From contig NZ_BAEO01000015.1 of the NCBI RefSeq assembly GCF_000314995.1, forward strand, positions 1 to 64,000: a DNA stretch of 64,000 bases, written 5' to 3'. Of this stretch, positions 1-64,000 are shown piece by piece. The notes under the pieces were generated by a model. The model was not told where the DNA came from and ran no database searches. It saw only the letters and a list, made by a program, of their open reading frames with translations. The first letter of the stretch is position 1; each line of letters begins with the position of its first letter. Position numbers and translations under genes: made by a program. This stretch comes from Paraglaciecola arctica BSs20135. GTDB taxonomy: Bacteria; Pseudomonadota; Gammaproteobacteria; Enterobacterales; Alteromonadaceae.

Positions 1-230
1 TGGGCACATTCGAACCAGTCAGCTCAAACTCATCAATCCAATAATAATTCTCTTTTACCAGCTTTTCCTCTGTGCTCTCTTTGTCCTCTGTGGTTCAAAT
101 TCTCTTGCTTTTCACTCAGTTTAAAAGACTACAGAAATAACGGGTACTGGCACAATACCGACGATCAAATTTGATTGTGCTCAGATACTTAAGATTTTCA
201 GATCAAATACAAGTTAGTACCTACAAAAAT
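1..230. other. Intergenic, with copy of a CACAGAG-type repeat
   Basis: No gene is visible here. Positions 62-97 carry a copy, on the minus strand, of the interspersed repeat also seen at 18237-18264: reading the minus strand gives TTGAACCACAGAGGAC and then GCACAGAGGAAAAG. The upstream end lies outside the window, so it cannot be told whether this is a complete element. The remainder is AT-rich with no hairpin that I would call. Confidence 0.5.
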
Positions 231-1472
231 CTATAAAATTTGTAGCCGCTGAACGATATTAGCTTCTTTATTTGCCCCTAACGTTTGCTCAGACGTCACT
301 TTATGCACCTTGATATCAACGCCATGATTAAACTGTATAAAGGCTTTTATTGCTGGCTGTAATACCTCAACAAATTCGTCAACCTTGGCGGTTTCGAGAT
401 GCAAGTTTTGGATATGAAATATCTGGGTTTTGCGGTCTATTTTAGTATCCATACGCCCTACAAATTCCGTGCCCCATAACAGTGGTAGGCTGAAATAGCC
501 GTATTGACGTTTTGTAGGTGGTACATAACATTCAATTTGGTAATCAAACCCAAATACTTCAGACAGTCGCTTACGCTGGATCACTGCATTGTCAAAAGGT
601 GACAGGATGTTAACCAGATTGCGATTAACCGACTGTTTAAGTAAATCAGTGATATTTGGCAGCGCATAATAGGTTTGGTCGCCTAAGGTCACTTGCTGCA
701 ACTCATTGTTCTCAAGCATTCCCTGACAAGTTCGAGTGATATTATTTTTTAGACCTTTACGCAAGTAACTAATTTGCTGGGCGTTAGCAAAGCCGTGGGC
801 TCGTATGTAGGAGCAAATCAAGTGACGTTCGAATTCGTTGGTACTAGGAACAGTTGTATCTATGCCTGCGGGTAACACTCGTTCAGTTAGGTCATAAACC
901 TTTTGAAACCCGCGCCTTTCAACTACCATCAACTCCCCTTCTATAAAGAGTTGTTCTAAGGCAACTTTATCTGGCTTCCAATCCCACCAACCGCTGCCCT
1001 TCTTTGTATTGTCGCGTTCAAAGTCTTTTGCCCTTAATGGGCCTTCTTGCTGAATTCTTTGTAACACACGTTTTTCAGCAATGGGGTTTTTCTCCCACCA
1101 GTGTTTTTCACCTGCCGCAATAGCGTGTTTTTTAGGTAGTGAAAAACGGTAATCTTGTATAGGTAAATATGCGGCGGCATGGGACCAGTATTCAAATATT
1201 TGTTTTTGGGCAATAAGTTGCTCAATAAAATCAGGCTGGTAATTTTTTACGCGACTCCACAAACAATGATGATGGGCCCGCTGAATAACAGAAATAGAAT
1301 CTATTTGAATGTAACTAAGATGTTTAACGGCGGCATTTACGCCATTTACACCTTGTCCAAAGGCATTACTTTTATTTAGCCCTTGACTGACAAGGGCTAG
1401 TTTACTGGCTTGTTTTTGAGTTAACTCAAATAACGGTAAGATAACGATATTACCAAGGTAGAACTTCGCCAT
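231..1472 (-). CDS. ycaQ: YcaQ-type DNA glycosylase (winged-helix, HTH_42 family)
   Basis: This 413-residue protein belongs to the winged-helix HTH_42 family, whose E. coli member YcaQ (AlkX) unhooks alkylated bases and DNA interstrand crosslinks. The family's catalytic signature Q-hydrophobic-D is visible as Q56-I57-D58 in the segment YIQIDSI, which is the YcaQ form and not the QxQ form of AlkZ. Length matches the family (about 400 residues). The start overlaps the end of the upstream SDR gene by 23 bp, so the two are probably cotranscribed. In E. coli ycaQ sits between lpxK and ycaR; here it lies three genes further downstream in the same block. The activity is inferred from the family. Confidence 0.88.
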   Translation of the reverse strand: MAKFYLGNIVILPLFELTQKQASKLALVSQGLNKSNAFGQGVNGVNAAVKHLSYIQIDSISVIQRAHHHCLWSRVKNYQPDFIEQLIAQKQIFEYWSHAAAYLPIQDYRFSLPKKHAIAAGEKHWWEKNPIAEKRVLQRIQQEGPLRAKDFERDNTKKGSGWWDWKPDKVALEQLFIEGELMVVERRGFQKVYDLTERVLPAGIDTTVPSTNEFERHLICSYIRAHGFANAQQISYLRKGLKNNITRTCQGMLENNELQQVTLGDQTYYALPNITDLLKQSVNRNLVNILSPFDNAVIQRKRLSEVFGFDYQIECYVPPTKRQYGYFSLPLLWGTEFVGRMDTKIDRKTQIFHIQNLHLETAKVDEFVEVLQPAIKAFIQFNHGVDIKVHKVTSEQTLGANKEANIVQRLQIL

Positions 1473-2112
1473 TTGAATGCAAAAACGTACCTGAGTTATT
1501 GATGTTCAACTCTTCAATACGCTGCATTAACCGCTCAACGGCTACAGCCGCAGAAATATCACCATTATTATTAACCATATCGGTTTGTACATAACCTGGA
1601 TGTAATAAAGCGACGGCTACATCTTGCTCTTTTAGATCATGAGCCAAGGACACACCCGCTATATTCAACGCGGCTTTGGACATGCGATAACCATAACGAC
1701 CGCCCGAACTATTATCGGTTACAGATCCCATGCGACTGGAGATCAAAGCTACTTTCGCTCCTTTAACCAGTTGTTTTCTCAGCATTTGAGTGACCAACAA
1801 GGGGCCCATGGCATTCACTCTAAACTGGTATTCAAGGGTTGTAGCTGACATATGTTCTAAACTTTCGTTGGCCAATACGCCTGCATTATTGATCAATAAA
1901 TCAATTTTCAAATCCCCCAATGTAGACAGAACTCTCTCTAAACATTCAGGACTACTCACATCGACTTTAACAATCACTTTGGCGCTTGTTTGACTAAGCT
2001 CATCACTAGTATTGCGACAAAGGGCGATCACTTTGTCACCTTTGGCTAAATACTGTTTAACAAATTCCAATCCTATGCCACGATTGGCTCCAGTTATAAC
2101 TACGGTTGCCAT
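1450..2112 (-). CDS. Short-chain dehydrogenase/reductase (C-factor-like SDR)
   Basis: A 220-residue classical SDR with the NAD(P)-binding glycine motif TGANRGIG at residues 7-14, NNAG at 75-78, a serine pair at 125-126, and the catalytic YxxxK at Y142/K146. The short length and the motif layout resemble the CsgA/C-factor subgroup of carbonyl reductases. The substrate cannot be deduced. It lies 21 bp downstream of kdsB and overlaps ycaQ, so it probably belongs to the same operon. A role in envelope metabolism would be guilt by association only. Confidence 0.85.
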   Translation of the reverse strand: MATVVITGANRGIGLEFVKQYLAKGDKVIALCRNTSDELSQTSAKVIVKVDVSSPECLERVLSTLGDLKIDLLINNAGVLANESLEHMSATTLEYQFRVNAMGPLLVTQMLRKQLVKGAKVALISSRMGSVTDNSSGGRYGYRMSKAALNIAGVSLAHDLKEQDVAVALLHPGYVQTDMVNNNGDISAAVAVERLMQRIEELNINNSGTFLHSNGEVLPW

Positions 2113-2133
2113 TAAATGTCCTTATGATTGATA

Positions 2134-2892
2134 TTAAAGGGAGCGACTCGCTATTAATTTAGCTAAATCTTCTGGGGTGTCGATACCAATTGGTGGCGCA
2201 ACTCTCGCTTCTTCAACATGGATTTTTTCGCCATGCCACAAAACGCGAAGTTGTTCTAGAGATTCAATCTGTTCTAAACCTGAAGGTGACATATTCACAT
2301 ATTGTTTAATAAAGCCGGCACGATAAGCATAAATACCAATATGCCTAAAGTAAAAATCGCCGATCTCATCAATAGTATCTGAATCAAGAAATCGCGCTCT
2401 ATCATAGGGAATAGGCGAGCGTGAAAAATACATAGCATAACCTTGCTTATCCATCACTACCTTAACGGTATTGGGATTAAAGGCATCCTCTACATCGGTG
2501 ATCCTAACTGCTAGTGTCGCCATTTCAGCTTGTTGGTGGTTGTGTAAATTCTCGGCCACTTGCAGGATGTTTTCAGCTGGGATAAAAGGTTCATCCCCCT
2601 GCACATTCACCACCAATTCATGCGACAACATATTTTGTAAATCGACGACTTCAGCCAAACGTTCTGTGCCTGATTCATGGTGTGCACCTGTCATACAATA
2701 TTTGCCACCAAAGTCATCTACCGCTTTGGCAATTCTGACATCATCGGTTGCCACTAAAATATTGCTAGCCCCTGACTCTATGGCACGCTCATAGACATGT
2801 TGCACCATAGGTTTACCTTGTATTTCTACTAAAGGTTTACCGGGAAACCGACTAGACGCGTATCGTGCAGGAATAATGACACTAAATTGCAT
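2134..2892 (-). CDS. kdsB: 3-deoxy-manno-octulosonate cytidylyltransferase (CMP-KDO synthetase)
   Basis: KdsB activates KDO with CTP to give CMP-KDO, the donor for the inner core of lipopolysaccharide, in the cytoplasm. The 252-residue protein starts with the nucleotidyltransferase motif [15 protein letters not shown] (residues 7-21) and has the conserved [10 protein letters not shown] segment around residue 95, as expected. Length is normal for the family (about 245-255). It lies in the conserved block msbA-lpxK-ycaR-kdsB, separated from ycaR by 38 bp. This is a secure assignment. Confidence 0.97.
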
Positions 2893-2930
2893 ACTTTAAT
2901 CTCTTCAATAGTCTTGGAAAACGCTTAGTA

Positions 2931-3137
2931 TTAGCCGTTTTTTAACAGTTGTTCCATTTCATCGCTAGACACTTGTTTGGCTTCTGATTCCAATAAGACT
3001 GGAATATTTTCACGAATAGGATAAACCAAACGATCGAATTTACAGATGAGTTGTGACTGTTTATTTTGGTGTAACAATTTACCCTTGCAAACTGGGCAAG
3101 CTAAAATATCTAATAATTTTTTATCAAAGGCCATCAT
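2931..3137 (-). CDS. ycaR: YcaR/Trm112-family small zinc-ribbon-like protein
   Basis: A 68-residue Trm112-family protein (YcaR in E. coli) with a CPVCKGKL motif at residues 15-22, a later single Cys in LICKFDRL, and the conserved IPVLL segment. The E. coli protein is of unknown function and is encoded between lpxK and kdsB, just as here. Two adjacent ATG codons exist at 3137 and 3134. The first overlaps the lpxK stop as ATGA, and the second has the better spacing to the AAGAG upstream. It is translationally coupled to lpxK. Confidence 0.93.
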
Positions 3138-4144
3138 TTTCTCTTACTTTGTTTTTTATCTGCAGCCACTTGCTTCAATTTTTGCAAGAGTTGCGATTCG
3201 AATTGACTGGTTAAACTAGCACTGACGGGTAAATACCAACAATCATCATGTGCTATCTGGGTACATTTTACTGCATCTTTTTCCGTCATAATCACTGTCG
3301 AACTAGGAATATCATTCTCACTAAAAACATGGTGGTCGATAAAACTGATTTGGGTTTTTAGTTTTACTTGCTTTTTTTCTAACAGAGTAAAAAAGCGTTG
3401 CGGGTTACCTATTCCTGCGATTGCGGTAACAGGCGAGCTTAAACTGTTTATCGACAAACTTTTATTTGGGTGTTTAACGTTTATCAATTGACCCGCTTCC
3501 AGCGACATCAAATATTCACTATTTGTGACAGTGCCACCATTTAACACCAAAAAATCAACACTATCTAAACGCCATAAACCTTCTCGCAAAGGGCCTGCTG
3601 GTAATAAAAGTTTATTGCCACAACGCCTCTGGCCATCCATCACAACGATTTCGACATCTCTATTTAAAGCATAATGCTGTAAGCCGTCATCACAAATAAT
3701 CACATCACATTTATGTTTATCAACCAGCTCCATTGCCCCTCTTGCGCGAATAGGATCAATCACCAAAGGGCAGTTAATATGGCGGCGCATTAATATGGCT
3801 TCATCACCCGCCACCTCTACTATACTGCTTTGTTCAACAGTCATAGGATAAATGGCATTTTTGCCACCATAACCTCGGCTTAACACGCCAGGGTGGTAAC
3901 CTTTTTGCCTCAAGCGTTTAGCCAAATACACCACTAGGGGCGTTTTTCCATTACCACCGACACTGATGTTTCCCACCACAATCACAGGTATAGGAATATC
4001 AACTGAAGGCTTAATATATAGTCTAAACAAGCTTCTTCGCAACGCTGACAATAGCCAAAACAGCGCAGTTAATGGCAATAACAATATGATAATTGGCCAA
4101 TGGTACCAACTCGGTGAATACCACATATTATCGATCCACTTCAC
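3134..4144 (-). CDS. lpxK: Tetraacyldisaccharide 4'-kinase
   Basis: LpxK phosphorylates the 4' position of the lipid A disaccharide precursor at the inner membrane. The 336-residue protein has an N-terminal membrane-anchoring helix (about residues 17-34) and a Walker A motif [13 protein letters not shown] at 58-70 with K67, followed by the CDDGLQHY segment typical of LpxK. Both ends overlap neighbours by four bases (ATGA), with msbA upstream and ycaR downstream, so translation is coupled. The length is normal for the family. Confidence 0.97.
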
Positions 4145-5907
4145 TTGACCTCTGGCTCCTCACCAAATTGCATATTATACAATTGTGAATAAACGCCATT
4201 TTGTGCCAGTAAGCTTTGATGATTACCTTGCTCGATAATTTCTCCTGCCTCGATCACTAAAATGGTATCGGCGTTTTCAATAGTCGATAACCTATGTGCC
4301 ACCACTATGCTAGTGCGATTTTGTTGCAGTTGTTCTAGTGCATCTTGGATTAAACGTTCTGATTCTGTATCTAAGGCTGAGGTGGCTTCGTCTAATATCA
4401 AGATGGGGGCATCTAATAATAAGGCTCTGGCAATGGCTAACCTTTGGCGCTGTCCGCCAGACAACATAAAGCCATTTTCACCTACTACTGTATCCAAACC
4501 GTCAGGGAGTTGTTGTAAAAACTCCATCACGTGAGCAGTTTCAGCAGCAGCCAGTATTTGTTCACGGCTAACTTTACCTTCAGAGCCATAAGCGATGTTG
4601 TTGGCAATAGTGTCATTAAATAACACTACATGTTGCGACACTAATGCAAACTGTCGGCGTAAGTCTTTTAGTGGGATATCTTTTAACAACAGATCGTCTA
4701 AAAGTATTTCGCCTGTTTGATTATCGTAGAACCGTGTTAGTAAACTTGAAATAGTTGATTTACCACTGCCAGAGCGGCCGACCAACGCAAATGTTTGTCC
4801 CGGTTTGACAGAAAACGAAATGTTTTTAAGTGCAGGCTCACTCTTAGTTGGGTAACTAAAAGTGACATTATTAAAGTCGATCTTTCCCTGTGCCCTACTA
4901 ATATTATGAGTGCCTTTATCTTGTTCAACCTGTTGATCTAACACCGCGAAAATACTCACACAAGCAGCCATACCTTTTTGGAATTCGCTGTTTACTGTTG
5001 TTAGTTCTTTCAGGGGTTTTAATAACATGGTCATAAACACCACCACACTGACAAATACGCCTGGGGTTAACGAAGTAACTAAACCGGGAGTACTAGCAAC
5101 ATAAAGCACCACAGCCAAAGCAACCGAAGCAATGACTTGAATAGAGGAAACACTGAGAATTTTAGCAACAATTAACTTCATATTTTGTTGACGGTTGTGG
5201 TTGTTTTTATCAGCAAAAGACTTATTTTCTAAATCCTGTCCACCAAACATTAATACAACTTTGTGGCCTTTTAGCACTTGATCAACTGATGATGTTAAGC
5301 CTCCCATCGCATCTTGGATACGTTTACTAACTAATCTAAAACGTTTGCTGACCACAGAAACAATAACAGCGACTAATGGACCAATTAGGATAAAAATCAG
5401 TGACAATTGCCAAGATTTATAAAACATCGCAATTAATAACCCCATTACCAATGCCCCTTCACGGACAAGAATAATAAGTGCCTTACTTGACGCATTTGCA
5501 ACCTGCTCGGTGTCATAAATCACTTTTGAAATTAACTGACCAGTACTGTTGTGATCATGAAACTCAACAGGAAGGTGAATATATCGGCCAAACAGTTGTT
5601 GCCGCATGCGCATTACAACATGGTTACCGATCCATGAAACCGAATAAGCTCCGAGAAAATTTAATATGCCCCTGAAAATAAAGATGGGCACAATAAAATA
5701 AGCGGCATAACGCAAATATTCATAATTGCCTTGCCCTAGGCTGTCATCGACTAGCGTTTCAAGCTGGGACAAAACCAATACATCAATTACCGAATAGCCA
5801 ACCATGCCAATAATAGCCACAGTGAATGCGAGCTTAAAATCTTTAAGGTAAACGCGAAAACGTCTAAATATATTAGAGGTTTCTTGAGTGTCTAAATTTG
5901 TCTGCAT
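4141..5907 (-). CDS. msbA: Lipid A export ABC transporter MsbA
   Basis: MsbA is the homodimeric half-transporter that flips core-lipid A across the inner membrane. An N-terminal six-helix membrane domain is followed by a nucleotide-binding domain with Walker A GRSGSGKST, signature LSGGQRQR and Walker B ILILDEATSALD. The open frame continues 27 codons upstream to 5988. I place the start at the ATG at 5907, giving 588 residues, because this is the usual family length and the upstream peptide looks like non-coding sequence; neither start has a strong ribosome binding site. The gene overlaps lpxK by four bases, and comEC lies 105 bp upstream. Confidence 0.95.
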   Translation of the reverse strand: MQTNLDTQETSNIFRRFRVYLKDFKLAFTVAIIGMVGYSVIDVLVLSQLETLVDDSLGQGNYEYLRYAAYFIVPIFIFRGILNFLGAYSVSWIGNHVVMRMRQQLFGRYIHLPVEFHDHNSTGQLISKVIYDTEQVANASSKALIILVREGALVMGLLIAMFYKSWQLSLIFILIGPLVAVIVSVVSKRFRLVSKRIQDAMGGLTSSVDQVLKGHKVVLMFGGQDLENKSFADKNNHNRQQNMKLIVAKILSVSSIQVIASVALAVVLYVASTPGLVTSLTPGVFVSVVVFMTMLLKPLKELTTVNSEFQKGMAACVSIFAVLDQQVEQDKGTHNISRAQGKIDFNNVTFSYPTKSEPALKNISFSVKPGQTFALVGRSGSGKSTISSLLTRFYDNQTGEILLDDLLLKDIPLKDLRRQFALVSQHVVLFNDTIANNIAYGSEGKVSREQILAAAETAHVMEFLQQLPDGLDTVVGENGFMLSGGQRQRLAIARALLLDAPILILDEATSALDTESERLIQDALEQLQQNRTSIVVAHRLSTIENADTILVIEAGEIIEQGNHQSLLAQNGVYSQLYNMQFGEEPEVK

Positions 5908-6012
5908 GTTTATTAAATAACTGTTATCTGATGAAAGAGGAAAAACCTCGCTAGTGTAACTGTTAGGACGAAATTCCCCAACTATCAATAAGATAATTTG
6001 TATAAATAGCCT

Positions 6013-8268
6013 TTAATTGGCATACCAATATGGATAAATATCGTTTCTAAAGGTTTTAACTGTGATTGGTGCGGCAGAATTATACTCAACAAAAAATGAA
6101 ATTTGACCAGAACGAGAGGTGGCAAACAACAATGGATTGTATCTCTGGTATCTATCTATGACTTCTTGTCTAGGAAAACGCCAACGATTCATAAAACCCT
6201 GACTAAATATCACATATTCAGGACTCACCCCATGAATGAAATCAATGGATGATGAGGTATTACTGCCATGATGTGGTGCCAGCAAAATATCCGTTTGTAA
6301 CTGTTCTGGATGTAAATCAAGCAACTGCTTTTCGATACTTTGGTCAATATCTCCTGGTAATAAAATACTATGGTAGGTATCCGATACTTTGATAACACAT
6401 GAACCATTGTTGTCGTTATATTTAAGTGCATTGTCTGGCCATAGCCCTTTAATGCTCAGCCCTTGCCAAACTATATCGAGACCTTGTTGACAATTATCTT
6501 GATTTGTCAAAACCTGAGTTACCTGAATTCCTTTAAGCAATTGCGGCAAACTTCCAGCATGATCGTTGTCACCATGGCTAATAAAGACTAAGTCGACTTT
6601 AGATAATCCCCTTGCCTGTAAAATAGGTAACAACACACTGTCGGCCATATTAAAGCCTGAAGGATAACTGGCGCCCACATCGTAAATAATAACGCGGTTA
6701 TTTTTACTGATTAACACAGCCACACCCTGCCCTACATCGAGTATATCAATCTGCCAAGTATGAGTTTGTGGCGTTATTACATGACTTACTAGTGGCAGCA
6801 ACAATATCCAAAGGTATTTTTTATTTAGCCAAAATGAAGGTAAACAACTACACAGAACAAATAGAAAGACCAAAAACCACACAGCAGGCGGTAAAGCAGG
6901 TAAGTTAAAATACGCAGCATCGAGTTTTAACGCAAAATCCAGAAACTTCAGGCCATAACTCACCATTAAGTTTGCTAGAAAAAACAACTCAAGTGCCCAA
7001 TCAGGTTTAATCGCTAAGCAGATCACTGCCATTAAACAAAGTGGTACCAAGAGCATAGTTACTATGGGTACTGCGATTAAATTAACGACTGGCGAAACAA
7101 TAGATATATAAGAAAACTGCCAAGCAACTAAAGGCAACATTAATACCGTCAAACATAACTGCACTTTAATCATCCCAGACAGTAATGCACGTAAGGAAAA
7201 CCCACCTTTTTTGACTGGCCAGCGCCAAAATACAAAACCAATAATGATAACTGCAGAAAAACTTAGCCAAAAACTCAATCCAAATATGCTCAATGGGAAA
7301 AGAACTACAAACCCAGTAAGGCTCAACAGGATCAGGCTTTTTGCCCCTAGGTTTTTATTGCGCAGAAAAAACGTACTAAACAACAGCAACATCAACCATG
7401 CCCTAAGAGTTGGTAAACCAAATCCTGCCAGAGCGGAATATGTGAGGGTGCTAAAAAGTGTCAACAAGATTGCTATGTAATGTAAGTTAAGATAATGCAA
7501 AGAATAAAATCGACTAATCAGGCCTCCCCCCATCCATGCTATCAATACATAACTTAAACTCGCGACTAAAGCCAAATGTAGACCAGAGATCGCAATAAGA
7601 TGAGCCACACCGGTTTTTTGAACTAAGTGCCAATCTTCAGGTTGCAACAATCCTCGATAACCAAAAGTTAATGCTGCAAGCCACGAACTATGGGGTAATT
7701 CGAAGGCTAACATCTGATTCAGCAACGACTGTCTAATGGTTTTTGCATCGTTAATCAGTTGATTATCCACATGTGGTTTGACGTATCCCGTTGCAATAAT
7801 CCCTTCACTAAACAACCATTGTTGATAATTAAAACCGGCTTCATTAGCTAAACCATGAGGGGGTTTAACTTTCACCAACAGTTTAACTTGTTGACCCTGT
7901 TGTATTTTCCACGCGGGGTCTCGCCAACTCAGACGAAAGGTTTTAGAAAAAATCAGATGTTGGCCGTCAAGCTGTGTGACGTTAAGATTAAAACGAATAT
8001 TTTGTTCAGCAATCACCAAACTGCTGACTTTGCCTATTATTTGTACTGGTTGACTTGTTTGTTCTGAAGAAAGTTGCAAATAGTATTGCCAATGCCCTAC
8101 ACTCGCCATCCAGAGTAAGCCAAGAAGAAAACAACCTAAGTGTTGATATTTTCTAATTATTAGGCAAGTACAAATTAGTAGTAAAATAGTGATAACGATG
8201 GAAGGCAGACTAGTCCACAATAAACTAGTGAACGCAGCTGCAATAAAACTGAAAAGTTTACTGTCCAT
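6013..8268 (-). CDS. comEC: ComEC/Rec2-family DNA uptake channel protein
   Basis: ComEC forms the inner-membrane channel that takes up single-stranded DNA during natural transformation. The 751-residue protein has N-terminal helices and a DUF4131-type segment, the polytopic Competence domain (about residues 190-480, containing VAHLIAISGLHLAL), and a C-terminal metallo-beta-lactamase-like domain with HGDNDHAGS beginning at H565 and a later APHHGSNTSSS. It lies upstream of msbA, as ycaI does in E. coli. Whether this organism is competent cannot be told from this window, since no pilus or dprA genes are present. Confidence 0.92.
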   Translation of the reverse strand: MDSKLFSFIAAAFTSLLWTSLPSIVITILLLICTCLIIRKYQHLGCFLLGLLWMASVGHWQYYLQLSSEQTSQPVQIIGKVSSLVIAEQNIRFNLNVTQLDGQHLIFSKTFRLSWRDPAWKIQQGQQVKLLVKVKPPHGLANEAGFNYQQWLFSEGIIATGYVKPHVDNQLINDAKTIRQSLLNQMLAFELPHSSWLAALTFGYRGLLQPEDWHLVQKTGVAHLIAISGLHLALVASLSYVLIAWMGGGLISRFYSLHYLNLHYIAILLTLFSTLTYSALAGFGLPTLRAWLMLLLFSTFFLRNKNLGAKSLILLSLTGFVVLFPLSIFGLSFWLSFSAVIIIGFVFWRWPVKKGGFSLRALLSGMIKVQLCLTVLMLPLVAWQFSYISIVSPVVNLIAVPIVTMLLVPLCLMAVICLAIKPDWALELFFLANLMVSYGLKFLDFALKLDAAYFNLPALPPAVWFLVFLFVLCSCLPSFWLNKKYLWILLLPLVSHVITPQTHTWQIDILDVGQGVAVLISKNNRVIIYDVGASYPSGFNMADSVLLPILQARGLSKVDLVFISHGDNDHAGSLPQLLKGIQVTQVLTNQDNCQQGLDIVWQGLSIKGLWPDNALKYNDNNGSCVIKVSDTYHSILLPGDIDQSIEKQLLDLHPEQLQTDILLAPHHGSNTSSSIDFIHGVSPEYVIFSQGFMNRWRFPRQEVIDRYQRYNPLLFATSRSGQISFFVEYNSAAPITVKTFRNDIYPYWYAN

Positions 8269-8320
8269 AGTAACTGGTATATGCCATCCGTTGCTTCACG
8301 AAATTAAAGTATAGAGAACT

Positions 8321-8845
8321 ATTCTGAAAAAGTTTATTAAGCGCTTTCTGCCGAGTCCCCAAAAAGTCAAAGATCAGAAAATCCTCTCTGTTTTTGGTAC
8401 TTTGCTTCACGATCCTAATCTTTGGCATCTAAATAGACGTTCGGCGTCAGGGGCATTTGCTGTGGGTTTATTTTTCGCTTTTTGGCCTGTGCCTTTTCAA
8501 ATGTGGTTAGCAGCAGCCATCGCAATACCACTTCGCGTTAACTTGCCATTGTCAGTGGCAACGGTTTGGATCACTAATCCTTTCACAATGCCGCCTATTT
8601 TTTACGGTGCCTATTTGGTAGGCACAACGGTAATGGGCTCTCCAGAAAGAAAATTTAGCTTTCAGTTGAATTGGGACTGGGTAGTACAAAGTATCGAAAC
8701 AATAGGACCCGCGTTTTTGGTAGGTTGTCTAATTTGCTCGGTATTTTTTAGTGCCGTGGGATATTTTAGCTTAAATTATCTATGGCGATTATCAGTCAAA
8801 AAAGCATGGAAACAACGCATCCAGAATCGTTTCCCAAGAGCCTAA
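8321..8845 (+). CDS. DUF2062 membrane protein, probably with a rare ATT start
   Basis: A DUF2062 protein with the conserved segment LLHDPNLWHLNRRS and GAFAVGLFFAFWPVPFQM, and two to three membrane helices. The first conventional start codon in frame is a TTG at 8402, inside the conserved region. Codons upstream to the stop at 8312 read on as ILKKFIKRFLPSPQKVKD, which matches the usual N-terminus of the family as I remember it. No ATG, GTG or TTG occurs there, so I place the start at ATT 8321 (174 residues), with CTG 8324 as the alternative; AGAGA lies just upstream at 8313-8317. The function of DUF2062 is unknown. It diverges from comEC. Confidence 0.72.
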   Translation: MLKKFIKRFLPSPQKVKDQKILSVFGTLLHDPNLWHLNRRSASGAFAVGLFFAFWPVPFQMWLAAAIAIPLRVNLPLSVATVWITNPFTMPPIFYGAYLVGTTVMGSPERKFSFQLNWDWVVQSIETIGPAFLVGCLICSVFFSAVGYFSLNYLWRLSVKKAWKQRIQNRFPRA

Positions 8846-8893
8846 ATATGCATTTTCAAAAAAACATCTGATTTCTTGAATAACCCCTATCGA

Positions 8894-9622
8894 CTAAGGG
8901 TCGTTGCAGGTGTTTTCATTAGCTATTTGCTGTGGTTCGTTTGAGAATACAATATAGGCCATTGCTCCACCGTACATGTCGAACACAGCATGCAAAAGAA
9001 TGGGAATAATAATTGAGTCCGTAAAAAGATAAATTAATGCCATAGTCGCTCCCACAATTGCTGTTCTTAATATATGAATTGCACCTTGGTAAATATGTGG
9101 CAAACCAAAAATAAGACTCGAAATGATAACTACAGCATAAGTAGGAAAATAATCCCCTAACACCAGCATTAGATAACCTCTAAACAAAATCTCTTCACAA
9201 ATACCAGCTGAAATAGACAGACCCAAAATGAAATAACGAGCTTCTTTGGATGTGGAAGGTGTCATCCATTGAATATAAGCAAGTTGTTTTCTAATCGTCG
9301 GGTGGTTATCAGTGTTTTCATTCAGTTGTTTGAGTGACAATAAAAAATACCCGCAAAGCACTAACAATGCTGCTACACAAAGTAGATTGGCCAGCTCCCA
9401 ATGCCACTGTAAGCCAATATCATTTAATGAAATTTCGGTTTGATTAAGCAGTACCATTAATACCAAGACTGGTAACCAAAGATACAACATCCAACTACGA
9501 TACATAGCAACGAGCTTAGCTGGTTGTGCAACAACGCTTTGTTTTTCTTGTTCGTAGGTCAGATAGATGTATATGGGATTAAGAATAAAATAGCCCCATA
9601 GTAAATATTCTAGATATGCCAT
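8894..9622 (-). CDS. CPBP-family intramembrane metalloprotease
   Basis: A polytopic membrane protein of 242 residues of the CPBP (CAAX protease and bacteriocin-processing, Abi) family. The three metal/catalytic motifs are present: EEILFR at 143-148, FGLPH ending at H176, and HAVFD at 211-215. I use the ATG at 9622, which follows a good GAGAAG ribosome binding site; the frame is also open to a TTG at 9634. Substrates of bacterial CPBP proteins are mostly unknown; some process peptides or confer immunity to bacteriocins. No neighbouring gene suggests a bacteriocin. Confidence 0.86.
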   Translation of the reverse strand: MAYLEYLLWGYFILNPIYIYLTYEQEKQSVVAQPAKLVAMYRSWMLYLWLPVLVLMVLLNQTEISLNDIGLQWHWELANLLCVAALLVLCGYFLLSLKQLNENTDNHPTIRKQLAYIQWMTPSTSKEARYFILGLSISAGICEEILFRGYLMLVLGDYFPTYAVVIISSLIFGLPHIYQGAIHILRTAIVGATMALIYLFTDSIIIPILLHAVFDMYGGAMAYIVFSNEPQQIANENTCNDP

Positions 9623-9737
9623 TTTTCTTCTCAATTTGTGACTTTAGATGTTGGAATAAGTGTAAAGGGAAAACACTTGTAAATTAATGGTATATCACTT
9701 TAAATATAGTAAACCAAAAGATTATAAAGTTTCCATT

Positions 9738-10652
9738 ATGTTTAAAACTGAAACCTTGAATGCCTTTGCTCTTGTTGCAAAACATCGTAGTTTTACACTA
9801 GCAGCCAATGCTCAAGGCCAAACCCCCATGGCAATGAGCAAACAAGTTTCACAACTTGAAAAACGCTTGGCAGAACCGCTATTTGAGCGCAGTACCCGTA
9901 AGATTAGATTGACCCAATTTGGAGAAGAGTTTTTTATTAGAGTACAAAACATACTCGAACAACATGATGCTTTAGATCACTGGCTTGGATCACGAAAAGG
10001 AGAATTTTCCGGTACGCTTAATATTATTACTCAGTCAACACAAACTTACGATGAAACGGTTTTCCCTTGGCTAGCAGAATTTCACCACAGTTATCCAAAT
10101 ATTGAACTGGTTTTTGAAGTGCAAGAAAGCATTATAGATATTGATAAAAATCCCTATGATATTTATTGGGGAATAGATGAATACTTAGGTATAAAACATC
10201 CATCGCTAAAACGTCGTTCACTATGGAAAGCGCAATTAGGCATTTTTGCTTCCCCCGAGTACCTTGCTAAATATGGTACCCCTACTACACCCGATGAGTT
10301 AAAAAACCACCAAATGATTAGTCATCCACACAGTGATCCTAGCAATGCACTCATAATAAATAAGGTCGCCAATAGTAACCAACATGAGATGGAATTTGTA
10401 ATCTTAGATGCACCAATGAAAACAGTTTCATGTCAATCTAAATTTGCAGTACAAGGATTAGGATTAATCAATGCTTTAGTCGATAATCATGATATTAAAG
10501 ACTACCTCGCCAACCATCAATTGGTACCCATTTTGGAAAAATATTGGTATTCATCTGCTGAAATTTATATTTATTATCATCAAGTTAAACTTGAACAGCC
10601 CAAAGTTCGCGCTTTTATTGATTTTTTTCTGTCGAAAAGAGAATATTGGTAA
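9738..10652 (+). CDS. LysR-family transcriptional regulator
   Basis: A LysR-type regulator with an N-terminal winged helix-turn-helix (TLNAFALVAKHRSFTLAANA) and a C-terminal effector-binding domain. I choose the ATG at 9738 (304 residues) because LysR proteins begin just before the ETLNAFALVA segment; an ATG at 9687 would add 17 residues of atypical sequence. It diverges from the CPBP gene across about 115 bp, where an operator would be expected, but I see no clear T-N11-A site. The effector is unknown. Confidence 0.88.
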   Translation: MFKTETLNAFALVAKHRSFTLAANAQGQTPMAMSKQVSQLEKRLAEPLFERSTRKIRLTQFGEEFFIRVQNILEQHDALDHWLGSRKGEFSGTLNIITQSTQTYDETVFPWLAEFHHSYPNIELVFEVQESIIDIDKNPYDIYWGIDEYLGIKHPSLKRRSLWKAQLGIFASPEYLAKYGTPTTPDELKNHQMISHPHSDPSNALIINKVANSNQHEMEFVILDAPMKTVSCQSKFAVQGLGLINALVDNHDIKDYLANHQLVPILEKYWYSSAEIYIYYHQVKLEQPKVRAFIDFFLSKREYW

Positions 10653-10688
10653 CCAACTAGTTATTTTTGAGGATAATTTCGCATAAAG

Positions 10689-11123
10689 TTAAACATCTTG
10701 TTTAACACAAATAGGATATCGACGAGCCATTTCATCTAATGACAGTTGGATGAGTTCACGTAGAACTTGCTGATCCACATCACTTAATTTATTGATGTAT
10801 AAACAAGATTTACCTGTCTTATATTTACCAAGTTGCTGCATTTTTTCTTCAAACTCATTAAATCCCACCATAATATACAAAGCCAAGTTTTGCTTACGAG
10901 GTGAAAAACCTGTGCGCATAGATTGATGCGTTTTTTTATCTGCCGTTTGGTAGCTGTATGTGCCGTAACCGATAATACTCCCCCACAGTACAGCTTGCTG
11001 TTTTGTCACATCGGCAAATATATCTAATAATTCGAGGGCATCAGCTTTACGTTGTTTGTGTACTATTGTTTCAACAAAGTCCAATACACTATTTTGTGTG
11101 GGTTGTGTTTTGTTATCGACCAT
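10689..11123 (-). CDS. DUF1801 (YdhG/CyaY-like fold) protein
   Basis: A cytoplasmic protein of 144 residues of the DUF1801 family, recognisable from the LLDIFADVTKQQAVLWGSIIGYG segment and the later GFSPRKQNLALYI and CLYINKLSDVD. The function of the family is unknown. The start is the ATG at 11123, which has an excellent AGGAAAG site; an open frame to 11174 lacks such support. It converges with the LysR gene with only 36 bp between them and has no obvious operon partner. Confidence 0.85.
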   Translation of the reverse strand: MVDNKTQPTQNSVLDFVETIVHKQRKADALELLDIFADVTKQQAVLWGSIIGYGTYSYQTADKKTHQSMRTGFSPRKQNLALYIMVGFNEFEEKMQQLGKYKTGKSCLYINKLSDVDQQVLRELIQLSLDEMARRYPICVKQDV

Positions 11124-11237
11124 CAGCTTTCCTAAAAATGATGTAAAAGCGCTATAAAATAATAGCACTTTCATTTCTAAACTAACTTATTTTCAGCTAA
11201 AAAATTGCCTACTCATTATTATAAATTAGCACTCGTA

Positions 11238-12233
11238 TTACTTATCCAAGTTAGCCATCGCAGCTTCAGGATAGCGCTCTCCAAATACCAAATCAGCAGG
11301 TATAAGTTGATTAATTTGCTCTAGCTCAACTGGCGATAAAGCGATTGTTATGGCCCCTGCATTCTCAATTAGGCGTTCGCTACTTCTGGTACCAGGAATA
11401 GGTACGTAATCTTCACCTTGGTGCAATATCCAAGCTAAGGCCAACTGTGCCGGAGTACAATATTTTGACTTAGCAAGCTGAATAATTTTATCCACTAAAA
11501 CTAAATTGTGATGGAAATTATCCTCAGAAAATCGAGGATTATTGAGTCTCCAATCACCTTCATCTAGATCACTCCGACTTTTAATTGATCCAGTTAGAAA
11601 ACCACGTCCAAGAGGGCTATAAGGTACAAGCCCAATGCCCAATCTTTTACATACGGGTAATATCTCGGTTTCAAGATGACGACTCCACAAGGAAAATTCA
11701 CTTTGCAATGCAGATATGGGGTGTACCGCTGACGCCCTTTCAAGCGTCTTAACACCAGCTTCAGACAAACCTAAATATTTGATTTTCCCTTCCTTGACCA
11801 ATTCTGCCATGGCACCCACGGTTTCCTCAATTGGCACAGCCGGATCCATACGATGTTGGTAATACAGGTCAATATGGTCAACACCTAAGCGTTGTAAACT
11901 CGCTTCACAAGCTTGCCTGACATATTCTGGCCGCCCATTAAAACCCAAAAAATCGCCTTCAGAATTACGCATGATCCCAAACTTTGTTGCCAAAACAATT
12001 TTATTACGATGCTGCGGATGTTTGGCAAAATATCGTCCTAATAACTCTTCATTAGTTTTAGGGCCATAAATATCAGAGGTATCCCAAAAGTTAACACCTG
12101 ATCCAATGGCTTGCGACAAAGTATTAAAAGATTGAGTGTCGTCATGACGACCATAAAAATCTGACATGCCCATACATCCCAATCCAATACTTGAAACTTC
12201 TAAACCTTGAGTACCCAAAAAACGTGTTTTCAT
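11238..12233 (-). CDS. Aldo/keto reductase
   Basis: A 331-residue NADPH-dependent aldo/keto reductase. The catalytic tetrad is visible: D51 and Y56 in DTSDIYG, K84 in LATKFG, and H127 in YYQHRMD. The C-terminal PIPGTRS motif binds the cofactor phosphate. It resembles the family of general aldehyde/ketone reductases related to auxin-induced proteins. An AAGGA site precedes the start. It diverges from the AraC-family gene across 207 bp, an arrangement in which the regulator often controls the reductase; this is inference. Confidence 0.92.
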   Translation of the reverse strand: MKTRFLGTQGLEVSSIGLGCMGMSDFYGRHDDTQSFNTLSQAIGSGVNFWDTSDIYGPKTNEELLGRYFAKHPQHRNKIVLATKFGIMRNSEGDFLGFNGRPEYVRQACEASLQRLGVDHIDLYYQHRMDPAVPIEETVGAMAELVKEGKIKYLGLSEAGVKTLERASAVHPISALQSEFSLWSRHLETEILPVCKRLGIGLVPYSPLGRGFLTGSIKSRSDLDEGDWRLNNPRFSEDNFHHNLVLVDKIIQLAKSKYCTPAQLALAWILHQGEDYVPIPGTRSSERLIENAGAITIALSPVELEQINQLIPADLVFGERYPEAAMANLDK

Positions 12234-12440
12234 TATTTATCCTTAGTAAAAAACTAAAATATTCACACTATGAATAGTTGAATTTGCTTGGGATAAAATA
12301 ATAGAACTAAGTTCCAAAAACCTATTAGAGTGTTTCTCCTTTATACTTGCCTATTCCTACAAATAACATCGTTTTAACTCAACCTAAAAAACCAGTCATG
12401 GCATACTCAGTATTCCACACATCATATGAGCTGACACTAT

Positions 12441-13328
12441 ATGAACTTTGATCAAAACTTAGCCACACTGGTTGACAAATTAACCCCCATTTCAGGCGTT
12501 CATACAACTGCAATTAAAAACCTAAGTTTAGTGAAAATTTATGATAAAATGCTAACGCGGGTTCCTGTTATATACACCCCTTGTATCTATATTGTGGTAC
12601 AAGGAAGCAAATCGGCGCTGCTTGGTAGTGAGGTTTTTGTTTATGATGCACTTAACTATTTGGTGCTGTCAGTTCCATTGCCATTAGAATGCCAAATACA
12701 TGAAGCAAGCGAAGAAAAACCCTATCTTGCGGTGAAAATTGATATTGATAAACTATTACTCAGTGAGTTAATAGTAGAAACATCTGCTTCACGGACAACT
12801 CAGTTAATCAAGGCAAATTCAGGAATTTTTGTATCGACCTTAAACCAAGATATACAATCCACCCTAGCTCGGTTATTGGCTTATTTAGACAATCAAAAAC
12901 AAGCACAAATTTTGGGTAAACTGGCGCTAAAAGAACTGATGTTTCATGTCTTGAATGGAGCACAAGGAGACTTATTAAAAGCCTTTGTTTATCAGGACAG
13001 GCATAACTTCCAGATAGCCAAAGTAATTACATTGATCCAACATCAATATTCAGGAAACTTGGAAGTCGCTACTCTCGCCGCAAAAGCAAACATGAGTCAG
13101 TCGTCATTTTATACATACTTTAAAGCCGTCACTAGCACATCACCCATTCAATACATAAAAGCAATCCGATTACATGCAGCAAGAAGACACATTCTGTTTG
13201 ATAACTTGTCGGCAAGCGACGCTGCATATAATGTCGGCTATTCCAGCCCATCTCAATTTAGTAGAGAATATCGGCGGTTTTTTGGTGTTAGACCATCTGT
13301 AGACGTACAACAAACTTCACCTCACTGA
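12441..13328 (+). CDS. AraC-family transcriptional regulator (AraC_N type)
   Basis: A regulator of 295 residues with an AraC_N-type N-terminal cupin-like domain (residues about 20-170) and two C-terminal helix-turn-helix motifs (LEVATLAAKANMSQSSFYTYFK and ASDAAYNVGYSSPSQFSREY). It is divergently transcribed from the aldo/keto reductase. Regulators of this subfamily commonly sit beside reductases and control them. The effector is not evident. Confidence 0.9.
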   Translation: MNFDQNLATLVDKLTPISGVHTTAIKNLSLVKIYDKMLTRVPVIYTPCIYIVVQGSKSALLGSEVFVYDALNYLVLSVPLPLECQIHEASEEKPYLAVKIDIDKLLLSELIVETSASRTTQLIKANSGIFVSTLNQDIQSTLARLLAYLDNQKQAQILGKLALKELMFHVLNGAQGDLLKAFVYQDRHNFQIAKVITLIQHQYSGNLEVATLAAKANMSQSSFYTYFKAVTSTSPIQYIKAIRLHAARRHILFDNLSASDAAYNVGYSSPSQFSREYRRFFGVRPSVDVQQTSPH

Positions 13329-13717
13329 TCAAATTCGCGCCATCTATTTTCGGGACTTGATATTCACCAATAGATAATTTATTTAGGTTGCACAACAATC
13401 AGGAAACCTCCCAGTTAAAACTGATTAACTCTGACTGTTACGCTCAACTTGGTGCAACACATTGGTTAAATTTAGCCATTTTTAAACTGCCATCTAACTC
13501 TTTGAAAATAAATACAACTTTTTATTTTAACCTCCATTTACAGCTATCACAAAACCTGTTTAAAAGTGACTAACTCCCCAATCTAGTACATATATTCAAT
13601 CGTATAAAATACTTTGTTATACTGGCATGCAATTAGTGCAACAGACACTAATATTAAAATAACCAATTCCAAAAATTACAACACATTCATTTTAATAATT
13701 AACATTACTGGACACAC
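13329..13717. other. Intergenic region upstream of TonB-dependent receptor
   Basis: The 389 bp between the AraC gene and the receptor contain no convincing gene: the only open frame (13388-13573) starts with TTG and has no ribosome binding site or recognisable composition. The 3' part carries a possible promoter and an inverted repeat, listed separately. Confidence 0.6.
13595..13652 (+). promoter_or_regulatory. Candidate promoter and operator of TonB-dependent receptor
   Basis: A possible promoter has TTCAAT at 13595-13600, a 17-bp spacer and TATACT at 13618-13623. Just downstream, where transcription would start, is a perfect inverted repeat: ATTAGTG at 13632-13638 and CACTAAT at 13646-13652, with seven bases between. 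Such a position fits a repressor site. The cognate regulator is unknown. Confidence 0.35.
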
Positions 13718-16018
13718 ATGAAAACATTAACAAAAAGCGCTTTAGTAATTGCAGTTCACGCAGCACTGCTTAGCCAAGCCTCTTTTGCACAAGTGGCTAA
13801 AGAAAGCGAGCGTGCCTTAGAATCTATTACAGTTACGGCTCAAAAACGCACCCAGAGTATTCAAGAAGTGCCTATTTCTATCGCCACACTAAATGGCGAA
13901 CAATTTGAGAGCATATTTTCTGGCGGAGAAGACATTGTAGCCTTGGCAGTTCGAGTACCTGGCCTATATGCCGAAACATCTAACGGTCGCGTGGCTCCAC
14001 GCTTTTATATTCGCGGACTGGGAAATACAGATTTTGATTTGGCAGCGTCGCAACCCGTTTCTATTGTGATGGACGATGTAGTCAAAGAAAACGTGATATT
14101 AAAAAGTTTTCCTTTGTTTGATATTGAACAAGTAGAAGTAATCCGCGGCCCACAAGGTACCCTATTTGGTCGTAACACCACAGCTGGTATTATCAAATTT
14201 GATTCAGTTAAACCTAGTGATGACTTTGACGCCTACGTTAAACTCGGTGTTGGAAATTTGGGCACTATTAATTTAGAAGGAGCCGTGGGTGGAAGCCTAG
14301 GTGAAGATCTTGCTGGACGTTTCTCTGTATTGTCACAAGACAGAGATGATTGGATTGACAATGCTTATACAGGTCAAAAAGATGTCATTGGCGGCTTCGA
14401 TGAGAAAGCTTGGCGCGGTCAATTGGCCTATACGCCAACTGAAGATTTTTCAGCCTTATTAAGTGTACATGGTCGCGAACTTGACGGAACAGCTTCTGTT
14501 TTTCGCGCCAACATATTGTCTAAAGGTAGTAATGACCTAAACCAAAATTTTGACCGTGACGTAGTATATTACGACGGCGATATTGATGGCAATGGCGCTG
14601 ACAATAATCCTCAAAAATATGAAAATTATGGTGCCTCTTTAAAGCTGGAGTTCGGCTTAGAAGATATGGATTTCACCAGTATCACTGCAATTGAAAATGC
14701 AGAAGGATCAAGCTTAGGTGATATAGATGGTGGTGTGACGTTAACTGAAGCAGCAGATATTAATGGCGACGGTACAACGGAGCTGACTTTTCCTGGCAAC
14801 ATTTCTTTTAGTGCTGTGACGCAAGATAACTTGGATGACTTGGAACAATTTACTCAAGAATTTCGCCTAGCCAGTGACACCACAGAGGCACTCAATTGGC
14901 AAGTTGGTGCCTTTTATTATGAGTCTTCTTTTAATGTGACCAGTATTGATGGTTTTTTTGGTGCCACCACAGTATTTCACGACAACACCACATGGGCAGT
15001 GTTCGGCCAAACATCTTATGACGTGAATGAAAAATTAAATATTACCGGTGGCCTGCGCTACACCAAAGACGACAAATCACTGGTTGTAGGTGAGCAAAAT
15101 GTCAATGGTTTTGCTTTAGTCATAGGCGCTGCCTCAGTTCAAGATTATGCAGATATTAACGTCGATGACGGACAAGTTAGTTGGGAGTTAAGCGCCAACT
15201 ATCGGATTGATAAAAATACATCTTTGTTTAGTCGGGTAGCCAATGGGTTCCGAGCGCAAACTATTCAGGGTCGTGATGTAGCATTTGAAGGGGCACCTTC
15301 AGTGGCTGAATCCGAAACTATCAATTCCTATGATGTGGGTACTAAAACAGACTTATTGGATAATACGCTGCGTCTGAATATTGCAGCTTTCTACTACGAA
15401 ATTGACGATGTTCAATTTTCGGCCATAGGAGGTGGTGCCAATAACACCGCCCTGATCAACGCAGATAAAGGCGTAGGTTATGGTTTCGAAATAGACGCAC
15501 AATATCTTGTCACCGACAACTTAACTTTAACCGCTGGTTACAGTTTCAACCATACCGAAATTAAGGATGATTCACTAACTGTTTTACCTTGTGGTGCAAA
15601 CCCTAGTTTTAACTTCACTGGTAACTGTACAGTGATTGACCCAAGTACAGATGGATTTGCTGTATCTATTGATGGCAACCCATTCCCTCAAGCACCAGAA
15701 ACTATATTCAACTTCACAGCACGTTACGCATTCCCAGTGGGCGACAATGCCGAAGTATCAATCTACACTGATTGGGCATTTCAAGGTAAAACCAATTTGT
15801 TTTTATATAGCTCACGTGAGTTTAAAACCAATGATAACTTTGAAGGCGGCTTAAGAATTGCCTATGAAAACTTTGAAGATGATTACAGCGTTGCCTTATT
15901 CGGACGTAACATAACAGACGAAGAAAACCTTAAAGGAGCGATAGATTTCAACAACTTAACCGGTATAGTAAATCAACCTAGAATTTTTGGGATTGAAGCT
16001 AAAGTTCGTTTTTATTAA
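13718..16018 (+). CDS. TonB-dependent receptor
   Basis: An outer-membrane, energy-coupled transporter of 766 residues. A signal peptide ends near SFA/Q (residue 24-25), followed by a TonB-box-like ESITVTAQKR, a plug domain (with IRGLGN, VEVIRGPQGTLFGRNTTAG) and a 22-strand beta-barrel ending in the C-terminal aromatic pattern KVRFY. The plug resembles receptors annotated in Sphingomonadales and Alteromonadales for small organic substrates, but the ligand cannot be inferred. It is followed by a strong intrinsic terminator, so it is probably monocistronic. Confidence 0.92.
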   Translation: MKTLTKSALVIAVHAALLSQASFAQVAKESERALESITVTAQKRTQSIQEVPISIATLNGEQFESIFSGGEDIVALAVRVPGLYAETSNGRVAPRFYIRGLGNTDFDLAASQPVSIVMDDVVKENVILKSFPLFDIEQVEVIRGPQGTLFGRNTTAGIIKFDSVKPSDDFDAYVKLGVGNLGTINLEGAVGGSLGEDLAGRFSVLSQDRDDWIDNAYTGQKDVIGGFDEKAWRGQLAYTPTEDFSALLSVHGRELDGTASVFRANILSKGSNDLNQNFDRDVVYYDGDIDGNGADNNPQKYENYGASLKLEFGLEDMDFTSITAIENAEGSSLGDIDGGVTLTEAADINGDGTTELTFPGNISFSAVTQDNLDDLEQFTQEFRLASDTTEALNWQVGAFYYESSFNVTSIDGFFGATTVFHDNTTWAVFGQTSYDVNEKLNITGGLRYTKDDKSLVVGEQNVNGFALVIGAASVQDYADINVDDGQVSWELSANYRIDKNTSLFSRVANGFRAQTIQGRDVAFEGAPSVAESETINSYDVGTKTDLLDNTLRLNIAAFYYEIDDVQFSAIGGGANNTALINADKGVGYGFEIDAQYLVTDNLTLTAGYSFNHTEIKDDSLTVLPCGANPSFNFTGNCTVIDPSTDGFAVSIDGNPFPQAPETIFNFTARYAFPVGDNAEVSIYTDWAFQGKTNLFLYSSREFKTNDNFEGGLRIAYENFEDDYSVALFGRNITDEENLKGAIDFNNLTGIVNQPRIFGIEAKVRFY

Positions 16019-16049
16019 CAACTGATTGGTAATTATTACTATCAAAATG

Positions 16050-16073
16050 AAGGCGTCCTAGGACGCCTTTTTA
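16050..16073 (+). terminator. Intrinsic terminator after TonB-dependent receptor
   Basis: A stem AGGCGTCC / GGACGCCT (16051-16058 and 16061-16068) with a two-base loop is followed by a run of Ts. It lies 32 bp after the stop codon of the receptor gene. Confidence 0.85.
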
Positions 16074-16268
16074 ATTCGATCTTTTAATAAATCATTGATT
16101 TATCCCATAATAAGTACATTCAGCCCATCACATTTTAGTAGATAATATCCTTGGTTTTTACAATACCGCACTAAATTAACAGCTAGTTAAATCAGCGATG
16201 CCAGTGCGGGTTATGATAAACTGCACGTATATCATCCCCTAAAACACTCAGATTTATTAGGCCCCCTT

Positions 16269-16946
16269 ATGATCCCATGGACCCATTTAGACACCGCCCA
16301 AATCCCCAACGATGGCGGAGAAATGAAGCTTTCCCAGCGCGGTGATGAATTTTCTATAAAATTGCCCGGCAAACGTGGCGAACTCATGAATAGCCGTAAT
16401 TATAATTCAGAAAAAACACTTTCCCAATTGGGTTGCGCTCATATTAAACCACACTTAGAAGCGCACATTTTAGTAGGAGGTTTAGGCATGGGATATACCT
16501 TGGCCGCTGCGCTAAAAGCAGTTAACAGTGGATCCCAAGTGACAGTTGCAGAATTGGTACCTGAAGTGGTGGAATGGAACAAAGGGCCCCTAGGTAATTG
16601 TGCAGGCAACCCACTGCAAGATCCCAGAACAAAAGTACACATTGGCGATGTCAAAGAATTATTGACCTCAAGACAACCCACATTTGATGCAATTTTGCTC
16701 GACGTTGATAACGGGCCTAAAGGGCTTACTCACTCCGATAATAATTGGATTTATTCTGAAGACGGACTAAAAGACATATACGACACACTTCAGCCTAATG
16801 GCATGCTGGCGATATGGTCTGCAGGTCCCGACTATTTATTTACCGTCCGCTTAAAAAAGATAGGCTTTAGGGTCGATACACGGAATGTGCAAGCTCGTCC
16901 TAAAAAAGGTAACCAACATACAATTTTTTTAGCCAAGAAACTTTAG
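16269..16946 (+). CDS. Spermidine synthase-like methyltransferase-fold protein
   Basis: A 225-residue protein with the spermidine synthase/SpeE-like Rossmann fold: the nucleotide-binding motif ILVGGLGMGYTLAAAL at about residues 67-82, an acidic VAELVPEVVEWN segment, and LLDVDNGP in place of the catalytic aspartate region. It is shorter than true spermidine synthases (about 280-290 residues) and lacks the N-terminal beta-sheet domain, so polyamine synthesis is uncertain. It lies 27 bp upstream of a DEAD-box helicase gene and may be cotranscribed with it. Confidence 0.75.
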   Translation: MIPWTHLDTAQIPNDGGEMKLSQRGDEFSIKLPGKRGELMNSRNYNSEKTLSQLGCAHIKPHLEAHILVGGLGMGYTLAAALKAVNSGSQVTVAELVPEVVEWNKGPLGNCAGNPLQDPRTKVHIGDVKELLTSRQPTFDAILLDVDNGPKGLTHSDNNWIYSEDGLKDIYDTLQPNGMLAIWSAGPDYLFTVRLKKIGFRVDTRNVQARPKKGNQHTIFLAKKL

Positions 16947-16973
16947 AATCACCTAATATTTATAAGGCAACAC

Positions 16974-18158
16974 ATGTCATTTTTATCATTGCAGTTATCA
17001 GAGCCCATTCTAAAAGCCTTAACTGAATTAGGTTATACCCAACCGACCCCTATTCAAGAAAAAGCTATTCCGGTTATTATGTCGGGTAAAAACCTGATCG
17101 CAGCAGCACAAACCGGCACGGGTAAAACCGCCAGCTTTGTATTACCTATTCTGCAACTACTCAATACTGACCGTAAGCTAAGAGGTAAACGTGTGCGAGC
17201 CCTTATACTGGTCCCCACTAGAGAATTGGCGGTACAAGTTGAAAAAAGTATTGCCGCTTACGGCCAACATTTAGAATTGAATTCAATGGCGATGTACGGA
17301 GGCGTTGATTCCTCAGAACAAACACAACGTTTAATTTGGGGCATAGATATTCTTGTTGCTACGCCAGGTCGTCTGTTAGATATGGCAAATCAGCGAGCCT
17401 TACACTTTGATGAACTTGAGATTTTAGTATTAGATGAAGCCGATAGAATGCTAGATATGGGTTTTGTTGGTGACATTAATAAAATTATTGAACGCTTACC
17501 TGAACATCGTCAAAACTTATTATTTTCAGCGACTATTTCTGATGAAGTGCGCGCCCTAGCAAAACGTTCTATCAACAACCCAGTTGAGATCTCAATTAAA
17601 CAAGATAAGTCCTCATCACCTAAAATTGAACAATGGTTAGTCACTGTTGATAAAGGCAATAAATCGGCATTATTAAGTCATCTCATTAAAGAACAGCAAT
17701 GGGATCAAGCGCTAATTTTTATTGAAACTAAACAAGGCGCAGCTAAGTTAGTCAGCCAATTAGAAAAACGTGGTATTCCAACTGAAAGTATTCACGGTGA
17801 TAGAACTCAAGGAATGCGAGAAAAGATATTAGCTGACTTTAAATCCGGTAAAATTAAATTTTTGGTCGCCACAGGGGTAGCTGCCCGTGGTCTTGATATT
17901 CAAAATTTATCACGAGTGGTTAATTATGATGTTCCCGATCAAGTTGAAGATTATATTCATCGAATTGGTAGAACAGGTCGAGCAGGAGCAACGGGAGAAG
18001 CCATTTCATTTGTAGCAAAAGACAACTTTAGAAATCTGTGTGCCATCGAAAGCCGTCTTGGCCATGTCATCACCAGAAAAACCTTCGCAGGGTTTGATGT
18101 TAAGAAGACAGTGCCAGACTCCATTCTAAATTACGTGCCTAAAAATAAACGTAATTAG
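16974..18158 (+). CDS. DEAD-box ATP-dependent RNA helicase (RhlE-like)
   Basis: A 394-residue RNA helicase with the Q motif (GYTQPTPIQEKAIP), motif I AAQTGTGKT, Ia PTRELA, Ib TPGR, II DEAD, III SAT, V ARGLDI and VI HRIGRTGR. Such enzymes remodel RNA structure in ribosome assembly, RNA decay and cold growth. The closest group appears to be RhlE. There is no long basic tail here, unlike the second helicase at 52129-53361. A ribosome binding site AAGG precedes the start. Confidence 0.92.
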   Translation: MSFLSLQLSEPILKALTELGYTQPTPIQEKAIPVIMSGKNLIAAAQTGTGKTASFVLPILQLLNTDRKLRGKRVRALILVPTRELAVQVEKSIAAYGQHLELNSMAMYGGVDSSEQTQRLIWGIDILVATPGRLLDMANQRALHFDELEILVLDEADRMLDMGFVGDINKIIERLPEHRQNLLFSATISDEVRALAKRSINNPVEISIKQDKSSSPKIEQWLVTVDKGNKSALLSHLIKEQQWDQALIFIETKQGAAKLVSQLEKRGIPTESIHGDRTQGMREKILADFKSGKIKFLVATGVAARGLDIQNLSRVVNYDVPDQVEDYIHRIGRTGRAGATGEAISFVAKDNFRNLCAIESRLGHVITRKTFAGFDVKKTVPDSILNYVPKNKRN

Positions 18159-18543
18159 GCTGTTAAAAATCAATACAGCACATTTATACTTTTTGTAATA
18201 ACTAGAATCATTCAGTAGTTAAAAACAAGAAGAATTTGAACCACAGAGACCACAGAGGAAAAGCAGGTGAACAATAGAATTATTATAGGGTTAAGGAGCC
18301 ACTACAGCTTTAATATCACCATTACCGCCCGTCAGGTTTGATTAGGATCCATTGACCAGAAGTTCTAAATAACTCTTTTTAGCAAAGCCGTAATTTTCTT
18401 TTCTCTGTGCTCTCTGTGGTGAAAAGTTGTGTCTATTTACTAGCTTCTGATTATAGACCATAGGTTAATGTCAAAAGTGGTCGAGCTTTGTTACTAGAAA
18501 ATGCCAGATTGAGTTCGGATTAGTACATATATTTACCTATATT
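18159..18543. other. Intergenic region holding an interspersed repeat
   Basis: The 385 bp between two converging genes carry no gene. Most of the region is taken by the repeat element listed separately (18237-18428). No T-tract terminator was identified at either gene end. Confidence 0.6.
18237..18428. repeat. MITE-like element bounded by inverted CACAGAG repeats
   Basis: The left end reads TTGAACCACAGAGACC then ACAGAGGAAAAG (18237-18264). The right end, CTTTTCTCTGTGC then TCTCTGTGGTG (about 18398-18422), is its approximate reverse complement. About 135 bp lie between them without a coding frame. Copies of one end occur at 62-97 and about 62024-62056. Repeats of this composition are scattered through many bacterial genomes; mobility is not shown. 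Confidence 0.55.
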
Positions 18544-19194
18544 TTAATTTTTGAAGGCTTCGCGCCAGTCCTGATTTTCAGGCCCAATTAGTACTATTTT
18601 TTTGAAGGTTACTAGTCCAGTATTTCGGGCTCCTTTTTTAATTTCTACGTCCAGTACATAATGCGCACTTCTGCTATTCGCCGCAGGTCTTCTGTTTACT
18701 GCATGACTGCCACTTACTTCAATATTTCGTACGCTCCAGCGGGATTTTAAACGTTTACCGGCGAATAGATGGAAACGAGCATAGCTGTTGATCACTCCTA
18801 CCTCAGTAAGATCCCAAAACTCGCTATTGATTAATGTTCCTAGTTGCATATTGATACCGGCACTGTAACGAGCTGTATTTGGCACCGTCTGCAGACGGTT
18901 TTGTTGATTGTTGTAATAACTCGCCCCCCATACATCAATTCCATCTTTTCGCCCTCTTGCACCTTCTGGGTAAAATTCGAATCCATTATCCTTTGCTGCT
19001 GCCCAAGCTAAATTCCCAGGCACTACAAACTCTTTCAGTTTGACCAAAGTTGTGGGTAACTTAGGAATTGGTTTTACGATCTTCTTCTGATGTTGAATAA
19101 TTGTATTAGTTGGGCGTTCTAGTTCTGCATTTGCAGTTCCCACAAAAAGTAACAATAGGTAACTCGTCCATTTCATTTTGATTAAATTTTTCAT
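18544..19194 (-). CDS. Exported protein of unknown function (last gene of secreted operon)
   Basis: I do not recognise this 216-residue protein. It has a signal peptide (hydrophobic LLLLFVGTANA, cleavage likely before ELERP) and a basic, tyrosine-rich mature part without cysteines. The start codon overlaps the stop of the preceding gene by one base (TAATG), and AGGA in the end of that gene serves as ribosome binding site, so translation is coupled. It is the fourth gene of an operon of exported proteins that includes a predicted outer-membrane beta-barrel; an extracellular or periplasmic role is likely. Confidence 0.7.
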   Translation of the reverse strand: MKNLIKMKWTSYLLLLFVGTANAELERPTNTIIQHQKKIVKPIPKLPTTLVKLKEFVVPGNLAWAAAKDNGFEFYPEGARGRKDGIDVWGASYYNNQQNRLQTVPNTARYSAGINMQLGTLINSEFWDLTEVGVINSYARFHLFAGKRLKSRWSVRNIEVSGSHAVNRRPAANSRSAHYVLDVEIKKGARNTGLVTFKKIVLIGPENQDWREAFKN

Positions 19195-20513
19195 TACTTT
19201 TCCTTAATGTCTGAAGGTGTTGTTTGTGTCACATACTGGCGCCACTGACTTAGTGCTAACTTATTACCTTTACTGCTGTATGCTGCCACTCGCCATTGGC
19301 TAGGAGACGCCATCACTTGTTCAGTGATCCAAGGAGGAGGATCGTAATATGCAACTCGTCCATCAATTAGTGCACTGAAGTTTTGATGACCTTCACTTTT
19401 GACTTCCAATTCATAAGTTTTAGCTGATGTATATTTAAGCCAACTAAAGCGAAGACTTGTTTTATTTTGGGGATCTAAAGTAGCTTGGAATAATGTAATA
19501 GATTTTTCTAAACCGGCATTCATTCTAGCTTGCAATACGTCATCATCTGTTGCTACGTAATAACGTAGTCGCGGCATTTCAAAGCCTGATACACCTCCAT
19601 TAATACTTACCCCAACACCTGTGTCTGAATCACCTTCTTTGTCTCTTGTAGCTTCAACTCGTAAAATAACTTGATATGGACCAATGATTTGATTGGGGAC
19701 TAATTGTGGATCAGGTCCTTTTAATGTGGTTTTGCCTGTTGGGGCAAGAAACACATCAAATCGCTGTAAAAGGGTATATCGTTTCTGTAATCCTCGCTGT
19801 TCCATTGGCAAATTAGCTTCTGGCACTAAATCAAATTCATTCGGCTCAGGATCACCAGGCAATACAATTTCCCAGCGCCCTTTTAAGCGCCCAGTACCGT
19901 TGTATGATATTTCTGCCAGGATCGCTGGCATCAGCTGTCCTTGAGAGGCTAGATGAACTGATGGTTTTCCTTGGTCGGTAACAAAGTAAGGATGTACCTG
20001 AGTTAGCGAAAAAGGTACCCGAGCACCACCATTGCTCATTCGGCAAGTCACCGCTATATACTGCGTTGAACCAGCTGATTCAAATTTACGCACGTAAAAA
20101 AATGACGAGTTATTGCCTGCTTGGGCACTTTGCATGGCACGCCTTGCCACTGAGGCAGGTATAGTCATCACATCAGTGAAATTTTGGCCATTGTTTTCAA
20201 TTGAGTTTTGTATCCCCAAGTCAGTGTTAGTCAAACCTAAACTTGGGCTGGTTTGCGCTAGGGTCTTGGGTAATCGCCCGAAAAAAGTCCCCGCTACACA
20301 AGGATTAGTTGAAGTGACAGTATTTGCGGCAACACTAATTTGACCACACCAAAAGGCCTCAGTAGAGATTTGCCCTGCTGTGCCCCTAAAGGTTAAAAAC
20401 ACCGAACTAACCCCAGTTGCATTAACATTAACACCAGTGGGATTGACAGAATTTACTGCAAAAGTTTTATTTACTAAGAGTAAAACCATCAAAACTATAT
20501 ATAGAATTTTCAT
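19194..20513 (-). CDS. Exported protein of unknown function, Ala/Ser/Thr-rich
   Basis: A 439-residue protein with a signal peptide (cleavage likely after KTFA). The N-terminal part is rich in N, T, V and G and resembles a beta-sandwich. There are two cysteines close together near residues 56 and 72. The C-terminal part contains SLRFSWLKYTSAKTYELEV and QWRVAAYSS, which look like fibronectin/Ig-type strands. No family is recognised. AGGGGA precedes the start. Ten bases separate it from the barrel gene upstream and it overlaps the downstream gene, so the three form one operon. Being an export substrate or partner of the barrel is inference. Confidence 0.7.
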   Translation of the reverse strand: MKILYIVLMVLLLVNKTFAVNSVNPTGVNVNATGVSSVFLTFRGTAGQISTEAFWCGQISVAANTVTSTNPCVAGTFFGRLPKTLAQTSPSLGLTNTDLGIQNSIENNGQNFTDVMTIPASVARRAMQSAQAGNNSSFFYVRKFESAGSTQYIAVTCRMSNGGARVPFSLTQVHPYFVTDQGKPSVHLASQGQLMPAILAEISYNGTGRLKGRWEIVLPGDPEPNEFDLVPEANLPMEQRGLQKRYTLLQRFDVFLAPTGKTTLKGPDPQLVPNQIIGPYQVILRVEATRDKEGDSDTGVGVSINGGVSGFEMPRLRYYVATDDDVLQARMNAGLEKSITLFQATLDPQNKTSLRFSWLKYTSAKTYELEVKSEGHQNFSALIDGRVAYYDPPPWITEQVMASPSQWRVAAYSSKGNKLALSQWRQYVTQTTPSDIKEK

Positions 20514-20523
20514 TTTGGTTCCC

Positions 20524-22572
20524 CTAAAAAGTTAGACTTATGCCAGACGTAATATTCCAGTCTTGGGTGAAGGTGTTAAAAGCAAAAATATTTTCTTCGG
20601 ATTTGTTACGTTGTTTCGCGTATCGTAAATACCATTGGCCTGGGACATCTCGCCCATAAAGGTTGAACGACCATTGGTGATCCACCCCCATATTCAAAGT
20701 CAGGGCATTCGATGTACTTAATCCAAAATTGTCATAATCTTTATTTAGACTGGAACCAAGGTTAATTCTCCAATCTGACGAAAACCCATAACTCATTACT
20801 AACGCAGCATTATTGTTATAAAAAGCGGTATTGTTTTCATGGTCGAAATTACGTGCTCGGCCCAAATCTAAATTGAGAGTCAGCGACTCAAACATCTGTA
20901 AACTTTGACTAATACTATGATTAATCAAAGAAAAGTCAGCTTGTTGCCTACCAATTTGGCGATTGTCTTGATTAGAATAAGAAAGGTTGTACCCGACAGC
21001 GTAAGTATTGAATGACCAGTTCGCCGATAACTCGAGTATCTTAGTGACTTGATCCGGCAAATGACTATCACCGTTAAAATCCGAGAATTCAGTATCAGGC
21101 ATATTTATTGCCATTTGATGAACTTTTTGCAAATTCACATTTAGACTTGGTAGGTAGTTGTTGACCTCAAACGTTTCGGATTGAAAGGCATTAGCTAGAT
21201 CTACGTTATAATTCAGGGAATGACTTTTAGTATTTGAAGTCAAAATAGTAGGAAGATGATCAATATTGTTTTCTGTTTCAGTAAACCCATATTGCCATTG
21301 ACCAGATGCTAGATCCCCTCTTAATCCAAGACGCTCAATTTTTTGGTCTGCGGAAGGTCCTGCAGCAATCACTCGATACAAAGCATCAATTTTGTCTTGA
21401 CCCAAATTAAGACTAACCGTAAATAACCGCGTACCTTGTTCGTTCTGCGTGATTAAATCTAAATCCAAATTAACTTGGTATGCTTGATCTGTGGTTTGCT
21501 CAACACTCACTAATTGAAACTCATCTTCCAACAATAAAGCGTTATCCTTCGGATTGGTAAAACGACTACTGGCAAATACGCCATCAAAACGGACTCTGTC
21601 TTCCCATAATTGACTGATAATTCGCAATCCCCAACCTTGATTCTTTTCTACATCTGAAACCTGCCCCACAGCAAAATCATCAATAGCTTGCACTTGACCA
21701 TCGACGTAAGACATTTCGACCCGTAACTTCCCAGGTTTATTAGGAAAGACTTCAACACCTAAAGTACTGGCAGCAATACGATGCTGGCTACTGCGTTGTC
21801 CAAAAAAGTTATTCCACCCTACAATTGCGCTACCATTTTGCTGAGTAAAGGCGATATCGAATATTGAGTTAAATTGATAACCTAAATGAACGCCTCGATT
21901 TGATAAATTATCCACCAGCAACGGATTCGAACCAAAGCCAGTATGGCCAACTCTGAAACTAGCTTTGCCTTTTTCAACTGACACTAAATAATCACTTAAA
22001 TCTATCTTGTCTGCTTGCTCACCACGTTCAGAAAACCGCAAAGCATTTTCTTGTTTAGAGGCTCCAACAATATTGGCTTGCGAGTGAATGGATAAATCTT
22101 TACGAGTATGCTGTGAACCAACACTTAGCTGCATATTTCCAACATAAAAACGGTCTTGTTCTGGTTTAAAGGCGTCTCCCTTATAATCGGCATCGAGTTG
22201 TGCATCCAAGGCAACAGAGCCATTCACAGTCCAATTTGCGGTTTTAAATCCAGAACGAGTTAATACCTTAATTTTTTGGTTATGAATTTCTAGCCACTGC
22301 CCCAAATTTACTTCATAAACGATTAAAGTGTTGATACCACTTGGCACTGGAAAACCATTGCCTTGATAACTAAATTGACCAGTTTGAGTTTGTTTAAAAC
22401 GGCTAGTGACATCTTTGTTATTCAATAGAAAACGTAACTGTTCAGTCGATACGCTTGTTTCAATATCGACTACCAAAGCTTGGTTTGCAGCATTCCAATC
22501 TTGTGCAAAACTGGCCACGGGGCACAAAGCGATAGTCGACGAGATGTAAATAGAAGCTTTTAAATACTTCAT
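20524..22572 (-). CDS. Predicted outer-membrane beta-barrel protein of unknown function
   Basis: A 682-residue exported protein: signal peptide ending in ASFA/QD, an N-terminal domain of about 100 residues with LRFLLNNKDVTSRF and a GINTLIV segment (Ig-like), then some 550 residues of alternating polar/apolar strands and a C-terminal GISLTF ending in phenylalanine, which is the classic signal for outer-membrane insertion. There is no TonB box or plug, and no POTRA domain that I can see, so it is neither a TonB-dependent receptor nor a two-partner transporter. A GGGAGAG site precedes the start. It is the central gene of the exported-protein operon. Confidence 0.7.
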   Translation of the reverse strand: MKYLKASIYISSTIALCPVASFAQDWNAANQALVVDIETSVSTEQLRFLLNNKDVTSRFKQTQTGQFSYQGNGFPVPSGINTLIVYEVNLGQWLEIHNQKIKVLTRSGFKTANWTVNGSVALDAQLDADYKGDAFKPEQDRFYVGNMQLSVGSQHTRKDLSIHSQANIVGASKQENALRFSERGEQADKIDLSDYLVSVEKGKASFRVGHTGFGSNPLLVDNLSNRGVHLGYQFNSIFDIAFTQQNGSAIVGWNNFFGQRSSQHRIAASTLGVEVFPNKPGKLRVEMSYVDGQVQAIDDFAVGQVSDVEKNQGWGLRIISQLWEDRVRFDGVFASSRFTNPKDNALLLEDEFQLVSVEQTTDQAYQVNLDLDLITQNEQGTRLFTVSLNLGQDKIDALYRVIAAGPSADQKIERLGLRGDLASGQWQYGFTETENNIDHLPTILTSNTKSHSLNYNVDLANAFQSETFEVNNYLPSLNVNLQKVHQMAINMPDTEFSDFNGDSHLPDQVTKILELSANWSFNTYAVGYNLSYSNQDNRQIGRQQADFSLINHSISQSLQMFESLTLNLDLGRARNFDHENNTAFYNNNAALVMSYGFSSDWRINLGSSLNKDYDNFGLSTSNALTLNMGVDHQWSFNLYGRDVPGQWYLRYAKQRNKSEENIFAFNTFTQDWNITSGISLTF

Positions 22573-22591
22573 AATGACTCTCCCTGTAAAT

Positions 22592-22626
22592 AAGCAGGTT
22601 GCTTTTCGTTTGTAATCAACCTGCTT
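22592..22626 (-). other. Intergenic hairpin within the secreted-protein operon
   Basis: A perfect 10-bp inverted repeat (AAGCAGGTTG and CAACCTGCTT) with a 15-base loop lies between the six-cysteine protein gene and the barrel gene. No T tract follows on the minus strand, so it may act as an RNA-stability or attenuation element more than as a terminator. Confidence 0.5.
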
Positions 22627-22640
22627 GCTTGGGTAAATGA

Positions 22641-23066
22641 CTAACGCCCAATTCTCATACTTGGGGCCCTTGATTCAGCTGGTACGGGTTTGACACATCT
22701 GTCAGCACCATTTTTAACTTCCATTCCATACCCTGTAGCGCAAGCCAGAGGGACCACATTCGAATTAGTCATTGGGCCCAGTTTGAAAGTGCCCACGCAC
22801 TTATCTGCTTTACCGTCATGATCGGTTTTCAAAAAATGACCAACGGATTTTTTGAGAATAGGGATATAGACGCTGGCGCACTTTTTAGGCGATTTATATG
22901 TTTTTCCAGCGGCTTTAAAGCACCTAGCACTGGAATTGTGCTTTGTTTCAAATGACCAACCATTTCCACACCCCCAAAAAGTATCGGCTGAATGGCTGGG
23001 GGGGCTGTAGCTTAATAGCAACATCCCAGTGACTAAGGCTAGTGTAATTAATGATGTGATTTTCAT
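22641..23066 (-). CDS. Exported six-cysteine miniprotein with duplicated motif
   Basis: A 141-residue protein with a signal peptide ending near SHSA/DT and six cysteines in the mature part, enough for three disulfides in the periplasm or outside. Two halves show the same pattern: CGNGWSFETK with ARCFK, and CATGYGMEVK with DRCVK, so a small domain appears duplicated. The ATG at 23066 has a strong GGAGAAAG site; a TTG 12 bp upstream has none. It is the first gene of the exported-protein operon, next to a ToxR/CadC-type regulator. The family is not recognised. Confidence 0.72.
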   Translation of the reverse strand: MKITSLITLALVTGMLLLSYSPPSHSADTFWGCGNGWSFETKHNSSARCFKAAGKTYKSPKKCASVYIPILKKSVGHFLKTDHDGKADKCVGTFKLGPMTNSNVVPLACATGYGMEVKNGADRCVKPVPAESRAPSMRIGR

Positions 23067-23145
23067 AACTTTCTCCAAAATATTATGTTTGATTGATTTA
23101 ACTAGCGGTTATTGCCGTTAGCTAATATCAGTATCAACACAATAG

Positions 23146-23182
23146 TTTGAGAAGCTTGAGAGAACTTTGAATAACTTTGAAT
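23146..23182 (-). promoter_or_regulatory. Phased TTTGA repeats, candidate site for ToxR/CadC-type regulator
   Basis: TTTGA occurs at 23146-23150, 23166-23170 and 23176-23180, with an imperfect copy CTTGA at 23155-23159, giving about one copy per helical turn. Two copies form an exact tandem 10-bp repeat AACTTTGAAT. On the minus strand this reads TCAAA-GTTAT-TCAAA, which fits the ToxR pattern TNAAA-N5-TNAAA. It lies 80-117 bp upstream of the first gene of the exported-protein operon and just downstream of the regulator gene. Confidence 0.55.
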
Positions 23183-23222
23183 GTTTTAAAAAACAATGGG
23201 TTAGATAATGTTAATTTTCCTT

Positions 23223-25292
23223 CTAATATAAATTAGCATAATCTTTGATGCTACTTTCACCTTGGTCTAAGTCTTTTTGAAATGTATTAATGTAAGTTTG
23301 ATGCCCAATATTCCATTGTTTACCTAAACGTATTTTCAATATTTCTGCCATATTAACCGCTTCTTGAAAATCACCTGTGGCGTGAGCATAACTTGCAGGG
23401 ATCATGGCAAAGGCAGGTCTAGGATCAAACCAATCGTATTTGTTTCGTTCATCTATATACATTTTTGCTTTTGAAAATTGCTTCAAATTCAAATAAGTTA
23501 TCGCAACATAAGCCGACACTATGGAGCGTGGATAAGTAAATTGCTCTACCGATCTTTGATACACTGCCAATCCAATTTTTTCTGCTTCCTCTAGGTTTTG
23601 CTCTTTTAAAGCAGCCAAGACTAAATCGGCCTGGGCAATCAACTCGCCTTCAGTATCTCCTAACTCTTGATAAAGTTTGACCACTTCTTTGAGTTCGCGT
23701 TTGGCAATGGCATAACGTTTACTAGAAATTTTAATACCCGCTGCCATGTGTTTTGCATAAACCAAATAGTTTCTAGCGCCTAACTGACGAAATATATCAG
23801 CTGATTTTTGATAATATTGGCTCGCCAAATCATAATCAGTGTTTCCAACCCAAATAGTATTACCTAAATTCAGCAAAGCTTGAGCTTCACGGAGTTTAAA
23901 TCCATGAAGTTGAAACATCTCCAAAGCAATTTGCAAATGTTCTACAGCTTGGTCAATTTTGCCAATAGCTTGATAGCTGGTGCCTATATTCATATGGGTT
24001 GCCCCGAGCAAATCCTTATCTTGAGTTTGCTCTACAGCGTCTAAGAAACCATTGGCTATATTAATGGACTGTTCTAGATTGCCTTGACTGTAGGCAATAT
24101 TCGATAATGTATTCTGTAAAAAAATATTCTGACGAATATCTAAGGCTTGCTTCATTAATTTTTGAATACCCTGCTCGGCTTGTTGTAATTTTCCTTCACG
24201 ATACAAAACTTCAATCTGATATATCTTGGCCCATGTAAAAGAGGGTTCACGCTTTATGGCTAAGTCTAGATAATCCTTAGCACTTTGAAATTCGCCGTGG
24301 TAAACACGACTCACACCAGTCGCGTAATCTTGGTTGGCCATGTGATTATTAGTATAGGTGTGGCTTAGTATCAATCGTTCTGGGCTTTGCGGCATTAAAC
24401 TTTGTAATAAATGTTCAAGTAACATATTTGAAGCTTCTAATATGTCTTCACTAATAAAACTAAAATTAGTACCTTTATTATCTCCCAAAATAAGCTGATA
24501 ACTTAAACTTGGCCGTTTGTCCTCGGTCAAGGTTAGATTCATTAATAATAACTGCTTACATCCCAATGCTGGACATACTTGTTGGAATATAGCTTCTGGA
24601 TCATATTGAAATTGCACATTTTCCAAATTGCTCAAAGTGGAATTCATATTTGCCACTTTAATTTTTGGAAAACGTTGCAACTCGTCGATCACCATAGTCA
24701 TCACACCGTATTCAACCCAAGAATCTTGATCATCTCCCGTTAGTACTTGCACCGGCAATACCGTTAACAAATCTGACATTGATTCACTAAGGGAAATAGG
24801 TTCTTCCTGAGGTTGTTTTGACAAGTAAAACCAAATTACCGAAAGGCTGACAACACACAACAAAGAAATCACGACAACTATAATTTTTTTTCTTTTGGGG
24901 TTTGTGTTAATTGGGGTACTAACACTCGACGTTTTAGTCACTACTGGGGTTGTGGGCAATTCTACTAGTTCTATTTTAACCTTTGGGTGGATCCTAAAGC
25001 CTTTGCCTCTAAGTGTTTGGATAATATCTTGATCAGAAACATATTCAGCTAACAGATGACGTGTATCAGACACTAATCGCGACAAAGACCATTCACTCAC
25101 CACTAAGTCTTTCCACAATTCATCAAGTAAATGGTATTTTTCGACTAACTGATGGTCAGCTAAAACAAGTTTTTCTAAGAATTGAAAAGACTTATCAGGA
25201 AGATCGATAGCCAAACCTTGGTAAGACAAGACCTGTTTGATTGGGTCAAGTGAAAACCCGCTGAATTTATAAATATAAGGTTTAGTATCCAT
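23223..25292 (-). CDS. CadC/ToxR-type winged-helix, transmembrane, TPR regulator
   Basis: A 689-residue membrane-bound transcription factor. Residues about 8-103 form an OmpR/CadC-type winged helix (ending in IIQTLRGKGFRI), residues 136-157 are one transmembrane helix after a KRKK stop, and the periplasmic part carries a domain around 190-320 and a run of tetratricopeptide repeats from about 330 to 640. This architecture senses a periplasmic condition and binds DNA directly from the membrane. AGAGGG precedes the start. It lies upstream of, and in the same direction as, the exported-protein operon, and a ToxR-like site lies between them. Confidence 0.88.
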   Translation of the reverse strand: MDTKPYIYKFSGFSLDPIKQVLSYQGLAIDLPDKSFQFLEKLVLADHQLVEKYHLLDELWKDLVVSEWSLSRLVSDTRHLLAEYVSDQDIIQTLRGKGFRIHPKVKIELVELPTTPVVTKTSSVSTPINTNPKRKKIIVVVISLLCVVSLSVIWFYLSKQPQEEPISLSESMSDLLTVLPVQVLTGDDQDSWVEYGVMTMVIDELQRFPKIKVANMNSTLSNLENVQFQYDPEAIFQQVCPALGCKQLLLMNLTLTEDKRPSLSYQLILGDNKGTNFSFISEDILEASNMLLEHLLQSLMPQSPERLILSHTYTNNHMANQDYATGVSRVYHGEFQSAKDYLDLAIKREPSFTWAKIYQIEVLYREGKLQQAEQGIQKLMKQALDIRQNIFLQNTLSNIAYSQGNLEQSINIANGFLDAVEQTQDKDLLGATHMNIGTSYQAIGKIDQAVEHLQIALEMFQLHGFKLREAQALLNLGNTIWVGNTDYDLASQYYQKSADIFRQLGARNYLVYAKHMAAGIKISSKRYAIAKRELKEVVKLYQELGDTEGELIAQADLVLAALKEQNLEEAEKIGLAVYQRSVEQFTYPRSIVSAYVAITYLNLKQFSKAKMYIDERNKYDWFDPRPAFAMIPASYAHATGDFQEAVNMAEILKIRLGKQWNIGHQTYINTFQKDLDQGESSIKDYANLY

Positions 25293-25410
25293 GCCACCCT
25301 CTTAAACAACTACTAAGATATTGGTATTTTGCTGAACAAATATCAATCAATAATTACAAAATACTTTTATTCGGCATATCTCCTCAATGTCCAGAATTTT
25401 GTCAAAGAGT

Positions 25411-25444
25411 CGCTACTTGAATGGCAATCCCCTTTCAAGTAGCG
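25411..25444. repeat. Perfect 11-bp inverted repeat
   Basis: CGCTACTTGAA at 25411-25421 is repeated in reverse complement at 25434-25444 with a 12-base loop. It lies between two divergently transcribed genes and has no T tract, so it is not an ordinary terminator. It marks the left edge of a GC-rich stretch. Confidence 0.6.
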
Positions 25445-25724
25445 AGAACGTCACATAAAACCGGTAAGGACTTTTCCGAAGTACAAGGTTAACAGGCGCC
25501 TACTCTGCGTTGCATGAATTTGAAAGAGCATAGGTAACCCGGGTTACACGATCCCTGAGTTCACGCGCCTTGATCGTGCGCCGAGCGTTAAGCCCTTTAA
25601 TTCTCGCTGAGTGGTCACTGCTTTAAATGGATTAGTATAAGTTTAATTCAAGTAAACAATTGCATAACACTCAACCTACATAATGATTATTTGTAATTAG
25701 AAAAACAATCAAGTAACGTGACAA

Positions 25725-25755
25725 ATTGACAACGCTGTCATTAATCGCATATAAA
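25725..25755 (+). promoter_or_regulatory. Promoter with overlapping NagR-like operator, upstream of chitinase
   Basis: A perfect -35 box TTGACA (25726-25731) and TATAAA (25750-25755) are separated by 18 bp. The -35 box lies within the palindrome ATTGACAACGCTGTCATT (25725-25742), which differs by one base from the NagR box of Alteromonadales as I remember it (AATGACARCGYTGTCATT). Repressor binding here would block RNA polymerase. The transcript would have a leader of about 180 nt before the chitinase. Confidence 0.7.
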
Positions 25756-25942
25756 GGTGATTGTGATGAGATTTAGCAAAAGTTGAAAATCAACAATAAT
25801 ACAACAGTAGGATTAGCGTCGAGTTTGATATGTGAACATCTCAAACACTTTTTTAAAAGCGATGCGAGGATATGAAATGAGCAGTGATTTTTTTTCGGAT
25901 CATTTACGGAACTATTTTCCAACAATTTAATAGGTACTTACT

Positions 25943-27193
25943 ATGACAAGACAACACACTGAAGACTTTTTTTCTGTAGGATTAAAGTATTTTTTTATCA
26001 GCTTGTTGTTCATTTGTTTATCAGCCAGCGCTCCCCCCCCTGTTGTTGCAAGTTATTATGTAGCTGCTGGAAACCCCATTGCAGTAAGCAATATACCTGC
26101 GAGCAAACTAAGCCACGTTTTATATGCTTTTATCGCGTTATGCGGAGATAATAGTGGTGCCAATAAATCAACACAAAAAGCCATTGTTGTTGCCTGCGAG
26201 GGTAAAGCCCCCTATTCAGCCGTGTTATATAACAAAAATGAAGTTATGACTGAGCTGGATGCTTTTAGAAAATTAAAACAGCTACATCCTCACTTAACTA
26301 TTTTGCCTTCTTTTGGTGGTTGGACCTTGTCCCAACCTTTCCATGGTTTGGCCAAAAGTGAATCGGCTCGTAAACATTTTGTGCAGTCAGCAATTGAATT
26401 GATAACACAACACGATGTATTCGACGGCATTGATATTGACTGGGAATATCCTGGCGGCGGTGGTAACAGTCAAAAAGTATTAAAAGGGGCACAAGCCCAA
26501 AACGAAAAGCAAGTATTCAAGCTACTTATGCAAGAGTTACGTGCCGGGTTAGACAAACTTGAACAAAACACTGGTAGAGATTACCAACTAACGGCGGCTA
26601 TAAGTGGCAGCAAAGCTAAAACCCAAGCCATAGATTGGAAAAAAACCATCCCATTTATGGATTATGTATTTGCGATGACCTACGACTTTGCGGTTGGGGA
26701 TGGCCGAGCTGGGCACCATACTAATTTATTTAGTTCTGATGAAAATAGCCTCAGTGCAAAAGGTATGATCAACAACCTTATAAACGCAGGCGTGCCTGCC
26801 CCAAAATTAGTACTTGGTATCGCCTTTTACGGCCGAGGATGGCATAACAGCAATTGGAAAAATAACGCTTTTGAGGGAAATAACCATGCTGTTTCAACGG
26901 GAAGTTACGTTTACAAAGAACTTATAGCTAACCCACCGCCTGGATATCTATATGGATATGACGCTCAAGCTGAAGCATCGTATTTATTTAATGCTGATAC
27001 ACAAGGTTTTATTTCATTCGATGATCCACGTTCCACTCGGGCAAAAACTGATTGGTCAAGGAACAAAGGCTTAGCAGGCGTATTTTCGTGGCAAATCATG
27101 CAGGATAACGGTGATTTGCTTGAGGCAATGTATCAAGGCATGCACTCATACGACAATCACGATGTTAGCACTGAGGTCCTTAAAACCAAATAA
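25943..27193 (+). CDS. GH18 family chitinase, exported
   Basis: A glycoside hydrolase family 18 endo-chitinase of 416 residues. An N-terminal hydrophobic segment (residues 15-31) serves as signal peptide or anchor. The substrate motif SFGGW is at 124-127 and the catalytic DxxDxDxE is D161-G-I-D164-I-D166-W-E168, all residues present; MTYDF follows later and the C-terminal FSWQIMQDNG completes the barrel. No chitin-binding module is attached. A NagR-like operator overlaps its promoter, tying it to N-acetylglucosamine control. It is the first gene of a unit with an MviM-like oxidoreductase and a halogenase homologue. Confidence 0.93.
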   Translation: MTRQHTEDFFSVGLKYFFISLLFICLSASAPPPVVASYYVAAGNPIAVSNIPASKLSHVLYAFIALCGDNSGANKSTQKAIVVACEGKAPYSAVLYNKNEVMTELDAFRKLKQLHPHLTILPSFGGWTLSQPFHGLAKSESARKHFVQSAIELITQHDVFDGIDIDWEYPGGGGNSQKVLKGAQAQNEKQVFKLLMQELRAGLDKLEQNTGRDYQLTAAISGSKAKTQAIDWKKTIPFMDYVFAMTYDFAVGDGRAGHHTNLFSSDENSLSAKGMINNLINAGVPAPKLVLGIAFYGRGWHNSNWKNNAFEGNNHAVSTGSYVYKELIANPPPGYLYGYDAQAEASYLFNADTQGFISFDDPRSTRAKTDWSRNKGLAGVFSWQIMQDNGDLLEAMYQGMHSYDNHDVSTEVLKTK

Positions 27194-27261
27194 CTTGATT
27201 TTGGTCCATTGGATAGATTTCAATAATTGAATGGTAAAAAAAAATTCAAATGGGAAATAAA

Positions 27262-28173
27262 ATGATACGTATGGGGCTAATAGGGCTGGGAGATATTGCC
27301 CAGAAAGCCTATCTACCTGTGCTCGCAACAATGGATGGAGTGACACCAGTTCTGTGCACTAGAAACTCCAATGTTTTGGCTCGCTTAGTTCAAACTTATG
27401 GACTAAAAGAAGGGTATACCGACATTTCTGACTTAATACGCGCCAACATTGACGGTGCAATGGTTCATACAAGCACCGAGCATCATGTAGAGATAATTGA
27501 GAAATTATTACAAGCGGGAATTCCTACCTTTGTAGATAAACCTGTCAGTTATAACCTGTCAGAAACTGAGCGTGTATTGGAGCTTTCTTCGAATAGAAAC
27601 CTGCCGTTTTTTGTCGGTTTTAACCGTCGTTATGCTCCGTTGATTAGCAGCATTGATGAAACAAACCCAGTGCAAATCAAAATGCAGAAAAATCGGGTGA
27701 ATCTACCGGCTCCTCAGCAAACCTTTATTTATGACGATTTTATTCATGTATTAGATACATTGCGCTTTTTATCAAAGGGCAAGATTGAACAGTTGCATGT
27801 ATTTGGTTACTACAAAGAGGACCTACTCGCTTCTATTGATGTGAATTGGCAATCAGGGCAAACGATGGTTTGCGGATCAATGAATCGTATCTGTGGTGTA
27901 GAAGAAGAAAAGTTGGAGTTATTTGGTCAGCAACAAAAATGGATAATAAGCCGTCTTAGTCAGGGGTGGCACTATACACCCACACATAAGTCTGAATTGT
28001 CATTTGGGGACTGGGATCCCACCTTATTTAAACGAGGCTTTGTCACTATGCTTCAGACGTTTATCAAACAAGTTGAAATGAACAAAAGTAATACTACTCA
28101 GCTCGATGATATTTTAAAAACCCATCAATTATGTGAGCAAGTTTTATCCGCAACATTAAAAAACAACGGTTAA
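27262..28173 (+). CDS. Gfo/Idh/MocA-family oxidoreductase (MviM-like)
   Basis: An NAD(P)-dependent oxidoreductase of 303 residues with the N-terminal Rossmann motif GLIGLGDIAQKAYLPVL and the DKP motif VDKPVSYNLSETER followed by GFNRRYAPL. These segments closely resemble E. coli MviM (YceM), a protein of uncertain substrate. I use the ATG at 27262, preceded by GGGA at suitable spacing; an ATG 12 bp upstream is possible. Placed between a chitinase and a halogenase homologue, it may oxidise an amino-sugar derivative; this is inference from context. Confidence 0.85.
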   Translation: MIRMGLIGLGDIAQKAYLPVLATMDGVTPVLCTRNSNVLARLVQTYGLKEGYTDISDLIRANIDGAMVHTSTEHHVEIIEKLLQAGIPTFVDKPVSYNLSETERVLELSSNRNLPFFVGFNRRYAPLISSIDETNPVQIKMQKNRVNLPAPQQTFIYDDFIHVLDTLRFLSKGKIEQLHVFGYYKEDLLASIDVNWQSGQTMVCGSMNRICGVEEEKLELFGQQQKWIISRLSQGWHYTPTHKSELSFGDWDPTLFKRGFVTMLQTFIKQVEMNKSNTTQLDDILKTHQLCEQVLSATLKNNG

Positions 28174-28197
28174 GTATAGCGGTTATTTGGAGTAGCT

Positions 28198-29790
28198 ATG
28201 TCTCAGATTAAAACGAGTACCATGGGTATTCCTTCCCAAGTCGTTATTGTCGGCGGGGGCACCGCCGGTTGGATGGCGGCCAGTTTATTGCAACAGGCGT
28301 GGTCACAAGAGAGTGACGCATCAACGCAGATTACAGTAGTGGAATCTGAGGATATTGGCACCATTGGTGTGGGTGAAGGTTCGACTCCTACCTTACGAGA
28401 ATTTTTTCGCAAACTAGGTATTGCCGAAAACGAATGGATGCCAAAATGTAGCGCTACATATAAATGTGGCATCGCTTTTCCCGGTTGGCTCAATGGTAAC
28501 GGTGGATCGCCTGATGGCTATTTCCATCCGTTTTTTTCGCCTCTAGATATACAAACGGGTGAAGCGTTTATGCGTAATGCCTGCCTGAAGCGTCGCGGTG
28601 TAAATGCAGCAGTGCAACCGGATGATTTTTTTGTAGGGGCTCAGTTAAGCCGCCAGTATCTATCGCCACGGTTAAATGTTTCATTACCCTTTGAACCAGA
28701 ATATGCCTATCACTTTGACTCAGCATTATTGGGTAAGTTTCTAAGAGAGCGCGCCAAAAAGTTGGGTGTGCAGCATATTATTGGCACTGTGAGTGATGTC
28801 AAAAGAACAACTACGGGTGATATTGAATGCCTGTACTTAAGTCGCGATAAGCGACCTTTAAAAGCCGACTTTTTTATCGACTGTACGGGATTTGCTAGTC
28901 TGTTAATAGGGAAAACATTAGAGACCCCCTTTTACAGCTACAGCGACAATTTGTTCAATGATTCAGCAGTAGCGATTGCATCACCATTAGATAATACACA
29001 GCCAATCCCATCACACACCGAATCAACCGCGCTGAGCAATGGTTGGGCTTGGAAAATTCCACTAACCACTCGCAACGGTAATGGTTATGTGTATTCGTCG
29101 GGCTATCAATCGGCTGAGTCAGCTGAAAAAGAATTGCGTGCCCACATGGGTGTAAGCGACGAAGTGGAAGCACGGCATATCCCTATGCGTGTGGGATCTA
29201 TTCGCCAGCATTGGAATCATAATTGTTTGGCGGTAGGGTTGTCGCAAGGGTTTATTGAACCTTTAGAGGCCACTGCGTTGATGTTAGTGCAGTACACCTT
29301 AACGCACTTTATTAAAGCCCACGCCTTAGCCTTATCCAAAGGAAATATTGAGCACTACCGAACTGGTTTTAACAACAATGTTAGTCAAACATTTGCCGGT
29401 ATTCGCGACTATATTGTGGCGCATTATCAATGCAATACTCGCACCGATAGTGATTATTGGATTGATAACCGCTCCCACAACCACATTTCAGACAATTTAG
29501 CTGCCATATTGCAATGCTGGGATCAGGGAGGTGATTTTGAGGCTGAGCTCTGTGCACAGAAACATCAACAAGTTTATCCACGACCCTCTTGGTATTGTTT
29601 ATTGGCTGGCAGTGGTCGATTTCCTGTATCTGGCCAGCGCATAGAAAATGCTCATGGCATTGTGCCAACACCATCAGCCGCAGCTCGAGAATATACAGCT
29701 AAGATGAGCCATAAGTTTCAAGATCATCGAACACTATTGCAGACCATGTATGGCAAAAATTTCATCTCTAAGGGCTTTGCGCCTCAATAA
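28198..29790 (+). CDS. Flavin-dependent tryptophan halogenase homologue 1
   Basis: A 530-residue member of the tryptophan halogenase family. FAD is bound at GGGTAGWMAA (residues 19-28), followed by IGVGEGSTPT. The lysine that forms the chlorinating intermediate in PrnA (K79) is K89 in ATYKCGI, and the active-site glutamate (E346 in PrnA) is E357 in FIEPLEAT. The GWAWKIP segment is the family signature. So the active site is intact. Such genes are frequent beside TonB-dependent receptors for sugars in Alteromonadales and Caulobacterales, where the real substrate is unknown. GGAG precedes the start, 24 bp after the oxidoreductase gene. Confidence 0.9.
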   Translation: MSQIKTSTMGIPSQVVIVGGGTAGWMAASLLQQAWSQESDASTQITVVESEDIGTIGVGEGSTPTLREFFRKLGIAENEWMPKCSATYKCGIAFPGWLNGNGGSPDGYFHPFFSPLDIQTGEAFMRNACLKRRGVNAAVQPDDFFVGAQLSRQYLSPRLNVSLPFEPEYAYHFDSALLGKFLRERAKKLGVQHIIGTVSDVKRTTTGDIECLYLSRDKRPLKADFFIDCTGFASLLIGKTLETPFYSYSDNLFNDSAVAIASPLDNTQPIPSHTESTALSNGWAWKIPLTTRNGNGYVYSSGYQSAESAEKELRAHMGVSDEVEARHIPMRVGSIRQHWNHNCLAVGLSQGFIEPLEATALMLVQYTLTHFIKAHALALSKGNIEHYRTGFNNNVSQTFAGIRDYIVAHYQCNTRTDSDYWIDNRSHNHISDNLAAILQCWDQGGDFEAELCAQKHQQVYPRPSWYCLLAGSGRFPVSGQRIENAHGIVPTPSAAAREYTAKMSHKFQDHRTLLQTMYGKNFISKGFAPQ

Positions 29791-29868
29791 CGATAAAGAA
29801 TTATCGCTGATTGGTGTTTCAGATAAAATTGACTAAAACATGAGAATTATAGTTGCGTTGAAAAGTAA

Positions 29869-31374
29869 TCACAGTGTTAGCAGGTCATTGTGATTTTTAA
29901 AGTTTAATGCACAACGTCTAATAAAATTACTCAAATCATCGATTTCTTGTTGGTGTGCAGAATAATCAATCGACGGGTCGATATTTTTTTGTGGAAATAC
30001 ACCATACCCGGCAAGCAAACAAGCCCATGATTTAGGTTGATAACTACCCATCAACTTATATTTATACATATCAGCGGCAAAATCGTTGCTGTTTTTCCAA
30101 AGAGATAAAATTCTGTTTAAGGTGTCAGAAATGTTGTTATTAGCGGCATTATCAAGCCAATATTGACTATCTGTTCGTTGATTCGCTTTGTAGTGACACA
30201 CTACATAATCTCTGATGCCGTCAAATCTTGAATTAATATCTTTGTTAAAGGCCTCTTCAAATTTATTTGTGCCCTTACCTTCCCCAAAATACTGCATAAA
30301 TTGCGTAACGGTATTAAATGAAAGGGCAATAGCCGTTGCCTCTAAAGGCTCAATAAACCCTTGAGATAGGCCAACGGCAAGACAGTTTTTGTGCCAGTGT
30401 TTTTCAACACGTCCGACTTTCATTTTTAAATGCCTTGCTTGCACATCACTTTCTAATAAACCTAAATGTTGCCTCAATTCTGTTTCAGCCTGATCCCCAT
30501 CTATATAATCACTGCTATACACATATCCATTACCAAAACGATTTCTGAGCGGAATTTTCCATGCCCAGCCATTTGTTAGAGCTGTGGATTTGGTTTCTAC
30601 GGGAAGCGCTTGAGTTATCTCACTTGGCATTACCACTGCCGAATCATTAAATAAATTATCTTTAAAACTTTTATAGTTAACCTTCAATGTCTGTTGCATC
30701 AATAACGAAGAAAACCCTGTGCAATCGATGAAAAAGTCTGCTTCTAGCGTGGTTCCATCGCCAAGTTTTACTGAACTTAAGTTGCCTTGGTTGTTAACTA
30801 TAACGTCTTGTACATTGCCATAAGTTCTTGTTACACCAAGACTTTCAGCGTTTTCTGCTAAAAACTGTCCTAAAAGAGCTGAATCAAAATGATAGCCGTA
30901 TGCCACGCCAAAAGGAAAAGTCTCTTCAGGTAAGGGACCTAAGTTGTTTCTTGATAAATAAGTTTCTAAAAAATACTTATCTGGATGGGCATCGACATTA
31001 TATCCTTGCTTTCGAGCTTGGATGTTTTTGAAAAAATGAGGTGTAGTGAATAGATCGTCGGTTTGCGCTTCAAACGGATGAAAGTAAGACTCAAACCCCT
31101 GATGAGTGGACCATTTATCAAAGGTAATGCCATTTTTATAAGTAGCATTACAACGTGGCATCCACTGTGGATCAGCTACGCCAATCGCATCAAAAAAAAA
31201 CTTTAAATGAGGTGTACTGCCTTCACCAACACCTATAATGCCGATCTCTTTGGATTCAACTAGGCAAATTTCAGTTCCTTTCCACTTGGTTGCCAATAAG
31301 TTTGCAGCCATCCATCCTGCGGTTCCACCACCAACAATTAATATTTTTTTAGGTTTGCATTCATTATCTAACAT
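29869..31374 (-). CDS. Flavin-dependent tryptophan halogenase homologue 2
   Basis: A 501-residue paralogue with FAD motif GGGTAGWMAA, active-site lysine K80 in ATYKNGI, GWAWKIP, and the glutamate in FIEPLEAT. It is closer to homologue 1 than to homologue 3: both share NATYK/SATYK, SDNLFNDSAV-like and NGYVYSS segments. It is the last gene of the minus-strand unit beginning with the TonB-dependent receptor and converges with homologue 1 across 78 bp. Substrate unknown. Confidence 0.9.
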   Translation of the reverse strand: MLDNECKPKKILIVGGGTAGWMAANLLATKWKGTEICLVESKEIGIIGVGEGSTPHLKFFFDAIGVADPQWMPRCNATYKNGITFDKWSTHQGFESYFHPFEAQTDDLFTTPHFFKNIQARKQGYNVDAHPDKYFLETYLSRNNLGPLPEETFPFGVAYGYHFDSALLGQFLAENAESLGVTRTYGNVQDVIVNNQGNLSSVKLGDGTTLEADFFIDCTGFSSLLMQQTLKVNYKSFKDNLFNDSAVVMPSEITQALPVETKSTALTNGWAWKIPLRNRFGNGYVYSSDYIDGDQAETELRQHLGLLESDVQARHLKMKVGRVEKHWHKNCLAVGLSQGFIEPLEATAIALSFNTVTQFMQYFGEGKGTNKFEEAFNKDINSRFDGIRDYVVCHYKANQRTDSQYWLDNAANNNISDTLNRILSLWKNSNDFAADMYKYKLMGSYQPKSWACLLAGYGVFPQKNIDPSIDYSAHQQEIDDLSNFIRRCALNFKNHNDLLTL

Positions 31375-31412
31375 AATTATTTAACATCGCTATTTGCTCA
31401 TATTTTTCAAAT

Positions 31413-32453
31413 TCAATAGGCTTCTATTTTTGTAATTTTTTTTACGAAGTGATCTTTGACCACCCTAATGTAATCAGGCGACAACTCACCTAATAGATGA
31501 TGCTGATGTTTTGGGATATACGAAACTGGATCAACACCTTGCTTAAACAAATAGTGATCAAACAAACAACGCCATGCATCACGTTGTTTGGGTGTCAGGT
31601 CGCGCATCGCCAAAATGGCGATTTTCATACTATCCAAAAAATTCGGTGAGGTTGCATCTTCGGCAAAAGAACCGTTCCACCAGTAATTCATCAGCCCATT
31701 AATCTTGTCCAACGACTCAACATGATGCCACCAAAGCATGGGTATAAATAAGGCATCGCCGGGGGCTAATTCAACATGGTAAGCATTGTGTAATGCAGTT
31801 TTGAATCTAGGGTAACGATCAAAGTCTGGTTTACGAAGATTGACTAAACTTACTGGCACACCAGCCGGTGTAAACTCAAGAGGTCCAGGATACAAATTGC
31901 TGGTTTGGTCTGGCGCAAATAATGTAAAACGTCTACGTCCAGCGACTACGCAAGCAATGTTATCTGTACCATCATAATGAGTATCAACCACCCCTTCGTT
32001 TCCAACCCATAAACGAGGTTTCACATTGGGGAAAAAATCAGAAGGGTTATCTTCGAGCAATCCTGGAAGAATACTTTCAGTTAACGCGCTTTGCATTGAT
32101 AAAGCAGGCCCCTGCTCTTCATTCTTTAAGTCAATTAAGCGCCTCAAAAATAGGTCTAGCCGCTCTTGTGCACTAACAAAAGTAAAACCGCTTAAATCAT
32201 CGTTATAAAAAAAACGTTTGTCGGCGCATTTATCTTCATTATATGGCGCTGCAGATATAGTGACTTTTTTGCCGTTATAATGTCGACAAAGGTACTCCTT
32301 AAATTCATTCGGAGTTTTTTTAGCGGCCGCCACCATTGGCCAATCACCAGCAAAACCTCTGAGAACTATTGGCTGCTGTTCAGGTACCACTTCATCAAAG
32401 AGCTGCTTAGCTGATAAATCTCGATACTCGGGAATGGCTTTAAAGTTGTTCAT
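31413..32453 (-). CDS. Cupin-like (JmjC-type) protein 1
   Basis: A 346-residue cupin_8/JmjC-like protein of the Fe(II)/2-oxoglutarate oxygenase superfamily. The metal-binding HxD is seen in THYDGTDN and the distal histidine in MLWWHHVES; the AGRRRFTLF segment fits the 2-oxoglutarate-binding arginine region. Proteins of this kind (called Pass1 in regulon studies, as I remember) accompany halogenase homologues and TonB-dependent receptors in sugar loci. It is similar over its whole length to the next gene upstream, showing a tandem duplication. Whether it hydroxylates a protein or small molecule is unknown. Confidence 0.87.
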   Translation of the reverse strand: MNNFKAIPEYRDLSAKQLFDEVVPEQQPIVLRGFAGDWPMVAAAKKTPNEFKEYLCRHYNGKKVTISAAPYNEDKCADKRFFYNDDLSGFTFVSAQERLDLFLRRLIDLKNEEQGPALSMQSALTESILPGLLEDNPSDFFPNVKPRLWVGNEGVVDTHYDGTDNIACVVAGRRRFTLFAPDQTSNLYPGPLEFTPAGVPVSLVNLRKPDFDRYPRFKTALHNAYHVELAPGDALFIPMLWWHHVESLDKINGLMNYWWNGSFAEDATSPNFLDSMKIAILAMRDLTPKQRDAWRCLFDHYLFKQGVDPVSYIPKHQHHLLGELSPDYIRVVKDHFVKKITKIEAY

Positions 32454-32492
32454 ATATTGATATTCGTGTCTCTCATAGAATCGAACACGTGT

Positions 32493-33521
32493 TTATTTTT
32501 GTAGCTTGGCAATGAAATAATCCTTTATCGTTCTGACATCTTTAGCTGATAAATCGCCGAGTATATGCTGCTGATGTTTTGGTATATAAGACCTTGGGTG
32601 TGATTTTGGATCGGGATTTTGATGAAATACATAGTGATCGAACATAGATCGCCACGCATCACGTTGTTTCGGAGTTAAGTCTCGCATGGCCAGCAGTGCT
32701 AGGTTCAAACTGTCAATTGGGCTGGGCGACACTGAGTTTGGCCCTGAAGATCCATTCCACCAGTAATTCATTAACGCATTCACTTTTTCCAATGATTCAA
32801 CATGATGCCACCAAAGCATAGGAATAAAAATGGCATCACCAGGTCCTAACTCAACACTATAAGCCTCAGCTAAGGCATGCTTAAAAAGAGGGTAACGATC
32901 AAAATCTGGATTGTTAAGATCCACTAAACTAGTAGGGGCCCCTGCTGGTGTAAAGTTGAGTGAGCCGGGATATAAGTGACAAGTTTGCTCTGGCGGAAAA
33001 AGTATAAAACGCCTACGACCCGCCACAACACAAGCCACATTATCAGAACCATCATAATGCGCACTCACTATCCCTTCATTTCCAATCCATAAGCGAGGCT
33101 CTAATTCAGGAAAAATATCGGAACAATTTTCATTCACCAAACCAGGTAAAATCTCACTAGTGAGTGAATTTTGCATTGAAATAGCAGGATAAACTTCTCT
33201 ATCAATCAACTCTAAAAGACGGCCTAAAAACAAGTCGACGCGCTCTTCACCACTCAAATAATTGACATCAGTCATATCATCATTGTAAAAAAAGCGTTTG
33301 TTGGCAGAAGGTGGGGCAACAACCATTTTGGTCTTTTTACCGGTATAAAACTGATTCAGGTAAGCGACAAAATCTTCAGGTGTTTTTTGAGCTGCATCGA
33401 CCAACGGCCAATGTTTAGCAAATCCACGTATAACTACGGGGTTTTGTGCGGGTGCAATTTCCTTAAAGAATTGTACTGAGATTAGATTGGAAAACTCTGC
33501 CATGGTTTTATATACCGTCAT
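32493..33521 (-). CDS. Cupin-like (JmjC-type) protein 2
   Basis: A 342-residue paralogue of the downstream gene with the same HxD (AHYDGSDN) and distal HHVES motifs and near-identical segments such as DLTPKQRDAWR. I place the start at the ATG at 33521, which overlaps the stop of the halogenase gene as ATGA and has AAGG upstream; the frame is open to 33557 but that would give a 40-bp overlap. Translational coupling to homologue 3 suggests the halogenase and cupin proteins are made together. Confidence 0.87.
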   Translation of the reverse strand: MTVYKTMAEFSNLISVQFFKEIAPAQNPVVIRGFAKHWPLVDAAQKTPEDFVAYLNQFYTGKKTKMVVAPPSANKRFFYNDDMTDVNYLSGEERVDLFLGRLLELIDREVYPAISMQNSLTSEILPGLVNENCSDIFPELEPRLWIGNEGIVSAHYDGSDNVACVVAGRRRFILFPPEQTCHLYPGSLNFTPAGAPTSLVDLNNPDFDRYPLFKHALAEAYSVELGPGDAIFIPMLWWHHVESLEKVNALMNYWWNGSSGPNSVSPSPIDSLNLALLAMRDLTPKQRDAWRSMFDHYVFHQNPDPKSHPRSYIPKHQQHILGDLSAKDVRTIKDYFIAKLQK

Positions 33522-35059
33522 ATAGTTGCCTTCGCATTTTGATGAGTGGCTTGGCAATTCGCTTGAATATAATCATGATGACTTGGCATTTTTAGCACCG
33601 TAGAACGGATATTTTCAATATTTTTATGCAATGTATTGGCTAAGCCTTGACTATCAAAACCATCTAACAAGGGATGATACTTTTGTGGACGTATTTTCAT
33701 GCCTTCTAAAATGGAGTACCAACTATCACTGGTAAAAAACGGCTCAGTACTATGCTCTATCTGCCCTCTTTGCCTAAATAAACGTATTTTTTCACTGAGT
33801 GAATCAGGAACAGGCATGGTTTGGCACCAACGCCAAAAGTCGCTATCGTCACGACCCGATGTGCAATAATGCAAAATAATGAAATCGCGTATCTCTGTAT
33901 AATCAACATCAATTTTTTGATTAAAGGCTAGCTCGTTGCAAGTGTCAAAATCCATGTCAGGAAAGTATTTAATGAAATGCACTAGGGTTTTGTAAACCAA
34001 ATGAATAGCGGTCGATTCCAAAGGCTCTAAAAATCCAGCAGCAAGGCCTAAGGCTAAACAGTTATTGTGCCAAATTTTTTCACGTTTACCGGTAACAAAA
34101 GGGATGATCTTTGGATTGTTTATCAGCTTACCATTGACACTGTTTAGCAATGTCTCTGTTGCTTGCTCATCACTGCAATGTTCGCTAGAAAAAACATAAC
34201 CATTGCCTGTGCGGTGTTGTAGCGGAATTTTCCACGTCCAGCCCGCTTCACGAGCTGTGGCGATTGTGTAGGGAACTGGATTAGCTACATTTTCTGTTTG
34301 TACGGTAACGGCGCGATTACAAGGCAGATAATGGGACCAATCTTGGTAACCTACCTTCAAGGAGTTTTCTATCAAAAGCCCTTTGAAACCAGTGCAATCG
34401 ATAAAAAAGTTACTTTCGACTATTGAACCATTGTCCAATTCGAGGCTACGAATAAAGTCTTTCTTATCGACATTCACGTTTTTTACTGTTGCTTCTATTC
34501 TTGTTACCCCTCTTTTGTGGCAGAGATCTCGTAAATAACGAGCAACTTGAATCGCATCTAAGTGAAGGGAATGAGCGAAATGTGATAACACCCAATTTTC
34601 AGGCTGTGTTTGATTAGATTGATGTGGGCGCAGCATAAAACGTTCATGTTCGGCCATAATCGCGCTGGGGGAATGATCAACCCAACGACTTGTCTGCCCA
34701 TCAGCAAGTGACTTTAACCAAGCCTGATAAAAATCAAAACCATTGATATCCTTGCCCACTCTACCAAAAGGATGAAAATAGCTTTCCCCTTGGGTTAACC
34801 AATCGTCGAACCGAATGCCTAATTTAAAAGTGGCAGAGGTAGCCTGAATAAATTCTTTTAGGTTAATTTGACTGGCTTGCAAAAAATCCATCATAGATGG
34901 CACGGTAGACTCACCTACGCCGATAGTGGCAATATCAGGTGATTCAATAACCGTAATCTGAATGTTACTGCCTCTTAAGGCGGTTGTAAGTAAAGTCGCA
35001 GCCATCCAACCAGACGTTCCACCACCCACAATACAGATAGATTTCAATGTGTTTTGCAT
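33518..35059 (-). CDS. Flavin-dependent tryptophan halogenase homologue 3
   Basis: A 513-residue halogenase-family protein with FAD motif GGGTSGWMAA, IGVGESTVPS, the active-site lysine K79 in SATFKLGI, GWTWKIP, and the glutamate in LEPLESTAI. In these segments it is closer to characterised halogenases such as PrnA than homologues 1 and 2 are. The ATG at 35059 is preferred to a TTG at 35065; no strong ribosome binding site is visible. It follows the TonB-dependent receptor after a hairpin and overlaps the second cupin-like gene. Confidence 0.9.
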   Translation of the reverse strand: MQNTLKSICIVGGGTSGWMAATLLTTALRGSNIQITVIESPDIATIGVGESTVPSMMDFLQASQINLKEFIQATSATFKLGIRFDDWLTQGESYFHPFGRVGKDINGFDFYQAWLKSLADGQTSRWVDHSPSAIMAEHERFMLRPHQSNQTQPENWVLSHFAHSLHLDAIQVARYLRDLCHKRGVTRIEATVKNVNVDKKDFIRSLELDNGSIVESNFFIDCTGFKGLLIENSLKVGYQDWSHYLPCNRAVTVQTENVANPVPYTIATAREAGWTWKIPLQHRTGNGYVFSSEHCSDEQATETLLNSVNGKLINNPKIIPFVTGKREKIWHNNCLALGLAAGFLEPLESTAIHLVYKTLVHFIKYFPDMDFDTCNELAFNQKIDVDYTEIRDFIILHYCTSGRDDSDFWRWCQTMPVPDSLSEKIRLFRQRGQIEHSTEPFFTSDSWYSILEGMKIRPQKYHPLLDGFDSQGLANTLHKNIENIRSTVLKMPSHHDYIQANCQATHQNAKATI

Positions 35060-35117
35060 AGTCAAACCGTAACTAAATTAATAGCCTTAACATTTTTGGG
35101 AACCTCCAAAATGAAAG

Positions 35118-35147
35118 AAACTGCGTAGCATTTTTACTACGCAGTTT
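35118..35147 (-). terminator. Hairpin between receptor and halogenase genes
   Basis: An 11-bp perfect stem (AAACTGCGTAG and CTACGCAGTTT, eight-base loop) lies 28 bp after the receptor stop codon and is followed on the minus strand by CTTTCATTTT. It probably terminates most transcription, giving high receptor and lower halogenase/cupin levels. Confidence 0.7.
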
Positions 35148-35175
35148 ATCTTACAACTTTTAACTGTGTTAGCTA

Positions 35176-38100
35176 TCAGAAAGTAGCACGAACGGTTAAC
35201 GCATAACGGCGGTCTGTCGTGAAGGAAAACGCATCAGTTTTTACCCCTTGCTGATTTTGTTGGTATTGAGTTTCTGTGTCAGTACCAAGTAAATTACTGA
35301 CTTGTAAACCAACTTTAACGTTTTCATTAATGTTGTAAAAGAAACTCGCATCCATCATGCCTTGATCCTTTGAATATGCCGGAACAAATTCTTCAGACTC
35401 ACGCAAAGTCAAAAGGTACTCTGAACGCCATGTATAGGCTAAGCGGAAGGAAATATCGTCCTTCTCATACATGCCAACAATATTTAGGTTCTGGTCAGAG
35501 TAACCTTGCAATGGTAAGCCTGTAAACTGACGGAAACTATTACGATTGTCGGTAATCGGCACACCAGAACCATTGTATCGAATTTCCTGAGTTGGATTGG
35601 TATTGGAATCTTCCAAGCCGTCTTGGTCAATGTATGTGTAGTTAAACTGCATACCTAAACCACTCCAAACGCCCGGCAACATATCGAAAAACTGGGTGTA
35701 CGAAAACTCCATACCACTAATGGTGCCGTCACCAGTGTTATCTGGTCCATAGGCTGATACTGGGAAGCTACTGCCTGCTACTTCAACCTCTGTCGAAAAC
35801 TGTTTATTTCGAATGATGTTTGACAATTTTTTATGGAACAAACCCACAGTCAATGAACCTACATCAGCAAAATACCATTCAGCTGTTAAATCAAGATTAA
35901 CTGATTCTTCTGGCTCTAAAAAAGCGTTACGTGCGTTAGCACTGATTTCAATATTTTGTAGGTCGACGGTTGGATTAGTTGCTTCATCTTTATCTTCAGA
36001 GGGATCTTGAAGGATCTCTTGGTAATCCAAACTCACCACCATTTTATTAGCCGAATCAACAAGACTTGGATAATAAAGGCCTTTAGACGCGCCGAATCTC
36101 ACTATGAATTCATCAGTAATACCAAAACTAAGGTTTAAGCTAGGCAAAACTGTAGAGTAATCGGTACCGTCTACTGTGCTAGTTACGAAATCCCCCGAAG
36201 CAAGTCCAAAAATACTTGGATATTGATTTTGCATGACTTGGTAAAGTGAACCTGTTTCATCAGTGCCACGCCTAGATGTAGGAGGTAAGCTGATACCACC
36301 GGTAGATTCCAGCTGATAATTAACATAACGTAAGCCGAAATTACCTTTGACTAAGATATCCGACATCTCAACATCAAAATCAGCGCGAACATAAAACTCA
36401 GTGCGTTCTGTGTTACTTGAACTTATATGACGTGGAGCAAAATGACCGAAAACACTATTATTTGAATCGGCATATGACACAGCACAACGGCCGCTTCCGT
36501 CCATTGCGTTGCCTAAAGCACTCCAAGTGCCACAACCATCACGTAAAGTTTGTTCGTAATTTTCAGCTAATTCCATTTTAGGGAACAAAAAGCTGTTGTA
36601 GTCACCCGATAGAGTTTCGCCATTAAAGTGATCAGCAAAACTAATGCTGTCGAATAACTCAGGAACAACTTGTGGTGATGCGTTATAGGAAGCTTGTGCG
36701 TTCCATGGCGTGCCTAGTGCCTGCCAACCTTCATATTCAGTATTACGCACTATCAATTCTTTATCTGAATAATAAAGCCCTGTTTTTATGCCAGTAAAAG
36801 CACCGTCCAGTTTGTACTCCACATCCAACTGAAAAGTATCCGCACTTGCTTCATTGTATTCTTCTTGTTGCATACCGTTAGACATTCGAAGAATTGGATT
36901 GGTGTCAGCTTCGACGTCGGGAGGATTTGAAACATTAGGACTCAAAAACTCAATTGACGGTGTAGACCCTCTTAAATCTAAGAAAAATGGTGCATTTTCA
37001 CCAGTCTGATTGCCATTAATCCGCGAAGTAATCGAGTTGTTGTGAACAATTTGCTCAGAATCAATAGTCTGGTAATCTACTTCAACTGTTATGCGATCAG
37101 TCGGGGTAAATTTCACATTTAGAGCTGTATCTTTAACCGTACTTTCATTGAAGTTAAAACGAGAACGAAACTGCAAAGGTACGTCCGGACTACTTCCGCG
37201 GCCTACACCCGATGTAAGAAAACCATTACCATCAACTGTCAGAGGGCGCCCTTCATCAGCTTCATCGAACCACTGAAGTGCATTGGCCATCCAAGGTTGA
37301 AAACCTTGATCAGCCGGAGTCAATATATATTCTCGCCATTCTAAGGACGCTTTAGAATTGATGTGTTCCAATGTAGCAGTAATCTTCTCGTCAACACTCT
37401 GCCACTGTAAGGCGGCAGTAAAACCTGTGCGACTTCTGTCGTTTTCTGCAGTCGATAATGAGTAACTAGCAGGTGAATAATAAGTGACACCATCAGGTTG
37501 CCCCTCAAGTGCCTCACCTTCAAACGCTGGAACATAGGCTGCTGCATCTTCAGCTGAAAACTGCACTGTATCTTCAAAACCAGCACCACATGCACGCCAA
37601 TCTGCTGCACCAGGAATACAAGGATTAGAATATTGGCCTGCGCTAACGCCAGGGCTCGCTGTTCCCCATTCATCGTAAGAGAAAACATCAACCGGACCAC
37701 GACTGTGGAAATTACCCAAACCAAAACCATCACCACGAGTTTTAAACTCAGAATCAGATGCTGCAACTAATACCCCAAACTTGCCAGAATCAGTATCCCA
37801 GTTATCTGAGAAAAGAGCACTGAACGACGGCGTGGTTTCTTCGCGATAATCAGCATAGTTGGCTTGCGCACTCACCGCAAATAAGCGTTCATCGGTGTCA
37901 AAAGGCTTGCGTGTAATCAAGTTAACTGTGCCAGCAATACCACCAGAAATCAGATCAGCGGTTTGGTTTTTAACCACTTCTACTGCACCCAATAATTCAG
38001 CGGGAAAATCCTCATAGCTTAGTCCGCCATAAGGATTAGCACTAAATGAGTCGCGACCATTAACTTCGCTGCGTACACGGTCCAGACCACGCACTAATAC

Positions 38101-38442
38101 ACTTGTACCTTCATCGGCATAATGTTTTGGATCATCTGATGCCGCGAAACGCTCAATGGTTACGCCAGGTACACGTTGAAGCGCTTCAGTCACAGACCTA
38201 TCAGGTAGCGCACCTATGTCTGATGCAGTAATGACATCTTTTACCGTGTCGGCATACTGTTTCAAAATTTGCGCACTTTGGATGCTTTGACGCATGCCGC
38301 TAACTTCAATGACTTCTATGTTGTCATCTGCATTTTGTGATTCTGCCGTCGCATCTTGAGCTGCAATTGAAGCAGAGAGCGAGCAAGAAATCGCAGCAGA
38401 TATAGCTATTACTAGACGTTTTCTCTTAAATTTATTAGACAT
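35176..38442 (-). CDS. TonB-dependent receptor, chitin/amino-sugar locus
   Basis: A 1088-residue outer-membrane receptor of the TonB-Xanth-Caul type. The signal peptide ends near ASIAAQDA, the TonB-box-like stretch is IEVIEVSGMR, then the plug (ALPDRSVTEALQRVPGV, VLVRGLDRVRSEVNGRD) and the barrel ending in LTVRATF. Receptors of this class import oligosaccharides. Two NagR-like palindromes 280-365 bp upstream and neighbouring chitinase and hexosaminidase genes point to chito-oligosaccharides or their oxidised forms as substrate; this is inference. It heads the unit with halogenase and cupin-like genes. Confidence 0.92.
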   Translation of the reverse strand: MSNKFKRKRLVIAISAAISCSLSASIAAQDATAESQNADDNIEVIEVSGMRQSIQSAQILKQYADTVKDVITASDIGALPDRSVTEALQRVPGVTIERFAASDDPKHYADEGTSVLVRGLDRVRSEVNGRDSFSANPYGGLSYEDFPAELLGAVEVVKNQTADLISGGIAGTVNLITRKPFDTDERLFAVSAQANYADYREETTPSFSALFSDNWDTDSGKFGVLVAASDSEFKTRGDGFGLGNFHSRGPVDVFSYDEWGTASPGVSAGQYSNPCIPGAADWRACGAGFEDTVQFSAEDAAAYVPAFEGEALEGQPDGVTYYSPASYSLSTAENDRSRTGFTAALQWQSVDEKITATLEHINSKASLEWREYILTPADQGFQPWMANALQWFDEADEGRPLTVDGNGFLTSGVGRGSSPDVPLQFRSRFNFNESTVKDTALNVKFTPTDRITVEVDYQTIDSEQIVHNNSITSRINGNQTGENAPFFLDLRGSTPSIEFLSPNVSNPPDVEADTNPILRMSNGMQQEEYNEASADTFQLDVEYKLDGAFTGIKTGLYYSDKELIVRNTEYEGWQALGTPWNAQASYNASPQVVPELFDSISFADHFNGETLSGDYNSFLFPKMELAENYEQTLRDGCGTWSALGNAMDGSGRCAVSYADSNNSVFGHFAPRHISSSNTERTEFYVRADFDVEMSDILVKGNFGLRYVNYQLESTGGISLPPTSRRGTDETGSLYQVMQNQYPSIFGLASGDFVTSTVDGTDYSTVLPSLNLSFGITDEFIVRFGASKGLYYPSLVDSANKMVVSLDYQEILQDPSEDKDEATNPTVDLQNIEISANARNAFLEPEESVNLDLTAEWYFADVGSLTVGLFHKKLSNIIRNKQFSTEVEVAGSSFPVSAYGPDNTGDGTISGMEFSYTQFFDMLPGVWSGLGMQFNYTYIDQDGLEDSNTNPTQEIRYNGSGVPITDNRNSFRQFTGLPLQGYSDQNLNIVGMYEKDDISFRLAYTWRSEYLLTLRESEEFVPAYSKDQGMMDASFFYNINENVKVGLQVSNLLGTDTETQYQQNQQGVKTDAFSFTTDRRYALTVRATF

Positions 38443-38723
38443 GTTTAACCCTCAGTGTTTTATATAAACTTGGCTATTTTCATAACCATAGTTTGGCTTT
38501 CTATTAACGTTTAAAACTTACTTAATTTATTTTTATTATTACTAAAAATGAAAATAGCAGAAGCATCAAAACTTCAGAATCCACATGACTTGAGAACTAT
38601 CATTGATTCTATTATCTACAACAACATCACTTCTAAATTATTACTTTCACAGCCATTATCATTAGCCATTCATTGCCAAAAACATCCATTTATGTCGAAC
38701 TACTCGTTGCTTTCCTCACTCAT

Positions 38724-38741
38724 AATGACAACGCTGTCATA
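38724..38741. promoter_or_regulatory. NagR-like operator
   Basis: AATGACAACGCTGTCATA matches the 18-bp palindrome AATGACARCGYTGTCATT at 17 positions (consensus from memory). It lies between the divergent receptor and DSD1-type genes and may control both. Confidence 0.75.
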
Positions 38742-38790
38742 AACAAATTTAAGATAAGCGCTTTATGGCAGTCATTTATATCTATTACCT

Positions 38791-38808
38791 AATAACAACG
38801 CTGTCATC
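38791..38808. promoter_or_regulatory. Second NagR-like operator
   Basis: AATAACAACGCTGTCATC matches the same palindrome with two mismatches. The centre lies 67 bp from the centre of the first site, so a repressor could bind both and loop the DNA. Confidence 0.6.
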
Positions 38809-39037
38809 AGCATCTATATCCTACACAACGTATTTATTGGCAAACAAAACATACAAGTAGATACCAAAACTCTCGATTCCATTTTTTACAACAACAAAGT
38901 TACTAAATAACAATTACTTTATATTGAACTTGTTACTTTTTAACATTAAGCTTAGGTGGAATTCAACAAGTTTTTAGTTTTTTCGATGAATTTCGCCAGA
39001 TGAATTTAAATTGGACGGCTATTTTTGGAGATCGAAG

Positions 39038-40315
39038 TTGCTTAATAGAAATATAGAAAAGAATAACGAAGCCTACTCCCAAGGACGTGCATTTGAAAAA
39101 GGCAGTGGCTGTTTAACAGACTTGAATAATAAGGGCTGGGATCTTCTCGCTGAAGAAGTGAGCTTTCCAATCGCGGTGATTAAGGAAAAACAATTATTAA
39201 ATAATGCTAAATGGATGCAGGAATTTAGTGACAGAGCGTCTGTAAAACTTGCTCCACATGGAAAAACGTCTATGGCTCCAGAGCTATTCAAAATGCAATT
39301 AGAGCAAGGTTGCTGGGGAATGAGTTTAGCGACTGTGCCACAGGTCGTTAATACATTTGAGCATGGGGTTAATCGGATCATACTTGCCAATCAATTAGTC
39401 GGCGCTTATCACATGAAACTGATAGCTGATTTGTTACTGACAACAGACATTGAATTTTATTGTTTTGTTGATTCAATAGAAAATATTCATGCATTAGGTA
39501 AGTATTTTTCAGGCGTCAATGTCTCTTTGAATATCTTAATTGAGATAGGTGTTTTACAAGGTCGATGTGGATGGCGTGATACACAAAATATAGATCCCCT
39601 GCTCGATGCCATAGAGCAGTATCCGCATTTACACTTATGCGGCATTAGTTTTTATGAAGGTGTGATACATGGTAACGATGCAGCCGAAAAAATCGTCACT
39701 TTCATCAACAGTATTTGCACAATGGTGGGTAGGTTATACAGTGAAAATAGATTTGATATCAAAGATATTATTGTAACTGGCGCCGGTTCAGCTTGGTACG
39801 ATATTGTCTCACGGGAGTTATCATCTAACAAAGACACACTAGGGATCAGTTATATTCCTATTATTAGACCTGGGTGCTATTTAATACATGACAAGGGCAT
39901 TTATCAGGCTGCACAAAACGAGATCATTAGTCGCAGTCAACTAGCCTGCGATATTTCTGGTGAATTGATTTCTAATTTAGAACTTTGGGCCTATGTTCAC
40001 TCCGTTCCTGAACCTGGGCTTGCAGTCATTGGTCTAGGAAAAAGGGATGTAGCTTTTGATGCTGGTTTACCCATTCCAGAATATATATACCGCCCAGGCA
40101 ATAAAAAACCTCAAGCGATTGAAGGAGGGTCTGAGGTAATCAATATTATGGATCAACATTGTATGATGACCTTTGGTTCCAAAACATCACTACAACCTGG
40201 CGATATAGTTATCTTTGCAACTTCTCATCCTTGTTTAACCATGGATAAATGGCGGCGGATAGGCCTAATCGACAGTAATTTTGTCGTGAAGAAAACCATT
40301 GAAACATTTTTTTGA
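39038..40315 (+). CDS. DSD1-type PLP enzyme (D-threonine aldolase/D-serine or glucosaminate dehydratase family)
   Basis: A fold-type III PLP enzyme of 425 residues, with an alanine-racemase-like N-terminal barrel and the C-terminal D-serine dehydratase-like domain. The PLP lysine is K76 in LAPHGKTSMAP, and the metal ligands are H397 and C399 in SHPCLTMD. The start is a TTG at 39038, seven bases after a strong GGAG; the frame also opens at a TTG at 39011. Family members cleave or dehydrate D-hydroxy-amino acids; D-glucosaminate dehydratase also belongs here. With RidA and a deacetylase in the same operon, glucosaminate to 2-keto-3-deoxygluconate is the likeliest reaction, by inference. Confidence 0.85.
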   Translation: MLNRNIEKNNEAYSQGRAFEKGSGCLTDLNNKGWDLLAEEVSFPIAVIKEKQLLNNAKWMQEFSDRASVKLAPHGKTSMAPELFKMQLEQGCWGMSLATVPQVVNTFEHGVNRIILANQLVGAYHMKLIADLLLTTDIEFYCFVDSIENIHALGKYFSGVNVSLNILIEIGVLQGRCGWRDTQNIDPLLDAIEQYPHLHLCGISFYEGVIHGNDAAEKIVTFINSICTMVGRLYSENRFDIKDIIVTGAGSAWYDIVSRELSSNKDTLGISYIPIIRPGCYLIHDKGIYQAAQNEIISRSQLACDISGELISNLELWAYVHSVPEPGLAVIGLGKRDVAFDAGLPIPEYIYRPGNKKPQAIEGGSEVINIMDQHCMMTFGSKTSLQPGDIVIFATSHPCLTMDKWRRIGLIDSNFVVKKTIETFF

Positions 40316-40366
40316 TTAAAAAATCAGATGAATTGGCGTTGTTGTTATAACCACAGAGAACAGTAA

Positions 40367-41236
40367 ATGGATATTGTTAATAGTATCAAAGAAGGCTTAA
40401 GGCATTTCAGCCCAGCAGAAGAAAAAGTGGCTCGATTTATTTTGAGTGATCTGAATTTTGCTGCCAATGCTGCAATCAATGAATTAGCAGAAAAAGCACA
40501 GGTTAGCCACGCGACTATTACGCGCCTAGCGAAAACTCTAAATTGTGCAAATGTGCGAGAGTTTAAGTTAAAAATAGCTCAATCGGCCGCAGTTGGCGAG
40601 CGTTTCACAAATGACGACACAATAGAAAAACATGATATTTCTGTTGTATATCAATCTATTAGCGATATTTCATCATTAAATTCAAGACTAATAGAAGACG
40701 AAGTAGTTGAAGCTGCTAGTGAAATAATTTGTGCTGCAAAACATTGCTTAATTTTTGGTGTAGGTGGATGGAGCAGTTTGATGACTCAAGAGTGTCACAA
40801 TCGTTTTTTTCGTTTAGGCATCAACAGCAATTCACACTCTGACCCTATGATGATGCGAATGACTGCGTCCACAGTCGATAAAGATGATGTAGTTATTTGT
40901 TTATCTCTAGGAGGGATAAGCCCTGATGTATTCAGTTCAGCGGTTATTGCTAAGGAGTATGGTGCTCACGTTGTTGCTATTTGTCCTGAAGGCGAGTTGG
41001 CTAAATTTGCAGATTTTCACTTGCCAATAAAAACCCAAGAAAGTGATTACATCTTTAAACCAAGCGCATCTAGATATGTGATGTTAGCGGCCATCGACAT
41101 TTTATCCAGTGAATTAGCTATCAAGAATCAGCGAAAGTCTAGAGAGAAGTTAAGACGTTTGAAAATTCAACTTGATGATCACCGAGGCGAAGATGGCGCT
41201 TGTCCTAACTCAAGTCGATTGCCTTTGGGGGATTGA
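40367..41236 (+). CDS. RpiR/MurR-family regulator with SIS domain
   Basis: A 289-residue regulator with an N-terminal helix-turn-helix (SPAEEKVARFIL, then ELAEKAQVSHATITRLAK) and a C-terminal SIS domain (about 115-255) that binds phosphosugars, such as HexR with KDPG. Here it lies directly upstream of the deacetylase gene with a three-base gap. It probably senses a downstream intermediate of the operon, such as phosphorylated ketodeoxygluconate; this is inference. The sequence before the start (ACCACAGAGAAC) resembles the end of the interspersed repeat. Confidence 0.9.
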   Translation: MDIVNSIKEGLRHFSPAEEKVARFILSDLNFAANAAINELAEKAQVSHATITRLAKTLNCANVREFKLKIAQSAAVGERFTNDDTIEKHDISVVYQSISDISSLNSRLIEDEVVEAASEIICAAKHCLIFGVGGWSSLMTQECHNRFFRLGINSNSHSDPMMMRMTASTVDKDDVVICLSLGGISPDVFSSAVIAKEYGAHVVAICPEGELAKFADFHLPIKTQESDYIFKPSASRYVMLAAIDILSSELAIKNQRKSREKLRRLKIQLDDHRGEDGACPNSSRLPLGD

Positions 41237-41239
41237 AGA

Positions 41240-42733
41240 GTGACAAACGATGCCAATACTTTACCACAGCAATTGGCTATACCCGATGTATTGATCCTCA
41301 ATGGGGATATATTGGATGGCAGCGGTAATCCAGCTATAAAACAAGATATTGCAATCAAAGGCGATAGAATTATTGCTATTGGTAACTTGCAAGACCTGTC
41401 TGCTAATCACGTTATTGATGCTAAAGGTTTAATGTTAGCTCCCGGTTTTATTGATGTGCATACTCATGATGATTTAGAGCTACTGCGCAATCCCAAAATG
41501 CTCAATAAAATCAGCCAAGGAGTGACCAGCGTTATTATTGGTAATTGTGGTATTAGCGCTAGCCCCTACTCCACCAATAAATTGCCACCTGATCCAATCA
41601 ACTTGCTGGGGGAAACAGACGAGTTTTTGTTTAGTTCTTTGCAAGACTACATTGATCAATTTGAGCAATCTCAGCCATACATTAATGTGGCGGCGTTAGT
41701 CGGTCATACTAGTCTTCGGGCACAAGTTATGTCTGACCTAAACAAACCTGCAACAGCACAAGAAATCACTAGTATGGTGAAGATATTTCGGCTTGCTTTA
41801 GTCCAAGGCGCTAAGGGATTAAGTAGTGGGCTTGCGTATCAAAATGCACAGAGTGCTTCAACTACTGAAGTCGCAGCATTAGTGGAGCAACTCACAGAAT
41901 TTAATGGTGTTTATAGTACCCACTTAAGAACTGAATTTGACGGTATTATTGATGCGTTAGACGAGGCTTTTTGGGCCGCAAAACAAGCGAATATCAATAT
42001 TATTATCTCTCATTTGAAGTGTGCAGGGAAAAACAATTGGGGCCGTGCTGATGAGATCACAAAACACATTCAACAGAACCAAAAACATCAGAAAATAAGT
42101 TGTGACTGTTATCCTTATCATGCCAGCTCTAGTACCTTAGATTTAGCGCAAGTGACCTCAGATTTTGATATTTTTATTACCTGGTCAGATCCTCATCCCG
42201 ACAAAGCCAAACAAACGTTACATACCATAGCCGAACAATGGCAAGTTTCTCTACTAGAAGCAGCGCAGAAGTTGCAGCCTGCAGGTGCGGTTTATCACGG
42301 TATGCACGAAGACGATGTACGTAAGTTTATTTCTTTACCTTACAGCATGATTGGATCAGATGGTTTGCCATGCGATCCACACCCTCACCCTCGTTTGTGG
42401 GGCTCCTTTCCGCGCATGTTAGGACGATATAGCCGGGATGAAAACTTATTAAGCATGTCGAAAGCGATCCACAAGATGACAGGGCTTTCGGCAACGGAAT
42501 TTAGCTTAGAACAAAGAGGTTTTATTCGTCAGGGTTATTACGCCGACCTAGTACTTTTTAATCCAGACACTATTGCTGATGTAGCTGACTTTGTTAATCC
42601 AGTCGCCCTCTCAAAAGGAATAGAACAAGTGTGGGTCAATGGGCAGCTCAGTTACCAATCACAAGACGCTGAAGCACAAAGGCCTCTTAAAATTAGTGGT
42701 GCAGGACGATTTTTAAAACACAGTCAAAACTAA
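41240..42733 (+). CDS. D-aminoacylase-type amidohydrolase (probable N-acetylglucosaminate deacetylase)
   Basis: A 497-residue amidohydrolase of the N-acyl-D-amino-acid deacylase family. Metal ligands are visible in DVHTHDD (H74, H76), NCG near residue 103, SHLK, and the catalytic aspartate in MIGSDG. It starts with GTG at 41240, three bases after the RpiR stop. Such enzymes remove acetyl groups from N-acetyl-D-amino acids. Since N-acetylglucosaminate is an N-acetylated 2-amino acid, and the operon carries GH20 and a dehydratase, deacetylation of that compound is proposed. D-amino-acid substrates remain possible. Confidence 0.85.
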   Translation: MTNDANTLPQQLAIPDVLILNGDILDGSGNPAIKQDIAIKGDRIIAIGNLQDLSANHVIDAKGLMLAPGFIDVHTHDDLELLRNPKMLNKISQGVTSVIIGNCGISASPYSTNKLPPDPINLLGETDEFLFSSLQDYIDQFEQSQPYINVAALVGHTSLRAQVMSDLNKPATAQEITSMVKIFRLALVQGAKGLSSGLAYQNAQSASTTEVAALVEQLTEFNGVYSTHLRTEFDGIIDALDEAFWAAKQANINIIISHLKCAGKNNWGRADEITKHIQQNQKHQKISCDCYPYHASSSTLDLAQVTSDFDIFITWSDPHPDKAKQTLHTIAEQWQVSLLEAAQKLQPAGAVYHGMHEDDVRKFISLPYSMIGSDGLPCDPHPHPRLWGSFPRMLGRYSRDENLLSMSKAIHKMTGLSATEFSLEQRGFIRQGYYADLVLFNPDTIADVADFVNPVALSKGIEQVWVNGQLSYQSQDAEAQRPLKISGAGRFLKHSQN

Positions 42734-42763
42734 ACATATTGCAAAAATTTATAGGAGAAAATA

Positions 42764-43159
42764 ATGACAATTAAGCGTTATGGTGCCCAAGGTAGTGAAG
42801 GCACTGGTGGACAACATTTACCCTTTTCCCGAGCAGTCGAAGTGGATGGCTGGTTAAAAGTGTCAGGTCAAACACCTATGCGCAATGGCGAAGTAGTTGA
42901 AGGAAGCATAATTGAGCAATCAAACATAGCCATTGAAAACTGCATAAACATTATGACCGAAGCTGGGTTTAGCCTTGAGCATGTGGTGCATGTGACAGTG
43001 GTGTTAAACGACTCACGATACTTTCAATCATTTAACAAAGTTTTCAAAGAAGTCTTTGGGGAACACCCTCCTGCACGTATTTGCATGGTGGCCGACCTAG
43101 TTGTTGATTGTAAAGTCGAAGTGGACGTCACTTGTTATAAAAAACCTTCAGATAATTAA
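42764..43159 (+). CDS. RidA-family enamine/imine deaminase
   Basis: A 131-residue RidA (YjgF/YER057c/UK114) protein that hydrolyses reactive enamines and imines released by PLP dehydratases. The essential arginine is R105 in PPARICMV, the same number as in Salmonella RidA. Presence in one operon with a DSD1-type dehydratase gives a clear role: completing deamination of the enamine intermediate. AGGAG precedes the start. Confidence 0.93.
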   Translation: MTIKRYGAQGSEGTGGQHLPFSRAVEVDGWLKVSGQTPMRNGEVVEGSIIEQSNIAIENCINIMTEAGFSLEHVVHVTVVLNDSRYFQSFNKVFKEVFGEHPPARICMVADLVVDCKVEVDVTCYKKPSDN

Positions 43160-43203
43160 ACGAATTATGTTTGCCATACGTTAAACGCCAGAGCTAAATC
43201 ATC

Positions 43204-44622
43204 ATGAATCACTTGTACATAGTTGTATTTATTCTTTACATCTTAGCCATGATTGCGCTGGGTTGGTTTGTTTCTCGGAAACAAAAAACCGGCGACGATT
43301 TTTTATTAGCTGGGCGCAACGTTCCCTTTATTTTGTCATTAGGTACAACTGTTGCGACTATGGTGGGAACTGGCTCATCAATGGGCGCTGTTGGTTTTGC
43401 TTATGAAAATGGCTGGGCTGGCGCTTTATATGGCATTGGTGGCTCAATTGGTATTTTGTTGTTAGCGTGGATTTTTGCACCTGTTAGGCGTCTTCAGTTC
43501 ACTACTATGAGTGAAGAGCTTGCACATTATGTCGACAACAATAAATACGTAAAAAACACCATAGCTTTCATTATTTACGCCGCGAGTATTGGTTGGCTAG
43601 GTGCGCATATTATCGGTGGTAGTTTATATTTGTCTTGGTTAACCGGGATTGATGTCTCTTCAACAAAGCTTATCATTGCGTTGAGTTTTGCGGTTTATGT
43701 GGTAATTGGTGGATACACCGCCGTTGTTTGGACTGACTCAATTCAAGCCTTAATTCTATTTACTGGTTTTATTCTTATGGCCTATTTTTCCTTGGATTAT
43801 GTGGGGGGGTGGGACAGTATGCTTGCGGCTCAACCCTCACAAAATATCAGTTTATTCGCCGTAGAGGCCATAGGTATTATGCCTGCCATCTCTCTTGCAC
43901 TAGCCATTTTAGTGGGCGTATTAGCCACACCATCGTTTCGACAACGTATTTATTCTGGGAAAAACGTCACCAGCATCCGAAAGTCATTTATTTATTCTGG
44001 CGTTCTTTATTTAGGCTTTTCATTGATCCCAGCCATTATTGGCATGAGTGCATATGCAATCACAAATGAATTAGACAATGCAGCTTTTGCGTTTCCACAT
44101 ATTGCACTGAATGTTATGCCTTTGGCCTTAGGCGTGCTCATCATTATTGCTGGTATTTCAGCTACCTTATCCAGCGCGAGTTCAGATGCTATTGCCGGAG
44201 TCAGCGTTTTGTTAACTGATATCTATCAAATAATTTTCAAAAAGTCACCTAGTGCTAATAACGTACTCACCTTTTCAAGAATTGGCTTGATACTCACCAT
44301 TGGCATTGCTTTGCTGCTGGCGCTCATGTCAAACAATATTATTTCTTACATTACGCAAATGATAGCCGTACTTATGTCTGGCCTATGTGTTTGTGGTTTA
44401 TTAGGGCGACTCTGGCCTGCCTATAATTGGCAAGGGGCAATGGCCAGTTTATTAGTAGGTATGCTCACAGCCATAGGTGTTAGTGCTTATCCACCATGGA
44501 ATGACTTCTTAGGTAATTCAATTCTACCTGCCATAATCAATTCCGCGTTAGCTGGCTACATAGTCACTTTAATCTCACAAAAATCAAAGTCTTTGGCGCG
44601 CTCTTGTGAAAGCAACTCTTGA
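43204..44622 (+). CDS. Sodium:solute symporter (SSS family)
   Basis: A 472-residue inner-membrane symporter with about 13 helices and the SSS features GRNVPFILSLGTTVATMVGTGS near the N-terminus and the conserved STLSSASSDAI-like segment around residue 320. It would bring the substrate of the operon into the cytoplasm with sodium, as is common in marine bacteria. In context the cargo is probably N-acetylglucosaminate or a short chito-oligomer acid, by inference. Confidence 0.9.
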   Translation: MNHLYIVVFILYILAMIALGWFVSRKQKTGDDFLLAGRNVPFILSLGTTVATMVGTGSSMGAVGFAYENGWAGALYGIGGSIGILLLAWIFAPVRRLQFTTMSEELAHYVDNNKYVKNTIAFIIYAASIGWLGAHIIGGSLYLSWLTGIDVSSTKLIIALSFAVYVVIGGYTAVVWTDSIQALILFTGFILMAYFSLDYVGGWDSMLAAQPSQNISLFAVEAIGIMPAISLALAILVGVLATPSFRQRIYSGKNVTSIRKSFIYSGVLYLGFSLIPAIIGMSAYAITNELDNAAFAFPHIALNVMPLALGVLIIIAGISATLSSASSDAIAGVSVLLTDIYQIIFKKSPSANNVLTFSRIGLILTIGIALLLALMSNNIISYITQMIAVLMSGLCVCGLLGRLWPAYNWQGAMASLLVGMLTAIGVSAYPPWNDFLGNSILPAIINSALAGYIVTLISQKSKSLARSCESNS

Positions 44623-44676
44623 TGATTTTTATAGGTAGCAAACTTTGCATTCATTTAATTTGAGAGGTGAAAAATA

Positions 44677-47280
44677 GTGTTAGGTGTTTTCATAACTAAG
44701 CTTTGTGTGTTTTTGGTATTATTGCCTTTTTTGGTAGAAGCCAAAGTTGCAGACAATGTATGTTTATTGCAATTAATGCCGTGCCCAGAAAAAGTGACAT
44801 TAAAAACCGGGCATTTTTATTTCAAGCAGCAACTGAATATTTATATTGAAGGCATGAGTGATAAACGGCAACAAGCCGCGTTAACGGGTTCAACAACTCA
44901 ACTTAGTCGATTGGAATATTTTGATTTCAAACATTTTAATATCGTGGCCAGTCAAGAAAAGGCAGATATTGCCATCATTGTTCAAAACAAAATGGCAAGT
45001 CAAAAGCAGTCAGGAGCTAATTATAGGCATCCAAGCTTAGGAGACGATGAAAGTTATCAATTAACAATCTCCCAAGAATTAATATTTATCCAAACAAATA
45101 CTGAATTTGGGGTTATGCATGCCCTAACTACATTAGTGCAACTTATTTATGCTGCAGATGAAAACGTTCATAAGTCTGATACTCACTTAAAAGCTGTTTT
45201 AACCACTTTAGAGTTACCTCAGTTACTCATTGAAGATAAACCTGAATATAGATGGCGAGGCTTGTTAATTGATAGTGTTCGTCATTTTATTCCTATATCT
45301 GACATTAAACGGCAACTTGATGGTATGGCCGCAGCTAAATTAAACGTTTTTCATTGGCACTTAAATGACGATCAGGGCTGGAGGATTGAGTCAAAGCATT
45401 ACCCTAAATTGCATCTCATGGCTTCTGACAATTTGTATTACACCCATGAGGAAATTAAAGGTGTAGTGGCTTATGCCAGTCTCTTAGGCATTCGTGTTGT
45501 GCCTGAACTTGATGTACCAGGCCATGCATCCGCCATTGCTGTCGCATACCCTGAATTTATAGCAGAGAAAAAAAGCTATGCCATGGAAAGACAATGGGGA
45601 GTATTTGAACCTGTTCTTGATGTGAGTGATGCAAAGGTCTATCAGTTTATTGAAGATTTAGTTGCTGAATTCACCCTATTGTTTCCTGATAACTATATGC
45701 ACATTGGGGGGGATGAAGTTAATCCTAAACAATGGCTAAATAACGACAATATCAAGAGATTGATGCTGAATAAAAACCTAGCCAACAGTGATGATTTACA
45801 CCATTATTTTAACGCCAAGGTGCAGGATATATTAACAAAGTACCAACGTAAAATGGTGGGTTGGGACGAAATTTATCATCCACATTTACCTAAAGATATC
45901 GTCATACAATCTTGGCGAGGTTTAGAGTCGTTGAATAAATTCGCTAATAGTGGTTATCAAGGCGTGTTATCAACGGGGTTTTATATCGACCAACCTCAAT
46001 ACAGTGCCTACCATTATCGTAATAACCCGAAGACTAATATTGATATTGAAGCATCAGCTTCCCAAAGCACAATTTCACCCAATACTGGAGATGACAAAAA
46101 TACTCATTATCGCACTTGGGAATTAACCATACCAAGGTTAAAAGGGTCTGCAGTTAAGGGGAACTTCACCCTAATCACTAGGATAGACGGCAACAAGGAT
46201 CGGCAATTAAGCGGCTATTTAAAACTAAATGATAACGCTTTTCAAAAGGTATCAATCCATGCCCCTGTAACTACTTTAAGCAGCAAAATACTTGTTTTCT
46301 CATTAGATAGTTGGATGGGACCATTACGCTTTGAATTAGATTTTCCAAAGCCTTTTATTTCTTCTCAAACGAGTCTAACAAATAACACATTAACAACCGC
46401 TACGCCGAGGAACAACCGGCTGTTTATTGGCAATGCTTTTTATCCACTTATTGCTCACGAATTAAAAAATCCAGCGCCACAAAATGTACCCTTAGCTCCA
46501 CAACTAAAACCTAACAACACAAAAAATATTTTAGGGGGAGAGGCGACACTTTGGTCTGAATTGGTCACTCAAAACAATATTGACATACGCACCTGGCCAC
46601 GATTATTTGTGATTGCCGAACGCTTGTGGTCAAAGCCGCAAATAAACAACCTTGATAACATGTACCAACGTCTATTTTTTATAGATAGATATTCTGAAAT
46701 CATCCTAGGATTGAAACATAAAGAACAACAGCGAAAAGGATTTTCGGCTCTACTTAATGATCATAATACTGACGAAAACATCCATGCTTTGATGCACTTA
46801 GGGAAATTAATTGAACCTGCGCATTATTATACTCGGCACCATATAAAACACCAGCTAGGTCAATACCACCAACTTGCTGCACTGGATGATTTTGTAGATT
46901 TTCTAGCGGTTGAAAGTTTCGAAATTATTGAATTAACTAATTTTATTGAGGCTTATCAAAAAGGAAACAAGTCTGTGTTATCAAACATAAAACTTAAGGT
47001 GAAAGCATGGCAAGAAAACCAAATAATATTAAACCGCATTGTCATTCAAAGCTCTATATCTTCTAGCTTTAAAGCATTAATAAAAGACGTCGAAGTGTTT
47101 AATCATACGGCAGAACATATTGTTGGGTTTTGTAGCAATAAGGTGTTAAACCCTAAACATACTTTCGCCCAGCTGAGTCAACAATTGCAACAACGACAAG
47201 AACAACAAAATGAAACTGTGATTGCGGCGATCCCGTTATTCCAGACATTGTTGACTAGTTGCCAAGTGGCAAATAAATAA
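44677..47280 (+). CDS. GH20 beta-N-acetylhexosaminidase with inserted domain
   Basis: An 867-residue exported glycoside hydrolase family 20 enzyme. It begins with GTG after an AGAGGTG site and a signal peptide (cleavage near VEA/K). An N-terminal GH20b domain precedes the catalytic barrel from about residue 195 (RWRGLLIDSVRHFIP, FHWHLNDDQGWR), with the catalytic pair D346-E347 in GGDEV. About 170 residues rich in beta strands (roughly 445-610) are inserted before the usual GGEATLWSE (E622). Enzymes of this type remove terminal N-acetylglucosamine from chito-oligomers by substrate-assisted catalysis, and would here leave the oxidised end unit. Confidence 0.92.
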   Translation: MLGVFITKLCVFLVLLPFLVEAKVADNVCLLQLMPCPEKVTLKTGHFYFKQQLNIYIEGMSDKRQQAALTGSTTQLSRLEYFDFKHFNIVASQEKADIAIIVQNKMASQKQSGANYRHPSLGDDESYQLTISQELIFIQTNTEFGVMHALTTLVQLIYAADENVHKSDTHLKAVLTTLELPQLLIEDKPEYRWRGLLIDSVRHFIPISDIKRQLDGMAAAKLNVFHWHLNDDQGWRIESKHYPKLHLMASDNLYYTHEEIKGVVAYASLLGIRVVPELDVPGHASAIAVAYPEFIAEKKSYAMERQWGVFEPVLDVSDAKVYQFIEDLVAEFTLLFPDNYMHIGGDEVNPKQWLNNDNIKRLMLNKNLANSDDLHHYFNAKVQDILTKYQRKMVGWDEIYHPHLPKDIVIQSWRGLESLNKFANSGYQGVLSTGFYIDQPQYSAYHYRNNPKTNIDIEASASQSTISPNTGDDKNTHYRTWELTIPRLKGSAVKGNFTLITRIDGNKDRQLSGYLKLNDNAFQKVSIHAPVTTLSSKILVFSLDSWMGPLRFELDFPKPFISSQTSLTNNTLTTATPRNNRLFIGNAFYPLIAHELKNPAPQNVPLAPQLKPNNTKNILGGEATLWSELVTQNNIDIRTWPRLFVIAERLWSKPQINNLDNMYQRLFFIDRYSEIILGLKHKEQQRKGFSALLNDHNTDENIHALMHLGKLIEPAHYYTRHHIKHQLGQYHQLAALDDFVDFLAVESFEIIELTNFIEAYQKGNKSVLSNIKLKVKAWQENQIILNRIVIQSSISSSFKALIKDVEVFNHTAEHIVGFCSNKVLNPKHTFAQLSQQLQQRQEQQNETVIAAIPLFQTLLTSCQVANK

Positions 47281-47318
47281 TATGCGATATTTACTATAAC
47301 CTTCAAAGAGAGTTTACG

Positions 47319-48206
47319 ATGAAAATAATGATGCTTATCAGCATGTTTTGCCTGTTTGGCTGCGCTAATGGGAAGTCAACAGAAGATACAGTCTTGTATC
47401 AAAGTATGGATTGGGTAACTGATGGTGTCTTTACTCAGGGCATCGAAGGGCCGGCAGTGGCTCTAGATGGCAGCCTATATGCAGTCAACTACCAAAAAAA
47501 TGGCACTATTGGGCGTGTAAGCGGTAAAAATAAAGTAGCGCAATTTATAGAATTACCCAATGACTCCATTGGCAATGGCATCCGTTTTGATAAGCAAGGC
47601 AATATGTATATTGCAGATTATATAAATCATAATATTTTGATTGTTAATACTAACAAATTAAGCGGCTCATTGATTAACAAAGTGAATGTCTATGCGCACT
47701 CCCCTTTAATGAATCAACCTAATGATATTGCAATAACTGACCAAGGAATTATATTTGCTAGTGATCCAAATTGGGCAAAGGGTGACGGAAATATTTGGCG
47801 GATCGGAAAAGATCGCCAAGTGATATTATTAGAAAGCGATATGGGAACAACTAATGGCATTGCTGTCAGTCCTGATAATAGCGTTTTATATGTCAATGAG
47901 AGTGCGCAACGCAATGTATGGCAATACCAGTTGGACGGTGAAGGTAATATTAGCCATAAAAAATTGCTGATTAATTTCCCTGATTTTGGCTTAGACGGAA
48001 TGAGAACCGACCAGCAAGGAAACCTATATATTGCACGTTATGGAAAAGGTGTGATTGCTGTGGTTTCTGCCGAAGGAAAGCTATTGCGGGAAATTAACCT
48101 CAAAGGTAAATTTCCAACCAATGTTGCATTTGGTGGTGATAATAACAAACAAGTATTTGTAACTATGCAAAAACGCGGAGCCATTGAATCGTTTATCATT
48201 GAATAG
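47319..48206 (+). CDS. SMP-30/gluconolactonase-type lipoprotein
   Basis: A 295-residue beta-propeller of the SMP-30/gluconolaconase/NHL type with a lipobox LFGC (C15), so it is lipid-anchored in the periplasm. Segments such as GNGIRFDKQGNMYIADY, QPNDIAITDQG and TNGIAVSPDNSVLYVNES carry the metal-binding Asn/Asp residues. SMP-30 enzymes hydrolyse sugar lactones. C1-oxidation of chitin yields a lactone, so opening it to the aldonic acid would suit the operon. This is the last gene of the unit. AGAGAG precedes the start. Confidence 0.85.
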   Translation: MKIMMLISMFCLFGCANGKSTEDTVLYQSMDWVTDGVFTQGIEGPAVALDGSLYAVNYQKNGTIGRVSGKNKVAQFIELPNDSIGNGIRFDKQGNMYIADYINHNILIVNTNKLSGSLINKVNVYAHSPLMNQPNDIAITDQGIIFASDPNWAKGDGNIWRIGKDRQVILLESDMGTTNGIAVSPDNSVLYVNESAQRNVWQYQLDGEGNISHKKLLINFPDFGLDGMRTDQQGNLYIARYGKGVIAVVSAEGKLLREINLKGKFPTNVAFGGDNNKQVFVTMQKRGAIESFIIE

Positions 48207-48258
48207 ATTATTACTGAGCTTTATTTTTAACGACTTAATTGTGTAGAATCGATGAGTA

Positions 48259-48277
48259 AGGGGCCATGTACGCCCCT
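48259..48277. terminator. Short hairpin at convergent gene ends
   Basis: AGGGGC and GCCCCT form a six-bp GC-rich stem with a seven-base loop, 52 bp after the SMP-30 gene and touching the stop codon of the DUF6491 gene. No T tract is present, so its efficiency is doubtful. Confidence 0.4.
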
Positions 48278-48767
48278 ATAAGTCGGCAGTGTTATCATTT
48301 TTTGAAGAAGCTTGTTCTTTAGCTGTTTCTTTCGCCGCTGTTTTTAAGTCTAGGCGAATTTTGTCAACCTTTTCAAAGGTAGCAAAAGCCTCTTCTCGTG
48401 ACTTAAATTCGAAAATACTTTTTATTGGGCAAGATTCTTCAGAAGTCAGAATTTTATCGCGCCCGCCACCACATAGTTCAGAGAAGTCCCCCTTAAAACC
48501 CGCAGCAAAGCTTGTTTGTAACGAATGGCATTGAAACAAAGTTGTGACTAAATAATGACGATTTTTGCCGCTAGCACTAATGCTAATGACATCATCATCG
48601 AGCATGCCATAGCCTCGAATATTATACTGACGTACACAGGCTCTGCCGTCTTGTTCAGTTTGTGCTTTTAATAATTCGTCGTAACTTGGTAGGTTCACAT
48701 CCAGACTTGAACATGAAACTAAACTGGTAAGTACAATAACGGTTAAACAATATTTAAATACTTTCAT
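48276..48767 (-). CDS. DUF6491 lipoprotein
   Basis: A small lipoprotein of 163 residues with lipobox LVSC and the DUF6491 features CVRQYNIRGYGMLDDDVIS, a Cys in FQCHSL, and CGGGRDKI. The C-terminal tail is charged (KETAKEQASSKND). The family is found in many gammaproteobacteria without known function. I choose the ATG at 48767, with GGTGGAAG upstream, over a GTG at 48776. It converges with the amino-sugar operon and a short GC hairpin (48259-48277) lies at the junction. Confidence 0.8.
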   Translation of the reverse strand: MKVFKYCLTVIVLTSLVSCSSLDVNLPSYDELLKAQTEQDGRACVRQYNIRGYGMLDDDVISISASGKNRHYLVTTLFQCHSLQTSFAAGFKGDFSELCGGGRDKILTSEESCPIKSIFEFKSREEAFATFEKVDKIRLDLKTAAKETAKEQASSKNDNTADL

Positions 48768-49286
48768 TACTTCCACCTTAGATGGCTTAACTCAATAATC
48801 AAAAAATTATGACCTTCCCTGCCTACTGAGTTGGGACTAATTTTGTGTCTATTATTGTTATCTTGCCAGTTGACGAGCAGTTTTCCAATGTTCAAGAGAG
48901 GGGATTGTTGATCACCTGAATGTGCTAAGTTTAGGAAATCCAATAACTGCGGCAAACTAGCTACTGGTAATTACTATAACAGAACTGTCAGAGATCAGGT
49001 CGGCCAACTCAAATATGCGTTTTGAATAACCGCAATGGGAGACTTTAAAGTACTCAAGCAGCGTTGCACGGATGTTAATAATGCCAGTTCCTGAAAAGTC
49101 TATGATGAAGAGTTTGTTGATGATCTCTCATATAAAAAGCAACAATTAGTATTTCTTGTTATTTTATTAGTCATTTTCCTATAGAATCCGCGACGTGATT
49201 TTTACTGGTTAAATATTTCAATATTTCAATATTTATCGTTTATCTATCGACACCTTCCTATCCCTTTCTAAAATGAAACAATAAAA
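48768..49286. other. Intergenic region, possibly with gene remnant
   Basis: The 519 bp hold no intact gene. Around 48950-49180 one forward frame reads as protein-like sequence (GQLKYAF, then MGDFKVLKQRC, then KVYDEEFVDDLSYKKQ) interrupted by two TGA codons, which may be a decayed gene or chance. No hairpin or promoter stands out. Confidence 0.35.
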
Positions 49287-50153
49287 ATGAATGATAAAAC
49301 TATAGTAACTCACAACGGTAATTTTCATGCGGATGATGTTTTCAGTATCGCTGCACTAAAAACCATTTTCCCATCTTTTACACTTATACGTACCCGTGAT
49401 TTAAAGGTTATCGCCAAAGCAGACATAGTGATAGATGTAGGCGGTGAATATGACCCAGAAGCTGGCCGCTTTGACCATCACCAACGTGGTGGTGCCGGTG
49501 CACGACAAAATGGTATCCCCTACTCCTCATTTGGTCTAATTTGGCAAAAATATGGCTTAGATATTTGCGAGGGCAACCAAGACGTCGCCAATGCTGTGGA
49601 TGCAGGTCTAGTATCAACCATTGATGCCATCGATTGTGGTCATGTTGAAGGTATTTATGACGGCATTAGTCTTAGCCAAACTATTTCAATGTTTAATCCA
49701 ACTTGGCAAGAAGACAGCCACTTTGATAGCTGTTTTGATGAAGCGGTCGATTTTGCATTACGGGTTTTAACTCGATTCATTGCGGCTGCTAATGGCGGTA
49801 TTAGTGCAAAATCCATAGTAGCTAAAGCGATTGAAAATGCTCAAGATCCAAGAGTGATAGTATTAGAAAAATACATCCCCTGGAAAAGAACCGTTCACGC
49901 TTTATCTGATAAGGCTTTATATATGATTTATCCATCTCAGACCGGCCAATGGCGAATTCAAACAGTACCCGTTGAACCTGGTTCATTTGAAGACAGAAAG
50001 CCGCTACCCAAAGAATGGGCGGGATTATCCGATAAAGACCTGCAAGAAGTGACTGGCATTGATGATGCCATGTTTTGTCATAACGGGTTATTCATAGCAG
50101 GTGCAGAATCATTTGAAAGCACCATGAAAATGGCGACTATTGCTCTTCAGTAA
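49287..50153 (+). CDS. MYG1-family (UPF0160) metal-dependent hydrolase
   Basis: A 288-residue protein of the MYG1/UPF0160 family with the conserved N-terminal THNGNFHADDVFSIA and DHH-like FDHHQRGG. Eukaryotic MYG1 is a 3'-5' RNA exonuclease; the bacterial role is untested. Length and motif order are as expected. Its last 17 bp overlap the end of the converging META-domain gene. Confidence 0.88.
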   Translation: MNDKTIVTHNGNFHADDVFSIAALKTIFPSFTLIRTRDLKVIAKADIVIDVGGEYDPEAGRFDHHQRGGAGARQNGIPYSSFGLIWQKYGLDICEGNQDVANAVDAGLVSTIDAIDCGHVEGIYDGISLSQTISMFNPTWQEDSHFDSCFDEAVDFALRVLTRFIAAANGGISAKSIVAKAIENAQDPRVIVLEKYIPWKRTVHALSDKALYMIYPSQTGQWRIQTVPVEPGSFEDRKPLPKEWAGLSDKDLQEVTGIDDAMFCHNGLFIAGAESFESTMKMATIALQ

Positions 50154-51804
50154 GGGCAATTGATGTTGCTTTTAAGGCTACAAAATGCAAGCCTGAATCA
50201 CCGCCTACTGACATGTTTAAGGTCGTGTCATATAAGAAAAAGAAGCGGATTTGTTGCAATGTAGCAAAATAACTCATCTCTTGTTGCATGATATTTTCTG
50301 GCTCACTACATGCCTTTTCGGTACTGATAATATTCGAAATGGTCATGTCGTGGTTCTTATTATCTAGAACAAAATCAGCAGTGTAGCTATTGCAGCCACC
50401 TATTCCATTTAGTTGCATATTCTGCATATCAAAAGCCAAGGAAATACTAGTGTTTTCTATAATGGGTCGTGGACCAGCAATACTGTCGAACGACTCTAAA
50501 ACCCAAGTTACGTCATCCAGTGCCAATACCGAGTCTTTTATCTCAAAATTTGACAACTGAATAAACAAACCACCATCAACAGGGATTTGTTCAAGGTCAA
50601 TTTTTGTCGATTCAGGATAACCATATTCTTGGTTATAAATGACTTCGATTGAAATGCCGTCAGCAATCGCTTTTTCAATTAAGGCAAACAAACTATCAAC
50701 AGATAGTATCTCTTGTTGGGTTTCTTTTGATATAGCGTCTCCAGAAACTGCATCAAATGCTGATAATACTGAATTGTCTAATACGCTAATTTCCATTTGT
50801 GCAGACACCTCATCCTCACATTCACAATAGCGCTGACTTTGGATCGTATAATATTGTCCTGATTGACTGTCCCATTTTGCTTTCGCACTTTGTAATAAAA
50901 CCAGTTCATTTGAAGGACTTTCAATTTCTGCTTCTTTATCAAAATTTTTCTCGACTACAAAATGTAAGCCTGAATCACCACCTACGACCATATTTATGGT
51001 TGTGTCGTATAACGTAAAAAATCTAATTTGTTGCAGTGTGGCAAAATAACTCATTTCTTGTTGCATGATATTTTCTGGTTCACTACATGCTTTGTCGGTA
51101 CTGATGACATTTGAAATAGTCATGTCGTTAGTTTTATCGTCCAGGATAAAATCAGCACTATAACTATTACAGCCACCTATGCCATGTAGTTGCATATTCT
51201 CCATATCAATCGACAACGAAATATTAGTATTGTCTATAATAGGTTGAGGACCAGCGATACTGTCGAACGACTCTAGTTTCCAGATTATGTCATCCAGTGC
51301 CAATACCGAGTCTTTTACCTCTAAATTTGACAACTGAATGAACAGACCGCCATCAACAGCGAGTTGTTCAAGGTCTATTTTTGCCGTTTCCGGATAACCA
51401 AATTCTTCATTATAAATAACTTCAATCGAAGTGCCGTCTGCTATGGCTTTTTCAATCATGGCAAACAAACTATCAACTGTTTGTATTTGTTGTTGTACTT
51501 CTTTTGATATAACTTCATTTGAATCTATATTAAATGCGGTCATTACCAAATTGTCTGATACGCTAATTTTCATTTGTGCTGACACTTCGTCCTCACATTC
51601 ACAATAACGTTGACTTTGGATGGTATAGAATTGTCCTGATTGACTATCCCATTTTGTTTTGGCACTTTGAAATAAAGTAAGGTCTGATGACGTAAGGGCC
51701 GAAGTATTATCAGGTGATATATTTTCAACTACCTCCTTTTCATTAGAACTATTACACCCTAAAGTAGTTGCTAAAATGCAAAGAATTAAATGAAGATTAA
51801 TCAT
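50137..51804 (-). CDS. Lipoprotein with duplicated DUF6174-META domains
   Basis: A 555-residue lipoprotein with lipobox TTLGC (C17 from the ATG at 51804; the frame is open to 51879 but the added sequence is not protein-like). It consists of two tandem units of about 245 residues, each with a DUF6174 domain (WDSQSGQ, YTIQSQRYCECEDEVSAQM) and a META domain (IGGCNSY, DKACSEPENIMQQEMSYF). The two units are very similar, indicating a recent internal duplication. META domains occur in heat-shock proteins such as HslJ and in secreted proteins. Function unknown. Confidence 0.83.
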   Translation of the reverse strand: MINLHLILCILATTLGCNSSNEKEVVENISPDNTSALTSSDLTLFQSAKTKWDSQSGQFYTIQSQRYCECEDEVSAQMKISVSDNLVMTAFNIDSNEVISKEVQQQIQTVDSLFAMIEKAIADGTSIEVIYNEEFGYPETAKIDLEQLAVDGGLFIQLSNLEVKDSVLALDDIIWKLESFDSIAGPQPIIDNTNISLSIDMENMQLHGIGGCNSYSADFILDDKTNDMTISNVISTDKACSEPENIMQQEMSYFATLQQIRFFTLYDTTINMVVGGDSGLHFVVEKNFDKEAEIESPSNELVLLQSAKAKWDSQSGQYYTIQSQRYCECEDEVSAQMEISVLDNSVLSAFDAVSGDAISKETQQEILSVDSLFALIEKAIADGISIEVIYNQEYGYPESTKIDLEQIPVDGGLFIQLSNFEIKDSVLALDDVTWVLESFDSIAGPRPIIENTSISLAFDMQNMQLNGIGGCNSYTADFVLDNKNHDMTISNIISTEKACSEPENIMQQEMSYFATLQQIRFFFLYDTTLNMSVGGDSGLHFVALKATSIALTEEQ

Positions 51805-52128
51805 TTTTCTAATAGAGAATAGATTGCTCTGTGATAAGTTAAAATTGATTTTATTTGTCAAATTAATTAAATAAATCATTTAAATTACATTCTTCATTAT
51901 ACGGTGATTATTAATATAGCCTGAGCACACATACATTTCTGTAAATTTTTGTAATTTTGGATGAAATGATTCAACAAGCCGATAACAAATTATAAGGTTA
52001 TTTATTACCCATATTTGGATTACTCTTCGGTATGCAGCATGATGACCAAGGTAAAACGCCTTTAATCTTTGAGCCATATAGCTGGAATGTTATAAAGATA
52101 ACAACTAATCAAAAAGTAACAACCTAAT
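51805..52128. other. Intergenic region between META protein and helicase genes
   Basis: The region of 324 bp is AT-rich and must contain divergent promoters for the lipoprotein and the helicase. I see no clear promoter pair, operator or repeat, and the short frame 51880-52077 has no support. Confidence 0.5.
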
Positions 52129-53361
52129 ATGAATTTTTCTTCGTTAGCCCTAGATAAATCCCTAACTGATGCAGTCAAAACATTGGGATACACAGCACCC
52201 ACACCGATACAACAACAAGCTATCCCTGCCATTCTTGAGGGTAAAGATATTATGGCTGGTGCTCAAACAGGTACCGGAAAAACCGCAGCTTTTGCACTAC
52301 CGATACTACAACAGCTAATTAAATATACCGATGCTCCTAGGCCTATCCGTGCTTTAGTATTAACACCCACAAGAGAACTTGCCCAGCAGGTGTATAAAAG
52401 TTTTCTGAGATATGCTGAAAATACTCAACTGAACCTTGCTGTTGCATACGGTGGTGTCAGCATCAACCCACAAATATCCGCAATTGAAAAAGGCGCGGAT
52501 ATTCTAATCGCAACACCTGGGCGATTGTTAGATCATATGACAAAAGGAAGCGTCGATTTAAGCCAGCTTCAAACCATTGTTTTTGATGAAGCCGATCGTA
52601 TGTTAGACATGGGCTTTAAAGATGAAATCAACCGTATTTTAAGTCGAGTACCCAACAAACGACAGACCTTATTATTTTCAGCAACATTTGATGAGACTAT
52701 TTTTAAATTGAGTAAAACTTTACTTAATAACCCCGTTCTTATCGAAGTCAATGATCGCAATGCCGCAGCTTCCCAGGTTGAACAACTGGTATATACGGTC
52801 GATAGAGATCGAAAACGAGAACTCACGTCTTTTCTGATAGGTTCAAAAAACTGGAAGCAAGTATTAATTTTTACTCGCACCAAACAAACTGCAGATGAGC
52901 TAGCCAAAGAAATGTGCAAAGACGGCATTCAAACCCAATCTATTCACGGTGATAAATCACAAGGTGCCAGAGAAAGGGTACTGGCAGAATTTAAACAAGG
53001 TAAAATCAGAGCCCTAGTAGCAACTGATGTAGCAGCAAGAGGCATCGACATCATTGATTTAAAATACGTGATCAATTACGAATTACCCTACGTTGCCGAA
53101 GATTATATACACCGCATAGGTAGAACAGGCCGAGCCGGAAATGCAGGGTTAGCCATATCTCTGATGAGTCCAAGTGAAAAAGGCTTGTTAGAAGCAGTTG
53201 AGAAAGTACTCGACAGTGTATTGTTACCACAATGGCTACCAGGTTATGAACCCGATTTGACTAAACAAAACCAAACAGCCAAAAGAAGCAGTAAAGGTAA
53301 ACAAAAACAACACGCCAGAAACAAAGCACTTGGGATAAAATCGACTAAAAAACGCAGCTGA
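52129..53361 (+). CDS. rhlE: DEAD-box ATP-dependent RNA helicase RhlE-type
   Basis: A 410-residue helicase with Q motif (GYTAPTPIQQQAIP), GAQTGTGKT, PTRELA, TPGR, DEADRMLDMGF, SAT, ARGIDI and HRIGRTGR, and a basic C-terminal tail (SSKGKQKQHARNK) that probably binds RNA. It is similar to the helicase at 16974-18158 and together they make two RhlE-type enzymes in the window. Upstream regulation is not visible, though such genes are often cold-induced. Confidence 0.92.
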   Translation: MNFSSLALDKSLTDAVKTLGYTAPTPIQQQAIPAILEGKDIMAGAQTGTGKTAAFALPILQQLIKYTDAPRPIRALVLTPTRELAQQVYKSFLRYAENTQLNLAVAYGGVSINPQISAIEKGADILIATPGRLLDHMTKGSVDLSQLQTIVFDEADRMLDMGFKDEINRILSRVPNKRQTLLFSATFDETIFKLSKTLLNNPVLIEVNDRNAAASQVEQLVYTVDRDRKRELTSFLIGSKNWKQVLIFTRTKQTADELAKEMCKDGIQTQSIHGDKSQGARERVLAEFKQGKIRALVATDVAARGIDIIDLKYVINYELPYVAEDYIHRIGRTGRAGNAGLAISLMSPSEKGLLEAVEKVLDSVLLPQWLPGYEPDLTKQNQTAKRSSKGKQKQHARNKALGIKSTKKRS

Positions 53362-53418
53362 GGTTTATATCAAACTTTTTTTTTAACCCTACTGTATATT
53401 CCATAGAAACTTTGAAAA

Positions 53419-53829
53419 CTAATTATCAATCGCCAGATGAAACCCACTTTTACCTAACCAAGTTAGCGCTTCAGATTTAGTCTCTACTAACTTGACTTTT
53501 TCTTTTTGCAAATTGTTACCTAGGTATTGTTCTAGCGTAAATTTCTTTATCCCGGCGTTTTCAGTTCCCATTACAAACACCAGATGAGTTCGTCCATGTT
53601 TTCTTACCCATAATTCTAGATCCACAAGGCTGTCATTGATATCGGCAGAACTCAGCCCCCATTGCCGAACATCAACTAAATTACCCCATGGCGCACCATC
53701 TAATTGCGGGATCTGCACTTTAAGTTGGTTAAATACCTTTCGAGTATTGTCCCTATTAATAATACCAACAACAGTAGTAATAAGGATATTGCCATTCAAG
53801 ATGGCATTGTAAGCATTTTGTGTTTTCAT
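53419..53829 (-). CDS. STAS/SpoIIAA-like protein of unknown function
   Basis: A cytoplasmic protein of 136 residues. The pattern of an early ILITTVVGIINRDNTRKVF strand-helix, a PWGNLVDVRQWG strand, and a HLVFVMGTENAG strand resembles SpoIIAA-like/STAS folds. No phosphorylatable serine motif can be claimed. It converges with the helicase gene. The role is unknown. Confidence 0.7.
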   Translation of the reverse strand: MKTQNAYNAILNGNILITTVVGIINRDNTRKVFNQLKVQIPQLDGAPWGNLVDVRQWGLSSADINDSLVDLELWVRKHGRTHLVFVMGTENAGIKKFTLEQYLGNNLQKEKVKLVETKSEALTWLGKSGFHLAIDN

Positions 53830-54334
53830 AGTTACTCAAGAAAAGAAAATATTCCCATTGCTTCCAATTCTAATATTACCTTTTAATAAACTTACCGGAG
53901 TGAAGAAGTAAAGGTAATAGTAAAATTCCATTTCTCAATAGTCTAGTTGAGTTTGAAGGACATCCGGGGACCTAGTGCGTCCAGATACAAGGTTAGTATA
54001 ACTCTATTTTATCCTATAAGGCTCAGTCATTGATTACTTCAAGGCGCCCCTAATGAAATAGACAGCGAAAGTAATTTGGAGCAATTTAAGGATCCAGCTC
54101 CTACAGTCTTACTTATTTTAAGTAACAGGTTTGATCTGATTTTCGCAATAAAGTGTCTGTATTTTTTACAGTTTCAGGTTCTAAATAGTGAACTTATTAA
54201 TATTACTTTTCTAATCCATTGATTTACAAGCATAATTTAACATTTGGTCTGAAATATGCTTTGTTTCAAAATGCAAATTTGAAATAAGCATAATAATAAA
54301 GTCCAACTTAACATTTTAATAAATGGAGTTTTTA
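53830..54334. other. Intergenic region upstream of PEP-CTERM-like gene
   Basis: The 505 bp contain no gene. A perfect inverted repeat (TTTCAAA at 54264-54270, TTTGAAA at 54278-54284, seven-base spacer) lies about 50 bp before the start codon and may be an operator. A small GGAGC/GCTCC hairpin lies at 54078-54101. The rest shows nothing that I can name. Confidence 0.45.
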
Positions 54335-55144
54335 ATGAAAAAATTGATAAATAAAAACAATGTAAGAGCTATTTCCTTCAGTGTAATTGCTGGATTAGGG
54401 CTTTTTTCGATTGCAGCACCAGCAAGCGCTGACTTTGTTGCATTTGAAATTCGCAATACCCCAACCATAAATATCAGTGGTGCGGTCACGGAATTTATAA
54501 TTGATGGTGGTGGCGATAAAGCGGCCCTAGGATCAAATGATATTAATGGTTCAACTATTGGTGAAATTACCAGCTTGAGTATTGAACGCCTAGATGATCC
54601 ATCTCGATTTGGTCCTGGAACAGGCCCGAACGTTGCACCATATTTTAATTTATGGATAACAGATGGCGCAGGTAATTTTGCGGTGGTAGCGAATGAGCCT
54701 TCAAATGGCGCATTTCAACCACTTTATAACGATGGTTATGATTTATCTTTTGCTGATTTAAGCGATAAAGTAGCAAAAATATATGAAAATAGTTCTACAC
54801 CTTGGCTGCCAAATTCCGGAATTGGTTTAACCTTTGCAGACTTGGCTAACTTTGTAATACAAGCACCAACAATTGCTGAGTTAACTGCCAGTTGGGGGGG
54901 ACTAGGAACAGGTGCTCCAAGAGAAATTGGCACTAATGTCGCTTATGGTGTGAACTGGGTTTTTGGTGATACCCTAGCCAACTATGTATCTGGAGATAGT
55001 GGATACCGCGTTACTAATGCTAATGTTGAAGCGGCCAAAGTCTCAGAGCCAGCTTTATTAGCCTTATTTAGTTTAGGGCTAGTAGGAATGACTGCTTCAA
55101 AGAGAAGAAAAATCCGTTTATTCAAAGCAACACAGAACGTATAA
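54335..55144 (+). CDS. Exported protein with PEP-CTERM-like sorting signal
   Basis: A 269-residue protein with a signal peptide (cleavage near ASA/DF), a mature part without cysteine rich in G, N, T and A, and a C-terminal SEPALLALFSLGLVGM followed by KRRK, i.e. the short motif, helix and basic tail of PEP-CTERM proteins with S in place of the first P. Such proteins are handled by an exosortase, which is not in this window. The ATG at 54335 has GGAG six bases before it. The next gene is a TonB-dependent receptor but a strong hairpin separates them. Confidence 0.8.
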   Translation: MKKLINKNNVRAISFSVIAGLGLFSIAAPASADFVAFEIRNTPTINISGAVTEFIIDGGGDKAALGSNDINGSTIGEITSLSIERLDDPSRFGPGTGPNVAPYFNLWITDGAGNFAVVANEPSNGAFQPLYNDGYDLSFADLSDKVAKIYENSSTPWLPNSGIGLTFADLANFVIQAPTIAELTASWGGLGTGAPREIGTNVAYGVNWVFGDTLANYVSGDSGYRVTNANVEAAKVSEPALLALFSLGLVGMTASKRRKIRLFKATQNV

Positions 55145-55182
55145 AGTAACGATAATTTACAATTGAATTATTGATTATGGTG

Positions 55183-55210
55183 ATGAGGTTGGTTTTAAAA
55201 TCAACCTCAT
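55183..55210 (+). terminator. Hairpin after PEP-CTERM-like gene
   Basis: ATGAGGTTG and CAACCTCAT form a 9-bp stem whose ten-base loop (GTTTTAAAAT) is itself almost self-complementary. It lies 38 bp after the stop codon. There is no T tract after it, so it may terminate only partly or stabilise the mRNA. Confidence 0.5.
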
Positions 55211-55420
55211 TACAGTTACCATAATTCCAGCCTTAGTATTTCAATCACTTCCATCTACAATATGTCAGTATTCTATACACAAAAACCAATCTTATTTTTA
55301 TATTAAATATTTAATTTCTAGACAAAATTTTCTCGCCTTAAATTTGCCTGATGATATTATTGAATTTCACTCAAGCGCCTTAAATATCGGTTCTCGATAT
55401 ACATCAATTTTGGAAAATTT

Positions 55421-57775
55421 ATGTCTACGTACGAAATTAAAAATAATCATTTTAAAAAAAAGGCTATTAACTTAGCGGTTACGGGTGCATTTATTGCTAC
55501 CTCTGGACTAACAATTTTCACATCACAAGCTTATGCGCAAACATCAAATGTAGAAGCCGATAATATAGATGTCATTACAGTTACTGCTCGTAAAAAGACC
55601 GAATCAATTCAGGATATTCCAGGTGTTGTAAACGTACTCAGCACAGCTGAACTTAGAGCCAATGGTACAGGTGATGCCAAATCATTAGCCTTAAATACTC
55701 CTGGAGTGATTTATAGTGAAACCTATGCAGGCGCGTCTTCGCCACGTATAACTATCCGTGGTGTTGGTGATGATGATTTTAATCCAAACGGTTCTTCATC
55801 AGCCGCTATTCACGTGAATGGTATTTATCAAGGTACTAATGGCTTGTTAAACGGTCAGTACTTCGATATTGCGAGAGTTGAAGTATTAAAAGGCCCACAA
55901 GGCACCTTATACGGACGTAACGCTACCGCAGGTGCAGTTAATATTATCAGCAAACGCCCCGATATTGATTTTGGCGGTTATCTAGACCTAGATATAGGTA
56001 ACTTCGGCACATTTCGTGGGGAAGGAGCTGTTGACCTTCCTATTTCTGAGGATTTTCTAGTTCGAGTTGCGGCCATGTATGGATCTTCAAATGGCTTTTA
56101 CGAGCATTTAGGCACAGGTCCTGGAACTGATTATTCTTACGCACCAGATACAATCACGCCACAAGAAAATGTAGCAGCACAAGGCAGTTGGGGCGGTGCT
56201 GATCGCGCTTCCGCTCGTGTAACCGCTGAATGGAGTGTATCAGACGCTACGCTTGTCACTGCAAAACTAACCTTAGGACAAGATAAATCTGAATTAGCGA
56301 TACCCGATGTTACTGCCGACAATTGGGCCGAGTATGCAAGCTCAACAGCATTCTTTCTTGACCCACAAGATCCGGCACTCATTGATTTTGCTAATGCCTT
56401 AGATAACGACCCCTTTACGGTTTATTCTAATATGTTACCTAAGTTGGATTCTGAACAAGTTGGAGCCAACCTGCAGATTGACCATGAATTTTCAGGTGAT
56501 ACTACAGCAACCGTTCTAATCGGTTACGAGTCACTTGATCGTGATTATACAACCTCAGACAACCTGCCATTTGCAGTTGCCGATTATTTATTTAATAACG
56601 ATTTTTCGCAATTTACTGTTGAAGCTCGCCTAGCGGGACAATACTCAAATAACGCTAGTTGGTTAGTCGGTGCTTTTAGCCTGCAAGATAAAATCGATTT
56701 TGGGACTAATTTATTATTCTTAAACTCTGGTTTATGGCAAACCGATGTACAAACAGACTATATTCAAGAGCGCGATTCTTTAGGGATTTTTGCTTCATCT
56801 GACTGGACACCTGTAGATTGGTTTACGTTAGAGGCTGGTTTACGTTATTCGTCTGACGAAGTGACATTCACAGGGCAAACCCAAAACAATGACCCCTATG
56901 GGGTTTATGGTACGCCACCAAGCTTTTTCCCTGCAGGACAAGTGTATATAGGCGTGCCTATTGATCCTGCATCACCACTAGTATTTGATGAATCTCTCGA
57001 TGACAGCAAAGTAACCTGGAAAATCAGTAGTATATTTACACCTGCAAAACAATGGCGACTATACGGTACTGTTAGTACAGGTTATAAAGCAGGTGGCTTC
57101 GACGGCTCGACTATACTGTCGGCACAAGAAGCCCTCCCGATTGATTCAGAGACCGTCATTGCTTATGAAGTCGGCTCTAAATATCGTTCAAAGAATGGTT
57201 TGGTTTCTGCTGAAGCTAACCTATTTTATTATGATTTTTCCGATTATCAGTCTACCGCTAAATTAATAGTGGCTGGAGCCAGTACTAATGTTCGTGCAAA
57301 CGTATCTGACGCAACTATTCAGGGCGCCGAACTTGCCTTAACCTTAAGCCCTATTGATGGATTAAATATAAAAGCAGGTGCAGCTTTGATTAATTCTGAA
57401 ATCGATAACTTTCAAGGTGAAGACGCAACTATAGAAGGTAATGACTTACCCTTTTCACCTGATGTTTCTTGGAATATTGCGGTAGTTTACGCAACACCAA
57501 TCAATGATAACTTTAGCTTACGTTCTCAAATTGACGCCAGTAGTACAGGCGAGCACTTCCAGACTATCGAAAACAATGATCAAGTAGACTCATATTCCAT
57601 TATGAACGCTCGAGTTGCCTTAGAATCGGCTGATTGGGAAGTTGCGCTATGGGTAAGAAATTTAACCGACGAAGATTATAATGTAGGCTTCTTTCCAACA
57701 ACAGGATTAACCCCTGACACCTTTTTGAAAGGAGCGCCTCGTACTTTTGGTGTGAATTTCTTAAAGCATTTCTAA
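55421..57775 (+). CDS. TonB-dependent receptor
   Basis: A 784-residue outer-membrane receptor with a signal peptide ending at AYA/QT (residue 39-40), TonB-box-like IDVITVTARKK, plug (RITIRGVGDDDF, VEVLKGPQGTLYGRNATAGA) and a barrel with the C-terminal FGVNFLKHF. It belongs to the same broad class as the receptor at 13718 but is not closely similar. GGAAAA precedes the start, and a short inverted repeat (ATATCG/CGATAT, 55384-55400) lies 20 bp upstream of it. The ligand is unknown. Confidence 0.92.
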   Translation: MSTYEIKNNHFKKKAINLAVTGAFIATSGLTIFTSQAYAQTSNVEADNIDVITVTARKKTESIQDIPGVVNVLSTAELRANGTGDAKSLALNTPGVIYSETYAGASSPRITIRGVGDDDFNPNGSSSAAIHVNGIYQGTNGLLNGQYFDIARVEVLKGPQGTLYGRNATAGAVNIISKRPDIDFGGYLDLDIGNFGTFRGEGAVDLPISEDFLVRVAAMYGSSNGFYEHLGTGPGTDYSYAPDTITPQENVAAQGSWGGADRASARVTAEWSVSDATLVTAKLTLGQDKSELAIPDVTADNWAEYASSTAFFLDPQDPALIDFANALDNDPFTVYSNMLPKLDSEQVGANLQIDHEFSGDTTATVLIGYESLDRDYTTSDNLPFAVADYLFNNDFSQFTVEARLAGQYSNNASWLVGAFSLQDKIDFGTNLLFLNSGLWQTDVQTDYIQERDSLGIFASSDWTPVDWFTLEAGLRYSSDEVTFTGQTQNNDPYGVYGTPPSFFPAGQVYIGVPIDPASPLVFDESLDDSKVTWKISSIFTPAKQWRLYGTVSTGYKAGGFDGSTILSAQEALPIDSETVIAYEVGSKYRSKNGLVSAEANLFYYDFSDYQSTAKLIVAGASTNVRANVSDATIQGAELALTLSPIDGLNIKAGAALINSEIDNFQGEDATIEGNDLPFSPDVSWNIAVVYATPINDNFSLRSQIDASSTGEHFQTIENNDQVDSYSIMNARVALESADWEVALWVRNLTDEDYNVGFFPTTGLTPDTFLKGAPRTFGVNFLKHF

Positions 57776-57830
57776 CTATAGATAACGAATAGGTTTAAGT
57801 AGCTTAAGCTTAATCAATATTTCAATTTAT

Positions 57831-57861
57831 AGGCGATATGTTTCTGCATATCGCCTTTTTT
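57831..57861 (+). terminator. Intrinsic terminator after TonB-dependent receptor
   Basis: A 10-bp stem AGGCGATATG / CATATCGCCT with a six-base loop is followed by a run of Ts. It lies 55 bp after the receptor stop codon. Confidence 0.88.
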
Positions 57862-58065
57862 GTTCTTTTATCAAAAAATTTAAATAAATTAAAGAACGCT
57901 CTTTCGATTGTAATAATTCACATTACTTCTAGTAATATCATTTACCACCTTATTAAATATTGCACTCAATTAATACAATCAAAAAAGTCTCAAATATTTT
58001 TCAATATGGTGCAATTATTGCCTTTAGTGAGACCTGTTATAGTGAATTAATGAGGTATCACTTTC

Positions 58066-60213
58066 ATGTATTTAAAAAGCACTTCTATGCAACTTAGTTC
58101 AAAAGAGCGTTCTTGGTTGCCGTGGTTTGGCCAAAATGGCAAGTTAGCCCTTAGTCGCTCTTGTTATGCCAATAAAAGTATTTATCCGATAATCGAGCAG
58201 ACATTTGAGGGTATCGCAGCAACAAGAGTTCAGTTGTTGAAATTATGGACAAATAACCATTGGGATCATCTTGGTGCAGTTGCTTCGATGCTAACGCATA
58301 GCCATGAAGATTTGATACAGATTGGCTTACATAGTAAATGTGAAGAAATCGCAGATTTTTCTGAATTGTTCATTATTGATGAAATGGGCCAAGTTCTCTC
58401 ATCTAGCTATAAATCAAGAATTGGTCGCAAACATGAACAACAAAATGCAATCAGCCAAGCTGCAAAATTAGAGCATTTTTTACATGGCCCTTATGTTGAT
58501 AAAGAAACAATTGAAATAGGTGCCTCTAGCTCAAAGTTCCATGATGAAGTGACGCTAATGTTTTATTTACCGATACAACAGCAAAATAACGTCAATCGTT
58601 TTTTATGTGGCAGAGTCCCTAACGATGTCATAGGGGATATTATTCAGCGAGAAGCGGGACATATCTACTCTGAGTCCGGTGATAATTATTTGTTTATGGT
58701 TGAGTCACAATTTGATAGAACAATTTCTGCAGGTACCGCCCTATCTCGTTCACGATTTGAAGATGATACTTTTAGTCATGGTGAAAACCTAAAGTCTGGT
58801 GTAAATACCGACTTTGGTGTGGTCAAAATAAACAAACACACTGAGTTTGAAATTCGTTTTACCGATCCGGCCACAGGTGAATTACACCCAGGAGTCAGAG
58901 AAACAATTAAAAATGGTGAAAATCTCTTTGTGACATACCCAGGTTATTCTGATTATCGGCATATCCCGGTTATTGGTAAAGGCGTCACTTTTAGCTTACC
59001 CGGCTCGTTAGATAAATGGGGCATGATGTGTGAGGGAGATTTAGAGGAAGTCTATCGGCGCCGTTCTATTAACCTTAGTTTGATGAAAATTTATCTGTTT
59101 TTAATGGGCAGTATAGTCGCAATAAATTCAAGCCTATTTCATTTCACAGACCTTTCCACCATAACGGTCAGCGCCATTACAGCAACTGTAGGTTTGATAA
59201 GCTACTTTATGTTTTCAAGCATTGGTACCAAAAAGGTAACCACCCAACTAAATAAAATGGCAGCAGTTATTCGTACTATTGCAGAAGGAGGCGGAAATTT
59301 AACTCAGCGACTTGAGGCTAAACAGATTAAGCATGATGAAACCGGAGATATGAGTCGCTGGATCAACAGTTTTATCGACAATTTAGACGGAATAGTCGGC
59401 CAAGTGATTTATGCATCTCACAATGTAAAACGAACCAACGAAAATATGTTAATCCATAATCAAGATGCCTTAGTTTGCTCTAATCAGGTCCACCAATCGA
59501 TGCTGCACATGCAAAACTTGATTGAAATACAACGTAAAGAGATATTAAACGCAGCTAAAACCGCTGAAACAATGAAAGTCACTATGGCAGACGTAGTCGC
59601 CAAAGCAGAAGTTAGTTATAGTGATGCACGTTCAGGTACACAGGCAATACGTGACATTGTTGATAACACCGCAAAAAGTGTGCAATCGCTTGATTCTCGG
59701 ATGAACGATATTGGCAATATTATTAAGGTCATTACCGACATAACTAACCAAACTAATTTACTAGCTTTAAATGCCGCTATAGAAGCTGCTCGCGCAGGTG
59801 AGCATGGTAGAGGCTTTTCGGTTGTAGCTGACGAAGTAAGAAACTTAGCGGCAAGAACCGCCAACGCTGCCACAGATATCCAAAACATGATCCAAGGTTT
59901 ACAAAATGAAACCCAACAAGCCGTTGCATATATGGGATCGGGCGTCGAAGACGTAGATCAAAGTTTAAAACTAACCGAAGCAAACTCAAATGAGAATACC
60001 GAGTTACATTTAGTGGTGCAGAAACTATTTGAAACCATCAGTATAATTGAACAAAACAGTGCTAAAAATGGCCATACAGTTAATGAAGTAACTGACGTTA
60101 CTGAAAGAATGGCTATTGTTATTCAAGGATTAGCCAATAGCTCAACCCAAGTTGATACCACAGCGAATAAATTACAACAATTGGTCAGTGAATTTACCGT
60201 GAGTTATCACTAA
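58066..60213 (+). CDS. Methyl-accepting chemotaxis protein with cytoplasmic-type N-terminal sensor
   Basis: A chemoreceptor of 715 residues. The C-terminal half has the MCP signalling tip ([31 protein letters not shown], near residues 560-595) and methylation helices. Two membrane helices lie in the middle (about 341-358 and 363-385), followed by a HAMP-like region with LTQRLEAK. The first 335 residues contain a Cache/PDC-like sensor ([15 protein letters not shown]) but no N-terminal membrane helix or signal peptide, so this domain seems to be cytoplasmic. GAGG lies ten bases before the ATG at 58066; an ATG at 58087 is an alternative. Confidence 0.87.
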
Positions 60214-60368
60214 TTCAGAAAATACCCCTAATTCGGGATAAGTAGTTTTTATTTATAGGTTATTTTTTTATGATGTAGAAGCCTTACATAGCTAGCAATC
60301 CACATAAAGTGACTCTAACACTTTTTATTTTTACTCACTTTCTATATTTACTCTATTTGGACCGTTAA

Positions 60369-62003
60369 ATGGATTCTATTTTACTGATCATTTTTATCTC
60401 ACTGGGCATTGCCACTGTGTTGAACATTGTGCTGAAAAAGCTTTCAGTGTCGCACATTATCGGATACATCATTACCGGTACTATCATTAGCAACTTGTTT
60501 GATTTTAATGGTAGTAAAAATTTACATTCGTTAGATTTAATTGGTGAATTCGGCATTGTCTTTTTGATGTTTACAATTGGACTAGAATTGTCATTTAGTA
60601 AACTTAAAAAGATGAAAGAAATCGTATTTTTTAACGGTTTGGTGCAAGTCCTAGGGAGTGCATTAGTTATCTTTTTGGTGACCCATTATGTATTTTCACA
60701 AGGCATGACAGCCTCTGCGATTATTGCCCTAGCCTTCAGTTTATCGTCTACCGCCATTGTTTTAAGTTACTTAAAAAAATCGAAAGATGTACTCACCCCT
60801 TATGGTGAGAAGTCTGTGGCGATATTAATCTTTCAAGATTTGGCTGTGATACCTATTTTGTTACTGATCAGCTTTTTGGCCAATGACCAACTGTCTTTAG
60901 GCGATGTGTTGCTGAACACTCTAGTATCAGCCACTTTGGTGATTGTGTTTATGTTCACTCTAGGTAAAAAACTTATCGAGTGGCTGTTGCATTTTTCTAC
61001 CAATGCCAAATTAGAAGAATTATTTTTAGGCTCAGTATTAAGCATAGTCATTGGGGCATCTATGCTAGCCCACGAAATGGGGTTCACCTATTCATTAGGC
61101 GCATTTATTGCTGGTATGATCATTGCCGAAACCAACTACCATGTAAAAGTTGAGTCAGACATCGCCTCATATAAAGATTTACTACTTGGCGCATTCTTTT
61201 TTTCCATCGGCACTAAAATAGATATTGTTTATTTTTACCAGCAGTTCTTTTGGGTAGTCGCAGTATTAGCACTCATAATGCTGATAAAAGCACTCATTAT
61301 TTTTGTGTTAATTCGCAGAAAATCCAATAAAAATGATTCAGTTAAATCGGCCATTGCCTTGTGCCAAGTAGGGGAATTCTCCTTTGCTATATTCTCATTA
61401 GCATTAAACCAAGGTTTGGTGTCGCCAGAATTAGGCAGTTTTTTGATATTGGTCACAGTGTTATCCATGATAGTCACCCCCTTCATGGTGAATAATATTT
61501 ATACCCTTGCATCTTATTTTGGCAAAGAATTTTATGAGTCAGATAGGATTGCGCCAATTAATGTCAGTCAGCATACAGTGATTTGTGGTTTTGCTATTGC
61601 AGGTCGAATTGTCGCTAAAAAATTAGCTGAAAAAGATATCAATTTTGTGATTATTTCTGACAACCTCAAACATGTTTTATTAGCAAGAGAACGAGGGTTT
61701 CAGGCGTATTTTGGACACCTAGACAAGCGGCCGGTATTAGAGTCTTTAAAAGTAGAGCAAGCCGCCAGTGTCATTATTACAGTTAACACTTTATTGAGTA
61801 AAAAAATAATTTGCCAAGCAGTATTGAATTACGACCCTTCGGCTCAGGTGATAGTTAAAATTTCCAGTCTAGCCGAGAAAAAATCTCTACAGGGTATTGG
61901 TATCACTGATTTTGTACATGCCTACCAAGAAACCGCTAGATTGTTAGTTAAAAGTAGTTTGGCTCACCGCAAGGCCACAAGCCCGTTACCTAAAAGTGAA
62001 TAA
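60369..62003 (+). CDS. Kef-type cation:proton antiporter with TrkA-N domain
   Basis: A 544-residue CPA2-family transporter: about 12 membrane helices in the first 385 residues (IIGYIITGTIIS, LIGEFGIVFLMFTIGLELS, FSLSSTAIVL, VAILIFQDLAVIP) and a C-terminal RCK/TrkA-N nucleotide-binding domain starting at TVICGFAIAGRIVAKKLAE. It would exchange K+ or Na+ for protons under nucleotide control. It resembles KefB/KefC/YbaL but a specific identity is not assigned. No KefF/KefG partner is adjacent. Confidence 0.9.
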   Translation: MDSILLIIFISLGIATVLNIVLKKLSVSHIIGYIITGTIISNLFDFNGSKNLHSLDLIGEFGIVFLMFTIGLELSFSKLKKMKEIVFFNGLVQVLGSALVIFLVTHYVFSQGMTASAIIALAFSLSSTAIVLSYLKKSKDVLTPYGEKSVAILIFQDLAVIPILLLISFLANDQLSLGDVLLNTLVSATLVIVFMFTLGKKLIEWLLHFSTNAKLEELFLGSVLSIVIGASMLAHEMGFTYSLGAFIAGMIIAETNYHVKVESDIASYKDLLLGAFFFSIGTKIDIVYFYQQFFWVVAVLALIMLIKALIIFVLIRRKSNKNDSVKSAIALCQVGEFSFAIFSLALNQGLVSPELGSFLILVTVLSMIVTPFMVNNIYTLASYFGKEFYESDRIAPINVSQHTVICGFAIAGRIVAKKLAEKDINFVIISDNLKHVLLARERGFQAYFGHLDKRPVLESLKVEQAASVIITVNTLLSKKIICQAVLNYDPSAQVIVKISSLAEKKSLQGIGITDFVHAYQETARLLVKSSLAHRKATSPLPKSE

Positions 62004-62023
62004 ATAAATGCAAAAGATGATTA

Positions 62024-62056
62024 ACCACATAGCTCACCAATGGCACAGAGGAAAAG
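62024..62056 (+). repeat. Partial copy of the CACAGAG-type repeat
   Basis: AACCACATAGCTCACCAATGG, then CACAGAGGAAAAG, resembles the left end of the element at 18237-18428. No matching inverted end follows within this intergenic region, so it looks like a single end or a decayed copy. Confidence 0.4.
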
Positions 62057-62192
62057 ATAAAAATCCCCCCCTTCAATGGAGTGTCGGCTATAAATAGTTC
62101 AGGGTACTTCGACTAGAACGAGAAGATAGATTGGCTCAACTGATTAGGAATGTTAGATTCGATGAGTATTTTTAATAAATTTAAGGTTTCCT

Positions 62193-62651
62193 ATGTTTAT
62201 CGCCATTAGCCTCCATATATTAGCCGCCACAATTTGGGTTGGAGGAATGTTTTTTGCCTATTCCTTTTTAAGACCAGCCGCTGCCGATATATTAGAGCCC
62301 CCACAAAGATTAACCCTCTGGGTTAAAGTGTTCAAAAAGTTTTTTAACTGGGTCTGGCTCGCTATTATCCTATTGATTGTCAGTGGACATTTTATGATTG
62401 CTCAATTAGGAGGACTAGCCAACGTGGGTAAACACATTCACATTATGATGCTCTTGGGTTACATCATGACGGCAATATTTATGCATGTTTATTTCGCCCC
62501 TTTTAAACGCTTAAAAGCCGCCGTCGGCCTAGAAGACTGGTCAAAAGCAGCGAGCAACTTAAATGTTATTAGGAAAATGATATTGCTGAACTTAGCGCTT
62601 GGCTTATTAACAGTGTTTGTGGCATCTGCGGGGCGCTACATAATGCTATAA
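62193..62651 (+). CDS. CopD-like membrane protein
   Basis: A 152-residue inner-membrane protein with four helices and the CopD-domain features LHILAATIWVGGMFF at the N-terminus and histidines in SGHFMI and KHIHIMM. CopD proteins take part in copper import or heme-linked redox functions. No copper genes lie nearby and the protein is the short stand-alone form common in proteobacteria, so the role is uncertain. Confidence 0.83.
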   Translation: MFIAISLHILAATIWVGGMFFAYSFLRPAAADILEPPQRLTLWVKVFKKFFNWVWLAIILLIVSGHFMIAQLGGLANVGKHIHIMMLLGYIMTAIFMHVYFAPFKRLKAAVGLEDWSKAASNLNVIRKMILLNLALGLLTVFVASAGRYIML

Positions 62652-62763
62652 GGGACGTTAGAGGCAACGTTATGAACTAAGACCATTGTGGCCTTAAATT
62701 AAAATGGTTGTTTTTGTAGTCAGAAAATTACCCACCCCAAAAGTAATTCAATTTATTATTTAG

Positions 62764-62790
62764 AGTGCCGTTGAGTATATTCACGGCACT
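62764..62790. terminator. Bidirectional hairpin between convergent genes
   Basis: AGTGCCGT and ACGGCACT form an 8-bp stem with an eleven-base loop, followed by TTTAATT on the plus strand and by CTCTAAAT on the minus strand. It lies between the converging CopD-like and membrane protein genes. Confidence 0.6.
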
Positions 62791-62819
62791 TTAATTAGCA
62801 GTTTATTATGATTCGTTTC

Positions 62820-63299
62820 TCATTTTTGTAAACCAAAGCCCCCAAGCACAAAGGCAAAAAACAAAATATGCAGCCATAGTTTAGGTCCAACTTGTGTATT
62901 TAATGCAGCCAAAGAGCCTAGATCTGGAAATTGTTGTGTGGTCACTAGTTTTACAACCCATTCATTAGCAGGAGTGGCAATAAGTGTTGTAAACCAGCCT
63001 AAGATAATTGTTTGTGCAACACTAACGACAACCGAGTGATTGAAATTAAAAATGACAGTTGCAAGCAGAGCATAAAAGATTGAAACACTAATATGTACAA
63101 ACCAAGATAGAAAAAGTGCAGCTATTTCACTGTAACCTCCAAGATTAACGTAAGCAGCGGCATGTCTTGAGGTTAAAGTTGCCAAACCAAAAAGCGGTTG
63201 AACAAGAATAAAGGCAATGCTGGCAATAAGGCCAACGATACAGGCTGTGATAAAAGTATTTTTCATTAAATGTTTAACTTGATTAATTTCGATAACCAT
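62820..63299 (-). CDS. Membrane protein of unknown function
   Basis: A 159-residue protein with four predicted membrane helices (around residues 15-36, 57-82, 85-106, 140-157) and no soluble domain. The family is not recognised. The frame opens at ATG 63299; an internal ATG at 63266 begins MKNTFITACIVG and could be the true start, but neither has a good ribosome binding site. It converges with the CopD-like gene and diverges from the phytase-like lipoprotein gene. Confidence 0.7.
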   Translation of the reverse strand: MVIEINQVKHLMKNTFITACIVGLIASIAFILVQPLFGLATLTSRHAAAYVNLGGYSEIAALFLSWFVHISVSIFYALLATVIFNFNHSVVVSVAQTIILGWFTTLIATPANEWVVKLVTTQQFPDLGSLAALNTQVGPKLWLHILFFAFVLGGFGLQK

Positions 63300-63411
63300 T
63301 AGATAGCTTTAAACCACTAATAATTTCAAAATAAATCCTAGTCAATAATCTGGGACGCCCTATTCGCACAATAAAAAAATCCAATACACCCTAGCTTATT
63401 ACAAATTAAAA

Positions 63412-63440
63412 CCGTCACAAATACTTAATAGAATTGTTAC
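63412..63440 (+). promoter_or_regulatory. Weak Pho-box-like repeats
   Basis: CCGTCAC (63412-63418) and TTGTTAC (63434-63440) are each close to the Pho-box unit CTGTCAT/C and are spaced by 22 bp, exactly two 11-bp periods; the unit between them (ACTTAAT) fits poorly. They lie 49-77 bp before the phytase-like gene. Confidence 0.3.
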
Positions 63441-63488
63441 AAACCGCCACTAACATCTTGTAGCTTTAACGCACACAAGAAATAAAAC

Positions 63489-64000
63489 ATGTATAAAACA
63501 AGAATGATTTCGTTAAGCGTACTCGCCTTACTAACGGCTTGCTCTGGCGATGATGGCACAAATGGCGTAGACGGCAACAACGGTTTAAACAGTCTAATCA
63601 ACCATGATACACTTACGTTTGGTGACAGTGATTGTTCTTTTGGCGGTATTAAAATCATATCAGGTTTAGATACTAACGAAGATGACTCTTTATCAGACAG
63701 CGAAGTTACTCACACAACCTATGATTGTGAGGCAAATACGGTGAAAGTAGCAGGTTCACGCTTACCCTATACTGTTTTACGTAGTGATATAGCAGATGGC
63801 GCCAAGCCTGGCTCTTACTTTGAAGTGCGTAACGGTGGTTACGGCTCAGACATGGTTAAACACCCAACTAATGCCAATCAATTTTATGCGTTAACTGACC
63901 GTGGGCCTAACGCAACTTATACCGGAGATCTAGGCACAGGTAAGGTATTCCCAGTTGCAGACTACACGCCTCGTATCGGCTTATTTGAAATACAAGACAA
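63489..64000 (+). CDS. Phytase-like esterase lipoprotein, 5' part (runs off window)
   Basis: The frame is open from ATG 63489 to the window end (170 codons seen). It has a lipobox LTAC (C18), then a collagen-like GDDGTNGVDGNNGLN linker and a DUF7151-type segment (two cysteines in DSDCSFGGIKI and TYDCEANT, with the calcium-like DTNEDDSLSD), and then the start of the esterase-like phytase domain (FEVRNGGYGSDM, FYALTDRGPN). Members are secreted or lipid-anchored phosphoesterases. No start of the C-terminal part is visible. The protein is probably several hundred residues longer. Confidence 0.75.
   Translation, partial: MYKTRMISLSVLALLTACSGDDGTNGVDGNNGLNSLINHDTLTFGDSDCSFGGIKIISGLDTNEDDSLSDSEVTHTTYDCEANTVKVAGSRLPYTVLRSDIADGAKPGSYFEVRNGGYGSDMVKHPTNANQFYALTDRGPNATYTGDLGTGKVFPVADYTPRIGLFEIQD

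Follow-up and report, generated by a model that had tools for sequence, protein, structure and literature searches.

A probable lactonase-bearing variant of the ong cluster for C1-oxidised chitin in Paraglaciecola arctica BSs20135

Introduction

Seven open reading frames on the forward strand, running from 39011 or 39038 to 48206 of the window (the whole 64-kb stretch of DNA analysed here) with intergenic gaps of 3-54 bases, raise the question of whether a D-aminoacylase-like deacetylase and its neighbours serve the use of D-amino acids or of C1-oxidised chitin. An oxidative chitin (GlcNAc1A) pathway was published from Pseudoalteromonas prydzensis in 2022 (PMC9537276), and for the homologues concerned the activities of OngA, OngB, OngC and KdgK, the knock-outs and repression by OngR have been shown (PMC9537276, PMC12017989). 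A sequence-only reading of the window had proposed a version of this route, extended by a lactonase, and had argued that a D-amino-acid role alone would not explain the GH20 gene.

Gene content and order

The seven co-directional genes named in that reading agree with the ORFs and with the Pfam assignments, each above cut-off: D-ser_dehydrat with Ala_racemase_N, HTH_6 with SIS (RpiR), Amidohydro_3, Ribonuc_L-PSP (RidA), SSF, Glyco_hydro_20 and SGL (SMP-30). The operon limits drawn there hold for the seven genes, but the start of the first is ambiguous (TTG 39011 or TTG 39038), and the conserved locus also takes in a divergent TonB-dependent receptor and halogenase/cupin genes. Active-site residues, described as intact in all the enzymes, are so in four, where the key motifs are present: the DSD1-type enzyme (PHGK and HPC), the deacetylase (HTH, NCG and SDG), GH20 (GGDE) and SMP-30 (EGP/PND/TNG/DGM).

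The genes ongC, ongR, ongB, ongD, ongIT and ongA are all present and clustered together. Pseudoalteromonas shows the first six genes of the window operon in an identical arrangement, so that the order is non-random. Pseudoalteromonas sp. CF6-2 has the order TBDR / C R B D IT KdgK A, and the synteny comparison suggested earlier thus yields a match apart from kdgK and SMP-30. The cluster of P. prydzensis ACAM 620 (Jiang et al. 2022, PMC9537276) likewise shares the order and direction ongC-R-B-D-IT-A, as in the Pseudoalteromonas loci read, together with a divergent TonB-dependent receptor and the OngB active-site residues, whereas the window displays no kdgK in the operon, an added SMP-30 gene, another receptor subtype with halogenase/cupin genes, and a genome without an AA10 match. 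Gene order, the substrate-binding residues of the deacetylase and its place in the tree all agree with a version of the Pseudoalteromonas route, and the locus is very probably an ong cluster, a C1-oxidised chitin (GlcNAc1A) operon, in a lactonase-bearing variant. New relative to the published cluster are the predicted SMP-30 lactonase gene, an M81 enzyme at the OngB position in a related genus, a genome without an AA10 match, kdgK outside the operon and a candidate OngR operator.

The deacetylase

The ongB gene (41240..42733, + strand) encodes a predicted GlcNAc1A de-N-acetylase of D-aminoacylase-like fold, as its PDB match, cavity residues and tree suggest. The best PDB match of its product is PpOngB (9kb1; Wang et al. 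2025, PMC12017989) at an E-value of 8.9e-183, compared with 5.2e-124 and 7.6e-124 for the D-aminoacylase chains 1rjp and 1m7j, and all 15 of the PpOngB cavity residues checked agree, including the diagnostic Ser292 and Gln298 and the shared carboxylate and acetamido contacts. These 15 residues are constant across all 45 OngB rows of the alignment except at position 348, and Gln298 is missing from each of the 17 outgroup rows. The window protein groups in the tree with other OngB rows at a support of 94/94, just below the tool's mark of 95; it is about 59% identical to OngB of the P. prydzensis DSM 14232 locus.

The roles of the PpOngB cavity residues, and the distinction of Ser292/Gln298 from the Thr and Leu/Arg of D-aminoacylases, have been described (PMC12017989). 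The D-aminoacylases 1m7j and 3gip resemble the window enzyme in fold and metal site but bear Thr and Leu/Arg at the specificity positions, and neither Thr at 292 nor Leu/Arg at 298 was found in the window deacetylase. A D-amino-acid operon, in which the deacetylase would be a D-aminoacylase, the PLP enzyme a D-serine/D-threonine deaminase, and GH20 and SMP-30 passengers, finds some encouragement in Pfam and NCBIfam names that are general only and in the top PDB match of the ongC product, a D-serine deaminase (3gwq). It was nonetheless rejected on the OngB-type cavity, in which Ser292, Gln298 and the other residues take the place of Thr with Leu or Arg, and is highly improbable given also that GH20, RidA and SSS accompany OngB across genera; the earlier argument that a D-amino-acid role would not suffice stands. 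PpOngB, PaOngB and PfOngB are reported as inactive on N-acetyl-D-amino acids.

The proposed pathway

Oxidised chito-oligosaccharides, (GlcNAc)n-GlcNAc1A, would enter through the TonB-dependent receptor and lose GlcNAc units in the periplasm to OngA (44677..47280, + strand), a GH20 exo-hexosaminidase whose domain lies in two stretches owing to an OngA-type insertion within the barrel, and which displays 41% identity to CF6-2 OngA (758 aa) compared with 27% to the nag-type GH20 of its own genome (380 aa). The secreted SMP-30 protein would open the 1,5-lactone of the oxidised end, yielding the free aldonic acid that is then taken up; this opening may prevent a lactone block of GH20. Import of GlcNAc1A is assigned tentatively to OngIT, a predicted sodium:solute symporter (43204..44622, + strand; SSF; 60% to CF6-2 OngIT), after which OngB would deacetylate it and OngC would deaminate the product. 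The latter (39038..40315, + strand, alternative TTG start 39011) is a DSD1-type PLP/Zn enzyme with a Pfam D-ser_dehydrat domain, predicted to act as a D-glucosaminate (GlcN1A) deaminase releasing KDG and NH3, and is 42% identical to CF6-2 OngC, 62% to that of Colwellia and 69% to that of genome G134. The RidA-family enamine/imine hydrolase OngD (42764..43159, + strand; Ribonuc_L-PSP; 77% to CF6-2 OngD) would clear the enamine/imine, and OngR (40367..41236, + strand; HTH_6 and SIS; 58% to CF6-2 OngR), of the MurR/RpiR type, would act as repressor of the operon. The final steps would fall to a KDG kinase and a KDPG aldolase encoded elsewhere.

The gap of 54 bases between ongIT and ongA holds no kdgK, whereas the published P. 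prydzensis cluster carries this gene and needs it (PMC9537276). Its absence from the window operon was counted against the ong reading. A CF6-2 KdgK query found none within the bases examined of 14 other ong loci either, and kdgK within the cluster is thus not a universal feature. The expectation that a KDG kinase and a KDPG aldolase would be found elsewhere in the genome was confirmed: KDG kinase homologues adjoin uronate and alginate-type genes, and eda lies within an Entner-Doudoroff operon. The genome also has a nag locus for the released GlcNAc. PfkB matches at C11:36727, C22, C11:293915 and C26 were discarded as not, or weakly, KdgK-like.

Source of the oxidised chitin

An AA10 LPMO had likewise been expected elsewhere in the genome, and here the search gave no match (genome rated 100% complete, 72 contigs; search positive in one of 14 control genomes), so that of the ong and lpmo genes that constitute the complete pathway of Jiang et al., the AA10 component was not found in this genome. 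Within the order sample, AA10 was not found in 11 of 35 OngB-bearing genomes. The single GH18 match found in the genome is a chitinase at 25943..27193 (+ strand). The missing AA10 match and the one GH18 match were together counted against the ong reading as regards the source of GlcNAc1A. The GH18 and MocA genes were rejected as part of the conserved locus, since the 20 kb that precede the G134 cluster do not share them.

Since no AA10 LPMO was found, the organism probably scavenges the oxidised chitin of others or obtains it by another route, with another C1-oxidising enzyme. If the former holds, OngB-bearing genomes without AA10 would point to oxidised chitin as a shared good in marine communities. 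The latter could be an FAD oxidase that attacks GlcNAc or chito-oligosaccharides in place of an LPMO, with SMP-30 opening the lactone product, a source that is unlikely even though the AA10-less genomes fit it and, in G330 (no OngB) and G052 (OngB, no AA10), the neighbour of the SMP-30 gene encodes a lipoprotein-like oxidase with FAD_binding_4 and BBE domains. The PDB relatives of the G052 enzyme include chitooligosaccharide oxidase 6y0r, but EncM and other non-sugar oxidases outscore it, and scavenging also accounts for the missing AA10.

The SMP-30 protein and its association with GH20

The last gene, for which the name ongL is proposed (47319..48206, + strand; SGL), encodes a secreted SMP-30 protein that is a predicted lactonase and perhaps a lipoprotein, its N-terminus bearing a lipobox-like LFGC sequence. 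It has the propeller fold and a Glu/Asn/Asn/Asp metal site, and in the seven clusters compared, including the window, E43/N135/N179/D226, presumably the metal ligands, are retained along with signal-like N-termini. A fold search returned lactonases as top matches, and PDB titles among its results name the DFPase positions E21/N120/N175/D229. The sugar lactonases of this family (RPA3624 lactonase, 8djf; Caulobacter xylonolactonase, 7plb) share the beta-propeller model and the conserved metal-site residues but only about 20-22% identity with the window protein, which differs in being secreted and tied to GH20.

SMP-30 lies immediately 3' of ongA in eight OngB-bearing clusters, the window's among them, and the subfamily is beside or fused to GH20 in 23 of 27 loci examined; four have no GH20 neighbour, and three adjoin a nag-type GH20. 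Among the matches listed, 55 of 120 homologues of the GH20-SMP-30 fusion unite both domains, five of them also with GH19. The subfamily occurs, again among the matches listed, in all seven OngB-bearing genomes of the window's family (three in the ong cluster, four elsewhere), in four of 25 family genomes without OngB, and in none of the 28 genomes from other families that carry OngB; two P. prydzensis loci show no SMP-30 match within the bases examined. As a recurrent, even fused, partner of GH20, SMP-30 bears out the suggestion that a lactonase extends the route, and a lactone-opening step is suggested by the joining of a predicted lactonase to the pathway GH20, to which five proteins add a GH19 chitinase.

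A role outside the oxidative route, in hydrolytic chitin use or on some other lactone or ester, is doubtful but has some substance: in G061, G172 and G183 the gene adjoins a GH20 just 23-26% like OngA and nag-type by its neighbours, in G321 and G016 neither GH20 nor oxidase stands beside it, and many OngB-bearing genomes are without the subfamily. Set against these are the eight clusters with SMP-30 directly behind ongA, the fusion to OngA-type GH20 in M81-type ong clusters, and the BBE-type FAD oxidase neighbours in G330 and G052, some relatives of which oxidise sugars.

Lactone opening within the route is the preferred reading, and GlcNAc-1,5-lactone itself is probably an inhibitor of GH20 enzymes. 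A literature check on this inhibition gave only derivatives, namely sulfonylhydrazones and semicarbazones of the lactone that are nanomolar GH20 inhibitors (PMC8834866). C1-oxidised chitin ends are described as occurring both as lactones and as acids, and aldonolactones also open spontaneously, as noted under alkaline conditions (PMC12017989). The terms lactonase and SMP-30 are absent from the main text of the 2022 (PMC9537276) and 2025 (PMC12017989) ong papers, and the open-licence PubMed Central literature yielded nothing joining GlcNAc1A with a lactonase, nor anything on a hexosaminidase-SMP-30 fusion in Rheinheimera.

An M81 enzyme in place of OngB

In a related genus, probably Rheinheimera/Arsukibacterium, an M81 (MlrC-type) metallopeptidase occupies the OngB position in all 11 fusion-bearing clusters, and OngB was found in none of 31 genomes. 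The M81 enzyme is predicted to be a second GlcNAc1A deacetylase, which, if true, would add a second family for this activity and extend the M81 family, familiar from microcystin breakdown, to a sugar acid as substrate. The chances are about evenly balanced that all of the following hold together: that a secreted SMP-30 lactonase arm opens GlcNAc-1,5-lactone ends and shields the exo-hexosaminidase from its own inhibitor; that the deacetylases are interchangeable, a cytoplasmic M81 enzyme having replaced OngB in Rheinheimera/Arsukibacterium; and that OngB genomes without AA10 are consumers of others' oxidised chitin or users of FAD oxidases.

Candidate regulatory sites

The palindrome TGTTA-N5-TAACA, a candidate OngR operator judging by its position and recurrence, occurs at 38931..38945 (+ strand) as a single match in 64 kb, against 0.15 expected and with 15 of 100 shuffles containing one. 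Of 22 ong clusters from the window's family and its kin (the window, L012-L026, L125-L128, L131 and L133), 21 have it 5' of their first gene, and L125 has it just with a mismatch; before the ong genes of 14 clusters of other families (L129, L130, L132 and L134-L144) it was not found, the match in L134 being far from ongC.

A NagR-like palindrome, TGACAACGCTGTCA, lies at 38726..38739, with a second copy bearing one mismatch at 38793-38806, and another at 25727..25740, 203 bases 5' of the GH18 start. These putative operators amount to five matches in the window (both strands counted) at three places, against 0.04 expected, and the genome's own nag locus has four exact sites. A claim of NagR-like sites in genus g13 was rejected, as the matches lie near the start of the receptor coding sequence.

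The divergent receptor and the halogenase/cupin genes

The adjacent TonB-dependent receptor (35176..38442, - strand; Plug and barrel) holds the ongOT-1 position but is of another subtype, displaying only local matches of 27-36% to CF6-2 OngOT-1; ong genes are highly conserved with the exception of ongOT-1 (Jiang et al. 2022, PMC9537276). It likely imports oxidised chito-oligosaccharides. Its identity is 75% to the receptors of Colwellia (L015) and G134 (L125), 57-59% to those of L013, L131, L183 and L184, and 79% to that of L202. The receptor module further comprises three Trp_halogenase-like and two cupin_8 genes by Pfam (28198..35065; 28198-29790 on the + strand, the other four on the - strand). 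Of the four on the - strand, L015 and L125/L157 have counterparts at 74-81% for the two halogenases and one cupin gene, whereas L202 has counterparts at 75-82% for all of them.

The ong operon and its deacetylase

The window operon is a variant of an already known pathway, the oxidative chitin route through C1-oxidised N-acetylglucosamine (GlcNAc1A). ORF and Pfam reading of the window places the seven genes (39038..48206, forward strand; ongC, ongR, ongB, ongD, ongIT, ongA and an SMP-30 gene, the proposed ongL) at the positions and in the families assigned by the sequence-only reading, with gaps of 3-54 bases and TTG start codons for ongC at 39011 and 39038. Profile matches identify the gene at 35176-38442, divergent from the operon, as that of a TonB-dependent receptor. 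Compared with the cluster of Pseudoalteromonas sp. CF6-2 (receptor / C R B D IT KdgK A), the window (receptor / C R B D IT A SMP-30) is without KdgK between IT and A and has SMP-30 added after A; identities are C 42, R 58, B 59, D 77, IT 60 and A 41%. The shared C R B D IT A order and the OngB-type residues described below bear out the earlier proposal of an oxidative chitin route as in Pseudoalteromonas. The published cluster is described as having eight genes, single deletions of all but ongOT-1 and ongR impairing growth on GlcNAc1A or GlcNAc-GlcNAc1A (PMC9537276). The points for specialists are the proposed lactonase arm and M81 displacement of OngB, and the OngB genomes without AA10.

The top PDB match of the window deacetylase is PpOngB from P. 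prydzensis (9kb1; E 8.9e-183), followed by the D-aminoacylase chains 1rjp (5.2e-124) and 1m7j (7.6e-124). GlcNAc1A is described as the sole substrate deacetylated by PpOngB, likewise by PaOngB and PfOngB, with Ser292 and Gln298 as the specificity keys in PpOngB where D-aminoacylases carry Thr and Leu or Arg (PMC12017989). All of the checked PpOngB cavity residues (15/15) align in the window protein; the other 44 OngB rows share them, position 348 being variable, and Gln298 occurs in 0/17 outgroup rows. In a midpoint-rooted tree of 62 rows, the window protein groups with those of genome G134 and Colwellia sp. D2M02 (100/99), and the 45 OngB rows form a single group (94/94). Since this support falls slightly below the tool's mark and the outgroup branches are long, the OngB assignment rests on residues and gene order.

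A proposed SMP-30 lactonase arm

SMP-30 orthologues (60-66% identity) follow ongA at loci L013, L015 (Colwellia sp. D2M02), L017, L021, L125 (G134), L131 and L205 (P. piscicida). None was found at L012, L014, L019, L020 or L022-L026, nor within the bases examined at L126-L130 or L132-L144; L018 stops before ongIT, and the sole match at L016 (32%) lies before ongC. The OngB tree calls for two changes in this trait, implying at least two events of gain, loss or movement. The metal-site residues are kept in 7/7 clusters compared, and the N-terminus is signal-like, being lipobox-like solely in the window and L015. The predicted structure (mean pLDDT 79, built from four sequences) has as nearest folds a Rhodopseudomonas lactonase and the Caulobacter xylonolactonase.

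In an order sample of 394 genomes, 35 of them OngB-bearing, SMP-30 matches at E 1e-20 occur in 14. Excluding G194 (32% match), the subfamily (at least 48% identity) is present in 13: all seven OngB-bearing genomes of the window's family f1 (three in the ong cluster, four elsewhere), four other f1 genomes and two of f16. It was found in 0/28 OngB-bearing genomes outside f1. Among 27 SMP-30 neighbourhoods, which are not independent as all 11 fusions come from one genus, the gene adjoins an OngA-type GH20 in nine (window, L013, L015, L017, L021, L125, L131, L175, L205) and is fused to one in 11 (L183, L184, L196-L204). It lies beside a GH20 only 23-26% like OngA in nag-type surroundings in three (L177, L178, L181), beside a BBE-type FAD oxidase in two (L179, L182) and beside neither in two (L176, L180). 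PF00728 and PF08450 are combined in 55 of the 120 fusion homologues listed of 981, five of the 55 also carrying PF00182 (GH19).

Several arrangements stand apart. GH20, SMP-30 and a GH19 chitinase share one protein in P0044, P0045, P0047, P0052 and P0053. The oxidases adjoining same-subfamily SMP-30 genes (FAD_binding_4 + BBE; L182:6666-8186, L179:9801-11315) are lipoprotein-like, and PDB relatives of the former include EncM and chitooligosaccharide oxidase. At L175 (genome G302; 8782-13467) ongC, ongA and SMP-30 occur together, ongB, R, D and IT not being found within the 18 kb examined.

M81 in the place of OngB

The GH20-SMP-30 fusion occurs in 11/31 genomes of genus g13 (probably Rheinheimera/Arsukibacterium), each time in the arrangement ongC / ongR, ongD, ongIT, M81 / fusion / receptor (11/11). 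The OngB position is occupied by an M81/MlrC-type metallopeptidase (L183, 7334-8791; L184; L196-L204), and OngB was found in 0/31 g13 genomes at E 1e-20, the same query being positive in 35/394 of the order. MlrC is described as hydrolysing an amide bond, as predicted to be cytoplasmic and as having five zinc ligands (PMC12474180), all of which are kept in 11/11 g13 M81 proteins. We infer that M81 carries out GlcNAc1A deacetylation in these clusters.

Probable source of oxidised chitin and fate of KDG

Of the genes that the sequence-only reading had proposed to seek beyond the operon, KDG kinase homologues and a KDPG aldolase were found in the genome, and an AA10 LPMO was not (0 PF03067 matches; 1/14 control genomes matched). 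AA10 is present in 24/35 OngB-bearing genomes of the order sample (f21 15/15, f12 4/4, f11 3/3, f18 1/4, f25 0/2, f1 1/7), all rated at least 99% complete, though draft assemblies could still miss a gene. It is also present in 11/12 genomes of L015-L026, including Colwellia sp. D2M02, and was not found in the twelfth, Aestuariibacter sp. A3R04. Clusters with SMP-30 occur both with AA10 (G244, L015, L017, L021) and without (window, G134); a 2022 study tallied genomes carrying ong and lpmo together (PMC9537276). The simplest reading is that the strain scavenges oxidised oligosaccharides. The single GH18 match of the genome lies inside the window, and the genome's nag locus (L152) encodes NagX, GH20, NagP, NagA, NagK and NagB, named from translations and, for NagA, also by separate search.

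The window operon lacks kdgK; with the CF6-2 KdgK query, which could overlook a more distant kinase, none was found either in the sequence examined at L015, L016, L023, L127-L130, L132, L134, L136, L137, L140, L143 and L144. Two of six PfkB matches in the window's genome share 34-37% identity with the KdgK of ong clusters, one adjoining uronate genes (L155) and the other an alginate-lyase-like gene (L156); the single KDPG aldolase found lies within a zwf-pgl-edd-glk-eda operon, neighbours at all three loci being named from translations. With these kinase homologues and the aldolase encoded elsewhere, the strain could plausibly use KDG.

Candidate regulatory sites

In the window, at L012-L026 (15/15; at L013 before the receptor) and in all but one (L125) of the six clusters L125-L128, L131 and L133, a total of 21/22, the motif TGTTA-N5-TAACA stands ahead of the first ong gene. 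It precedes ong genes in 0/14 clusters of other families (L129, L130, L132, L134-L144), and its background is two matches in 1,176,128 bases (loci L027-L094, other bacteria). The place of this candidate OngR operator fits, since OngR is reported to repress ongOT-1 and ongCRBD in P. prydzensis (PMC9537276).

The palindrome TGACAACGCTGTCA lies once before GH18 and twice before the receptor (one of these mismatched), with five matches in the window, both strands counted (0.04 expected), and four in the nag locus. It is read as a putative NagR-type site by what we take to be the NagR consensus. With these candidate sites, GlcNAc would control expression of the chitinase and the receptor, and OngR that of the inner pathway. 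Shewanella NagR is described as a LacI-type repressor (PMC2996990).

Beyond the receptor, the stretch 28198-35065 holds three Trp_halogenase-like and two cupin_8 genes, of which both cupin_8 and two Trp_halogenase-like genes lie on the receptor's strand; halogenase-like relatives also adjoin the nag locus. The OngA-type GH20 (44677-47280) has an in-barrel insertion at about residues 453-600, apparently missing from 6yhh, its nearest homologue in the PDB. On the reverse strand, 50137-51879 encodes a 580-aa protein with two very similar halves.
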